Part shown: positions 1 through 64,000 of the stretch, in pieces
How the letters are laid out: each line of letters opens with the position of its first letter
Numbering within the stretch: position 1 is the stretch's first letter
Source: Acanthochlamys bracteata
Lineage: Eukaryota > Streptophyta > Magnoliopsida > Pandanales > Velloziaceae
Length of the DNA stretch: 64,000 bases
Direction: 5' to 3'
Assembly (NCBI GenBank): GCA_019914995.1
Contig: CM034140.1
Span: 7,300,026-7,364,025, forward strand
Made by a program: the position numbers and the translations under genes
Notes under the pieces: generated by a model
Told to the model about the DNA's origin: nothing
Database searches by the model: none
Seen by the model: only the letters and a program-made list of their open reading frames with translations

Positions 1-88
1 TAAAATCTTACGATTTTACTTTAAGATCCCGATTTTACGATCATACTCAAGCGAAACGATTCTACCTAAGATCCCGATTTTGACAACC
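1..88 (-). repeat. End of a transposon-like repeat with GGTTGTCAAAATC terminus
   Basis: Read on the minus strand, the stretch ending at position 88 starts GGTTGTCAAAATCGGGATC and continues with repeated GATCnTAAAATCG-type words. It matches the left end of the element at 33222-33980 over most of its length; both share the words TCGTTTCGCTT/TTGTTTCGCTT and GATCGTAAAATCG. It lies in the UCP intron after exon 5, about 27 bases downstream of that exon's donor, and runs off the left edge. No target-site duplication can be judged because the other end is outside the window. Confidence 0.7.
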
Positions 89-115
89 TTGGTACACGGT
101 TTACAAAAAAATTAC

Positions 116-1954
116 CTCTTTTATTTGGTCATAGCTAGCCAGTTCAGCAGCATTTATAATTGCATTTCGTGCAACATTAGGACCCAGGCCAGTCCAAAGT
201 GCACCAAGTCCTTCCTATATTCAGGAAACCAAACTCAGGCATGGAAAATGCCGGTCAAACATTGTTATCTCAAAGTACGAACCTGTTTGAAAATTGTAGA
301 ATAAGCATTTAGTGCTCCAGAATAACGTCTTGGTACACCAGGAGGAAGCTTTCCTTCTGCTTGAAGTCGCACTTTCACCAGATCAGTTGGATTAGCAACT
401 GCAATTGCTAGAGCACCTATCAATGCAAGAAATCCAATTAGGGCAAGGAAATAGATTGGCCGACACAGATTTCTCATATCCAGTACTTAATTCCTACATG
501 CCTGTGGTCAGGCCAGCAAGAATTTTCTTAGTCAAAGGAATGTCTCCGACAAAATTGTCACCCACAAAATAAGATTTTACCTGCAACAGAACATTATAAG
601 AACATGGGGAAAAAAAGCAACAAAACAGGACTTTCGACTGAAGGAAACTGAAACTACCGGATCATACAAGCCAATTCTCAGGCCTCCATATATGCATTGA
701 CGATGTAGCCCAGGTATGATCCCCTTCCATAGTGCAGCAAGGCCTTCTTCTCTCCCGATAGTTGCAACTGTACCCAACAAGCCCCTGTATTTGGGACCAG
801 CAATGGATTCTAATCCAGTTTTCTTCTGTAGCTGAAGTCTAACTTTTGCTGTGTCCAAAGGTATAGTGCAAAGCTGCCAGGCATACAGAGCAAGTAAGAA
901 ACAAATAACTCACTCAAACGATCCCAAGCTCAAGAGGGCCTCCAAGCATCTCAATGGACAAAGGTGAAAACTCTCGGCTGCAATAGGGTGGCATCCACCG
1001 CGACGCCACATATATCTTCTAAAGAATTTTACGATGTATGATTACAGGATGTAAACTGAACAGAGAAAACTGTAACTCTGAACTACGAAAATACTATAAC
1101 ATGAAGACCGATTTTCTTCTTGTAAATTACAATTCAAACACATGTACGAACTACAAATCCAAGCTGATTTAGGTCTAGAACTGCAAACGAGTAATCTGCT
1201 TTGTTTCTATCCGAATCAAATATAAAGGATCAAAAGAAAAGATGCTTCAAATAACCCCAGAATCCAGCTAGAGAAATTTATCACAAGTTGGAGTAAGCAG
1301 ATATACCAACAATTACAACTTCTTCACTTGTCCCAACTTGTTAGTTCTCGGCGAGTGGTCACACTCACTCTACTGGTTTTAAAGCTCCGATCATTACCAC
1401 AATAGTTTTCATCTCATCACCACCACTTTTATAAAATCTACCAACACTTAATTCTTCATACTCTCTGCATCCTCTCACTCTCACTCCACTACTTTGTTTT
1501 TAATCCACTAATCAACAAACAACTCTTGTCAATGGAAATAAGTTGGCACCTTCATCGTCAACACATAGAAATCAAAATACAACAATCTCACTATTTACTA
1601 ATACACAATAAACCAACTATTTCCGAATGCATTAAACTTCAAAATATAACAGAAGCAGAAATCATCTAGCTCTCTCATCAATAGCAGATATAAATCACAA
1701 TCAACAATCTCACTATCAAGTATTCAACAACAGGTCAGCCCCAATCTAAAGAATCTCGATCAATGAAATCAGTACCAGGTATTTTTCAGATCAGTAGCAA
1801 CCACCACCAAATCAAAAGCCAAAACCAGACAAAATGTTAAACATTTCAACAACTCTCAGGTTGATTCAAATACCTCGGCGAAACAAGCGGCAATGGCGCT
1901 GCTGGTGAACAAACCAGCGAAGGAGATGTCCGACTTCGATCCTTGCCCCACCAT
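116..1954 (-). CDS. UCP1: Mitochondrial uncoupling protein (UCP/PUMP), 5' five exons, partial
   Basis: Inner-membrane mitochondrial carrier of the plant uncoupling-protein group, which exchanges anions and can dissipate the proton gradient. Exons on the minus strand: 1874-1954, 658-873, 502-580, 283-416 and 116-214. They join in frame to about 203 codons, so roughly the last 100 residues lie beyond the left edge. The protein starts [12 protein letters not shown]. It carries the first carrier signature [10 protein letters not shown] in exon 2 and the second, [15 protein letters not shown], in exon 4, followed by [13 protein letters not shown] and [20 protein letters not shown]. These are textbook UCP1/PUMP1 features. 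Intron 3 appears to use a GC donor (exon ends ACCACAG, then GCATGT). The gene is divergent to WLIM2 in the ancestral layout. Its first exon and promoter are duplicated at 9397-9477. UCP1 against a close paralogue cannot be settled from half a protein. Confidence 0.93.
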
Positions 1955-2927
1955 GAATCGAGATTCAAATCAAACGAAAAATTTCCTGAAGAAAATTTTC
2001 AGAGATTTGGAACTGTAGCAAAGTGGTTCCAGTAGTAGCACGACGACAGCAAGGTTGCGCTGGACTCAAAGAGCTAAGCTATATATACCTGAAAGCTTTG
2101 CGGGATCAGGCCATCCTTTTAAAAGGAGAATATTAGATGTCTTAACTTGCAAATGATAGGGCCTTCTTTATCGAATTTATTAATAGAGCATTAATTGTAA
2201 TTGCAATAACAGACTAGTAAGGGCCTTCATTTTGAAAGCTCTATTTAGTGAAAGTAATTTGAAAACAAAGTCAAAGTTGGATTTTTTTTGTGAATGATTT
2301 TAATAAAAGTCATGGCTTGAAATAAAGTAATCCTTACAAACAGTTTGAAATAACTAGATCAGCCCAATAAGGTCCTTGGTATTGTGAAATATATTAGTAT
2401 TGGAATCGTTTACCAAAATAGAATCATTTTTGGGTTCAGTGGTGGAGCAAGTGGTTGGACTCGGATCAGAATCGGGTCCGAGTCAGAAAGATTCACGCAA
2501 TTTAAGCCGCGTTTGAGAGTATGTTTTGAAAAAATGTTTTTCAACATTTTCAGTTCACTGACTCCTTAATCATTTTATTTGCAACTCTTTTGATGCTTTA
2601 TTCAGAGAATAATATATTCTTTTGGACTTTTTAGTTTTTCAGTTTTCTCGACGAGGAATTTATTCTATCAAATTGATGTTCCTCGGAATTAGGTGCTGTC
2701 CGGGAAAGCAATAGAGTGCTTTTTATTTTAAAAAATACCTCATTTTATTATTATTATTTTTTTTATAAAATTTTATAAAAAATAAAATTAAATATTATAT
2801 AATATTTATATAAATAAGTTTTTATTAAAAAAATCTATGAAATATTTTTTATTTGAAAAAAGTTTTATTCACAAATACTGTCAAATATCTCTAATATACT
2901 GTCTTTAGTTTTCAAGCATTTTTTATA

Positions 2928-3232
2928 ATGGCGTGTTTCAAACGCCCGTAATTTTATTTTTTTCGTTAAATTTTGAGTTTCGAATGGTTCATATATTTTA
3001 ATTATACAAAAAATTCAAAATTCTATTTTTACATGCGAATTCTAGTTCCAATTTTTTTATTTATTTTGTACATTTTTCAATACAACTATATCTTTTAATT
3101 TTTAATATACTTTTAAAATCTGTTAAAACACAAATACTGAACTCTATTTTTACTTTATTTTTAAAAAATTTTATTTTTTATTTTTTATTTTTTATTTTTA
3201 CGAAATTTAATTATGAATATTTGAAACACGTT
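2928..3232. mobile_element. MITE-like insertion in duplication copy A
   Basis: About 305 bases, AT-rich. It begins GGCGTGTTTCAAACG and ends TTTGAAACACGTTC, so the ends are imperfect inverted repeats, with TAAT on both sides as a probable target duplication. Copy B has the uninterrupted site near 10345-10356 (GATAATATTATC). A related element lies at about 24442-24739, sharing TTTTTAGTTTCGAAC-type, ATTTTTCAATACAA and ACGAAATTnAGTTACGAAT words. No coding capacity is visible. Confidence 0.72.
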
Positions 3233-3657
3233 CTAATATTATTATAGTTAAACACTGGGCCGGGCCACGTTCTATTTCTTAAGTATGCTGTAAATATGTC
3301 TGATGGTTTGAACGCAAGGCCCATTAATCGGCCATTTATAGACATGTTGTAGCAGTGGTTGAAAAGTAGGAAAACATCATGGTGTTGTTGTCAGAGGAAA
3401 AAGAAAAAGATAAAATATAAATAATGTTTTTAGACAACGTGCGCCGCATGTTTTTTTTTTTTTTCATTCTATCTGTTAGTTTATAATTATTTTTAATTAA
3501 ATAATAAAAAAATATCATTATTCAGATATTAGTGGACATAAATAATTTTAGGAACTGTTGCCAAATTTATAGTTGTCGAATTTTGAATAGATTGTTTAGC
3601 TGTTTTTGTGTTTGTTATAAAGTTGCAGATCTTATATGTGACATCAACAGTTTTAAG

Positions 3658-4288
3658 CTTAGTTCTAAAATCCGAATCGGTCCGAAGTATAAATCAATCC
3701 GAATTTATAATAAAATTATTTATACAATTGATTCATTCTGATCCGCTTCGATTTATTCTGATTCGTTTCGATTCAGTCGACCCGCTCGTTCGGATCGAAC
3801 CGGATTAAATTAAATTTTTAAAATTTTAAATTTATGATATATTAATACAAAATAATTATTAGTAGTCTTATATTAAAATATCATATATAGTTTATATTTT
3901 ATATTTGAAGATGATGATGTCAAAAAATAAATTTATTATATTTTATTTATAAATATTTATTATTAGTGATTTTTAAGTTTTTATATTATTAATTTTGTTA
4001 AATTATAAAAAAAATAACAAAATTATTTTAAAATAAAAAATTTCTTTTAAAATTTATTATTTAAAATAATTTTTTTGTTTATATATATATTTTTTATTAA
4101 TTTATTTTTTCTTTTATACTTTCTAATAAAAAACAAATTTTATTTTTTTTATAAATAATAAATATTTGTATTACCGTCAACGTTTTAATATTTTTAACAT
4201 AATAAATTGTTAAAACCTATTGATCCAATCCGATAGATCTTGGTTAATTCGGACAGTTTTTCGATTTAATTTCCAGTACAGGTACAGG
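3658..4288. mobile_element. Copy-A-specific AT-rich insertion upstream of the orphan WLIM2 exon
   Basis: Copy B reads straight from CATCAACAG into TAAGCAGCTCTCC. Copy A is interrupted there by about 630 bases of AT-rich DNA that begins with CCGAATCGGTCCGAAG and ends near CCAATCCGATAGATC and TTCGGACAG. TTTAAG occurs at both junctions and may be the target duplication. I see no ORF, no TG...CA long-terminal-repeat ends and no clear inverted ends, so the class is unknown. It lies immediately upstream of the 5' UTR of the orphan WLIM2 exon and may have changed its promoter. Confidence 0.6.
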
Positions 4289-4441
4289 TTTAAGAAGCTC
4301 TCCATTTTAGTGGCTGCTTTTCTTTTCTTCTTCTGCTTCTCATTCCAAGACAACAGCAACAGCAACAACAAAGAAAACGGTGATCTCTCTCTCTGAGCGA
4401 GAATCGATCGGGGCCGTTGGATTAGTGAGCGACGGCTAAGA

Positions 4442-4576
4442 ATGGCGACGTTCGGGGGAGCGCAGCGGTGCAAGGTTTGCGAGAAGGCGGTGTACATAAT
4501 GGACCAGCTCACCGCCGACGGTGTTGTTTATCACAACTCTTGCTTCAAATGCTCCCACTGCAAGGGTACACTCACG
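4442..4576 (+). pseudogene. Orphan first exon of WLIM2 (truncated duplicate)
   Basis: This exon encodes 45 residues beginning MATFGGAQRCKVCEKAVY and ending at KGTL, the first half of a LIM zinc finger. It is nearly identical to exon 1 of the complete gene at 10927-11061, with two amino-acid changes: L4 is F here, and the last residue is T instead of K. The ATG, the 5' UTR (CT-rich, then GATCGATCGGGGCCGTTGG) and the GT donor at 4577 are all retained. WLIM2 homology stops at 4725, so exons 2-5 are missing. It cannot make a LIM protein. It could still be transcribed toward and antisense to the receptor gene that follows. Confidence 0.9.
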
Positions 4577-4750
4577 GTAAACTGAAATCCTTTTCGATTT
4601 TATTTTTTAATCAATTAAACCAATCCGTCAGATGTTTTATATTTTGTTTCTCGGATTCATTCTGATTTGCTTGATGGGAATTTGATAAATGTTGTAGGTT
4701 TCTTTGCTCTAAAGTTTAAAGAGTATAGCTACTCCTGGCTGTATTTGCTT

Positions 4751-7700
4751 TCATATGAATCCTGAGATAAATGATATGTAAACAATTTCAATTTTCGGGA
4801 GATTCCATCCTTCTTCGAATATCACTGGATTACTACAAAAAGGTCCTCCATCGAGCTTGAACTCCTTGAGACTCATGCTCAAGGGTGGGCTAGTACCAAT
4901 GAGATGTACCATCTTCCTCATCTCGTCTTCACTATAATGAAGTTTACCATACAAAAAAATTGATCGTATGAAAGAACTACGAGTGGTGGTCGTTGATAAT
5001 TGGAGTATATCATCAAAGCTTTCCACGGATATTCCAAGATATTGCAAGTTGTTGCTCAAGCGCAGGACCTCTTTAATGTTTGCTTTCTTATAGATCTTGT
5101 TGCTCAAGTGCAGCAGCTCTTCAATGTTTGCATTCTTATAGATCAGCTCGTTCCTGGTGATGCTTTTTCTCCACCCCCTGAACTTACTGTTATACAGGTC
5201 AAGCACTAGTAGCTCGTATAGGCTCGACATCCATCCATATGGTATGTAATCAAGCCCTAATGTATTCCGAAGAAGCAAAAACTTGAGCTTTTTCAAATTC
5301 TTCATTGTGTCAGGCAACTCACAAATCCAAGTATTAGATTGATTCAAATAGAGAAGGTTTTCAAGATAACCAATCTCCTCAGTAACACACGCAATATTGG
5401 AATGTTGTAAATCCAAATATTGCAGATTTTGCGGAGAAACCAAGTGCGGAATAAACAGACTATAACTGTTGTAAAATATTGTAAGGCTTAACAACTCGGA
5501 GGAGTGTAGTGAGTACTTTTCTGCTTCTTCTTCTTCCTCCTCTTGGATTAGCAAGGATGCACGCTGAGCCCCTTGTAATTGGTGGGGGGAATCAGTTTTT
5601 CTCAAAATTTTCACCATCCATTTGTTTGGTTTGCGTCCTTGTTCTTGGGTAATCCATAATGCCATGTCACGAATAACATCATGCATCCAGACCTGAATAA
5701 ATAGTTAAACAGAATAGATTATTCCAAATAAATTAAAAAAAGAAAGGTGCAACCATTGATATATCATTAATTGATATACTTGTTTTATTATAAAATTTTA
5801 GGATATGATCTAACTAAATTAAGAAACTTAGACAATATGATATATATCGCCATGTAGGTAGTGGTACCTTGGTGCACATACAATCATTTTTAATTAGATG
5901 CTTTCAGATTTTGGGTATATTTTAAATTGCTTTGTCCCCATTTTATTTGTATTAACCCTATCGTCAACTGCCAGGTTCTATCATTCATAGTATGTGTTCT
6001 CGAGCATCTAAAATTACATAAAATTTGCACTTCTAATGAAAATTCTTAATTCCACTACATTAATTTCTACACTTACAAGGAAATATCATAATAACCATGA
6101 CATAAAATATTTTCTTGATACCCACTTATCACAGAAAAAGATGTTTAACTTAAACCATATTATTATTCTATAGCTATAAGTTATGTGGCCTTCTACATAT
6201 ATCAATGTGTTTACATAATTATATAGTTACTAATTTAGATGATTATTGATTACATTATCCCTTATGCAATCGCAAGAATAATCAAGTTACTTTTAGTTTA
6301 CTTCTCTGAAGCTTCAGTATATAGCCTGTCATTCATATGTAATAACAAAATTAATTAGTAATTAAAAACATAAATTGAAGACATATTATAATTAAGTTCA
6401 TTTAAATAATTTTAACTAATTACTAACCCTACAAGCAAAATGGTGAAATAAAGATGATATGAAAATTTTGACTGTTAAACGAATAATTTAAGTGATGTCC
6501 AATCTTTAAAATTAGTACGATATTGTAAATATTATGATAATATTTTTTCAGAAAGGTATTTAGTAAGACATATATTGGTAAAAAGTATTGCCATACCATA
6601 CCCTATGTCAACATTCGCTCTAAATTAATCCACAACTTACTAAATTCAATATTTTTACGTAATTGTTTTTCGAATTTTTACTACCAAATATTCTTATATA
6701 TGGATCTTTAAACCTTCACTTGACATATCATGATATAACAATTCAAACATACAATGGTATTGTGAATTTTCCAACATGTTAAACAGACTTTTTTAGCCTT
6801 TAATTGCAAGACTGATGATTACTACTTTGGTTGATTGGAAAGTCAGAGAAATATTATAAACATGCAGATTAAAGAAATAAGTTGATTACATAAGAAAAGA
6901 GTTATCCCATCAAAAAGAGATATATGAAATCGAGTGATAAAGAAAAACAAAATTGTATTAGGGATTAGTTTAATTACCTTTGTTTCATCATCAGGATTAT
7001 GCTCTAACAAGGCTGCCATTCTCAGTCTCCCAACGAGCAAAATACCATTTCCGTAAGCACGGTCATAATTATTTGTTGAGTTGCAATTGAGAAATCCTAA
7101 CCCAATCCAACTGCGCACCAACTCATGTACATCTATCTTCCAATCTTCTGGCCACAGTGCGCAAGACAAAAAGCACTGCTTATCTGTATCATCGTTCAAT
7201 GAGTCATAACTAAGCACAAGTGTGCGAAATATTTCGTCTTCTTCGTTAGGCACGTGAAGATGTTTTGATTCTTTGATAAATTTGAGTGCCTCCCGCCACT
7301 CATCAATGGTAGTCTTCGAGGCCATCGCACGCCCAATAGAATTCAGTGCGAGGGGCAGGCCCTTACATTCATCAGCAATAGCTTCTGCGGCGAGCCGAAT
7401 TCTTTTATCTGATATGATGAGATATTTGGGAATGTTGTCTTCAAATAGAAGCCATGCATCTTTATTATTCAAAGTATCAACCTTGATCTTCGTCTCGACT
7501 TTCATTTCAGCACATACTTTGTGAGTTCTCGTGGTTAGTATCACTTTTCTCTTAAATTGTTTACCTCCTTGTTTTGTAGGGATTCCAACCTCTTCTAGTT
7601 TCAGAGATTTCCATACATCATCTAGTAATAGAAGAAAGTTCTTCTTATTCAAGTAGTTGAAGATGAGTTTGGGCAGGTTCATCTTAACATTGTCACTCAG

Positions 7701-8414
7701 TTCTAGCTTCAACGCCTCTGCTATTTTTGTCGAGAGGTTCTCCGGTGTACAATCTTTTGAAACCACGACCCAAATGACACGATCAAAGCTGCAATAGCTG
7801 CTAAGTAAGCCGCCAGATTGTAGCTCATTATTAATTCTTTTGAGCAGTGTAGTTTTGCCAACTCCACCCATGCCTACAATTCCAAGTATACTTTCTTGAT
7901 CATCGGTCAAAAATTCGGTGGCCTTGTTGAGATAAGGGTCTAAGCCGAAAATGGAAGACTTGATTGGTTGCTCTTGAACAGCTACCGAAGGCGGCTTCAT
8001 CCCTTGGCTATTGACTTGACCAGCTCCTTCCTTGAGAAGGGTCTTCACTTGTGCGAGCAGGTTGGTCGAAGCTATGCTGACCCGCACATAATCGACGGAG
8101 AAAGTACTCTTGAGCTGGAGATGGCGGTTGATTAGCTGTATAGTTTCTTCAAGTGTTCTCTGGACCTTCTGGAGCCAATTGTCAACTCCCTTCGGCCAGA
8201 CATGCCCTTTGAGCTCAAGGATTTCAAGATTTAGAGTAATATCATCCTTGAGACCCTGCAAGCTCTCGCAGGCACTTTTGAGAGCACCGATTTTGGAGTT
8301 GAGACGGCCGAGATAAGGTATCAATGCTGCCGTTAGCATGGCGACCGCAGCGGTTTCCAAACCGAATGTCCAGTTAACAAACAGCAACATAAGCTGCTTC
8401 TTGATGGCTTGCAT
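4751..8414 (-). CDS. CC-NBS-LRR (CNL) disease-resistance-type receptor
   Basis: Intracellular immune receptor of the RPS2/RPS5-like CNL class. Two exons (6978-8414 and 4751-5692, intron 1285 bp) give about 792 residues. An N-terminal helical region (1-170) is followed by an intact NB-ARC domain: P-loop GIVGMGGVGKTTLL, kinase-2 KNFLLLLDDVW, RNBS-B KVILTTRTHKVC, GLPL motif ECKGLPLALNSIGRA, RNBS-D CFLSCALWPEDW, and VWMHDVIRDMALW (the MHD motif) at the start of exon 2. LRR-like repeats follow (LQYLDLQHSNI, LENLLYLNQSNT, LKKLKFLLLRNT). The protein stops after only about 300 residues beyond the MHD motif, shorter than typical for this class. The stop lies about 25 bases from the duplication junction at 4725, so the LRR end may be truncated. 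It sits in same-strand orientation downstream of the orphan UCP promoter. Key nucleotide-binding motifs are undamaged, so it may be functional. Confidence 0.92.
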
Positions 8415-8898
8415 GGTGGTTAGGAGGGAAGAGGAGGGTGTGAAGGTGTAAGAACCGGGGGAGTTGATGGATCAGGTGTTGGCAAACCTGATTTCTGAAG
8501 TTTTTGGTGTGACGGAGGCTTCGGATGAACAGAGGGAGGACTTGGTAGGTGAAGGGACGGAGGTTTCGGTGGGTGAGGATGGAGGATAATGGCCGTCTGG
8601 TGATTTTCTTCCGCCGGCAGAGAGGGATGAATTGCAGAGGTATAATGACCTTGCTCTCGGATGTATCCCTCCCTTTATACAGTAGAAGTAGAAGTTGGGG
8701 TGATAAAAGCCTGCGCCAGATTTTCAATACCTTATTAATTACATATAGCTATTCTTTCTGTAATAATCTGTTTTAGGCTTTTTCTAATAATCTGAAGATT
8801 TAAAAATACCAACAACTGTATGCAATAATACACTAGCTAATTAATTACATATAGCTAGCTCTTCTGTTATTTGTTTGCATACATGTGATATGTTGGGT
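8415..8898 (-). promoter_or_regulatory. 5' leader and upstream region of the CNL gene
   Basis: This is about 480 bases between the CNL start codon and copy B of the duplication. The part next to the gene is GA-rich on the plus strand (CT-rich on the sense strand) and looks like a 5' UTR. Further up, TAATTACATATAGCT occurs twice (about 8738 and 8841). It ends at GTTTAAAG (8899-8906), the start of copy B. No independent conserved promoter element was recognised. Confidence 0.45.
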
Positions 8899-9396
8899 GT
8901 TTAAAGCTCCGATCATTACCACAATAGTGTTCATTTCATCACCACCACTTTTCTAGAATCTACAAACACCAAAATTATTCATACTCTCTGCATCCTCTCA
9001 CTCTCACTCCACTACTTTGATTTTAATCCACGAATCAACAAACAACTCTTGTCAATGGAAATAAGTTGGCACCTTCATCGTCAACACATAGAAATCAAAA
9101 TACAACAATCTCACTATTTACTAATACACAATAAACCAACTATTTCCGAATGCATTAAACTTCAACATATAATAGAAGCAGAAATCATCTAGCTCTCTCA
9201 TCAATAACAGATATAAATCACAATCAACAATCTCACTATCAAGTATTCAACAACAGGTCAGCCCCAATCTAAAGAATCTCGATCAATGAAATCAGTACCA
9301 GGTATTTTTCAGATCAGTAGCAACCACCACCAGATCAAAAACCAAAACCAGACAAAATGTTAAACATTTCAACAACTCTCAGGTTGATTCAAATAC

Positions 9397-9477
9397 CTCG
9401 GCGAAACAAGCGGCAATGATGCTGCTGGTGAACAAACCAGAGAAGGAGATGTCCGACTTCGATCCTTGCCCCACCAT
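9397..9477 (-). pseudogene. Orphan first exon of UCP (truncated duplicate)
   Basis: This exon encodes [19 protein letters not shown] and then IIAACFAE, differing from the working exon at 1874-1954 by A to S and A to I changes. ATG, 5' UTR and the GT donor (GAG then GTATTT) are preserved. No other UCP exon follows; about 500 bases further along the minus strand the duplication ends and the CNL upstream region begins. A transcript starting at this promoter would therefore enter the CNL gene in sense orientation. Confidence 0.9.
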
Positions 9478-9712
9478 GAATCGAGATTCAAATCAAACGA
9501 AAAATTTCCTGAAGAAAATTTTCAGAGATTTGGAACTGTAGCAAAGTTGTTGCAGTAGTAGCACGACGACAGCAAGGTTGAGCTGGACTCAAAGAGCTAT
9601 ATATTCCTGAAAACTTTACGGGATCAGGCCATCCGTTTAAAAGGAGAATATTGGATGTCTTAACTTGCAAATGATAGGGCCTTCTTTATCGAATTTATTA
9701 ATAGAGCATTAA

Positions 9713-9923
9713 AGGCGTGTTTATCTTGATAAACAAATGAATCAAATAAATTTTTTAGAATTTAATTTAAAAAATTAAATTAAAAATTAAAAAGATTTAA
9801 TAAAAAATAAAATTATATATTAATATAATATTTATAATAAAAAAATTTTATTTTAATTTTTTATATATTTTATATTGAAAGTGAGTTTAAAAAAAGTAAT
9901 TTGGAGTGTTGATAAACACGCCC
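9713..9923. mobile_element. MITE with TAA target duplication inserted in copy B
   Basis: About 211 bases with inverted ends AGGCGTGTTTATC and GATAAACACGCCC, flanked by TAA on both sides (9710-9712 and 9924-9926). The unoccupied site is present in copy A at about 2192 (GCATTAATTG). A 3-base TAA duplication and short AT-rich non-coding body are typical of Tourist-like (PIF/Harbinger) MITEs. Relatives with the same end and internal words lie at about 24826-25062 and 51112-51357, and possibly 13725-13835. Confidence 0.85.
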
Positions 9924-10926
9924 TAATTGTAATTGCAATAACAGACTAGTAAGGGCCTTCATTTTGAAAGTTAGTATTTAGTGAAAGTAAGTTGAAAACA
10001 AAGTCAAAGTTTGCATTATGAGATTGAAAGAATAATATATATATTTTTTGACTTTTTAGTTTTTCAGTTTTCTCGATGAGGAATTTATTCTATCAAATTG
10101 ATGTTCCTCCGAATAAGGTGCTGTCCGGGAAAGCAATAGAGTGCTTTTTATTTTAAAATAATATCTCATTTTTAAAAATATATAAAATATAAAAAATAAA
10201 TATTTTATATAGATAATTTCTTATTTTTAATTTAAAAAATACAATTATTTTTAAAATCTTTTTAATACTTTTTATTTAAAAAAATTTTATTCACAAATAC
10301 TGTCAACCATCTCTAATATACTGTCTTTAGCTTTCAAACATCTTTGATAATATTATCATAGTTAAAATGGGCCGGACCACACTCTCTTTCTTAACTATGT
10401 TGAATCTAATGGTCTGATTGCAAGGCCCGTTAAACGGCCCATTTATAGACATGTATTAGTGTAGCAGTGGTTGAAAAGTAGGAAAACATCATGGTGTTGT
10501 TGTCAGAGGAAAAGGAAAAAGATAATAATAATAAATAATGTTTTTAGACAACGTGTGCCGCAGATGTTCTTTTTTTTTTTTTCTTCTAGCTGTTAGTTTA
10601 TAGTTATTTTAAATTAAATAATAAATAATATTATATCATATTCAGATATTAATGAACATAAATAATTTTAGGAACTGTTGCCAAATGTATAGCTGTCGAA
10701 TTTTGAATGGATTGTTTAACTGTTTTGTGTTTGTTATAAGATTGCAGATCCTATCTGTGACCATCAACAGTAAGCAGCTCTCCATTTTATTGGCTGCTTT
10801 TCTTTTCTTCTTCTGCTTCTCATTCCAAGACAACAGCAACAACAACAACGAAACCGGTGATCTCTCTCTCTATCTCTGTGCGTGAGAATCGATCGGGGCC
10901 GTTGGATTAGTGAGCGACGACTAAGA

Positions 10927-13456
10927 ATGGCGACTTTGGGGGGAGCGCAGCGGTGCAAGGTTTGCGAGAAGGCGGTGTACATAATGGACCAGCTCACCGC
11001 CGACGGTGTTGTTTATCACAACTCTTGCTTCAAATGCTCCCACTGCAAGGGTACACTCAAGGTAAACTGAAATCCTTTTCGATTTTATTTTTTAATCAAT
11101 TAAACCAATCCGTCGGATGTTTTATATTTTGTTTCTCGGATTCATTCTGATTTGCTTGATGGGAATTTGATAAATGTTGTAGGTTTCTTTGCTCTAAAGT
11201 TTAAAGAGTACGCGAAATGCAAATCAAATTTTGATATAGTTGAAAACACACCATCAAGTCCTTGAGTAGTTGTTTCTTGGAGATTTTTTTTTTATGAGAA
11301 TTTGAGAAATGTGTAGATCATTTGTGTTGGTCAGTGTTCAAAAGGAGATGTTTTGTTAAGCAGTTTAGTTTTGGATAATGTGCTGAACCTTGTTTCTTGT
11401 TTTGGTAATGTTTAACATTGTTGAAGAACTTATGTGCAAATTTCTTATGAAGATTTTATATATAAGGCTAGAAGTTTCAGGGACGCTCATTAAAATTTTT
11501 TGAAATAAGATTGTTTTTCCCAACTTTATCTGGAAAGAGTTGTAAACTTTCCATTTATTTTATTTACCTTCAAGATGACATTGTCGGAGCTGGTTAATGG
11601 TTGCTTTCGGGCGCAATCTTTGGAAATTTTCCTGGTGTCTCTTTCAAGTGTTTTTAAAGTCAATGGATCATTTTTCTTCCATAACATTCAGATCGCCTTC
11701 TGAGGTTTCCTGACAATGTTTATTTTTTTATGCCACGTTCGTCCTTATTTTTGCAACATTTTTATTCTGAATGCACAGTGTTGATGTGAATTATCTAGTA
11801 GGAAATTATCATAAGGATACTAAACTCCCTACAGGAGTCTGGTTTGGATATGCAATAGAGGGTAGCTGAGACTGATTTGTTTTTCTATGAGGCTGTTCAG
11901 TAGGTTGGAGGCAACGTTCCACGGAAAGATAAAAGAGCATCTGTCAAACTTCTGCATGAACCAAAGTGTTTTGATTAGGATATTTGAGCATGTCTCAAAC
12001 TTTGAGATGTCTTCAACACTTTGTTTATGCAGCATAGGTCATTGTTTCTGCAAGGTGTGCTTTATTGTGAATATAACATAGCTGACTAGCTGTAGACTAT
12101 GACCAGTTCAATTAGTCTACAAGGACAATAAATAGCATCAAGCAAGTTTTGATTCATAACAAAAATTACCCTTTGCTTATGATGCGAAAAGCTATAAGAG
12201 GGACATTACCTGTGATCTGCACTTTGCCAGAACACATTCTGTAGCTTCTGAAAGTGCTAGTACCGATTTCAGTTTATATTTTGCCTGTACAAGTTCTCCT
12301 GAATATGCGTACGCATTTTACAGACTACAGGTGTGCTTATGTTTGCTGAACTCCACAGTTCAACCTGCGGTTACAACTAACCGCCAAATCATGTAAAGTT
12401 GTTTCTAATAGCTCTATCTTTCATATCATCAGCTAGGTAACTATTCATCAATGGAAGGTGTCCTTTACTGCAAACCCCATTTTGACCAGCTGTTTAAAGA
12501 GACTGGAAGCTTCAACAAGAATTTCCAGTCACGTGAGCTCCTCTTTAGTGTTATACTTAATTCTTTTTGTTATATATTGAAAATTCCATTGCATGGTGCT
12601 TGTTTCCTTATACTGCTTTTACTTTTTGGCAGCTGCAAAGTCTGAGAAATCAACTGCTGAACTGGTAAGCTCAACATACAAATCCCTTAAATATTTTTCC
12701 CTTCCTTTGAGCATGTTTATGCGTGACATCCTTCAAAGCTGATTTACTTGCATTCTTTGCAGACAAGGTCTCCAAGTAAGGCTGCGAGGAGGTTTTCTGG
12801 TACTCAAGACAAGTGTGCCACCTGTAACAAAACAGTATATCCCCTTGAAAAGGTTGTGTTTTACATTACAAATTGTGTTGGGTTTTAACTCCTCAGTGTA
12901 TGCAAAATTTTCTCACCTAATTTGTCTATACACGTCACAATTAGATTATCCTAATTGGATGATGAAGAGGAGCAACAGTTACAGTGAAGTAGACTACCTC
13001 AGGTGGTAGCCTGGTAGGGCCATAAGGCGCAGTATAATTTTCATTAAAGGCTGATTAAGACTTCTAATCTAACTTTTAAAAGCAAATTGATTGACGTGTA
13101 TCTTAGCTTCATGAGCATGGCCACACTTTGTCAGATCTTTTTGTCTATGAAATAATAAGCTTGATCCTCTTACTTGAAATGTTCATATGACGTTGAAGTT
13201 GCAAGCTTTCTGATTTGTTTTGTTTGGTATCTTGCAGGTGAGTGTTGAAGGGCAATCGTACCACAAGTCGTGCTTTAAATGTTCACATGGAGGCTGTTCT
13301 ATCTCTCCGTCAAACTACGCAGCCCTTGAAGGAATTCTTTACTGCAAGCATCACTTCTCACAGCTATTCAAGGAGAAGGGAAGCTACAACCATCTCATCA
13401 AAAGTGCTTCCGTGAAGCGGTCTGCTGCTGCACCAGTTTCTGTCCCAGAATCGTGA
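10927..13456 (+). CDS. WLIM2: Two-LIM-domain actin-bundling protein, WLIM2 type
   Basis: Plant cysteine-rich-protein relative that binds and bundles actin filaments, and can also enter the nucleus. Exons: 10927-11061, 12433-12532, 12633-12664, 12763-12852 and 13238-13456, giving 191 residues. LIM domain 1 (about 8-60) starts CKVCEKAVY, with YHNSCFKCSHC and LYCKPHFDQLFKETG. The linker RSPSKAARRFSGTQDKC leads into LIM domain 2 (about 105-160) with YHKSCFKCSHGGC and LYCKHHFSQLFKEKGSYNH. The tail is KSASVKRSAAAPVSVPES. The GSFNKNFQSP and YNHLIKSAS(I/V)KR stretches fit WLIM2 rather than WLIM1. It is head to head with UCP in the ancestral arrangement and shares its short promoter. All zinc ligands are visible. 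The truncated duplicate of its first exon is at 4442. Confidence 0.95.
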
Positions 13457-14356
13457 ACCTGATCTAGAACTGCGCGTCCGTCCCTTTTGAGAGTGTTGTT
13501 TTTTTCAGTCAAGGAACCATTTTTAACTCTTTTGTGATTTTCTCTCGCTTTCCTTGTTATTGTGGCGACGGATTCTCAGGCAGCTAGTACTGCCAAGCTT
13601 TGCATTCTCCAGAAGTGTTTGTATTCGGTACAAATCTACATTTGTTTGTTTTTTTTGTTTAATTTCTTTTGTTTTTAAGATTGAAAACCATGAGGAATCT
13701 CAGAAATCATTAGAAGTTGTTGTATTTTAAAATTTTATTTTATATTCATTTTATAATAAATAAATATCTTTACTTTTTAATAACTCGTTTAGTTTCAGAA
13801 ATTTAGCTCACGAATAAACAAACACGCCCTATCTGTTTGTAACAAAACCTGCCTCTTATCAGAGAAAGCTTTCCGTCCCAGTTTATTTATAATGTTTTTT
13901 TAATATCTTGATTTGCAATTAAACTCTACGCGAATTTTTGCTTCAATTGCTTTTTCTTAAATACCAGATTACATAAAAGAAAACTTAGCTGGAACCCTTT
14001 TTGAAGCACGTGGGGTAGACTGGTAATTTTTATCTTTAAAAATTATTAATTCTTTTCAATTGTATAAATTAATAACTTAAACTGCCGCGCAAAATAATTT
14101 GTCCAAAATATAAACACTAGAAAAAAATTGTAATTACAGAATGTTTCAAAAAAACCCTTGACCTTTATATTAATTATTAACATACCCCTGCACGCGGGAA
14201 ACCCTCAATTCTTTCCCGCCTATTTCATCTCCTTCCTTTATAAGATATCCCCAAAACCAGAACCCTAGCAATCAATCGCGCCATAAAATTCCCCAATTCG
14301 ACAGAAAATTTTGAACTTTTCTTCTTCAAACCGATCGAATTCTTGCTTAATCGAAG
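13457..14356 (+). promoter_or_regulatory. WLIM2 3' UTR and PCNA promoter with paired E2F sites
   Basis: The first half is the WLIM2 3' UTR and AT-rich DNA, ending in a sequence like the GATAAACACGCCC MITE end (about 13815-13835). The PCNA-proximal part has two opposed E2F consensus sites, GCGGGAAA at 14194-14201 and TTTCCCGC at 14212-14219. A TATA-like TTTATAAG follows at 14237-14244, then a telo-box-like AACCCTAG near 14262. E2F sites are the known S-phase control of plant PCNA genes, and their position about 140-160 bases before the ATG fits. Confidence 0.8.
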
Positions 14357-16323
<1,967 letters not shown>

Positions 16324-17011
16324 ATTGACTTTCTGCTTCAATTTTTTCTTGTTAAGGTTCCTGATTTTCAATTTACTTTTCTGTAACTTAATGATGGGGA
16401 GAAATCTTCGTATATTCTTCTACCCCTTGCCTGTATCTTTCAATCTAGGATTGCTTTTTGAGATGCATCCATGGTGATTTGGCACCTAGTTAAAATGGTA
16501 GATGAAGAAGCAGCTTTATCTGAATCGTTTTATGTTTAGATATACCCCAATGCTTTGATTGCCCTTTTGCTCTTCCTGTTTGCAAATAACTTGGCGGTAT
16601 GCTAGTTGTACAAACTGAATTCTAACTACTTGTTTCTGTACAAATTTAATTATCATTCTGTAATAGCCTATTCCATGAAGGAAGCAGCATTTTTGTACTA
16701 GAAAAAACATGGATCCCTTGTTTAAAAGAGACCATCAGTAAATAGAACAGTATCTATAGCTAACGTTACAGGCTTAGTATAGGGAATTGGTGCGAAAAGT
16801 GGCTGGGAAAAATATAGTTAATTGCGTCGTACTGACACATGGTGTCAAAATTTGTATGCGTAGCATGTCAATGATTTGAAAAAGCAGAGAAAAACTACTA
16901 GTATATATTCATGTTTATACGTATCAGTTACAGCTTGGCCAAAGGCTGATGATCCATTTGTAGCGTAAAACACTCATTCACATGTCACAAGATGCATAAT
17001 ATCACAGGCCA
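16324..17011. other. 3' UTRs of convergent PCNA and neutral ceramidase
   Basis: About 690 bases between two convergent stop codons. The left part is the PCNA 3' UTR (T-rich) and the right part should be the ceramidase 3' UTR. No gene, repeat or structured element was recognised. Confidence 0.6.
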
Positions 17012-20000
17012 TCACTGCACAACAAAAGCACTAGAACAGCCTGTAAAGTGGCTGACTGACCCAAATAACTTTTTCTTAGCACCGAAATGCCTCAATCTGT
17101 AAACACCACTAGCAGCTGTTTCTGGTATTCTCCACTCTACTGTCGCATGACTACGAGTACTGAGCTTTGATGGGCGAGACCATTTGAAGCGTAGACAAAA
17201 ATCATCATCATCATACCTTGGAACCCAAGTGTCTGTACCTTGTAAGAGCTCAACAAGAGCGAACGTTCCCTCAGTCATGAGGTCATTCCTAAGACAAGCA
17301 GACCAGAACGTGGCGCTCACTATGTCTCCACGCTTGAATGTGGAATTCTCAGGGACATCAACTTTGACGTCACCACACTTGACTCCAAGAGGAGTAGCGT
17401 CCATCACTACTCCAGGCAGCAAACAGATCTGCTTGTCTAAAAGATCTGGGGGTTCCGGGCCCCTTGGGACACTCTCTTGATGGACAAGTGCAGCAGCCAG
17501 TTTTTTGAATTCCTGGATATAGGCACTGAGTGTATGTGGTCCGTACAGTGTTGAGGCTCCCTGATAAAAAATATAAATCATGTTAAGTTTGCAGAACTTA
17601 TAAGGAAACACTATAAGCAGGTCTTAATCGATACTAGTTACAAGCATATGAATTATCTTATCACCTAACAAGTATAGTCATAACAGAACTACCATATAAC
17701 AGACAGTGGCATGATTAATAGGTAGGTTTTTGAAGAGTACCTACAAGAACACAGAAAACTGAAAAAGCTTCAAGCTTGTGATATAAAATCTAGAACTTGG
17801 GATCCAGAAACATATACAAGGATCAAAATTAAAAGCCAAATGCCCTTAAAAGATTTTAGCTTATGTTCTTAGTAATACTAAGATAAACATTGAAAATTGA
17901 AATCCTGCTGCATGAAATTAAGACAACTTAACTGACCTCATATCTTTGGATCTGGTACTCCTCATAAGTTGTTACATATTGAGAATATGCATTTGACAGC
18001 CCAGCAATAACAACATGAACATTACTATTAAATTCACTGTCATTGCTACTAGTAAGAACTGAATGCACAGCTTCTCGAAGACGCCTGCCAGCCATAGTTG
18101 TGAACTCTGTGATTAGGAGAAATTAGGACAATTAGTTTGATTCGACAGATTAAGATGAAATAGTTTAGTTCGACAGGTTAAGGCGAAACAAGAATTGGAG
18201 CATCTAAGATTGATATAAGCATTTATCAAGAAGGGTTTACTCTTCCATTAAATGTAAGGGCATCAAACTAATAAATTATACAATCAGGTGGTGGTTAGCA
18301 ATACAAGATGATTAGTCATGAAGAACTAAATGCTAAGTAAGCATAACAGGATACAACATATTTCAAAGGTTTTCTTTTTTAATACAAAACTATAAAAAAG
18401 AAGAAACTTATACATGAAAAGTGAATATTTCAGAGAAATTGCATGTGCAATGGAATCAGATATAACAAACAAAAATAAAGCTTCCTACCTCCAGGTACAC
18501 AGAGAATAACCATCTGTCCTATTCTTAATATCTGAATTGGTAGAATGGATGGCTGCAAAAAAGAGGAAAAAGCTTATAAGAAGTTAAAGCAAATATGGAG
18601 CCGAAACTGTAATGTAGACTCAAGTAATGATTCATTAAAAAGATATCATTAAAAGTAGAGGAACTGATTTTGAGAGGTCATAATAATCAGGTATATACTG
18701 CAACACAGCATACTGTTACCAATTTCCTACATTTACAGAAACCTAAGCTTCCAAGACCTCTATCAACACTGACCAACCATATTAGCTGCGACAATGGCAT
18801 ACCATGCACACCAGAATGTGTTCCTAACTGTGCGTGATGCTCTCAGAGAAAAAAATGCGTGTACACAAAAATACTAAACAAGGAGTAAATGGAAGATGGG
18901 ACACCATGATACCACCATCAACTTGGCACACAAAGAGATGCAAGAATAGCTTCAATATTACATAAACCGAATGAATACTTGTCCCCTCTTGCAATCATAT
19001 TATACACCCTTTTCCTTAAAGTAGCATCTCCACCAATCCCATTGTTTTCCTTCCATAATGGCATAACTATAAAGTCATGCAGTAATTGTCAATCTTACCA
19101 ACTGATTCATTTAACCAAATACTAGAAAACGTAAACATCAGTTATATCACCAGAAACATGCTTGTACTACTTGGAGATCTAAAATTAGACAAACTAAACC
19201 TATTGTTAATTCCTTATTTAAGTACCAGCTCCTGAATTAAAAAGTGCCCTTCCACAGATCATGTACCATACACAACCTTAAAAAACATCTTTTCGTAGAA
19301 ATGACATAGCCAAGCATAAGAAATTTCAATAACCCGAGCAAACCAACTACAATTTACAAATCCACCTTTCCAAGAAGGAGACTATGCCAATGCCTTAGAC
19401 CTAAACTGTTGTTTGTCATTGTTTTTTAAACTAGTTTAAATTAGAGCAATCTTTTAAAGTTCTTTTCTCAATATTCTTCTTACATATGCAAATTACTGTT
19501 CCTTAGGATGCTATAATGTAGAATAGCATCTCCCAATAACAAAAAAGCATTTTAGTTCCTCGAAAGTAAAATATTAAAGAAAGTGTCGTCTAAAGAATAA
19601 TCAAGATCAAAATGGATATGTTGATAATAGATATGGAAATAAGACTTAACGCGGTTCTTACAGCCCACGGATATGGTTCATTCATTTCTCCAGTGTCAAG
19701 GAGAATTGGCTTTGGATCTTGACAATCCACTTGCTCCTTAGAGGGCTTTTTCAGAAAGTTCCTAACCATTTTCCAGAGTGGATTGCCCTGCCGAAAGTTT
19801 GAAATGGGGAATGATGAGTACCTTTTCCGCAGGCTTTAACTGCCATAGTGGAATAGACTAACCTTGTCATCTCCTTGTTGGAAATCAAAAGCTCCAGGGC
19901 CGTCAGTGGTACCCGCAGCAAATGCAAACCCCATGGCTGCTGGGCATGTCTTAACCACTTTCTGACCTCCATCACTTGAGGAAATGGTCACCCCAAGCTG

Positions 20001-22499
20001 TGATAAATCCAGATAAGTTTGGCGAGAATCAACTTTCCCTTTAACTTGATCAGATGCTGTGTTGAATAGATCCACAGCTTTTCTAAATTGTCTCTCTCCG
20101 ATGATGCGAGTACTTTCAAATTCATCTGGGTAACTAGTAACCAATAAAGTGTTGAAACCTTAATACAACAAATGTATTTGATTGAAAGGGAAATTAAATT
20201 ATTAAATTTGTCAATACCCTGGACCGCGTCCATAGCAAAGTTCATTCTTCCCATTGCAGGTGCTGTGATTGAAATCACAAGGAAGTCCCGTGTCTATGCA
20301 GAATGTCCCAAGCACATTTGGGCTAACATCTCCACAATTTGATTGACAAAATGCAGAGACAAACTTTGGCCTGTTTCCTTCCCTGAAGGAACTACGGACA
20401 CGCCGGGTTTCACTAAAAGATTTTGTGACCTGCTGTCCTCCAGAAGCTTTGAAGGAGGATGCAAGCTTCTGCAGCAAACTATCTGCATTGATACAACAAA
20501 GTCATTTTTTAGTATGGTAATAAAAAGGCAAGAAAGTCACATAGCTGAGTATGTCAAAAAAGTAGGGGATAGCATAAAGCTTACGGTTGTCATTGAGTTC
20601 AGGAATTATGCTCGATACTCTTCGTGGAATTCCACTCTGACTGAGGCTAATGCCCAAAGTATCAGGATATATGCTGTCAATTCCTTCAGGAAAACCCTTC
20701 TCCCTGGACCAATCCTCCATGAAACGTGCAGCAGCTCCTTTGTTGTCTCCACTTATTAGAGAGTTGGTGCGACTCATTGATGTCCCATGAGTTGCAAACC
20801 AATTAAAAGTGCCTATCGGTCCCCATTCACTATCTACAAACTTGAGCAGTGTCATTTCTTTATCAACATCATACTCATACTTCTGTCGTTCTTCCACAGG
20901 GTTATTAAGGTAAGCACTTGGACTACGGTTCACTCCAGCATCAAGAAGTTCACCTGGAAGTTGAAAAATATGGTGAGTCATAAAGGAAGTATGAAAATGG
21001 CAGGATAAGCAAAAGAACAAGTATAACATAATCAAGAATAAAGGGAAAAACAAGCTATACACCTTCCACAGAGCTTTAATACAACCTTACTATTAAGAGA
21101 AAAGGAATGTGAGGCCCACCTCAGACGCTAGTTACAGGTGTCTTCAGATAAACATAAGGTACTTCAGCATTTCTGTTTCTCTTTGTTTATTTCATGTAGG
21201 TGGAAGTGGGGGTGCTCTTACCACCATGAGTAGGTGAATATTAGATATTAGGATGTGTTCGAGTTATAGCAAATCAAAAGAGTAAGCTAATGAAATAACT
21301 ATGTTCAGAAATACAAAAGAACAGATAAAACCGTTGCAGGATTTAAATAATCCTTACCCTTATTAACAAATACTGTTCCAGGACGTAGATTTTCATGAGC
21401 TTGAATGATGCTTTTCTCAATGCCATCAACAACAGCATCAAAAGATTGACGTATAAATCCAAGAGATGTCACTATATACACCATGTACTGAAGGTATCCA
21501 CCAGGTCCTGCATGAGTATGAATACCACTAATAGCGACATTTTGCTCATTGTACAAGTCACCGTACCTACCACAAGGAGATAAATAAAGACTCTTCAAAT
21601 CACTGCCGAACAAGTTTGATGGTTATTAAAAGATCGACAACATCTAGCAAAAGTTATTTCTATAAGCTTGATGAACGTTTTAAAATTGATGAATGTAGCA
21701 TCTATCGCTATCTTTAAAAGATATGTCACATCCAATTTGGTTAACCATTGCCACAGCTTTACCATGATATCCTCAGTGCTGAGTGCAAGACTAACAAGTA
21801 CTTTAGAAAATTCAGTTCCCTTAGCATATGCAACCAATCGGACAAGAATGATGAATGAATACAATATTTACATACCAAATAACTGAGCAACTTCCCAACC
21901 AGAACTACATGAAAATAAATGCAAATTTCAGCATACTAAATGTATCTACAGGTTCAGCAAAATGAGCAGTATTCTAGTTTAGGTTTGGAGCAGAAGAAAT
22001 TGTGTAATTCTTAGTTCAGCTACAAAATAAAACTTGCAATCAAGTAATATGAAATGAGACTAAAAGTCCACTAGCTTTCTGCATCCATTGAATCTCATTT
22101 ACTGTCATTATTTGCAAAACCACACTGTCAAGTAAGGTCCAACCATCGATGGATGTTAGCATACCTTGATTTGAGTCTTTCAAGCACCTTTAATGTGATG
22201 ATCTGAGATGCCATACATGCATCGAGATTAACAAATACTACACGGTTCCCACCAGGTTCGGCAACAATGAATGTGCGAGCTCGCAGCCTGAAGTGAATTC
22301 CAGAAGCAATCTGCTCCATATTTGCATACCCCATCATATTCACATCAGATGCAGGTCCTGTAATGTCATGGCTTCCAAGCCCAATCAAATATGTAGAGTC
22401 TGCAACTGCTCCTCCACAATTTACGATGAATAACAGAAATGCAAGCAAGATAGCACATTTTGCTCCAGAGAGTCCACGTTCCAGCAATAATAGCTCCAT
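17012..22499 (-). CDS. NCER: Neutral ceramidase
   Basis: Amidase that cleaves ceramides to sphingoid base and fatty acid in the secretory pathway. Exons on the minus strand: 22165-22499, 21358-21566, 20585-20953, 20218-20482, 19863-20133, 19662-19787, 18489-18552, 17937-18106 and 17012-17560, giving 785 residues, the family length. The start chosen is the ATG at 22499 (MELLLLERGLSGAK), followed by a hydrophobic signal segment AILLAFLLFIVNCGGAVADS. The frame upstream continues but offers only a GTG. Family motifs include YLIGLGSHDITGPASDVNMM, the zinc-site HTHAGPGGYLQY, FNWFATHGTSMSRTN, and the catalytic-serine segment SNCGDVSPNVLG. It ends with the C-terminal Ig-like domain (YRLRHFGAKKKLFGS). 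Convergent with PCNA. Which Arabidopsis NCER paralogue it matches best was not resolved. Confidence 0.96.
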
Positions 22500-24441
22500 C
22501 GATGTTAGCCACGAAACTGCTATTGCCGATTCATCAAGTAGATGTTCCTCAGAGGAAAACCTAATCACAAAGATTAAGGAAAACTTTTACAGCGATGCCA
22601 ATCCTCAGATTTAATCCAGTGAACAAATTTTCTATAGAATTCATTTACATGGACTACTTTGTTAAAAAGTGGAATAGAAACCAAATCCAGCAGCGACTCA
22701 ATCAAACAAAATTACACGAAAGGAGGAAAGATACTACCTAGAGTTAGTATTTAAAATCCGTCGCCACTCTCGAACTACTACTTAGAAAAACAGTACAAAC
22801 TACTAGAACCACTACTGTCTCTTTGCTACTGAAAAATTTTGACTAGCACTAGTACGCTTATGCTCAAAATCATAGTACTATTTATTAAAATAAAGAGAAA
22901 TCGTCAATCTCAATAAAAAATCAATCAATCGATTTCAGTGAAGCAAAATTACTGTATAAAAGAAACAGAAAAGAGATTTGAGTGCAAAACAGAAGCAAAA
23001 CTTAGCGTCTTTTCATGAAACTATTATTTAATGACAAATCGAATCACCAAAGCGTGCAAACATTAACATAGAGGTAGAGAACCAACCAATTACATTGAGA
23101 AAGACGACAACAACAACAACAATCATAGACAGAGAGAGACTGAAAGCGTAGAAGAAGAATAGAAACCTTCAAACAGTATCAGTTAATCGATGGATAGAAT
23201 CATAGTTGGAAAATTTTTGAGCTTCGATTTGATTCCAAATTTAGCAAGTCATCTGTGGAGAAATCGAAGCTATTATAAGCTCTCTCTGACTCGCACCAGT
23301 TGAAAGAAAGAAGCGTGAAGAAGGAAAAAGAAAGAACAAGAAATAAATATCGAAAGGTTTTATGTTTGCAAAAACAAGCAACTATTAACCGTAATCACCA
23401 TAGCTGCTTAAAGCTTAATTTGACGTAAATGGGCCCGATTTTGACAAAAGCAATCCTTCACTGTGAGACCAATGGCGCAAGTAGAACTTGGACGCTAAGC
23501 AAGAATGAAGGAAAGGTGTTCGATGAAATGATCGACCGAGCTTTCGAAGGAAAGAGCGTTTGGTAAAAATGCTCCGCCGAGCCTGGTACGCGTTCCAAGT
23601 AGTGTTGCAAGTAAGCGTTTGGTAAAAATTTCACAACAGGCTCAAGGATCCATTATGCAATTCAAGTAACTCAAGCTGTATTTAACAATCTACATCATCT
23701 AATCCATCATAATGATTAAGGATGTATTTTAAATACATGTAATTGAATTTCACGAAATTGAATTTCGATTGAAATAGAGTTCGAAATGATATTTAAAATA
23801 GGTAAAATTAAGTTTGAAATTAAATTTTAATAGAAATAAAGTTATGTATAAAAGTGAAGTATAGTTCGAAATGATAATTAAAATGCGTGAAATTGTCGAA
23901 CTCAAAATCTTAAGGAGAAAGCAAAGTTCAGTATATTCGAAGCAAACTCTAACCCAATGTTTAGAAATGCTTAAAATATTTTTTAAAAAAAAGTTTAAGC
24001 TTTTTGAAGAACAAACTTAAAAACTTAACTAAATAATTATTATTATTATAAATATAAAAAATTTATGACGTATAATTTATTCGAACTATTCAAGATATTA
24101 GAAAATTTAAAATACTATAAAAATTTTATTTAAAAATACGAAATTGAAATAAAATTTTGATAATCAATAATAAACACTGCCAAAAGACACCTAACAACTA
24201 CCGGTTATTATTTTGAATTTCACTTCTATTTACACACCAAAATACTAATTTTATTAAAAATTTATTCTAAAATTTAATCTTAATATATTAATTATTATTT
24301 TAAAATTTATTTTTATTGAATTTTTTTTATGAAAGTTTTTTCACAGAATTTAATTTATGAAAATTATTTATAAAACCTAACAACCCTCTAAATCTATGAT
24401 TCGATAAGAGAGATGCATGGTGATTAAATCGAACGGTTTAT

Positions 24442-24739
24442 GATATGCGTTTAAATGCCTATATAATTACTTTCTTTCGTCAAATTTTTAGTTTCGAACA
24501 CTTCATATGTTTCAATTATATAAAGAACTTAGAACTTTACTTTTATATTCGAAATTCCGTTTCTCACTTTTTTATTTACATATTTTTCAATACAATTATA
24601 TTTTTTAATTTTCAACACACTTCTAAATATTATTGAAACATCAATACTGAACTTTACTTTCACTTTATTTTTTAGAAAACTTTAGTTCTTACTTTTTATT
24701 TTCACGAAATTCAGTTACGAATTTTTAAAACACGCTTTT
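24442..24739. mobile_element. MITE-like element, relative of the one at 2928-3232
   Basis: It shares with 2928-3232 the order of AGTTTCGAAC, TTTCAATTATA, CATATTTTTCAATACAATTA, ACTGAACTTTACTTTCAC, CACGAAATTCAGTTACGAAT and a right end AAAACACGC. It is diverged and its target duplication is not clear. No ORF. Confidence 0.6.
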
Positions 24740-24825
24740 ATTTTTTGTATAAAAATGGGTCAGATTCTCTTTTGAGAATCCGATCTGTAATTGTTGATCC
24801 GGTCTATATAGGGTATTTTTATCAA

Positions 24826-25062
24826 TATTTCAAACTCACTTTTTTTTAAACTCATTTTCAAAATAAATATATATAAAAATTAAAATAAAACTTTTTATTA
24901 CTAATTTTTTTTAAAAAATTTATTTTTAAAACTTACTATAAATAATAAATTAATATATAATTTTATTTTTTATTAAATATTTTTAATTTTTAATTTTATT
25001 TTTTAAATTAATTTTTAAAAAATTCACTTCACCCATTTTACCTATAAAGTAAACACGCCCAT
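24826..25062. mobile_element. MITE of the GATAAACACGCCC family
   Basis: It contains TTTCAAACTCACTTTTTTT, then AATTAAAATAAAA, then AATTAATATATAATTTTATT and TTTAATTTTTAATTTTATTT, and ends AAGTAAACACGCCC. The same words in the same order occur at 51112-51357. In reverse they occur at 9713-9923, where the insertion is proven by an empty site. Confidence 0.65.
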
Positions 25063-25465
25063 AGTGACCTTGTAACGAATTGAAAAAACATATATCTGTC
25101 CTTTTCCTGTCTTTAAAAAATATCTCAATCTAAAGATAAGATATTCCTATCTCTTACCTACTCCTCATGTTTTCAATACAGACCCTCATAAGTTTCCTTT
25201 AACGTTTCGAATATAAAATTTCACTATTTCGTACCATCTTTAGCCAAATATATAATTGTAAAGACTACTTTATGCCACAAGTTATTATTCAGGCATGACA
25301 TTGAAAACATGAATTATTTAAACCTTTCCTTCTTTCTTTCTTTCTCCGAGCATTCTACTTTCAATCTTTCAACAAATAGGAAACAGATAAACTTCACAAG
25401 ATCGAAAAAAAAAACAACCGAGAGAAGGATTGCAAAATTTGGAGAAAATTTTGAAAGAAAGAAAT

Positions 25466-27601
25466 ATGGTGAGGCCTGATCGGAGCGATGTAGCGTTGCC
25501 GGAAGAAAAGGCAGCAAGGATCGAGGCGGAAGCGAGGGAGTACTTCGAGTCTTTGGCGCCGAAGAGATTCCCGAAGCCGTCAAGAAGCGAGAACGACTCT
25601 GTAGGTGTTGCTTCTGAGACAAATAGCACTGTTAAGGATTTTATTCCTCATCAGCTAGATAAGCTCCAGGTTTTAGAGAAACACCAGCAGGTAAATTAAG
25701 CTGTGTGTTTGAAAAGTGATCCCATTTTTTTGGGATAATTGCTCTTTTTTTTTTTTTAGTTTAAGAGCTTGAAAGGTTTGCATCCGGACTATTTTCCTTT
25801 CAAAAAACGAAAATTTTGGAATTTTTTGGGGAAGTTTGGTTTCTTTCAATGGAATTTAAAGATGCACGTGCTTTGAGGACCTACATGAATTCAAATTTTC
25901 GTTCTACAAAATGAAAATTTTGGTTTTTTTTGGCGAAATTTGTTTCTCTTAATGAAATTCAAGATATCTGCGCGCGTGGAGCTCCACAAGCTCTGGTTAT
26001 CCCTTAAAATGAAGTTCTGTTCACAATTTGATACACCCCGGCAAGTAACTAAAATAAACTAAAATTTGAAAGGGAGAATAACTTATTTCATCCACAGCTA
26101 ATGTCTAGTACATAGACTTATTTATAGCTTACACTCAAGCAAGCAAAGAGTTGCTACAACTCTTTCTAGGAAAACAAAATAGTTGCAATCCTGGTAAGCT
26201 CCTTCTAAGTAGAATTCTAACTTAACATAAGCAAGTTAAAGAATATTATTTGGCTCGTAAGACCCAAGGCACCCGGCTAGCACCCCAATTTGCGTAGCCG
26301 CCCGGATGTCAGTGCAGCCCTTAAGGCATGCAATCCGGACATATTGCGCACTTTACTGCTGGCCTTTGGATCCTCCGTGGCCTCTCTTTAGGTGCCTCAG
26401 AATTGCTTTAGCACCTTGCGTAACACAATTTCTCTTGAGATGTTGGAATCATTCCTGAATCTTGGTTTGTGTAATTGAGAAGCACCGAACAGCTATTTTC
26501 AGTTTATGCAAAACTAAGGACTTTCGGACATGGAAGATAACATAATCATATATGAGAATTTTCAGCTCAACTGTTATTCTTGATACTTTCCACCATTTTC
26601 TGACTATTGCTTTGCATATTTTTCAGCTGTCTTGGTTGATATTTGTTAGTGTATAGTTATCTGGTGGTTTTTGATGGTTTGCTTGTGTTTTGATGATGCA
26701 GAAACTGGTATACAATGGGAATGATGTAGTGGAGGAGTACGTGGAGACTGAATACTACAAGGATCTCAATGGAGTTGACAAGCAGCACCATACGGTATTT
26801 TGTTTCCTTGCTTAACCATGACAGTTAACTATCCTTTTGAATCTGGCTTTTCTTAGGTACCGTTGTTGATTATTTTCAAATTGACAACATCCATTGTTCA
26901 CTCGTCTTGCTTTCTACTCTCTTAGTATAGGAGTAATGGAACTGAGTACGCTTCGACAAGTCACTTTAACTTGTTTACCAAACTGATATACAGGTTTGTC
27001 GTAGAGTGCCGTATGTTTATTCATATACTATACTAGAATGAATTCATGCCGTAGATCGAAGCTCCAAAATGACTTACTCAACCATCTGGATCTTTTTTGT
27101 TTATCCTCCAGCTTTAAGCAACATCTCTGTATGTAAGTGAAGAGGGTGTTCAGTTAAGTTGCTTGATACTCGTAATTATCTGAAGTGGATGGATGTTAAC
27201 ACGTGATTGTTTTAGTCATTGTACATTCTTTGTTGGGTAACTAAACAAGTTTCTTGTGGTTCTACTTGCATTAGATGAGACTTTGTTCTTATAGTGTGTT
27301 TCATGTATGTGTAGACTGGAACAGGTTTCATTAAGGTGGAGAAATCTGACGGGAGTGGTTTCGACTTGATTCCAGTTTCTAATGTGTCTACTCCCTCCAT
27401 ATCTTTCAAGGGAAATCCAGCAACAAATGAATGGATCCCATCTTCTGACCCGGTGAGATAGAATGACCTTACAACACCTCTTCTTTGACATGAGCTCTAG
27501 CAAAGCTTCTTGTTGTCTTGATCACAGTAATGATACAGTTGTTGCTTGCATTGTTTTAGGCTGTTATAGTCTCAAAGAAGCCCAACAGGAGCGACCCCTA
27601 A
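25466..27601 (+). CDS. MEE59: Small plant-specific protein, MEE59-like
   Basis: Predicted 165-residue acidic protein from four exons: 25466-25690, 26702-26794, 27315-27452 and 27560-27601. The start is the first ATG (MVRPDRSDVALPEEKAARIE); upstream in frame there is only a TTG. Visible blocks are EAREYFESLAPKRFPKPSRS, KLVYNGNDVVEEYVETEYY, DLNGVDKQHHTTGTGFIKV, GNPATNEWIPSSDP and the C-terminus KKPNRSDP. These match my recollection of the plant family annotated in Arabidopsis as MEE59 (maternal effect embryo arrest 59). No enzymatic domain, signal peptide or membrane segment is seen, and the molecular function is unknown. The assignment rests on memory of the family, not on a search. Intron 1 is about 1.0 kb, and no other gene is nested in it. 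Confidence 0.72.
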
Positions 27602-28222
27602 TGTATATCTTCATGGAGGAAAAGCTTACGTTTGTCTGGTTATACCAATGTTCTACTTATGTATAAAAGCATTAGCATTTCGGATTTGCCATTGTGGACT
27701 GCAGCATACATGTTTGATGAAGCCACAGCAGGTGTCAAGGATATCTACGGTTTTACAGGATCAATAGTCGAAAGTATTGTGCTGTTGTTGTAACATTCAG
27801 TAACATTGTTATATTTTGTGTGGCTTGTTGGCCATCAGCCTTGCACTCGAGATAAAACTTCACAGTGAACAAACTGTTCTAATGGCTCCGTTGTGCATGT
27901 TATTATGTCCGCGATATGGAATAATACTGTTCATTAATCTCGTTTACTGAAAAAACCAAAATGAACACTTTTTAAGAAAATCTCATTATTTCAAAACAAC
28001 TCCGGACCACCCTATTGTAAGCATACAATTGACGATCTTACTGCACTGAAAACTTGGGATTTAGAACCCATCTCTGAAGATTTTGCTCTAAAAGTTTGAT
28101 TAATTCAAACACTGCGCAAGATCAAGCGCATTCACTGCAAGTGCATATAAATTTTACATATTAACAGAGTTTGTTTCCCCCTATTTTGGTTACAACAGAT
28201 ATTTTGTGGACACTGTTTCCTT
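27602..28222. other. 3' UTRs of convergent MEE59-like gene and SKI2
   Basis: About 620 bases between convergent stop codons, AT-rich, with no recognised gene, repeat or RNA. Confidence 0.6.
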
Positions 28223-31200
28223 TTAGACTCCTGTAATGTACAAACTTGCAGCGAAGACGATATCTCGTTTGATAGCGTTGGAAGCTGTTTCCATCTTCTT
28301 GAAGAGGGCAGAGTTACCCATTATGGAAGCTGCATTCTTGAATTCTCGACAGGTTTCGTCCAAACGGACAATGGTCCTCACTATCATGCCTTCAGGTACA
28401 TCAGTTAGCTCACATATATCAGCAAATGGAGTGCCCTAAAATATGCATCTACAATATTAGGGAGGAATAGAAAATAAAGAAATGAAAAACTCCTCTAGGT
28501 CTGATGAAAGAATTGTAGAAAATCAAAGTTTCACACCTTAGCCCATTCATACACAACTTCAACAAGGCCAAACTTAAGATTCTCTTGCGCATACTCTTCT
28601 GGTTCAACTGCTACCTTGAATTGCTGTTGAAGCTGGCCAAGTCTAATTGCAGTTTCATATAGTCTGGAAGAAACAACAAATATAGACAGGATTAGAATGT
28701 AAAAGGATCACTAAAAGGACATTTTAAATGACTATTTTTATATTCTTTATGTTTAATGGGAGAGGGATGTCCATCTAGGAACTTCAGAGAAATTCGGTAT
28801 GCAGATCATAGCACAGAAGAAAGCTTATTCTGAAATAACCCCAAAAAAGAGAGATAGAAAACTGATACCTCTTCTTCGCATTGGCAAGTTTAGGTGTAAG
28901 AGATGGCTCGGAAGCATTTTTCTGCTGAAAAACAAAGGCAGACATCAAGGCTACAGCTTCTTGAGGCTCCAATTCATCCAGTTGGTTTTCAAATAGACAC
29001 TCGGTGCAAATCAGTTCCTCCCCAGAGTTCATCTCACAGGCAACCCGACCCTTGATCTGGACGACAAGATCAGAATCTATACAGCTGATTTCCTTTAACA
29101 CATCTATCTGCAGCACAAATATATGTCAAATACAACTGACATCATGTCCCATTATCAGGTGGCACCAACTTTTAGTATGTCCACATAGAAAGAGACCTAC
29201 CCGTCCTTGAAAATCTGGCATCTGCTGTAATGCCTCATCCGACATCTGATATTTAAGAGCATTGACTTCATCCCTGTGATGCCTCTGTTCCTTTACCAAT
29301 GCGAAATTCTCTTTCAATTTAACACATCCATGGCACTTGTTACCAGACAATCTTTGCAGTATGCTGTTGTATGCATAGTAACTTTCAACAAGACTAACGT
29401 CTTTCAGTTTCAGATCTAGAAAAAATGCCAACATGCATATTATATGGAGTAATTGACCCAAAAAAGAAATATGCAAATGATCGACCATCTCCTGCAGCTA
29501 ATTATTGTCAATAGAAGTTTAGCCAAGAAAAAAACATGCATTTGTCATATTTGTTATAAGAAAACAGCCTTACACTAGCGATTCAAGAAAGAAAGGTAGT
29601 ACCTTTCACAGCATCCAGTGGAGGGGGAAATTTAGATCCATCTGGTTTCTCTTTCAGGAGCAGCTGGACTGTTTTTGAGTAAGTAGCAGTGCTAGGATCC
29701 TCGAGAAGACGAACTTGATCAACCTTTATCTTGCAATCGCATATGCTCATTATATCTTTATATTCAATGCCAATAACTTCGTAGACTAGTCCGGCAGCAG
29801 TACCACGGTATGGCAACTTTATGTTTATGGCACCAGATCCTTTGCGCGAGCTGAGAGGTAAGAAATAATCTTCATCCATACCCCGTTTTCCTTTCGGAAC
29901 AATGAAATAACCCTGCAGGTCATCACCTCCCTTCCCTGGAAGTTTATTTGGGGAATTGGAAGGATTTTGTGCAGTACTGGCCATTCCAGTAGTCAGAACT
30001 AATACAATATACTGTTTACTTGAAGCAGATGGTGTTTTAAGGATGACGCCAAGTAAATGCTCTTCAGCCTATGCAGCAATTCAAAAACTTCACAAATTTT
30101 CATACAATGAAGAATCCATCAAATTTAAAATTATGAAAGACCGCATTCAGCTGAGAATATAGAACCATGGATTTCTGTTTCTGCTGGGAAATTTAAATAG
30201 GAAATTATAGAGAAAGCAAGTTGCTTATCTTTTATTATTTTTATTATTTTTTTGGTGTGCTGGCAAATCATGACTTGGCAGTTGGCACTTCTCTATATTG
30301 AGAAAGCACCTAAACAAGAAAGGAGAGAGAATCCATTACAGACTTGGTGCTTTTTTTTTAATCCAAAACCTTGATCGGCACTTTTTCATACAGGGAAAGA
30401 CTTAAAATCTTGGTAGGAGAATCCACTGGATACTTGATTTTACCTTCATTGGCATTTAGATGTCCTTTGCTAAATCCAATTGTCAAACTCTTAGCCATAG
30501 GAGCCTTAACTTAGATGCATGCGGACCCAGATAGCAAGAAAAATTATAACCTAAGACTAAGGCAAGAACAACAAAGACATGCCTTCATCTCTAGAATATT
30601 CAATGAGATGCATCTTTTCCAATGTATGACATTCCCAATATATTGACATTTCCAAAATAAAAGGAAATAGAACACTTACAGATTCTGATCTCACGATGAC
30701 CAATCTTCCCGGTGAAAGGAACTGTTGGATAGCATGGGATTGGAATAGAGCTTCTGAGATATGTTCTCTGTGTGCTTCTGCCTCTAAGGCCATTTCATAG
30801 TATTCTTCAATAGCAGGCTCACCCTTTATACAACTAACACCGAACGTGCCAACAAATATCAGTTACTTTAGAACCTCACATAACTACAAGTAACCATCCA
30901 GACTCATCATGGTAAGAATAAGCTATTAGAATTTCCAATTGATGCCTTAAAAACAATGCATTACTTTCATCTTTATCAGCATACTTATGGATAATAATAG
31001 CCCTTAATGCAAGTGATCAAGTTGAATTTACTCTATATTTTGGACTGCTCATTTAGTCAACTGAAGCGCTCTTATGCTTCATTCCCTTTTCTTTTTCTTT
31101 TTGCCCACAGAAATATGAAATACACATAAAACTCTGTCATGAAACTGAACTTCCTAGCTAAAGATTATATACACAACCAGCACGATATTCAGTTTATCTT

Positions 31201-34200
31201 TCCACAATGAAAGATTCGTGGGAAGTAAGCTTACAGAAATGTAGCTAAGTTGAATAATGGATCACCAAACTGTTCATGGAAAGGGAATTATTTCAGCAGT
31301 TATCTTTTATAAGCTAAGCGTATCTTATACTTCTTACTTCTATAACCCAAGACCCATCAGCATCCCGTGAATGGATCTATGCAATATGTGCATCCAACGT
31401 TCCTGCTCATAACTCCAATACCCTTGTTGTCATTTAAATGGTATTACAAGTCATGCTAAATGTTACTGAAGCATGCTAAACCTAGAAGCATTGAGATTAA
31501 GCAATTACAATATATTATAAACTATCACATTCATAGGTTGACTATTGGTCTACGTTACTTGCAAGTGGTACACCAGGGGTTAGCACAAATTACAGTAAAA
31601 CTCTCTAAATAGCAATGGGTAAGTAGTAACGCTGCCTACTACCAGAGCTTTGGGAACAGGGCTTGGTAGTATGACTTAAATGCATGTAGCATCAACTGCA
31701 TTCTGTAGTACATTCAGTATCCAGCAAGCCAACTTTCAACAAGTTAAAGAATTTAAAGCTATAATAATCTGGTCTTAAAGAAAGTCTTACTCTATTGATT
31801 TGGTAGACTGATGTAGCTTAAGCATAAGAAGTTTCTCCTTCTCTGGCAAGTTCTTCTGTGCGTGAAATTCAGCAAAGCTTCTCTTTAGCATGTCCTCCAC
31901 CTATGAGGAAAGTCATGCAAGTACATAATCAACTTTAGTTATATATTATCCCTAGCTAAACTTGCATAAAATCTGGTAATACATTTAGACAGTGCTCCAT
32001 AAGCACAAAGGTACAGAACAACAGATTTAACGAGTATAAAATATCAAAACGTCCACTCTTAACATCAAGCCATTTATAAATTTACAATATGTCCCCAAAT
32101 CCATCATATTTTTTAGTGTTGATCCAGGAAAAACACCTACAAGTCTACCATGCCCCTCTATCGTTCAAAAGTAGACAAAAACAATAATACTACCTTCAAT
32201 TCTTCTACACGAAGAAGATGCAGAATCATCATGTACGTCAATCTAAACTGAGATTCAAGTCTAGTTGCTTTGCCAACGATTAATTGCTTTAGATCACTCT
32301 CCTCCGGAATGTCATCACGACACATCACCACTACTGTACCAATTTTATCCAAGCCTCTTCTTCCTGCTCGACCAGCCATCTGAATATACTCCCCAGGAAG
32401 CAATCTTCTGAAGTCCTTGCCATCAAATTTCCTCAAAGAATCAAAGACAACCTGATAATCAAATAGAAAGAACATGTTTTCTTAAATTTCTCATACAAAC
32501 CCATAATATATACAAGTATACTAGAAAAAAGAAACTGCCACTTAAATTGAGCTTCCAATCAAATAATGGAAGACATAATACTTTTAATTACTAATGCTAC
32601 ATGGGAGCACCAACAGCAAGTGAAGGTTGTTAGAATAGTGACTCAAGAAACCGGAAGGAATTGACGTGTGCAGTGAATATGGTAAGAAAAAATATTCTAA
32701 ACCCACCCAATGCTAAAACCTAGATGCTCACATGTGCATTTGCTGTAATTGTTGATAAGCGCATAAAGTGTCTGAAAATTTATTGAACCTAATTGTTAAA
32801 AACTGCTGCATGGTTACCATTTGCGCACGACTAAGAAATCACATAAAAGCTCGGACCAATGGATTCAATAACAAAGGCTAAACAAAATCTATATAAGGAA
32901 AACAAATAATAAACACCAGCTCCAGCCTAAAAGCCAAACCATGTTTCCCAGGATTATTAGTATTTGTTGTATTTTGTTATAGCATCTAACGGTATGTCTT
33001 TTCCAAGGAGTAGAAGTGCTTAGAACTTACTGTCCTAGCTGGAGCATTGACACCCATGGCAAAGGTCTCAGTGGAAAATAGAACCTGCAATATAAAGTTT
33101 AAGAGAGAGTTAACTCAATCATGAAGGCAGTACCAAAAACAGATATAAGAATCAGGGACCTTAAACCAGAATGGTTTTTTAGGTGATGGGCAGAAAAAAG
33201 ATCACACGAGACTACCATCAAGGTTGTCAAGATTGGAATTTTATGTAGGATTGTTTCGCTTTCCTAGGATCGTAAAATCGAAATTTTAAGTGAGATTGTA
33301 CGATCTTACTTATCAGTAATTTTTTTATAAAATTGTTTAATGCTTTAAAATTTTTTGCAGTACTTATTAAAATTGTTGAAAATTCAATCATAATTTTTCT
33401 TATATTTTATTTTATGTAATAAATTAACAATGTTCATATTTGTAGTTCATATGAACTATATCATTAACAATTTCTTATATTTCATTTAGTTCATTATCAC
33501 AATCTTTTTACCGAGATTATCATTATTTCATAAATGCACACTTATATAGTTATACTAATATCTAGAAAACACACTCTCTTATGTAATTAATCAATTAGGT
33601 GACAAATAATCGTCTTTATCACCTCAAGATAAGGAGTAAAGAAAACAATCCAAAACACCAACCGCACAGAATAATTTTTTGCTCCCATAATAAATCCCGC
33701 ATAGAACAAACCAAACACCACCGCATCCGCTATAAATGAATGACAAATATTCTGTAGCTATTCCAGCTTCGCTCAAAATCCTTGAGAGCTCTCCTGATTC
33801 ATGAAAATTCTTATAAGCTGAAATTGTAAGATCGCAAGTAAGATCAAAATTTTAAAAATTTTAGGATTAAGATCGGAATCTTAAAGATCCAAAGTAAGAT
33901 TGGGATCTTGTATAAAGTAGGATCGTTTTGTTGATGTAAAATCATAAAATTTTAAAATTTAAATCGAGATTTTAACAACCATAACTACAATGAAGAATGA
34001 AACCAAAAGGTTGAAAGTCTGAAGCTAGGAAATGACAATGCAAGTATACATGGATTTTCAGCTTTGCTCAAAGTCCTCGAGAGCTCTACTGATTCATGAA
34101 GATTTTTTATAAGCTGAAATCGTAACATCGCAAATAAGATCGAGATCTTAAGAATTTTAACATTAAGATTGGGATCTTAACTATCGAAAATAAGATTGGA

Positions 34201-37200
34201 ATCTTGTGTCAAGTAGGATTGTTTTGTTGATGTAAAATTGTAAAATTGTAGAATTTTAAAATTTAAATCGGGATTTTAACAACCATAACTACCATAAAAA
34301 ATGAAACCAAAAGGTTGAAAGTCTGGAGCTAGGAAATGACAATGCAAGTATACATGGGGAATTAGAAGCAATTCCAGCATTAGAGATCCTCATGCTTATC
34401 CTTTACCCCCTTCTAAAGAGATGGATAGCAATTCAAGCTTAGAACCATCATACTGCAGCTTTTGAAAAACTACTCAACCAGATAAAGCAGCATAAAAGAA
34501 ATAACACCAAGAAAACGAAATATACGAAAAAAAAGTTATGAGTAAGTTACACTGTGCCCACCAAAACTTAGGGCTAGTAACACTTCATTCACCCACAAAG
34601 TTATGAGGATTCTACTAGGACAAACTTATATAACAAATTGCTTTCTGTCTTGATAAAATGTATGGAAACAGAATGGTATTAATTGCCTATTGGAACTAAT
34701 GTGGTATTTGAAATTGGTCAGTATCAACTGTATAGTCAATATCACGATCCACTTGTCTACTTTTCGTTATAGTTACACTCCCCAAACAAAATTAAGCAAG
34801 TTACTCTAGAGTCTGATTACTGATGATTACATACCAAACAAACAAGTAAGCTTACCTTAATCACACCACGACAGAAGAGCATCTCAACGACTTCCTTTAC
34901 AATTGGAAGAAGCCCAGCATGGTGCACACCAATCCCTCTTCTTAATAGGCTTTGGACTCTGACAACCTGCCAGATGCCTCTTTATTAGTATAGCTGCAAT
35001 TGCAATTTACCGATTAAGATGTGCTTTAACAAAATGCTGCTGGATACCTGTGGAAGATTCTTATCAGATCCTTTGAGGCGTGAAAAAGCTTTATCACAGA
35101 AAAGACGGATCTCCTTTTTCTCAGAACTGCTAGTAAGATCACTTCCAGATAAACTATCCGCTGACCTGTCACACCTAGTTTTGGAGAAGCAGAAGATAAC
35201 TACCTGAAATCAACAAATGTCAATTGTACAAGCATTTATTGAAAATAATCCTTACCAGGTGAAGTGAACCTACTATGTTCAAAAGAGACAGTTTATTGGA
35301 GCACACAAATCATCATAGAATAGAACTACCAATCACCAAAATAACTCAGAAATATGCATATGCATACACATTGGAAAGATGAACCTATCTCTAATGAGTA
35401 CAGCCTTAACTGCCTAGCCAGTCACAAGAAGCATTTAGAGTTGCATTCTAGCATAACAGAATTTCATAAGAATGGACCTTGGGAAGCCATCTAAAGAGAT
35501 TGTTCACTAACAAAGAGCAAGCTAAACAACCAACAAAAGTTCTGCAGATGGAAGCTCGATAAACTATTCAAGTTTGAAGGATAAAGTACTATGGTGAGAG
35601 AATGATTTGAATGTAGTACATACAGGTAAAAGTGACATCTTTGACAATTTGTTTATCAGCATCAACCATAACGAAGATTCTGCTCTCCTTGCTCCCCATT
35701 GGTTTTGATCTGCCCCACTACTTCCAGTAAAGTTTCCTGTATTTTGAGGTCCGGAATGCTTCTGCCCTCTCCCTCTACTAGAGGTTTCATGCTGCCTACT
35801 TTGAGCTGCTGTCAGCTTCATTCCATGATTACCTGCAGGAACTCTAGAATTTTTTTTCTTATGAACTTCTTTAGCAGCTCTTAGGCCCTGATGCAGAAAG
35901 TTCTCATTCTCGCAAATTTTATACAGCTCCCCCGAGTAAAATAAGCAGTGCTCTAGAGGAACAGGTCTCTTTGTTGTCCTAAAAGTACAAGAATATACAA
36001 TCAAATACGCAGGAACTAACGAAACACGTATTTGACTGATTTTGTTAGTATCTGTTGGGTTGCATATGCTTCCAATATTTAAGCTGCACTTGTGGTTTTG
36101 GGTACTACTGCATTGAGCTACATTCCTTACCCAGTAACATGAATTTTCTTTTTCTTTGTCCGACTGATCCAATCTGCAAACTCAAATGTGTTTGGAACCT
36201 ACAAAAGACTCATGAGACTTAAAGCAACCCCAAGGGTATATATTAGAAATACAAACTGGTTGAAAAGTGAACAAATAATGGCATAAGAAAGTCTAGTCCT
36301 TATTTAAGTTAGCCAAACCATCATGCATTAAACACATCTGAGCTATAACTGACATTTACTTAGAAGAATTTCAAACTTGAACAGTGAGGGAATTTCTGAA
36401 ATGATGCATTTGCAAAGATTCCCTACTCTGAAGCACTAGTTGCTCATCTTTATTTTCAAGATAAATGGAGGGAATGAAGAATGCATTTTGCAACTTCAAC
36501 GAATAACAGACTTGCTTAGCTACCAATCATAACATTACCAGTCTAAGAAGATGGCATATGTACCGTTGCTGAAAGTAGGACTATATTGATATGTTTTGGT
36601 AGCATGATTATGACTTCTTCCCAGACAACACCTCTTTCGACATCATTGACATAATGAACCTCATCAAATATTACCTGTTAAATAGAGAAAGATAATCTTC
36701 TTAATAACATACGAACATTTGATATTTACTACCTTGACTGCAAGATACCTATTATAAACTAAACTATCTGCATAGACCCAATTACCCATTCTATGTCGCG
36801 AATAATGTCAGCACCTTTATAAAGCATGGACCTCAATATCTCCGTCGTCATGATAAGACAAGAGGCCTCTGGCCTCAGACTGACGTCACCAGTAAGAAGG
36901 CCTACATCAAACTTCCCACAAAAATCCCTATACTTTTGGTTGCTGATGGTTTTTATTGGAGCAGTATAGACAGCCCTCGTGCAATGCTGCCAAACAGATT
37001 GATCTTTAATTAAAACAATCTATAAGGTATATCAGAAAACCAAAATTTTACGATGTACAAAAACCTATGAATGCAGGAATGATGTTCTAAATGTCACCAT
37101 AGGTTATGACTTCCAAGTACAATCAAATGACCTTTTGGATAATGCACAAGTGATAGCATGGACATTTAGCTATGCAATGTGTTTTGTCTATTGTGTGTCA

Positions 37201-39986
37201 GATTCCTTAAACAGCAGTACAAATAAAACCATAAGTACACCTTTGAAGCCAATGCAAATGCATACTCTGCCACAACAGTTTTTCCAGCTGAAGTATGAGC
37301 AGCAACAAAAACAGATTCTCCTCTCTCAAGATAATAAATTGCCTGTAATAGAAATTTATTTAGAAAAAAACATCATGAGCTTCAATTATACTGCACTAGA
37401 AAACTTATTAAAAAGGAGCTTTCGTGGATCACTAAGTATAACTTGGAGAAAATTATGAGAAGTTTGCAATGTATATCATTCTAAAAGTAAAACAAAATTT
37501 ACGAGGATGAGTTCTAGATTAGAATAAAAGCATTTACTTGAGAGGTTATACTAAGACATGCTTATGCACTTGACAATAACATTTTCTATTACATAGATGC
37601 ATCATGAGCTAACTACTTGATAGTATTTGTATGTTGGCAGGCAATGACGACTGTGAGAAGACAAATGGCTGTCTAAAGAGAACATTAGTTCTATCAGAAG
37701 TAGACTAACAGGAAGAAGTTACGAAAATATATGGGGCTGCTTGACCAGTTATACGGTCCATACATTTTTTAAGTCTTTATACAATGTTAAACATCAAGGG
37801 AAAAACAGTTCCACTTAATTGCTAATATAAATAACTACAGTAAGCAAGTACATCATAAAATCGACAAAAATGTTTTCATATTAAATAGAAGGTGTAGGGG
37901 AGAAAAGATGATGAAATACCTCCTTCTGGAAGGTATCCAATTCGAAGGGAAAATCAAGTGCCATGTCTGGAACAAGTTCAGTAAACCGTGCTACAATCTC
38001 TTGAGGCCCAATAGTCTTCTTCGAGGCCTGCAGAGGAATTCATGTAAGTGAAGAGTACTATAAGTTGCCAATAGAAACAACTAAAATATGAAGACAAGTC
38101 TTGAAACAGAAGCTCAACTCCTCCAAATACAGATACCATCCATCAGGAGAAAGATAATTTATTTCACTAGAAGTGATATCTTAAAAATAGGTATGCATCC
38201 GAGATTCTATCACAAACAATGGGATTTGTTAATGAACTGCATCTATGTGTTAAGTATGTGGGTATAGAGACAACCATCCACTTGCATCTCCTGTAAGCAT
38301 AAAGTTTATTTAATTGATCAATCAAATAAGTTTTGTTTACACTAAAAAACTCTTTTTTCAAGTCCTGATACCATGATGCCTCAAAGGTCAAGCTAACTAC
38401 TTTCTCTTTTATGTAACCCACTTTAGAAATGAAAGATTCATCTCCATGATGAAATATACAATTACCTCTCCCTCATGTTGTTTACTATCACTTGTACCAT
38501 AGAAATCCTTTGAAACTAACTCCCCTTCAGACTGAAGTATTTCATCAACCGCTGAGGACTCCACAGCAGCAGCAGTACTATAGCTTTCCATTTCATCAAT
38601 ATTTGACTCCTCTTCTTCACTTTTAGGTTTGGCAGAGTCTGAATTGAGAGATTAACTGAGGTGAATATGTATGTTCATATGCACTGCTGGGATCAAAGTG
38701 CATAAAAAATCAAAACATTCAGTTCCAAAGCAAGGTAAGTTCATAAACTTACCTTGATTGCTCAACTCATCAGCAGAACCTTCTTCCCATGCTTTTGTGA
38801 AGAGGTCATCAAACTGCACCGAGAACTTATTCTGCAAGGAATTTAGTTATGTCATAAACAAAATGAAAACAACCAAAAACACATAAAAAACAGAAAGAAG
38901 TTATTAGCTAGCACATTAATTTCTTGTTGAGTTCATCGACTTAGTGAAGGTGCTAAGGTTCATGGTCAATATCACAATATGAGAAAAAAATACATGCAAG
39001 TTAAGCAGTAACCAGGTTTTTCTCTTCCATAATCTCAGATGCATCGCTGGCTCCTTTTGCACGCTTCCAAAAGTATGGGTATTCCTTCAAAATTCAAGGA
39101 AGTATCTTTACAAACTGCACAGTTAAAATAAGCAAAAAGGTTACAAAGCAATCATTCTAAGTGACTACCTTAAGATGACCCAAATCTAGACCTTTCTTGA
39201 AACCAGGAGGGATGAACTGTGAAACACCACCATCTATGAGTTCATGGACCCAATTACCATTGCAAGCACCCCGCGGCAACATCTTTTCAGTTGATTGAGA
39301 ATCACTTAGACCTCCAGGACGAAAGGGACGGCTGTTCATACTGCCTCTCACGAAGTCCTTCGCAGGTCCTGGCATGCGTGCAAAAGCTTCAGAATCGTCT
39401 CCTACCACTAAATCTATCACATCCACCTGCACAAATCCATGCTCAAACAAGTTCAAGTAAAAACATTAGAGCAAGTGGATAACACATAATCAGTTAAGTT
39501 AGAGAAAATAAACCTCAACCGAAGCTGGATCCCACACACCGTCGCTTCCCTCGTTTTTCTTCAACCGGCGAAACGGCAACTCCCACTGTGAAGAAAGAAC
39601 CAATCGCGGTGCTGATGGTTCCGGCTTCACGTCTGCCTTATCAAACCAATCAAATTCCCAAAACCTCCCTGCTTTCTCAACGGAGAACTCATCCGGGTCC
39701 AATTCTGGTTTCAAGTACTTCTCCTCTAGGTACTCCTTCACGCTCTCTCTTGTTTCGGCTGGAAATGCCGGTGGCTGCAATCAATCAATGAATCAAAAAC
39801 TATTATAATAAAGGAACAACAGTAATGAGAACGAATGAATCGAGAACTAACGAGAATGAAATCGGGGATGGAATCGAGAGGGCTGGGAGATTGAACTGGA
39901 GAGAGGGGTTCGATTCGAAGATGACCGCTGTATCCTGAGAAACCGATTCGGAAACCGATTTCGTTAGTCGCTTCTATCCGTTCCAT
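28223..39986 (-). CDS. SKI2: DExH-box RNA helicase SKI2 (cytosolic exosome cofactor)
   Basis: Helicase of the SKI complex, which feeds mRNA 3' to 5' into the cytoplasmic exosome. I rebuilt 23 exons. On the minus strand these run: 39852-39986, 39514-39774, 39169-39426, 39013-39084, 38753-38831, 38466-38638, 37920-38027, 37241-37342, 36786-36986, 36564-36674, 36131-36198, 35624-35978, 35048-35203, 34856-34966, 33031-33084, 32194-32451, 31791-31900, 30680-30833, 29603-30068, 29201-29415, 28869-29107, 28537-28663 and 28223-28435. The sum is 1341 codons plus stop, close to Arabidopsis SKI2. Motifs: Walker [25 protein letters not shown] box [36 protein letters not shown] and [13 protein letters not shown]. 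The arch/DSHCT part includes [14 protein letters not shown] and [20 protein letters not shown]. It ends [16 protein letters not shown]. Intron 14 (33085-34855) carries a transposon-like repeat. Divergent with DEX1. Confidence 0.97.
33222..33980. mobile_element. Transposon-like element with GGTTGTCAA...TTAACAACC ends in SKI2 intron 14
   Basis: About 760 bases. The left end is GGTTGTCAAGATTGGAATTT and the right end is AAATCGAGATTTTAACAACC, an imperfect terminal inverted repeat. Beyond the termini, both ends carry many subterminal copies of AAGATCGGAATCTTA-like words. No ORF of useful length, so it is non-autonomous. No convincing target duplication was found. The left end matches the element at 1-88. 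Confidence 0.72.
33764..34357. repeat. Two tandem copies of a ~295-bp unit (element end plus flanking intron)
   Basis: Unit 1 (about 33764-34053) and unit 2 (about 34059-34357) both run from CAGCTT(C/T)GCTCAAA through the element right end (TTTTAACAACCATAACTAC). Both then continue into flanking DNA (ACCAAAAGGTTGAAAGTCTG, GGAAATGACAATGCAAGTAT). Because the flank is included, this is a local tandem duplication after insertion and not a second transposition. Confidence 0.85.
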
Positions 39987-40508
39987 TTTCCGGCAGTCGC
40001 CGGAGTTCTACCAATTCTACGAACAACAACCACGACGAGAACGAAGAAATCGAAGGGGGGTTTTTGTGTTAACTGGGTAATACAAGGGCCTAGTAAATCC
40101 CAAATGGCCTGTGTAATACAACGGCCCATCATATTTTATTTTTTATAAATATTTAAAATTTATTTAAAATTTTTTTTTAAAATAAAATATTTTTATTTAA
40201 AAAAGTTATTTAAATAAATTTTTTAGTATTTATAATTTATAGTTGTGTACGTTTGATATCTATTTTATTTTATAAATATTTGAGTAATGATTGCTTTTAT
40301 ACATATATAATAATAAGGATATCAGGCCTTACGAAATGAATGGGCCTTGTAACGGGCCTCTTCGATTAACATGGCTTGCCATCATCGGGTGTAACCTCGC
40401 CAATTTTACATGGATTGCGATCTGGTGTGTTGTTACGACTCGCGAGCGGGTTTAAGAAAGAAAAGAGAGAGAAAATACATTTGATTCCTCCGGCGATCGC
40501 AAAAGAAA
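39987..40508. promoter_or_regulatory. Divergent promoter of SKI2 and DEX1
   Basis: The two start codons are 522 bases apart. The interval has TGGGCC/GGCCCA site-II-like elements on both strands (about 40122-40128 and 40341-40346) and further GGGCC(T) words near 40085 and 40354. An AT-rich core lies at 40130-40320. Site II elements are common in promoters of constitutively expressed plant genes. Confidence 0.6.
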
Positions 40509-43500
40509 ATGAAAACTCGTCACGGATTTTGTCTTCTTCTGATTCTGAGTCTGGTACTAGCGACGGCGGTGATCGGAGATTTACCTGCCGTTGAGAAGGA
40601 GGAAAAAGAGAAGAAGAAGAACAACAAGTTCCGCGAGCGACAAGCCAGTGATGACATGCTCGGCTATCCTAACCTGTACAAGCTCTCTCCCTCTCTCCCT
40701 CCATTGATTTATTAATTGATGGGAAACTCTGTGGTAGATTTCTTTAATAAAAAATTTGTTGGCTAAAGTTTTTGGTGGAATTTAGATTGAAAGACATATG
40801 TTGTTGCAAAATTTGAGCTTGAAGGTTAGCATTTCAGTTGATTTAACTCTGTGGTAAACTTTCTTAGTTTCTGGTATTGTTCTGATGAATTCTGCGGTAG
40901 AATTTATATCGGAGCAAATATGCTGTTGCAAACTCTGATCTTGAAGTTTAAATTCTCAATTGACTTAGTTGTGGGTAGATTTTCTTGATGTTTTTGTTAA
41001 TTTTTAGATAAATCTTGCTGTGAAATTTGGATTGGAGCAAAGATGTTGCAAAGTTTGAGCTTGAAGGCTAAAATTTCAATTGACTTAGTTGTGGGTAGAA
41101 TTTTTTAATGTTTTGGTATTTTTTAGGTAAATTTTGCTGTGAATTTTGGATTCGAGCAAAGATGTTGTTGCAAAGTTTGAGCTTGAAGGTTAAAAATTTC
41201 AGTTGATTTAGTTCTGCGTAGACTTTTTTATTTAATGTTTGTTATATGTGTTGATAATGTTTGCGGGAATTTGGATTGGAGCGAAGATGTTGCTGCAAAT
41301 TTGAGCTTGAAGGTTAAATTTTAGTTCAAGAGACTTATGAATGTTTCAATTTCATTAAATTTATTGGATAGGATGAGTGTGGTTTAAGTTGTTGTAGAGA
41401 TGAGGATTTTGATTTGGGAAGTTGGTGTTACAGTCGATTTTGGTGGAGTTAAAGTAGCTCCTTGAAACTTAAGTGTGATATTTTTTTGTTTTAGAAAAAC
41501 CTGAGTCTGATTTCCAATTTTTGTTGGAATTCAATGTTTTGTTGTTGTAGAGATGAGGGTTCCTTCTCGCAAAGTTGAGTTTTGAAGTTAGAAATTTGAT
41601 TTTGAAGACGTGGTGAATGGTTCCACTTAAGCAGAGTTAGACCTGAGTGTGAATTCTTTTCTCCTTTTGTGGTAGTGTTAATTGTTGTTGAGTTCTTGCA
41701 GAGATGAGGATTCGTTGTTGACTACCAAATGCCCTAAGCACTTGGAATTGAGATGGCAGACTGAAGTCAGCTCTAGCATCTATGCAACTCCATTGATTAC
41801 TGATATCAACAGGTAAGGAATGCACTGTTATTATTTCCATTTTGTCCTTTATTTGGCTTTAAAGATGATTGTTATTCCTTTGTTCAAATTTGTAAAGTTA
41901 ATTAGTTCATTAAAGTTAATTTTATTTCTTCATCTCACGATCCAGCGATGGTAAGCTAGAGGTGGTGGTACCTTCATTTCTTCATTATTTAGAGGTGCTT
42001 GATGGCTCCGATGGAGATAAACTCTCAGGTGTTTCTTTTTTTTTTTTTTTTTTTGGGTTTTTGTTTTCTTCGTAGTGTAAATGGTGATTGTGACATTTAT
42101 CTTAATGGCTCACTTCAAGATGTGTCGGCTTTTATTCAAGTTGCATGTATGTCGCAGGGTGGCCGTCCTTCCACCAATCGACTGTTCATACCACTCCACT
42201 TTTGTATGATATTGACAAAGATGGTACAAGGGAGATAGCTTTGGCTACCTACAATGGTGTCATTAATTTTTTCAGGTGAGCTTCTCTGATGTTGGGGTGA
42301 ATTTTGTTCTCGGGTTTGAAGTTTAATACTGCATCAATATGTAGGACGTCAGGTTATATGATGATGGACAAACTTGAGGTCCCTCGGAGAAAAGTACGGA
42401 AGAACTGGTATGTAGGCTTGCATACAGACCCAGTTGACCGTTCTCATCCAGATGTTCATGATGACTTATTAGAGGCTTCCAATGTGAACTCTATAATTGG
42501 TAAGTAGCCAACGTATCGCAAAAGCTGGCACTTTTCTGAGCTCCTTGTAAGTTTTTGAAATATATAAACTTGCTTGTAGGCATTTTGGCTTTACTAAAAT
42601 AAACCACTTTTGTCTGATCCTGGTCAAATGTGATATCTTGAACTTTTTTCATTAGTGGTGGCTTTGAATTCGTTTCATGTTAGCTATCATCCTGCCGCTA
42701 CTTTCATCCTTGCTACCTGACCAAGTAGCTAAAAATGCCTCATTGGTACTCATCCTATAACCACTTCTTCAATGTTTTTAGGGAGCCATACATATTGAAC
42801 TACTCTAACACTAAAAACTATGTAGGAAGCTAGTTAAAAAACTTTATACCTTAACATTTTAACAAGAGACCAAGAAAAATAGTGTTACATTTGCCTTCGA
42901 TTGACTTCTAAATTAAGATGATGCATCATAATTTTATCAAATTTATCTCTTACAATGTGTTTCTATTGAGAGTAAATAAGAGTAAGAGAATCATTTACTC
43001 TCCTTCACTCTTGTTTGGCAACTCCTTTATAAGAGTATTGAAGAGTAAAAATTCTCTTCATTGTATGAAGAGTAATCGGTTACACCCTAATGTGTGGTGT
43101 AACCGAGAGAAAGAATAATTTAGAACTGTGAAATATTTTTTGTCCCTTTTAAGTTAAAGAAATTATATATATATATGGAGGGATAGGAGCACTCCTTTTT
43201 TAGAGACATTTTCGGGCACTCTTTTTCCGATTTATGGTCAGAGTGACATCAAAATTTAATCTCCACCGTTGGATATGAAGCAATATGAGTTAGAAACATG
43301 CTTACAAAATTTCAGCTCAATCGGAATACTAATTCATCTCCAACCGGCCACTTGATTAAGATGACAGAAAGTAAAAAAATTTCAAAATATATATTATATT
43401 ATTTCTGTCATCTTAATCAAGTTGTCGGATGGAGGTGAATAGTATTCTGATTGAGATGAAATTTTGCTAGTATGTTTCTAACTCATAATTTTTCATATCC

Positions 43501-46500
43501 AACCGTGGAGATTGAATTTGGAGGTCATCCCGATCATGAATTAGGAAAAAAAGTGCCATATCTCTCCCTATATATATATATATATATATAAGGATAGGGG
43601 TACATGACATCTTTAGAGGCACATGGTGCACATGCCGGCCAAAAATGGCCAGTGAGAAATTCAAATTCAATATCCACCATTGGATATGAAGAATCATGAG
43701 TTGAGAACATGTTGATAAAATTTTAGCTCAATCAGAGTACGAACCGATTTTTATCGGAACTCTTGATCAAAATGATGCAAAAACGAAATATATATCTTTT
43801 GCAAATTTAATATTTTATGTTATTTTGATCAAGAGTTTCGATGGAGGTCGGTTCGTATTCCGATTGAGCTGAAATTTTATTAATATGTTTTCAACTCATG
43901 GTTCTTTATATCCAACGGTGGAAATTGAATTTGGATGTCTCGCCGGCCACTTTTGGCCAGCATCTGTACCATGTGCCTTTAAAAATATCATGTGCCTAGT
44001 AAGGGCATTTCAGATTTTTTACAAATGATGTTTTAATTACTCACGTTACTCTCTAACCAAACAAGAATAACTCTTCATTACTCTTATTAATATATCCAAA
44101 TAAAGTGAGAGTTACATGATTAGTCTTACTCTATATTACTCTCCTTTAGCACTTCTACTCTTATTTATTACTTTTATTTCAAACATAGCCTTAATTTATG
44201 CTTCGGGTGTTTATCCATAAACAATCATATACGAAAACAGTGTATACTGGCTTCCTGGAATTCCTTGAAATTTCTTTTTCCTTTTTAAAGACTATCGCCG
44301 TATCTACTGGCATTCGATCATTTCATTCTTTTAAAGCAGAGTAAATGAGGAATTCAATTGAAGGCATGTGCCTAAATGCTTCTCTACATTCCCAGCTGGT
44401 GCCACTGCTTCAGCGAAGGATGCATCTAAAACAGGAGCAAAGGACATTGATCATGTAGCTCAAAAAAATGATGTGTCAACTGATGCAAATCATACTTCTC
44501 CAGGAAATAATGCCTCCTCAGGAAGTGTAACTTTTGACAATGTACCACAGCACACTTCTGGAAGTGCAATGGTTGAGAATGCAACGAAAACTGAGAATAC
44601 GAGTCATACTGTATCTCTGGGAACTGTGCAAGAAGATAACTCAACAAGACCCCAACGAAGGCTTCTTGAATCCACTGAATCAAAAGAAACTGAAGTAGTG
44701 AATTCTAAACCTCAGGATGGCGATGATACCATAAAGCAGGCAGCAACTGTGGAGAATAATGGAGGCCTTGAAGAAGTTGCTGATGCTTCTTTTGATTTTT
44801 TAAGGAATGTGGAAAATATACCAGATCAGTATGATTATGACTATGATGATTATGTTGACCAATCCTTGTGGGGAGATGAGGAGTGGGTGGAAAAGGAGCA
44901 TGAAAAGTTGGAAGATTATGTCAGTGTGGACTCTCACATCCTGTGCACTCCAGTAAGTTCCTGTTAGAGAACTATTGAAACATCATGACTGTTGCAGACG
45001 TCTATATGTTCTAATAAGCATGTTGTTGTTGTTTTCTAGGTAATAGCAGATATTGACAAAGATGGCATAGATGAGATGATAGTAGCTGTATCATACTTTT
45101 TTGACCGGGAGTAAGTAGTTTTCTTCAACTGTAGAGATGCTACTTTCCTATTTTTAACTGACAAGTGTGATTATTTTGTTTGGGGCTGTTCTTATTTCAG
45201 TCTTTGTACGTGTTAGTTATTTCTGCTAGCTGAATTGGAGTAACAGCTTCACTGATAAGTTGGCAGGTATTATGACAACTCAGAACATTCAGCAGATTTG
45301 GGTCAAATTGATATCGAAAAGTATGTAGCAAGCAGCATAGTAGTTTTCAACCTTGCTACGAAACAAGTAAAATGGAATGCTGAGTTTGATTTAAGTATTG
45401 ATACCGGAGATTATCGTTCCTACATTTATTCCTCTCCTACTGTTGCGGATCTGGATGGTGATGGGTATCTGGACATTCTTGTTGGGACATCCTTTGGGTT
45501 AGTTTACATTCTGGACCACCGTGGTAAGCAGTAACTCTTACTTCCTTTTCTGTAGCTTCACTAGAAATGCTTGTGCCCCATAAAACTGCTGACTTGATTA
45601 TATAATCTTGTTGCCATTACCTCTATGTTTAGATATGTCTATAGATGTTCCGTGATGAGTTTTTAGAAGGTTTCTTGTGACCCCTGGCCAGTTCAAGATA
45701 TCTTAAGGTTTCTAGATGAAACTATGAAATTGATTTTTGGTATTCCTTGTGAACATGTTACTTTGAAAATACCAGACCATCATATAAAGAGCATTGCAAC
45801 CCGTTTACATATTTCATCACACGAGGCTCTTTTTTTAAAAATATTTTATTGTTATCATTGTTATTATTTACTCAATTTATTGCATATAATGAGAAGAAAG
45901 CAACAAATATCTTGTGGACAGATAGTTTGTTTATACTTTATACAATAATCAGATCCTGTATTTGACAAAGTGAATGCTGTGTCTAGGTAAGGTAAGAAAC
46001 AAGTTTCCACTAGAAATGGCTGAGATACAGGCTCCAGTGGTTGCAGCAGATATTAATGATGATGGTAAAATTGAAATAGTAACAGCTGACTCGCATGGAA
46101 ATGTTGCTGCTTGGACAGCAGATGGAGTTGAAGTTTGGGAAGTACATTTAAAGAGTCTCATCCCACAGGTAAGTAATTCTAAAGATCATTGCATCCAGTA
46201 TCTTATTAAGGAGTTCAGTTGATTTAACTGCAGGAGAAATTGCAAGAGACTTAAGAAATAGACTGGGGCATAGTTTAGGTTTCGTAACTTACAATTAGGT
46301 AATTTGTGTGTTGAGGTATGCATAGACCTCGAGATGTGAATTTCATAGGCTTTGATGATTCATTTGTAGCTCAACTTTTTGTTACCAAATAAAATTAGAA
46401 TATGTTCCACAACATGTGTGAACGACTAGCTTAGTTTGTTCGATTGCTGCATATATGAGACAGGAATTTGCTGAAGTTTTGAAGCATACTATAAACCGAC

Positions 46501-48243
46501 CTTACTAAAATCTCAAGGGTTCTTGTTAAGTTGTTATGCACATAGAAATTTCTAGTAGAAGATGCTTAGGTTATGCGGTTAGAAACCCTAGAAATAAAAG
46601 TTTTACCTGTTCTGTTATTGTGTGAACTGTGACTGGAGCATGAGAGATGCTCAACCATCTTTATCAAACAACATAGTAGGAAGTTGAATCTTTGAACACC
46701 TTTTAGCTTTGTATTTATAATAGGTTGTAGGACTTCTTTTCTTAATCTTCCCTTTTTTCCTTAATTATGACTTGTTATAAGGAGAGATTGAATTGCTCCA
46801 AGGATCCAAAAACATTGAAGTTTTACCATCTTGGAAAGCTTATATTCTTTATGTCAGGTGGTTAGTATTTTTCTTCTGTTGAAATACTTTGAATTTTATA
46901 GTCATCAACTTAGTTGGTTTTGATAGGCTCCCACTATTGGGGATATTAATGGCGACGGTTTAACTGAAGTCGTAGTCCCAACGACATCAGGCAACATATA
47001 TGTCCTTAGTGGGAAGGATGGTTCTCATGTACGTCCATTTCCCTACCGAACACAAGGGAGGGTCATGAATCAGGTTCTCTTGGTTGATTTAAGCACACGC
47101 TCTGAGAAGTCAAAGGGTCTTACTCTTGTGACAACATCTTTTGATGGTTATATGTATTTGATTGATGGATCTACAGCATGTGCAGATGTTGTGGACATAG
47201 GCGAGACCTCGTAAGTAGTTCATTTCTATTGGAATGTATCGATTTCCCTATAATTGTTCATCTAACATGAAGATTTGAGTTTCATATCTTTGGTTGATGC
47301 AGGTATAGCATGGTTTTGGCTGATAACGTTGATGGTGGAGAAGATCTTGACCTAATTGTCTCCACCATGAATGGCAATGTCTATTGTTTTTCTTCTCCCT
47401 CCCCGCACCATCCTATGAAGGTAGGTGGAATCTAAAAGTTGATATGTGTTCTTCGAAGTCAACAACATATTCTGCTGTTCTGAGAATGTGTCTAGGCAAG
47501 ATGCATGGTACTTAAAATGAGATGACATCGTAATAAAGTCGTATTCTAGAATCTCGTTTTATCTTAATTTTGAATTAGAGTTCGCCCATATATCATTTTT
47601 CTCTTTTGCATTTCATGATCATTCTATCGTAGGAGTGGAGAACACCAAACCAAGGACGAAATAATTATGCAAGTCGAGTCAATCGTCAAGGAATTTTCGT
47701 GTCCCCTGCATCAAGGACGTTTCGTGATGAAGAAGGCAAACATTTCTGGGTTGATGTAGATATCGTGGACATATATAGAAATCCCTCTGGGCATCAAGGA
47801 CCTTACAATGTCACAGTGAGTATTATGCTGATTGACATTATTGTCATGGTATATTAAATTCACATAGCTACCTTGATGCCTTTAATATATTGACCAATGC
47901 CTTTTCTTGTTTTTGCCCTGCTGCCCAGACCACGTTGTTAGTTCCTGGGAACTACCAAGGAGAGAGGCGCATCAGCATTAACCAGGTGTACTACAAACCT
48001 GGAAAGCAAAGGATCAAGCTCCCAACAGTGTCTGTAAGAACGACAGGGACTGTGCTTGTGGAAATGGTCGACAGAAACGGACTCCATTTCTCTGATGAGT
48101 TTTCACTTACATTCCATATCCACTATTACAAGCTTTTGAAGTGGCTTGTCGTCTTGCCCATGCTTGGGATGTTTGGCGTGCTCGTGATCCTCCGGCCACA
48201 GGAGGGAGCTCCTTTGCCATCCTTCTCACGGAACATTGACTAG
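40509..48243 (+). CDS. DEX1: DEX1 (defective in exine formation 1), FG-GAP repeat membrane protein
   Basis: Calcium-binding secretory-pathway/plasma-membrane protein needed for primexine and pollen-wall patterning. Thirteen exons: 40509-40675, 41702-41812, 41946-42028, 42158-42275, 42345-42499, 44396-44952, 45040-45110, 45267-45523, 45987-46168, 46927-47210, 47303-47420, 47633-47815 and 47929-48243, giving 866 residues. N-terminal signal peptide ([20 protein letters not shown]). FG-GAP/calcium loops of the form DxDx[62 protein letters not shown] and [12 protein letters not shown]. Exon 6 holds a long Ser/Thr/Asn-rich acidic linker of low complexity. A C-terminal membrane span is seen ([20 protein letters not shown]), then the tail [16 protein letters not shown]. 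Introns 1 and 5 are rich in repeats. Confidence 0.97.
40735..41335. repeat. Five ~120-bp tandem repeat units in DEX1 intron 1
   Basis: Each unit contains TTGCAAAnTTTGAGCTTGAAGGTTA, followed by TTTCA(A/G)TTGA(C/T)TTAGTT and a GTGGGTAGA-like block, then GG(A/T)TTGGAGC(A/G)AAGATGTTG. The GCTTGAAGGTTA word or its variant recurs at about 40817, 40938, 41057, 41178 and 41303, a period of 119-125 bases. Units are diverged (roughly 80-90 per cent by eye). Confidence 0.85.
41390..41712. repeat. ~152-bp repeats that copy the exon-2 splice acceptor of DEX1
   Basis: The real exon 2 begins TTGCAG|AGATGAGGATTCG at 41702. Near-copies GTTGTAG|AGATGAGGATTTT and GTTGTAG|AGATGAGGGTTCC occur at 41398 and 41551, spaced 153 and 151 bases. 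The sequence between them also repeats (CCTGAGT(C/G)TGA upstream, GAAGTTnG downstream). They could act as decoy or alternative 3' splice sites. Confidence 0.7.
43170..43590. mobile_element. Foldback element 1 (~170-190 bp arms)
   Basis: The left arm (about 43177-43370) and right arm (about 43402-43572) are near-complementary: CTCCACCGTTGGATATGAAG pairs with CATATCCAACCGTGGAG, and CTTGATTAAGATGACAGAAA pairs with TTTCTGTCATCTTAATCAAG. The loop is about 30 bases around 43371-43401. The transcript would form a long hairpin. No ORF. Confidence 0.85.
43591..44000. mobile_element. Foldback element 2, same superfamily as element 1
   Basis: The left arm from AGGATAGGGGTACATGACAT pairs with a right arm ending near TATCATGTGCCTAGTAAGG. 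Inner complementary blocks are AACTCTTGATCAAAATGATG and TTATTTTGATCAAGAGTTT, with a loop near 43790-43822. It shares CACC(A/G)TTGGATATGAAG, ATGAGTTnnnAACATG and TTTnAGCTCAATC with foldback 1. Confidence 0.85.
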
Positions 48244-49144
48244 AACTAAAACTGCTAGAGGTTCCATTTTGCGTCGAGGAAAGCAGCTAACTTGTCATCA
48301 TTTGAGCATTATTAAACCTTGTATGGTGGAGGTCTTCTGCTAGCCGTCTAGCAGTTATTAACAAGTAAACTTACGGATCAAAGTTTGTCTATTTTATACC
48401 AATACCTGACAAAGCTTCCATTTTTTCAACTGTGTATTATGCTTCATGGTTGAGATAGGAGATCACACCCTGGACTAGAGATGCAACAAACAAACAAGCA
48501 TTCTGGTCTACATAGAATTTTCTTCAGTTTCTACATAATGGAACTATGTACGTCTGGTTGTGCTCTGCTTTTCTTTGCATGGAGGATAGAGCAATCTTTT
48601 CTTTTTCCTTCTTTTTTTTTTCTGGGTGAAAAGTTACAAAATAGATTTAAAAAGGAAAAGAAAAAAATGAAGCTTTTGGTGCCAAATTTCTAGAAGGAAG
48701 AAATAGTAATGGGTATCTTGCCAAATCTCTTGATCTCCCTGTCCAAATTCCCAGTAAGCACTGGCACAAACATCTTGCAGTAGCAAACAAATGACCACAT
48801 CGCATGCCCGAATGTTGCCGGAGAATTTCCTTCCATGAAGAAATGACTGTACTAAGTCATACCCTACCCGATCACCGCAGCACAGTGAGCAGCCATCACG
48901 CCGGAGGAGCAAAGACAGTCGTAAGATGAAGATAGCAGTTAGGGTTCTGCGAAGTGCCATCATCCGGTTCAAGTGTCAGCTCATGTAGAACGCCCAGAAT
49001 TCTGCCATGGTCCCAAAGTTTCTTCCATAATTCCTACAAACCGAAGCTGGAACCCTTGGAAACACAAGACCTTCCTGATTCTGGAAAAAAAACATTTCTT
49101 TCTTGAAAAGTTTGGAAACGTTTAGAAGTCTTTCATTTGACATA
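48244..49144. other. DEX1 3' UTR and unassigned DNA
   Basis: The first few hundred bases should be the DEX1 3' UTR. A 113-codon minus-strand reading frame at 48634-48972 (contains GDRVGYDLVQSFLHG and AYWEFGQGDQEIWQ) does not resemble a family I know. It may be a further decayed piece next to the TASH3 fragment. A GATA tetranucleotide run lies at about 49150-49165. Confidence 0.4.
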
Positions 49145-50995
49145 ATATAGGTAGATAGATAGATAGAGCCAAGGTTATATGTTGCTGAGTCAGGATAAGA
49201 GGACCCATCCAAAGTATCATCAACTTCCTGATGTATATACAAATGTTAGTCATCTCATTCCAGCATTAACAATGCTTAGAACCTCCACGTAGTAATTCTC
49301 CAAGAGTGTCTCCCACATGTCGTCGTAAGTAACTGGTGTCCAAGAAGTTATATTCTCCTCTTCCACATCAGGAGCATCAGTTCCAACACCACTAAGGAAT
49401 TCATTTACCTAGGTGATGTAGCACAACGAGTACGCCCAAAATAAGAAAGAGACATTATAGTTATAAAAAAAAAACGGTCCATCAAGTCATATTCTAATAA
49501 AAGCTAAACAGAATGTCGCCATATCAACAAGTTTCTTACTCTGTTTATAGCGGTGCATTGTTCTGCCACATCGAGTCATCTAGTTCTGCAGCCCAAGTCA
49601 TTGCCAATCTGGATCAACGGAGCTGGTTAAACAATGAGATGAAGTTTCAAAGTTGAGCATATATCACCAAGACATCCTCTCAAAATGGCCATCATGACCA
49701 ACTTCACACAGTGCACTAATTAATAAATTTCAAAAAAGAAAAACATGTATAACGAGATAGAACAAAATGATTAAGTATGTCATATGGCGAAAGTTTGCTT
49801 GTAGCAGGTTGTAATCTTGTTACCTTGTGGGAGCTAGAGGTAAATATTTCGCTCTTGGAACATAACAGAACAAAGAGACCACATCTAGAATTCTTTCATG
49901 TGTTTCATAGAGTATCTTGAGTTCTTCATCTGACCACTCTTGCTTATTGTTATCATGGTTGTGTATATCTCGCACATTCACAGTAATAAACTATGTCAAA
50001 ATAGTTATGCTCCATTATACAAGTGCATGTCTAAACAAGAAATACCGTATCTCACCTACTCAGGTCATCCTGTGCTCTATACATTTCATCAAGGATCTAT
50101 AATACAGGACCTAACAATGAACCAAGACCAGTACCACTAGCACCTCGGTGTTCCCCGTTGCTAAGTTCTAATTCTGAAAATTGAGATTACTCCCCACCTT
50201 GAGCCAAAGCATGTAAATTCTAAGACTTACTGATGACTCCAAAAGCTACGCTAGCTTTTATGGAAAGGCATCTATGACAGGCAATGATAAATTCTTCAAA
50301 AGCCTTCACCAATGGAGTCACTGTGAATATGTCTTTTCTCTCTTTCCTTAGATGCATAAAGAATTTCCCCACCAAGAAAAATTAACATAAAGATCCTCAA
50401 GATGTGAAGATCAATGAAATTTCTTTGAAAGAATGTAGCTCAATGCTATTTTGTTTGATCCAATTCATTCAAAAGTGAAAAAGGATCTAGCTTTTCTACT
50501 TTCTACTTCTGAAGAAGCTTTACTCTTTCTCTCTTTCTCCTCCTCAAATCATTATGAAGAGAACAACTTTCCATTCTTCTTCAAAGATTACCTCTTTATC
50601 CATGATTCCCTCATCAGAGCATATGAATTACATGGTTTCACCACCAACAGAAATGAAACGAACACAGAAAATTTCAGCATCTAAAAATTTTCGAAGCAAA
50701 ATTAAGGAAAAGAAAAAAAAATGCTAACCCTCTCTGCTTCTGAGGAATTGTTTTGACAGGATTAAGAGCTTTCGCTGCAGAAATCGTATCACTTGGGATC
50801 TGCATGAGAGTGCTCCGCTTCGACTTATTCTCTCCCGAAACCACCACAGGTTTCCACAGTGTCGACGAAGGCGCCGATACTGCAGCAGGGATCGCCGGTG
50901 ACGAGTTCGGCGGCGGTTTTAGGATCTGCAGTGACGAGATCCATCAACGTTGTCCCGCCGGAATCTTGCCCTCTCAACGACGTCATCGTCTCCAT
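49145..50995 (-). pseudogene. Decayed fragment of TASH3 (TPLATE-complex SH3 subunit)
   Basis: Minus-strand blocks match, in order, the large plant endocytosis protein TASH3. The first exon (50729-50995) carries SGGTTLMDLVTADP and then, in another frame, TLMQIPSDTISAAKALNPVK, so a frameshift lies near 50910. About 50056-50219 carries LHALAQGG and GASGTGLG, then ILDEMYRAQDDL, with in-frame stops at 50187-50189 and 50097-50099. About 49824-49972 carries EWSDEELKILYETHERILD and VVSLFCYVPRAKYLPL. About 49545-49610 carries WAAELDDSMWQNNAPL and then a stop. About 49280-49408 carries VNEFLSGVGTDAPDVEEENI and YDDMWETLLE. About 49190-49235 carries SSYPDSATYN. The family protein is about 1200 residues; most central exons and the SH3 end are missing. 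Intron borders are kept between blocks, so it is a genomic and not a retrotransposed copy. Confidence 0.88.
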
Positions 50996-51111
50996 CGAAG
51001 TTCTCGATCAAATCGAATTTCGATTGATTGCAGAAAAATGTTCTGGAGAAATTTTTCTGAAGCTCTCGACTTGCATCTCTTTTTGCAGGTTTAGTCCTTT
51101 GCTCTAAAAGG

Positions 51112-51357
51112 CGTATTTACAAACCCTTCAAACTCATTTTTTTATTTAAATTTATGTTTATATAAAATATTTATAAAAATTAAAATAAAATTCTTTTATT
51201 AATAAATTCTTTTAAAAATTTAATTTAAAAATTTATTATAAATATTAAATTAATATATAATTTTATTGTATTAAATATTTTTAATTTTTAATTTAATTTT
51301 TTAAATTGATCTTTAAAAAATTTACTTACCACTCTAAGTTCAAGATAAACACGCCCA
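51112..51357. mobile_element. MITE of the GATAAACACGCCC family
   Basis: About 246 bases from AGGCGTATTTACAAACCC to CAAGATAAACACGCCC. Reverse-complemented it lines up with 9713-9923, sharing AATTTTTTA, TTTAAAAAATTAAATTAAAA, TTAATA and ATAAAATTATATATTAAT. It lies between the TASH3 remnant and the bL19m promoter. Confidence 0.75.
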
Positions 51358-51599
51358 AAGAGTGTAAAATTCTAAAACCCGCAAGTGAACAACCCGAAAC
51401 CCGAATTTACAACCGGGTTAAAACATTTGTAAATTTGTACAGTGAAAGCGTTAACGGAAACCCGAATTCGCAAGAAAACCAATTAACTATTTCAGTAATA
51501 GACCACATCATATTAGTTTCGCAGATATATATCTACATTTCGTCATTACGTAATCTATAGAATACAAGTTTCCTCTTTTTCTAACTGCTGCAATACACA

Positions 51600-52512
51600 A
51601 CTGGCTTGAGAATCGTTAAAAACCACCGGCCAGTCCTTGCAGCCGTCATCCGCCGCCGCAGTTCTACAGCGATCGCATCAGTGAGTTTGTTGTAATCAGT
51701 TTGAGTTAAATTGATGTAAATCTTCTTATGATTTCTCGTATTTGTTGAAAATGTTTCTGACTTTCACAGACGCAGTAGAGATGGATCCTTATTCTGTTCT
51801 GTTAGTTCTTTTTTTTAATGGTTTCTTTTTTAAATGAACTAAACGATATTTTTCTTAGATGTTTTCGGAGAGTGGCTGAGTTTAAACTGGTGATTGATAT
51901 GCCCATGAAGTGTTCGATGAAATGCTCGCATCGTATTTTTTTGCATGTGAGGGAGATATACAGATTGAATTTAGCTCCAATGCTCTGTTTCTTTCTAAAT
52001 GTCAAGGCATTTTATTGGTGAATCTAGGATGCCCTTGAGGTGTTCAATGAAATGTCTTTAGGTTGATGTTTTATTTTGCAATGGGGGACGTTAGGTTGAT
52101 GATTAGACGTCCATGGGGTGTCTGGTGAAGTTACTGCATGGGAATATCTGAGATTTATAGGTTAAATTTTTACCACTAGTTGCATGGTTTGTTAGTGAAG
52201 CAGTTGAGGTTTAATTGGTCAATTTGTGATAAGTGGGAGGTGTTTGATGAACTGCGTGCAGCGTAATTTTCGGACGTAACATTTTATCGATTGCATAATG
52301 CATGCAAAGAGTATGCTACTAGTGCCTTATGTGGTTGCTCTGTTGGCTTTCACTTCATGGTCTTTATTCTTTTATTCTTTTGAAATGCTTGATTTCTCAT
52401 ACATTTCATTTTAAATTAGTATGTTCTCATTGTCATATTACTTTCAAGTAGTAATGAACTCTAATGAATTTTATGTTCTAATTTTGACTATATTACAGAC
52501 ACCACTTGCAAA
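51600..52512 (+). promoter_or_regulatory. bL19m 5' leader exon and leader intron
   Basis: A GC-rich leader ends GATCGCATCA with a GT donor at 51681. The acceptor TATTACAG at 52491-52498 precedes ACACCACTTGCAAAATG. This predicts an 818-base intron inside the 5' UTR. The intron holds four imperfect copies of a GAGGTGTTCnATGAAnTG motif (about 51908, 52035, 52115 and 52238). Confidence 0.6.
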
Positions 52513-54308
52513 ATGCAGTCCTTCTGCAGAGGTTTCCGCTGTTTAAAAAGCCATGTTAACCAGTCAAGGGCAGTGTACAATTGTTACTCCAGGATTATTT
52601 CTTTCAGTAGTAATAGCTCAAATGAGAGATTGAAGAATCTAACCCCAACGTCTATCGAATGCCTTCGACAGACTTGTCCAGTTGAGGTATTGGTTCCAAA
52701 CCTACTGGCCCTCACTGTATGCTTTCTCTTTCCATGTGGCAGCAGCTAAGTTTGTAGAATTTAATTCCTCTTAGACCTTCAGTGGAATACATTATCAGAA
52801 ATTAGCACTTAACACTCTGTCCTCATTGACCATTCACTTCTAATGGATCAAAATTGTTGTACTCTCCTTCTTTCAAGGAGCTTATTGGCTTGGACTTTGT
52901 AGCTGTATGTTTTGGTTCTACTAACTGCTCTTGTTGTTTCCGCCAGCAACTAGTGCTGGAAACATGCTTGTAATTCTCATACTGAAGTCTCCTTATCCTT
53001 TGAGTGTTTTTCAATATGGTTTACTAATATCACGTTGCATAGACTTTCCCCCTTTTGTCATTGAGGTTTATTATATCATTACTTTTTAATCATCATTCTA
53101 TTGACGATCAATCTGTTTGTTCCAGAAAAGTAAAGCTTCATTTCGAAGGATGTTTAGTCTGTCTCATAATGGAACTCGTAGTGGAGGAGCTCTTAGATAC
53201 AATGCTCCATTTAGGTCCTTGACAACAGCAGTTCATCATGAGGGACCTGTTGAGCAAAGCAATGCAAACATTTCTTCAGATATTGCTCATCCGCCCCGTA
53301 TCAAGTTCAAAAGACTTGACAAGACAGCAAAGCATATAATGAATGTGAGATTTATATTGCATAGTACTTAGTCCAAAGAGTAAAGTGTCTTTACCTTGTA
53401 CAAGCCCCAACATTTATCCATGTGAATCATTGTTTGTTGTTTTACATCTTTGACAACAGATTCTAGATAAAGAAGCTGTAGAGAAGGTACAAGTTGAGAG
53501 ACAGATTCCAGATATTAGGCCTGGGTATATTATCCAGCTTAAAGTGGTATGCCTCTTGAAACCTTAATAACTTAGTACTAGTACTGGAAGTTTGTATACT
53601 TATATTCGTGATTGAAACAGGAAGTGCCTGAGAATAAACGCCGTGTTTCTATGTTAAAAGGGATTGTGATAGCAAAGCGTAATGCAGGCTTGAACACAAC
53701 ATTCAGATTAAGGAGACTTGTGGCCGGTGTTGGAGTTGAATCTGTATTTCCTTTGTAAGTAAAACTTCTAAAATAGAAAAGGCACCGATCTTTGCCTTAT
53801 ATTTAGTTATTGATAAGGAACCTAGCATATCATACGTATATTTTTTGCAATGCATCATCCCAATTGTACATTTCCTACCTATATTCATTGTTTGGCTTAC
53901 TGGCCATCCCTGCAACATTTCCCATAAAAGAAATGAAAAAAAGTAGAAAGCAGTACTAGTAGATTTACCATATCTCAAAGTACCTACATTGAAGCTTATT
54001 TCATTCCTGCAGCTTGATAATGTGTATGTCTAGGCAATATGGAATTAAATGGTTCTTAGTTCTTCCCTTATTAAATGCAAGTATTATCATTTTCCATTTT
54101 TATAGGAATTTTTACACCTCTTCTGTTTACCAAGAACGATGAAGAACAAATTCTAGATTTTCACTCGGAGAATAATCGGTTATATATTATTTCTCTGTCT
54201 TGCAGATACTCACCAAACATAAAGGAGATGAAGGTTCTTGACAAGAAGAAAGTCAGGAGGGCAAAACTTTACTACCTAAGAGACAGGATGAATGCTCTCA
54301 AGAAGTGA
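52513..54308 (+). CDS. Mitochondrial large-subunit ribosomal protein bL19m
   Basis: Bacterial-type L19 protein of the mitochondrial ribosome. Five coding exons: 52513-52686, 53126-53344, 53460-53546, 53621-53754 and 54206-54308, giving 238 residues. About the first 110 residues are Ser/Arg-rich and poor in acid ([20 protein letters not shown]), a likely mitochondrial presequence. They are followed by a poorly conserved stretch, then the L19 core: [77 protein letters not shown] and [19 protein letters not shown]. The last segments are diagnostic of L19. A mitochondrial rather than plastid location is inferred from the presequence and the plant paralogue pattern. Confidence 0.93.
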
Positions 54309-55047
54309 AAAACAAACTGTCTACTTGGGCTGCCTAGTCAATGTGTGTAGTAGTAGCTTTGGAAGGTGTTTTTGTCCCCAATGCTAAGCAAAAGTAGTCT
54401 TGAACTTGTGTGGTCTGTATACTCATCATCATCTCTAAACTTTTCCATGATTTCTTGGAGAAAAATAGCAGATTTTTCTGTAACATTTATTGAGAGCTAA
54501 CACATTGATCATCGTTTTGAATGGTATATTTTCTTGCAGAAATTTTCAATCTGAAAATTTTTTGCTTTTATAACTGTTACTTGTTGGAATTGAGTTTCTA
54601 AGAAGTAAATGTTGAGAAGTATATTTTTTTTTTCCGAGTGAGAAAGTAGATTTGAAAATGAGTTAGAAGTGAACTTGAAAAAATACGTTCGCTTTGGATG
54701 ACTTTGAAATGAAAAGTGATCGTAAAATTTAGAAGTTTCGGTTCTCTCTCTATAGTAAAGGTCTCTCGTTTGCGCCCGTGAAGCTTCTATTTTCTTCCTT
54801 CCGTCTCTCTACCGCTCGCGGTCGATCGTGTCCAGAGACAACGCTGCGAAGGTCGACTTCATAATTTTGTTTTATTAATGTTGTTTGGTGTTCTTGTTGT
54901 TCATGATCTCTATTTGATTTTATCTATTATAAGTTTTGTTTGTAACATTGCCGCTTATTGAATTTGTTGATTGATATGACGAAGCTAGGTTTGGATTGAT
55001 GTGAGGAAGATTTATCAGAGTATTGAACCTATTATGCTGTCTTTTAG
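54309..55047 (+). other. bL19m 3' UTR and leader-like DNA before the SR45a fragment
   Basis: The bL19m 3' UTR runs to about 54550. From about 54740 to 54850 there is a CT-rich, 5'-UTR-like stretch (TTCTCTCTCTATAG, CCGTCTCTCTACCGCTCGCG), followed by T-rich intron-like DNA up to an acceptor at 55046. No RRM-encoding exon is found here, although one would be expected if an SR45a-like gene followed. Confidence 0.45.
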
Positions 55048-55645
55048 GCAAAGAGAAAACCAGGACGAACACCAACTCCTCCTGCCAGGTCTGAGGACTA
55101 TGCATTCCTTTTAGTTCTTTATGAGTTCTATTGTTGTGTTGTTTTTCTGACTTCTGAATTCTCCATGTATTCCTTTGTAGGAAAGCGCCGTTCACAAAGC
55201 TACTTACCGTACTACAGAAGGTACCATTCCCTGGAATATTCTTCTGAGAGAGATAGGTCATACTCCCCTTACGACAGGCACAGGCGATCACGTTCAAGGT
55301 CTCGATCACCGTTTCAGCAGATCCCCTGTGAGAAGACGGGGAAGTTGCTCCTATTCTCGTGACTCAAGTGGTTCTATATCGCCCTACTACAGGAGGCGCA
55401 GCTATAGGTCAAGATCGAGAAGCATGTTGCCAAGGGGAAGGAGAGGGTTTTTGCATAGCATTTCTCCTAGGCATAGAAGAAGCTCAAGGAGAAGCTACTC
55501 GAGGAGCATCTCAGCTAGGCGAAGTTCAAGGAGAAGCTATTCTCGCAGTCTCTCAGCCAAGGCCATAAAATCTAAGAGGAGTGCATCAATTCGCCCATTG
55601 TCAAAGCGTCTGTGTAGGAATTCCAGAACTCTGTACAAGAATTGA
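55048..55645 (+). pseudogene. SR45a/Tra2-like splicing-factor fragment: RS domain only
   Basis: Exon 55048-55088 encodes AKRKPGRTPTPPA, the segment that follows the RRM in plant SR45a-like (Transformer-2-like) proteins. Exon 55181-55645 encodes Arg/Ser-rich sequence: YLPYYRRYHSLEYSSERDRS, then SYSPYDRHRRSRSRSRSP. After a frame change near 55306-55315 it continues SPVRRRGSCSYSRDSSGS, RRRSYRSRSRSMLPRGRR and RSSRRSYSRSISARRSSRR. The reading phase also does not carry across the intron 55089-55180. The RRM is absent upstream. A missing RNA-binding domain plus two frame problems indicates a broken gene, although transcription cannot be excluded. Confidence 0.75.
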
Positions 55646-56008
55646 ACTTGAAGCTTGTGGTTGTAAGTTTCCTGCTGTATTCTGGCTTTTAGACCTATTC
55701 TATGGTTGTACTTGCATTCAAACTGCAAAACCTGTGTATATTGTATATACATATGACAAGCTCCCATTGTTCGAGTTGGATGTTGACTATTGTGTTCTAC
55801 ACTCAATACTCACTTTCTGTGAGGCCAAGAAGTTTTACAGCATGCAAATTTAGCGTACAGTTACAAGTCTACACACTATGATCTCACAAGCACACACTGG
55901 TTTTTTATAGCAACAGTCTCTCTGCTCTTTGAGAAAGCTCAAAATCTTTACAGCAAGCAAATTCAGCAGCTGTACATCCTCAAGTCTTCAGACTACAATC
56001 TCACAAGC

Positions 56009-58090
56009 TCACACTGCTTTTGATAGCAACAATCTTTCCGCTCTTCTTTTGCGTGTATCATGCCAAGAAATGATCTCTTTGATCTTTTGCTCGCTCATGT
56101 TTTCTGCGTCTTCATCTTCTTCCTCTTCTATCTCCTTGCAGGTGCTGAGTTTGGATTTCACTGAAGGTTCTTGGCACTTCACGCGATCTGCAGCTGAAAT
56201 ACTTCTGTTGAGCTGTGTCTTGTGGTAGTCGCTGCGAATTGCCCATAAAACCTCGCAGCACCTCTTCATTGTCGGCCGTGATTTTCTAGCGCGGGTGAGG
56301 CACTCAGCTGCCAGCCCCATTATTTTGTCCACTGCTGCAACTGATGCAGGGTTCCGTCTCAAACGAGGGTCCATCACCATTGCTGCACCGCCTTCCTTGT
56401 ACTTCTGTAAGGCCTGCACTCATACCAAACTCTTCTAGTTAAAAAAAAGCAATGAAACACATACGGCGGTTTGTGCTATAGTTTCTACTACTTGCAATAT
56501 GTTTTCTATACCCAGCGTGTAGTGAGGCGGTTCTTGACATCGCAGGAACGTTCTATGGGGCGACGGCTAGTGATGAGCTCAACAAGAACTACGCCAAAGG
56601 AGTAGACATCGCTTTTCGCTGTGAGTTGGTAGCTGGTGGCATACTCAGGGTCTAAGTACCCTACGGTGCCCTTGATCTGTGTTGATACATGCGTAGCATC
56701 GGGGTCCGATGCTGCTAGTCTTGCAAAGCCAAAGTCTGCAACTTTTGCCCGGAGCTTGTCCGTTAGCAAGATGTTTGATGACTTTATGTCACGGTGGATG
56801 ATAGGGTGATCTGTTCGACAACATGCCTCAACCAGGTAAGTTTGTGTTAGTCCTTTTTCAAGCAATGGAACTATTTCATCTGAATGAATGTTAGTTTACC
56901 TGCATACATGTGCATGTACGCAATCGCATGAGCAACATCAACAGCAATATATAATCTCTCTGCAATTTCCAATCCACTTCCTCGAGTTCCTGCATCACAA
57001 ACAACATGACAGTACTGCTTCATGACTGATTTTCTTCATATTTGAAAGTCGTTAACACAAATGATACTTTTGGTTTTCTGTGGGTTGTGATTTTCCACAA
57101 AAGTGGAGACCTACCATCCAAATGTTCCCGGAGATTGCCGTTGCCAACAAACTCGGTGATGATTATTCTTTCATTCTGATCATCGAGGTATCCAAGAAAC
57201 TTTACCAAGCTGAGATGTTCTACTTTCGATAGAATTCCAATTTCTGCATTGAACTCTGCTGACAAGTGCTTGCTATATTGTGTCTGCAACAGCAGAGTTT
57301 ATGATGACTTTCAAATTTTTCTTTCAGCAAAAGGGTAGTGGTTAAATGACATGATCGCGAGCTATTTCACCTTTTTTGCGCGTTTTACAGCAATAAGAGT
57401 CCCATTTTTCAGCTTTCCTTTGTATACCGTACCGAATCCTCCGTTGCCTATTTGATTTTCTGAAGCAAAATTTCTCGTAGCTTTGTAGATATCTGCAATG
57501 GTGAAGATTGGCTTCTCTTCCTCAATGCAACTAGAAATGCCAAGCTTGTACCTTGTTTCGCTTCTGCTACTTGCAGTTGACAGTCTTGAGGCTGCAACAT
57601 TAATATTTTACAAAACATCCAATAGCAAATTATATTTGTAGACATAAAGAGTAAAGCAAAACATATCTGTTATTTGTTGATTTTAATCACAAACACTGTT
57701 CTACGAGAATGGTCGATTATAGTTCAATATTATGCAATTTGCTTTGAATTTCGGCTGTTGATTATTTATGTACTGAAAATTTGGTTGAATTACCAAAACT
57801 TTTTAACTGCAGATGACTTCACCTGAATTGCTTGAATTGGCGTCGCTCCCTTGATCACCATCATCTTCTTCTTTCACGCTTCTGGTGTTTGGAACGAAGC
57901 AAGTCTTGAAAGCCCCCGCAACGCTGCTGAACGAGTTTGTTCTGAACTTCCTCCGGCTAGAAGTCGTGGAGCAGTTTGTTGTTATCGACGTTTGCGAGAC
58001 ATCCTCCAAGTCTTCTGGTTGATTTCCATGAACTGAAACTGAATTACTTCTGCTGAAGGAACTATTCGCAGATTTCTGCTTGTGCAGCAT
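56009..58090 (-). CDS. Receptor-like cytoplasmic kinase, calmodulin-binding (CRCK2/3) type
   Basis: Soluble Ser/Thr kinase of the receptor-like cytoplasmic group. Exons on the minus strand: 57823-58090, 57371-57591, 57115-57283, 56900-56989, 56512-56810 and 56009-56413, giving 483 residues. The start is the ATG at 58090 ([20 protein letters not shown]); upstream only a non-ATG continues the frame. The N-terminal 130 residues are Ser-rich. Kinase motifs: [26 protein letters not shown] (catalytic Lys), [33 protein letters not shown] (HRD), [10 protein letters not shown] (DFG), [10 protein letters not shown] and [20 protein letters not shown]. The C-terminal tail is Glu-rich ([20 protein letters not shown]). 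All catalytic residues are present. The CRCK assignment rests on overall kinase pattern and the [17 protein letters not shown] segment. No receptor ectodomain or membrane span. Confidence 0.9.
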
Positions 58091-58612
58091 ATGGTACGAT
58101 TCTTTACAGATCTTGGAATTCCTCAAGAATCAACTAATTCTACCAGAAATCTCAGGAGAAGTTTGTCAAACGTATACTTGTTCATGGATGAGAAGACCAA
58201 GTTCATATTCATCAAAATAATGTCGAGAAAATTATAGTTGGGCAAATTATACATAAAAAATTTGACATAAAGTCAGATGATTGATTATGACTATATAATA
58301 AACTTCTCGCCAAATAAATTTTTGCGTTTGAGTTGCTTCTCCACTAAAACTATCATGACACGTTCCAAGCATCATACGCGTTATTATTAATTTTTTAATT
58401 TTTCATAATTCTAATTGGTGGATATACAGCAATTCATGATAGTCACTAAAAAAATTTCTAAAGCCAATAGCAAAAACGTAAACACCTGATAAATTCTGTA
58501 TCTAACACAGTTGGTCGACGGCAAGAAAACCGACAATTTAGCGACCGCAAGGTAACGAGTTATGATTAACGGAGACAACATCACTTGGAGAAATAATAGA
58601 ACTTTTTTCCCC

Positions 58613-61433
58613 TTATTCAAAATCAACTTGTTCTGCAGTAGCAAATAAGTTCCAGAAGAGGGCGCTAATGAGATACATTAGCGATGTGAGTACAAGAAAA
58701 CCACGGAAAGAACCCATCCGCTCAACAAAGAAGCCTGCACCGACTGTTCCCACGATTGCAGCAAATGTACCAGCAGTGTTTGACATTCCTGTGCAGAAAT
58801 CAGTAGAGTAATATAAAAACTAATTTCTAAGTGGATTTTCAAGCATTAACTTGTAGAAGCTAGCGTAGTACCGTGAATGACACCTGCATAATTTGGGGCA
58901 ATCTCCTGTAACAATATGAAACGAAACAGTTAGAAAAAATATGAGAGAGACATACGGACAATTGTTTCACTTTATTCAATCTGCTAACCTGGAAATTGAC
59001 CAAAAAGCCAGAATGGCTGAAAGAGCTCAAGCCGACAGCTAGGGTCAGCCATGCAGCAGCTACTGATGGAGTTTTAGCTATGCCTAACCCAAGAAGAGCA
59101 ATCCCAGGTCCAGTGAATCCAATTGACTGCAGTTAAGAAAATAAGTAAATGGAGTACATAAACCTTCTTGTTTGGGTTTCATTAAACTTTTTGGAAATAA
59201 TTGACAAAAAATCATAAAATAAAGGGATGGACTCCAAACTCTTATAATATATATATAATGGAAATTCCATATGCCAGTTCTCTCTGAATATATACTAAAC
59301 CAGTAATAAATATTCCAAAAGAACAGCATAGCATTACCTCTTGGGTGTCAAAAGGCACAAAAATGTAGTTATGCGAAGAGTCAAATGTAACTGTCAAGAT
59401 ACCTGCATAACTTTTCTTACAGTAGTAACATCAGTGGCTCCCTTAATCAACATGTCTGACCAAACTCCAGCACCATATCCTAGAATTGCCATCATAACCC
59501 AGGGAAGTGCACTGTACCATGCTGCTTGCCTGAGGTCTACAAGGTAAATCTGTTCCAGGAAAATTTCATGGGTTGGTCTACAAGATATTCAAGGAAGCAG
59601 CTACATAGAATTGAACCAAAAATCAAATACAACATACTGTTTTAAAATAGATTGGCATCCAGGACAGAATAACAAAGTAGCCCTGCAAATGCAGCAGAAT
59701 GAGTGAATGTGACTTTTAATGATGATGGAATTGTGACTAATTTGGAACATATATTAATCCTAAGTTGTTAAGCAGAATAGCATAAGATTTACCCAGCTAT
59801 GCATAGCATTCGCTGAAATTACAGCCCAAGTAGGCAACTTCGAGAGCAGCTTCCTAAAAGGGGGAACCAATTTGGATTTCACAGGGTCCATCGTTCGAGG
59901 TTTTGATATTTGACCCTTAAGTATGTAATTCAACTCGATTTTGGATATTTGAGGATGACGTTCAGGGGTATTTGATGTTGCAAAAACCCACGTCAGTACC
60001 CAAAGAAATCCGAACAGCCCAAATATTATGAAAGGACCAAATACACTGACATTCGACATGATAATAGGTGAAATTAGAAGGCCAACTGCACTGCCAAGAT
60101 GAAAACCAGCCATTGCAATAGCAACTGCAGTAGATCTTTCTGCTTGAGGAAACCATCTATAAGAAAACTCCAATTTCAACAACTGCAACAAAAGGCGAAA
60201 TGTTTTGCAGAAGAAACTCATAAAACTACATAAGAAAGAGTAGAGACAAGTAGGGGAAAAATTACAAGGGTCCTGGTTTGCACCTTGAGACCATGTGGTT
60301 CATGCTAGGTAGTGCAACCCCTTCTGCAGCACCCAGGAGAACTCTTACCACAAGTAGGGCCCACAGAGAAGAATCTGCAGCCCAAGGAGTTAGGAAAGTA
60401 GCCGCAGACCAGAGAGCCACGCCCCACGCCAAGACTATCTTACCGCCATAATAATCGACTAGTGCCCCTCCAACTATAGGTGACACCAAATAGCCCCAAA
60501 GGAAAGACGACTGCAATTAAAGCGAAAATGAATATCAGTAAGCAGCAAGGAAACCCAAAGTTCATAATTGAAACAACTGCATTTATAATAGTCCTAGAGC
60601 AAGCAAAATTTTCTTTTGGTCCGATAGAACTATATGCCACAACCACACTTCCTAGTGAACCAAAAAAGGATCTTTCTCCTCAATCACACGCAAGATCACG
60701 AATTTCTTCAGTGCCTTGTAATCATTTTTTACTATTAGAAGAAATACTGATAGTCAACATTGGTATACCGTTTCTCAATTTTCACATGCAAAAGATCCGG
60801 ACATCTCAATGCTGGTATCTAATTTCAACAGGCAACTTTACTACTTTCTTCGGCATCTTATATCCAGTGCTAATCAAAATGCCTATATCAAAATTTATTC
60901 AACAGTTAACTTCACAAGCTAAATAAAAACCAACCTTAGAAAAAAAAGATTTTTTCAAACATTTTCCACAATTTCGCATACAAGATTACAATAATAAAGA
61001 TAACCTGCACAACGCCGGCAAAAGACTTAGTCCAGCCGCGTGCCGCCGACAGCGGAACGATCGCGACAGACATAACGACACGGTCCGCATTGCAGAGCGC
61101 CAATGCCATTCCCACCATCGCCACCACCTTCACTCTCTCCGAAGTCAGAAGCTCCCAGAATCCACCACCACTCTCGCCGCCACAATTGTTGTCTGAAACA
61201 TCACCGCCGGCGTGAGAAGCAGTTGGAGAAGAACACCTAACTGTTCGAGTAAAACAGTCTGAGTATTCGTGCCGAGATAGAGTTCGGGCCGGTTTAAATG
61301 CTCGAAGACGAGAGCGAGAGTTGTTTGGACAGACGCCGGCGGAGGAGAAGGTAGGAAGAGTCCGACGTGGTTTATCCCGACGGAAGAAGGACGGACAAGA
61401 AGAAGCCCATGGGCCCACTAAAGTGGTCGCCAT
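58613..61433 (-). CDS. PHT4;5: Plastid inorganic phosphate transporter PHT4;5 / anion transporter ANTR6
   Basis: Twelve-helix major-facilitator transporter of the SLC17/PHT4 family that moves phosphate across plastid membranes. Exons on the minus strand: 61005-61433, 60284-60510, 59793-60156, 59638-59682, 59403-59549, 58989-59126, 58872-58905 and 58613-58788, giving 519 residues, the usual length. The start is the ATG at 61433 (MATTLVGPWASSCPSFFRR); the N-terminal ~95 residues are Ser/Arg-rich, like a chloroplast transit peptide. Family blocks: CNADRVVMSVAIVPLSAARG, SSFLWGYLVSPIVGGALVDY, AWGVALWSAATFLTPWAADS, LLGAAEGVALPSMNHMVSRW, ERHPQISKIELNYI, SWGYFVILSWMPIYFKT and EIAPNYAGVIHGMSNTAGT. The DRHPQI(T/S)K(S/I)ELEYI-like loop points to PHT4;5 rather than other members. 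Divergent with SBPase. Confidence 0.93.
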
Positions 61434-61860
61434 TGAAGTAATCAAGAGAACGCTTTTAGGGTAATTTTCGGTGGATAGACAGAAGGAGAGTTAAATTCAG
61501 TCAAATTGGGCGAACAGCAGTTCACTTATGACGGGCCCGTTTAGCATAATGTGGCCCATTAAATCTGTCATGAAAATTCTTTTTTTTTTTTTTTTTGTTT
61601 GGTGGTGAAACCTTGCTTCATGTCACCGAAACTGTTAGTTATCGAAAGAAGTAAAAATGATGAAAAAGGGAGGACCCAGATTTTGAACTGAGCAACAGGA
61701 ACCAGAAAAGCAAATGAAGCACTACCGTTCACTCAATCGTCATCTACTCCTCTGCTCTGCTTTATCTTTCTTTCTTTCTTTCCCTCCGCTGAACTCATAG
61801 CGACTCATTGATTCGTCTCTCCAAGTGCAGCCAAAAAATATTAGGCTGAAGTTAAACAAA
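61434..61860. promoter_or_regulatory. Divergent promoter of PHT4;5 and SBPase
   Basis: Only 427 bases separate the two start codons of these plastid-protein genes. GGGCCC occurs at 61533-61538 and GGCCCA at 61553-61558. A poly-T run (about 61579-61597) and a CTTT microsatellite (about 61766-61783) lie on the SBPase side, where the latter is probably in the 5' UTR. Confidence 0.6.
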
Positions 61861-63591
61861 ATGGAGACTGGAGTTGCCAGCTATGCTCGCGCGACGACGG
61901 CAACGCAGAACGTCTACTTCTCTCGGCCACACTCTGCTGCACCTTGCTTTGCTCCTTCAACCTTCTCCCCAAGGAAACATGTAAGACTCACTTCGTCAGC
62001 AGTCACTTACTGAAATCCCGCAGCTTCTCATAGTTTATATGATACTTTGGATTTTGATTGATACATATATATACATTCCTTTGTACGTAGTGCCTGAGGT
62101 CCTCACTCCTTGGTGAATCTCTGCGAACTGGAATGAAGTCATCAAGGACTTCCAACAGAGCAGCAGCAAGCAATTCTTCGTTGCTCACAAAGTGTGAGAT
62201 CGGCGACAGTCTGGTCAGTTACTACTACCTTGTGGAGCTCGAAAACATGGAAAATTTTTCCATCTAATCTAATGCGAATAATTAATTTGAACTGTTATAG
62301 GAAGAGTTCTTGACAAAGGCAACACCAGACAAAAACCTTGTAAGGCTGCTCATGTCAATGGGAGAAGCTCTCAGGACAATCTCATTCAAGGTGAGGACGG
62401 CTTCTTGCGGAGGAACTGCTTGCGTCAACACTTTCGGTGACGAACAACTTGCGGTCGATTTACTTGCCAACAAGCTCCTTTTCGAGGTCAGTCGATAGAT
62501 ATTTTCTCCTCGGCCCAGCTCAAATCAATCCGTAAAGATACAATTTTGTAAGATGTCTTCCACAGGCTCTGCAGTACTCACATGTGTGCAAATATGCTTG
62601 CTCGGAGGAAGTCCCTGAGCTTCAGGACATGGGAGGCCCAGTTGAAGGAGGTTTCAGTGTGGCATTTGATCCGCTTGATGGTTCCAGCATTGTCGACACC
62701 AACTTCACAGTCGGTACAATCTTCGGTGTTTGGCCTGGTGATAAACTGACTGGAGTTACTGGAAGGGACCAAGTCGCTGCAGCTATGGGGATCTACGGTC
62801 CACGAACTACCTACGTTATCGCGCTCAAAGATTGCCCTGGAACTCATGAATTCCTTCTCTTGGACGAGGGTTAGCCTCTATTATATATGCAATCACTAGA
62901 TTCTAGAATTCCATAATACGTACGTCAGGAGCTAGCAGATCGATTTGATCACTACCTGGAAATTTTACAGGTAAATGGCAGCATGTAAAAGACACGACAT
63001 CGATCGGTGAAGGGAAGATGTTCTCTCCTGGAAATCTGAGAGCCACATTCGATAACCCGAACTACGACAAGGTGCTGCAATTTAATCTTAGATCATACAT
63101 AACATTGCGAAAGTGAACGTGCCTGTTCTGATAAATTCGAATTGTTGCAGTTGATCAACTTCTACGTAAGCGAGAAGTACACACTTCGATACACTGGAGG
63201 AATGGTTCCAGATGTGAATCAGGTTGGCATACACGTTTTCAACTCCCTACTCATTTAAAGAAAAATCAGAATTTTGAACGAATTTTGTTGAACGTGTGCA
63301 TATATATAGATCATAGTGAAAGAAAAGGGAGTCTTCACCAACGTTACGTCTCCGACTTCAAAAGCGAAGCTGAGGCTGCTGTTCGAAGTAGCTCCTCTCG
63401 GCTTCCTCGTTGAGAAAGCGGGAGGGTACAGCAGCGACGGAACGCAGTCTGTTCTTGACAAGGTGATCAACAGCCTCGACGAGCGGACTCAAGTAGCTTA
63501 TGGATCCAAGAATGAGATCATCCGCTTTGAGGAGACTCTATATGGTTCCTCAAGGCTCAAGGCTGGAACACCTGTTGGTGCTGCTGCCTAA
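61861..63591 (+). CDS. SBPASE: Sedoheptulose-1,7-bisphosphatase, chloroplast
   Basis: Calvin-cycle phosphatase that hydrolyses sedoheptulose-1,7-bisphosphate in the stroma. Exons: 61861-61980, 62091-62213, 62301-62486, 62566-62869, 62971-63071, about 63151-63222 and 63310-63591, giving about 395 residues, the family length. The N-terminal ~65 residues are a Ser/Thr-rich transit peptide ([20 protein letters not shown]). The redox-regulatory pair lies in [18 protein letters not shown], the SBPase-specific CxxxxC that thioredoxin reduces. Metal/substrate motifs: [43 protein letters not shown] and [20 protein letters not shown]. The boundary of exon 6 is uncertain by one base. It is next to and divergent from a plastid phosphate transporter gene. 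Confidence 0.97.
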
Positions 63592-64000
63592 GAAGCAATA
63601 GTAATCTCTGTCATATTTTGTTCATTCCTCATGCCTCAAGGCAGCTGGCGCACCTGTAGTATTGAGTACTTCCAAAGATTGATCATCTCCCAATGCATGT
63701 CTTTCCCATGGACATTAGTTTCCTGTGAAATTTTCTAATTTTCGTTGTTACTACATATCGGATGAAAACAAACGAATTGAATTTGAATTTGGTCCAGCAT
63801 TGAAATTGCATATCCAACTATAAGCATGGTTATGAACTTTAAAGATAGTAAAAGAAAATTGGAGTACTTCAAGCATGCCATCATGTCCCAACTGAAAGAA
63901 AGAAAGAAAGATGTATAAACGTATAATATGTTTGATGAGTGAGGGTTCAATCTAATTACTAAATAAAATCTGAAAAATATGGGATTGTCTTTTTAGCTAA
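63592..64000 (+). other. SBPase 3' UTR and downstream DNA
   Basis: About 410 bases to the window edge; AT-rich, with an AAAG tetranucleotide run at about 63895-63908. No other gene or element was recognised. Confidence 0.6.

What the first reader, a model, noticed from the sequence alone, without database searches (positions are those of the whole stretch)
1378..11210. NLR gene sits exactly at the junction of a tandem duplication of a divergent promoter
The segment from UCP intron 1 through the shared promoter to WLIM2 intron 1 is present twice in direct orientation. A 4.2-kb block with a CC-NBS-LRR gene fills precisely the gap between copy A (ends 4725) and copy B (starts 8899). One flanking gene is whole on each side (UCP left, WLIM2 right), and each copy leaves the other gene as a lone exon 1. 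This is a clean example of an immune-receptor gene being seeded into housekeeping gene space together with, or by way of, a duplication.
Basis: partly seen in the sequence, partly recalled or inferred. Interest (0 to 1): 0.75.

Follow-up and report, generated by a model that had tools for sequence, protein, structure and literature searches.

The report
Truncated immune-receptor fragment splits duplicated plant promoter
In a plant chromosome, most likely through a DNA-repair accident, the stretch between two housekeeping genes was doubled and a piece of a disease-resistance gene, whose relatives already lived nearby, came to lie between the copies without its tail; the arrangement looks real but mostly of a known kind.

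Summary
The segment from UCP intron 1 to WLIM2 intron 1 is present twice in direct orientation (1378-4725, 8900-11210), with a 4.17-kb NLR block between. The block is cut from a CNL family whose members already lie 42-191 kb to the left; on contig C10, a putative homeolog, relatives lie about 6 kb upstream of WLIM2. The NLR is not whole: in the 200 kb read, all seven matches spanning the left edge lose similarity at 4725/4726, and three open paralogs run on for 146-166 more LRR codons. The right junction has a 5-bp overlap (TTTAA), the left 1 bp. This fits illegitimate repair with ectopic filler DNA. The duplication appears derived on C15: C10 shows one WLIM2 exon 1, C14 one UCP exon 1 in the 3.2 kb read and no NLR match. 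No present NLR looks like a fresh donor (best long match 86%; dS about 0.31, against 4.5% between the copies). The truncated NLR keeps an open 792-codon frame with GT-AG splice sites; activity is possible but unshown. An assembly artefact cannot be excluded without reads.

The parts
1378..4725 (+). Copy A: UCP intron-1 piece, UCP exon 1, shared promoter, WLIM2 exon 1, WLIM2 intron-1 piece
1874..1954 (-). UCP exon 1, next to the rest of UCP on the left
4442..4576 (+). Orphan WLIM2 exon 1 in copy A; last codon AAG->ACG (K45T) is derived against the C10 copy
4725..4725 (.). Left junction, WLIM2 intron 1 to NLR LRR exon; 1-bp overlap; 7 of 7 matches spanning this edge in C15:7100001-7300000 begin here (6) or one base in (1)
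4726..8899 (-). NLR block X (ectopic filler), 4.17 kb
4751..5692 (-). NLR exon 2 (313 codons plus TGA at 4751-4753); 146-166 further codons present in paralogs a, e and b are missing
5693..6977 (-). NLR intron, GT-AG, phase 0
6978..8414 (-). NLR exon 1 (479 codons), N-terminal region plus NB-ARC
8900..8904 (.). Right junction overlap TTTAA, shared by NLR-family upstream DNA and UCP intron 1
8900..11210 (+). Copy B of the duplicated segment
9397..9477 (-). Orphan UCP exon 1 in copy B; differs from copy A by A13S and A20I, of which A20I is derived judging by the C14 UCP exon 1
10927..13456 (+). Complete WLIM2 gene, five exons
2946..3233 (.). Insertion only in copy A, related to 24471-24734
3652..4290 (.). 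Insertion only in copy A; repeat with dozens of listed genomic copies at 80-88%
9714..9923 (.). Insertion only in copy B, related to 24809-25064 and 51127-51360

Best explanation
A derived, local rearrangement on C15. Repair of a break or stalled fork between UCP and WLIM2 duplicated a segment of a few kilobases and put a 4.17-kb piece of the resident CNL family at the junction as filler. Shown: the duplication, the sharp truncation of the NLR, junction overlaps of 1 and 5 bp, and relatives already in the neighbourhood. Inferred: that C10 and C14 are homeologs showing the unduplicated state, that it was one event (microhomology-mediated template switching or patch-mediated end joining), and that the donor was a cluster member now lost. 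Likely effect, inferred: the once shared divergent promoter is split, copy A serving UCP and copy B serving WLIM2; the orphan first exons are free to decay, and the truncated NLR keeps about 480 bp of its own upstream region.
For: All 7 matches that span the left edge, in the 200 kb read, lose similarity at 4725 (6) or 4726 (1), inside an LRR exon that continues in paralogs. Of 7 upstream-region matches, 3 reach the right junction; two of these read GTGTTTAA and then depart from X where UCP intron sequence begins. A total overlap of 5 bp or more has chance about 0.008 in a simple independence model. Among the repeats shown, none of 14 bp or more sits at both ends of the block. C10 shows one WLIM2 exon 1, C14 one UCP exon 1 in the 3.2 kb read. 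C10 keeps WLIM2+PCNA and C14 UCP+ceramidase, so the order UCP-WLIM2-PCNA-ceramidase is probably old. Gene-bearing filler DNA at repaired breaks in plants is described in PMC3445842 (passages); tandem duplications and ectopic-donor insertions of 10-1000 bp in rice are summarised in PMC7407515 (section 21).
Against: The left overlap is only 1 bp. An 8-bp GTTTAAAG occurs near both edges (4714-4721 and 8899-8906; read) and could be taken for a target-site duplication, although the left one lies 4 bp off the junction and each is accounted for by native sequence. No donor is present: the best long relative is 86% identical over 1.6 kb with dS about 0.31 in exon 1, far more than the 4.5% between copies. 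Divergence between copies is uneven (2.9% at the ends, 7.0% in the middle, Fisher P 2e-5), so the age is uncertain. Decay of orphans only is not shown: the functional WLIM2 exon 1 (copy B) differs too, with F4L against copy A and C10. The rice precedent as summarised covers much shorter insertions.
Confidence: 0.6

Rival explanations
1. Two steps. First a deletion or fusion in one haplotype joined a cluster NLR to UCP intron 1; later illegitimate recombination with a normal haplotype, between WLIM2 intron 1 and the NLR LRR exon, restored UCP and produced A-X-B.
For: Explains why no donor remains and why the junction overlaps differ. NLRs at C15 7113-7127 kb have the orientation needed.
Against: Needs two rare events. 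The nearer cluster members (7206-7263 kb) lie in the opposite orientation.
Confidence: 0.22
2. Assembly artefact: two haplotypes of one locus laid end to end, or a chimeric join.
For: Copies differ by about 4.5% and by mobile-element insertions, as alleles can. No reads were available.
Against: No N in the window or in the 200 kb to its left. The joins lie at 1-5 bp overlaps, with the NLR cut inside an exon; assembly joins usually rest on long overlaps (general knowledge, not from a call). An A-only or B-only haplotype would still need the NLR joined to WLIM2 or UCP.
Confidence: 0.12
3. A transposable element or Pack-MULE-like carrier brought the NLR, the duplication being a separate event.
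For: Elements have entered both copies. An 8-bp GTTTAAAG lies near both edges, and a weak 14-nt inverted pair (86%) lies about 50 bp inside each end, 4774-4787 and 8839-8852.
Against: No repeat of 14 bp or more at the ends themselves among those shown (20 of 21 direct families, 25 of 31 inverted pairs). The 8-bp word is native to WLIM2 intron 1 on the left, and its GTTTAA part to NLR paralogs on the right. The block ends where both copies begin.
Confidence: 0.05

Closest known systems
Filler-DNA gene movement at repaired double-strand breaks (Wicker et al. 2010, not held; described and cited in PMC3445842, passages)
   Same: Gene-bearing ectopic DNA used to fill a break and ending at a non-collinear site, in part as imperfect genes.
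   Different: Here the source family is local, and the filler sits between two copies of a duplication of a few kilobases, so both flanking genes stay complete.
Patch-mediated tandem duplications in rice (Vaughn and Bennetzen 2014, not held; summarised in PMC7407515 section 21)
   Same: Tandem duplications and ectopic-donor insertions attributed to asymmetrical nicks and end joining.
   Different: The summary speaks of insertions of 10-1000 bp; here 3.3 kb (copy A today, later insertions included) plus 4.2 kb.
NLR copy-number change in wheat by unequal crossing over or double-strand-break repair (PMC6097286, passages)
   Same: NLR content altered by recombination or repair with readable junctions.
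   Different: There large deletions (285 kb by unequal crossing over, 494 kb by break repair); here an addition between two housekeeping genes.

Membership tests
CC-NB-ARC-LRR (CNL) receptor | NB-ARC domain | tested here: met
   PF00931, 4.5e-56
CC-NB-ARC-LRR (CNL) receptor | Complete LRR domain | tested here: not met
   146-166 C-terminal codons of paralogs a, e and b absent; LRR_14 39.5 bits against a cut-off of 40
CC-NB-ARC-LRR (CNL) receptor | N-terminal coiled coil of CNL type | tested here: inconclusive
   No Pfam CC-domain match up to E 0.1; the region aligns with paralogs, and solved plant NLRs match from residue 90 on at best (9h2l)
Filler-DNA gene movement | Ectopic DNA joined with little or no homology and without transposon ends | tested here: met
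   1- and 5-bp overlaps; no repeat of 14 bp or more at both ends among those shown; an 8-bp word near both edges is noted under the rivals
Filler-DNA gene movement | Identifiable donor elsewhere | tested here: inconclusive
   Family identified, direct donor not found
Tandem segmental duplication | Two direct copies, single copy in the unaltered state | tested here: met
   Copies. Single state: one WLIM2 exon 1 on C10, one UCP exon 1 in 3.2 kb of C14. Other species not testable here

The most novel reading that the evidence does not exclude
The rearrangement made a working truncated CNL: it kept its own upstream region, now also lies downstream of a second UCP promoter reading the same way, and was retained by selection, while splitting the shared promoter freed UCP and WLIM2 to be regulated separately.
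Probability: 0.12. Interest if true: 0.6.

Novelty: new member of a known kind. Interest (0 to 1): 0.35.

Why it matters
It is a readable case of an NLR fragment appearing outside its cluster, with both junctions, the source family and putative undivided homeologous loci in one genome. It also offers a natural promoter-splitting experiment: two sister promoter copies, each next to one complete gene. If the truncated NLR is expressed, it would show repair accidents making compact receptors.

Tried and rejected
(1) Hybrid-junction idea: GTTTAAAG near both edges seemed to mean tandem duplication first, insertion later. Set aside, because two paralogs carry GTGTTTAA natively at that point; not strictly excluded.

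(2) UCP exon 1::NLR fusion protein. Seven AG acceptors with tracts of at least 60% pyrimidine were listed in the block upstream of the NLR start. Three are in the NLR frame and each meets a stop before the NLR ATG; four are out of frame. Acceptors with weaker tracts were not listed. Read-through transcription stays possible.

(3) Antisense WLIM2 exon-1 RNA in the NLR transcript: an AATAAA word at 4599 on the minus strand precedes the orphan exon, so it need not form.

(4) Surviving donor: one search lists 73 matching stretches, X itself included, often several per gene; the best long one besides X is 86%. The tool calls such counts lower bounds.

(5) Selection on the truncated NLR. In 4000 simulations per setting, no stop and no frameshift survived in 0.0000 (all A/B differences), 0.0055 (end segments) and 0.22 (lowest rate) of runs. 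Suggestive only, since it depends on the age chosen. Pairwise dN/dS of X exon 1 with seven relatives is 0.31-0.46; among the relatives it is 0.34-0.57. Paralog d_25k (frameshifted, 4 stops) was dropped; C10 copy L008 (one stop) was kept.

(6) Gene conversion between the copies: the longest run without a substitution (133) is not unusual under shuffling (P 0.15), so conversion is not shown although the ends are less diverged than the middle.

(7) Telomere search: the listing was cut before C15, so a subtelomeric position is not shown.

(8) Paper searches: I saw no report of this arrangement among the titles and abstract starts listed. Passages only: PMC8355091 (reference list), PMC6097286, PMC7407515 (28, plus section 21 in 33), PMC3445842.
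Full report
OBSERVATION. The window is C15:7300026-7364025 of a 195.5-Mb plant assembly. Self-comparison confirms a direct duplication, 1378-4725 and 8900-11210, with a 4.17-kb block between. In a genome search with copy A, the listed matches outside this locus fall in inserted repeats or an AT-rich stretch; 40 of 3456 first-look candidates were scored. Copy A joins the UCP gene on the left and holds an orphan WLIM2 exon 1; copy B holds an orphan UCP exon 1 and leads into the complete WLIM2. The further UCP exons were read by eye from open frames.

THE NLR BLOCK IS A FRAGMENT. On the minus strand the block encodes a 479-codon exon with NB-ARC and a 313-codon exon with LRRs, joined by a GT-AG intron. 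In the 200 kb to the left (C15:7100001-7300000) relatives lie at 7113-7127, 7206-7215, 7241-7248 and 7260-7263 kb. Seven matches span the left edge of the block; six begin at window 4725 and one at 4726. Past that point the LRR exon continues: 166, 152 and 146 codons in paralogs a, e and b, 120 in d (whose exon 1 is frameshifted), while c has an early stop. In the window the frame ends at TGA 4751-4753; the frame beyond it meets another stop soon after entering antisense WLIM2 intron. So the gene lost its C-terminal LRR part at the junction. The C10 relatives were not tested for this edge.

JUNCTIONS. At the right edge, three of seven upstream-region matches reach 8904-8905. Two read GTGTTTAA and then continue differently from X, where UCP intron sequence begins. 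UCP intron 1 reads TTTTAAAG, so TTTAA is shared: an overlap of 5 bp, chance about 0.008 in a simple model. The left overlap is one base. No repeat of 14 bp or more lies at both ends among those shown; a weak 14-nt inverted pair lies about 50 bp inside each end, and GTTTAAAG occurs at 4714-4721 and 8899-8906. I read this as illegitimate repair rather than transposition.

ANCESTRAL STATE. WLIM2 and PCNA have neighbouring copies on C10 (8090.7-8095.3 kb). UCP and the gene after PCNA, a neutral ceramidase by Pfam, have neighbouring copies on C14 (7533.7-7543.0 kb). C10 shows no UCP or ceramidase match and C14 no WLIM2 or PCNA match in these searches. The UCP search saw exon 2 but not exon 1 on C14, so an isolated UCP exon 1 on C10 or C14 could have been missed. 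I infer an old order UCP-WLIM2-PCNA-ceramidase that decayed in complementary ways after genome duplication. C10 shows one WLIM2 exon 1, the 3.2 kb read of C14 one UCP exon 1, and C14 no NLR match. The duplication therefore looks derived on C15. On C10, NLR relatives begin at 8101.6 kb, 6.3 kb upstream of WLIM2; 8095701-8101079 was not read. A CC-region relic lies at C15 7365.5 kb. The family was thus already in the neighbourhood, and 'seeding' is a displacement of 42 kb or more from the nearest member now present.

AGE AND DONOR. Copies differ at 91 of 2025 aligned sites (4.5%; 75 of 1909 without the AT-rich block 2736-2869), unevenly: 36 of 1244 at the ends and 55 of 781 in the middle. Gene conversion or uneven mutation may explain this; a longest-run test did not support conversion (P 0.15). 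The nearest NLR relative is 86% identical over 1.6 kb, with dS 0.31 in exon 1. No gene present looks like a recent donor: the donor was lost, or the block was moved rather than copied, or it remains from a two-step fusion.

STATE OF THE PARTS. Orphan exons carry derived missense changes: K45T in WLIM2 copy A against C10, A20I in UCP copy B against C14. The functional WLIM2 exon in copy B is not free of change either (F4L against copy A and C10). In 4291-4700, of 11 differences 5 are derived in A, 4 in B and 2 unclear. The NLR frame remains open over 792 codons. Neutral simulations make that unlikely at two of three assumed rates and unremarkable (0.22) at the lowest. Pairwise dN/dS of X exon 1 (0.31-0.46) is like that of its relatives (0.34-0.57). 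Expression is untested.

VERDICT. A derived, local rearrangement with readable junctions, best explained by error-prone repair with ectopic filler, a kind described for plants (PMC3445842 passages; PMC7407515 section 21). An assembly error is not excluded. The open point of real interest is whether the truncated receptor and the split promoter have function.

Noticed in passing
C13:7620726-7622360 (in L036): A second UCP fragment without exon 1, 96-96.7% identical to the C15 gene, also ends inside intron 1 (at the equivalent of window 1042) and is flanked on that side by repetitive DNA: a second recent break in the same intron.
   Followed up: partly
L033:1453-1983 (C15 about 7365.5 kb): A relic of the N-terminal region of the same NLR family just right of the window, 52% protein identity.
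   Followed up: partly
window 1378-4725 vs 8900-11210: Divergence between the copies is 2.9% at the ends and 7.0% in the middle (Fisher P 2e-5); cause open.
   Followed up: partly
window 2946-3233 and 9714-9923: Short elements inserted in only one copy each, with TAA on both sides by my reading of the empty site in the other copy; related copies at 24.5-25.1 and 51.1-51.4 kb.
   Followed up: partly
window 43215-43996 and 40143-40235: Imperfect inverted repeats (about 69-82% identity) within 43.2-44.0 kb, and a short palindromic stretch at 40.1-40.2 kb.
   Followed up: no
window 33761-34357, 40754-41326, 55834-56045: Direct tandem repeats: 86% at 33.8-34.4 kb, 74-78% at 40.8-41.3 kb, 79% at 55.8-56.0 kb.
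   Followed up: no
C10 8.09 Mb and C14 7.53-7.54 Mb: Complementary retention of the UCP-WLIM2-PCNA-ceramidase block in two putative homeologous regions.
   Followed up: partly
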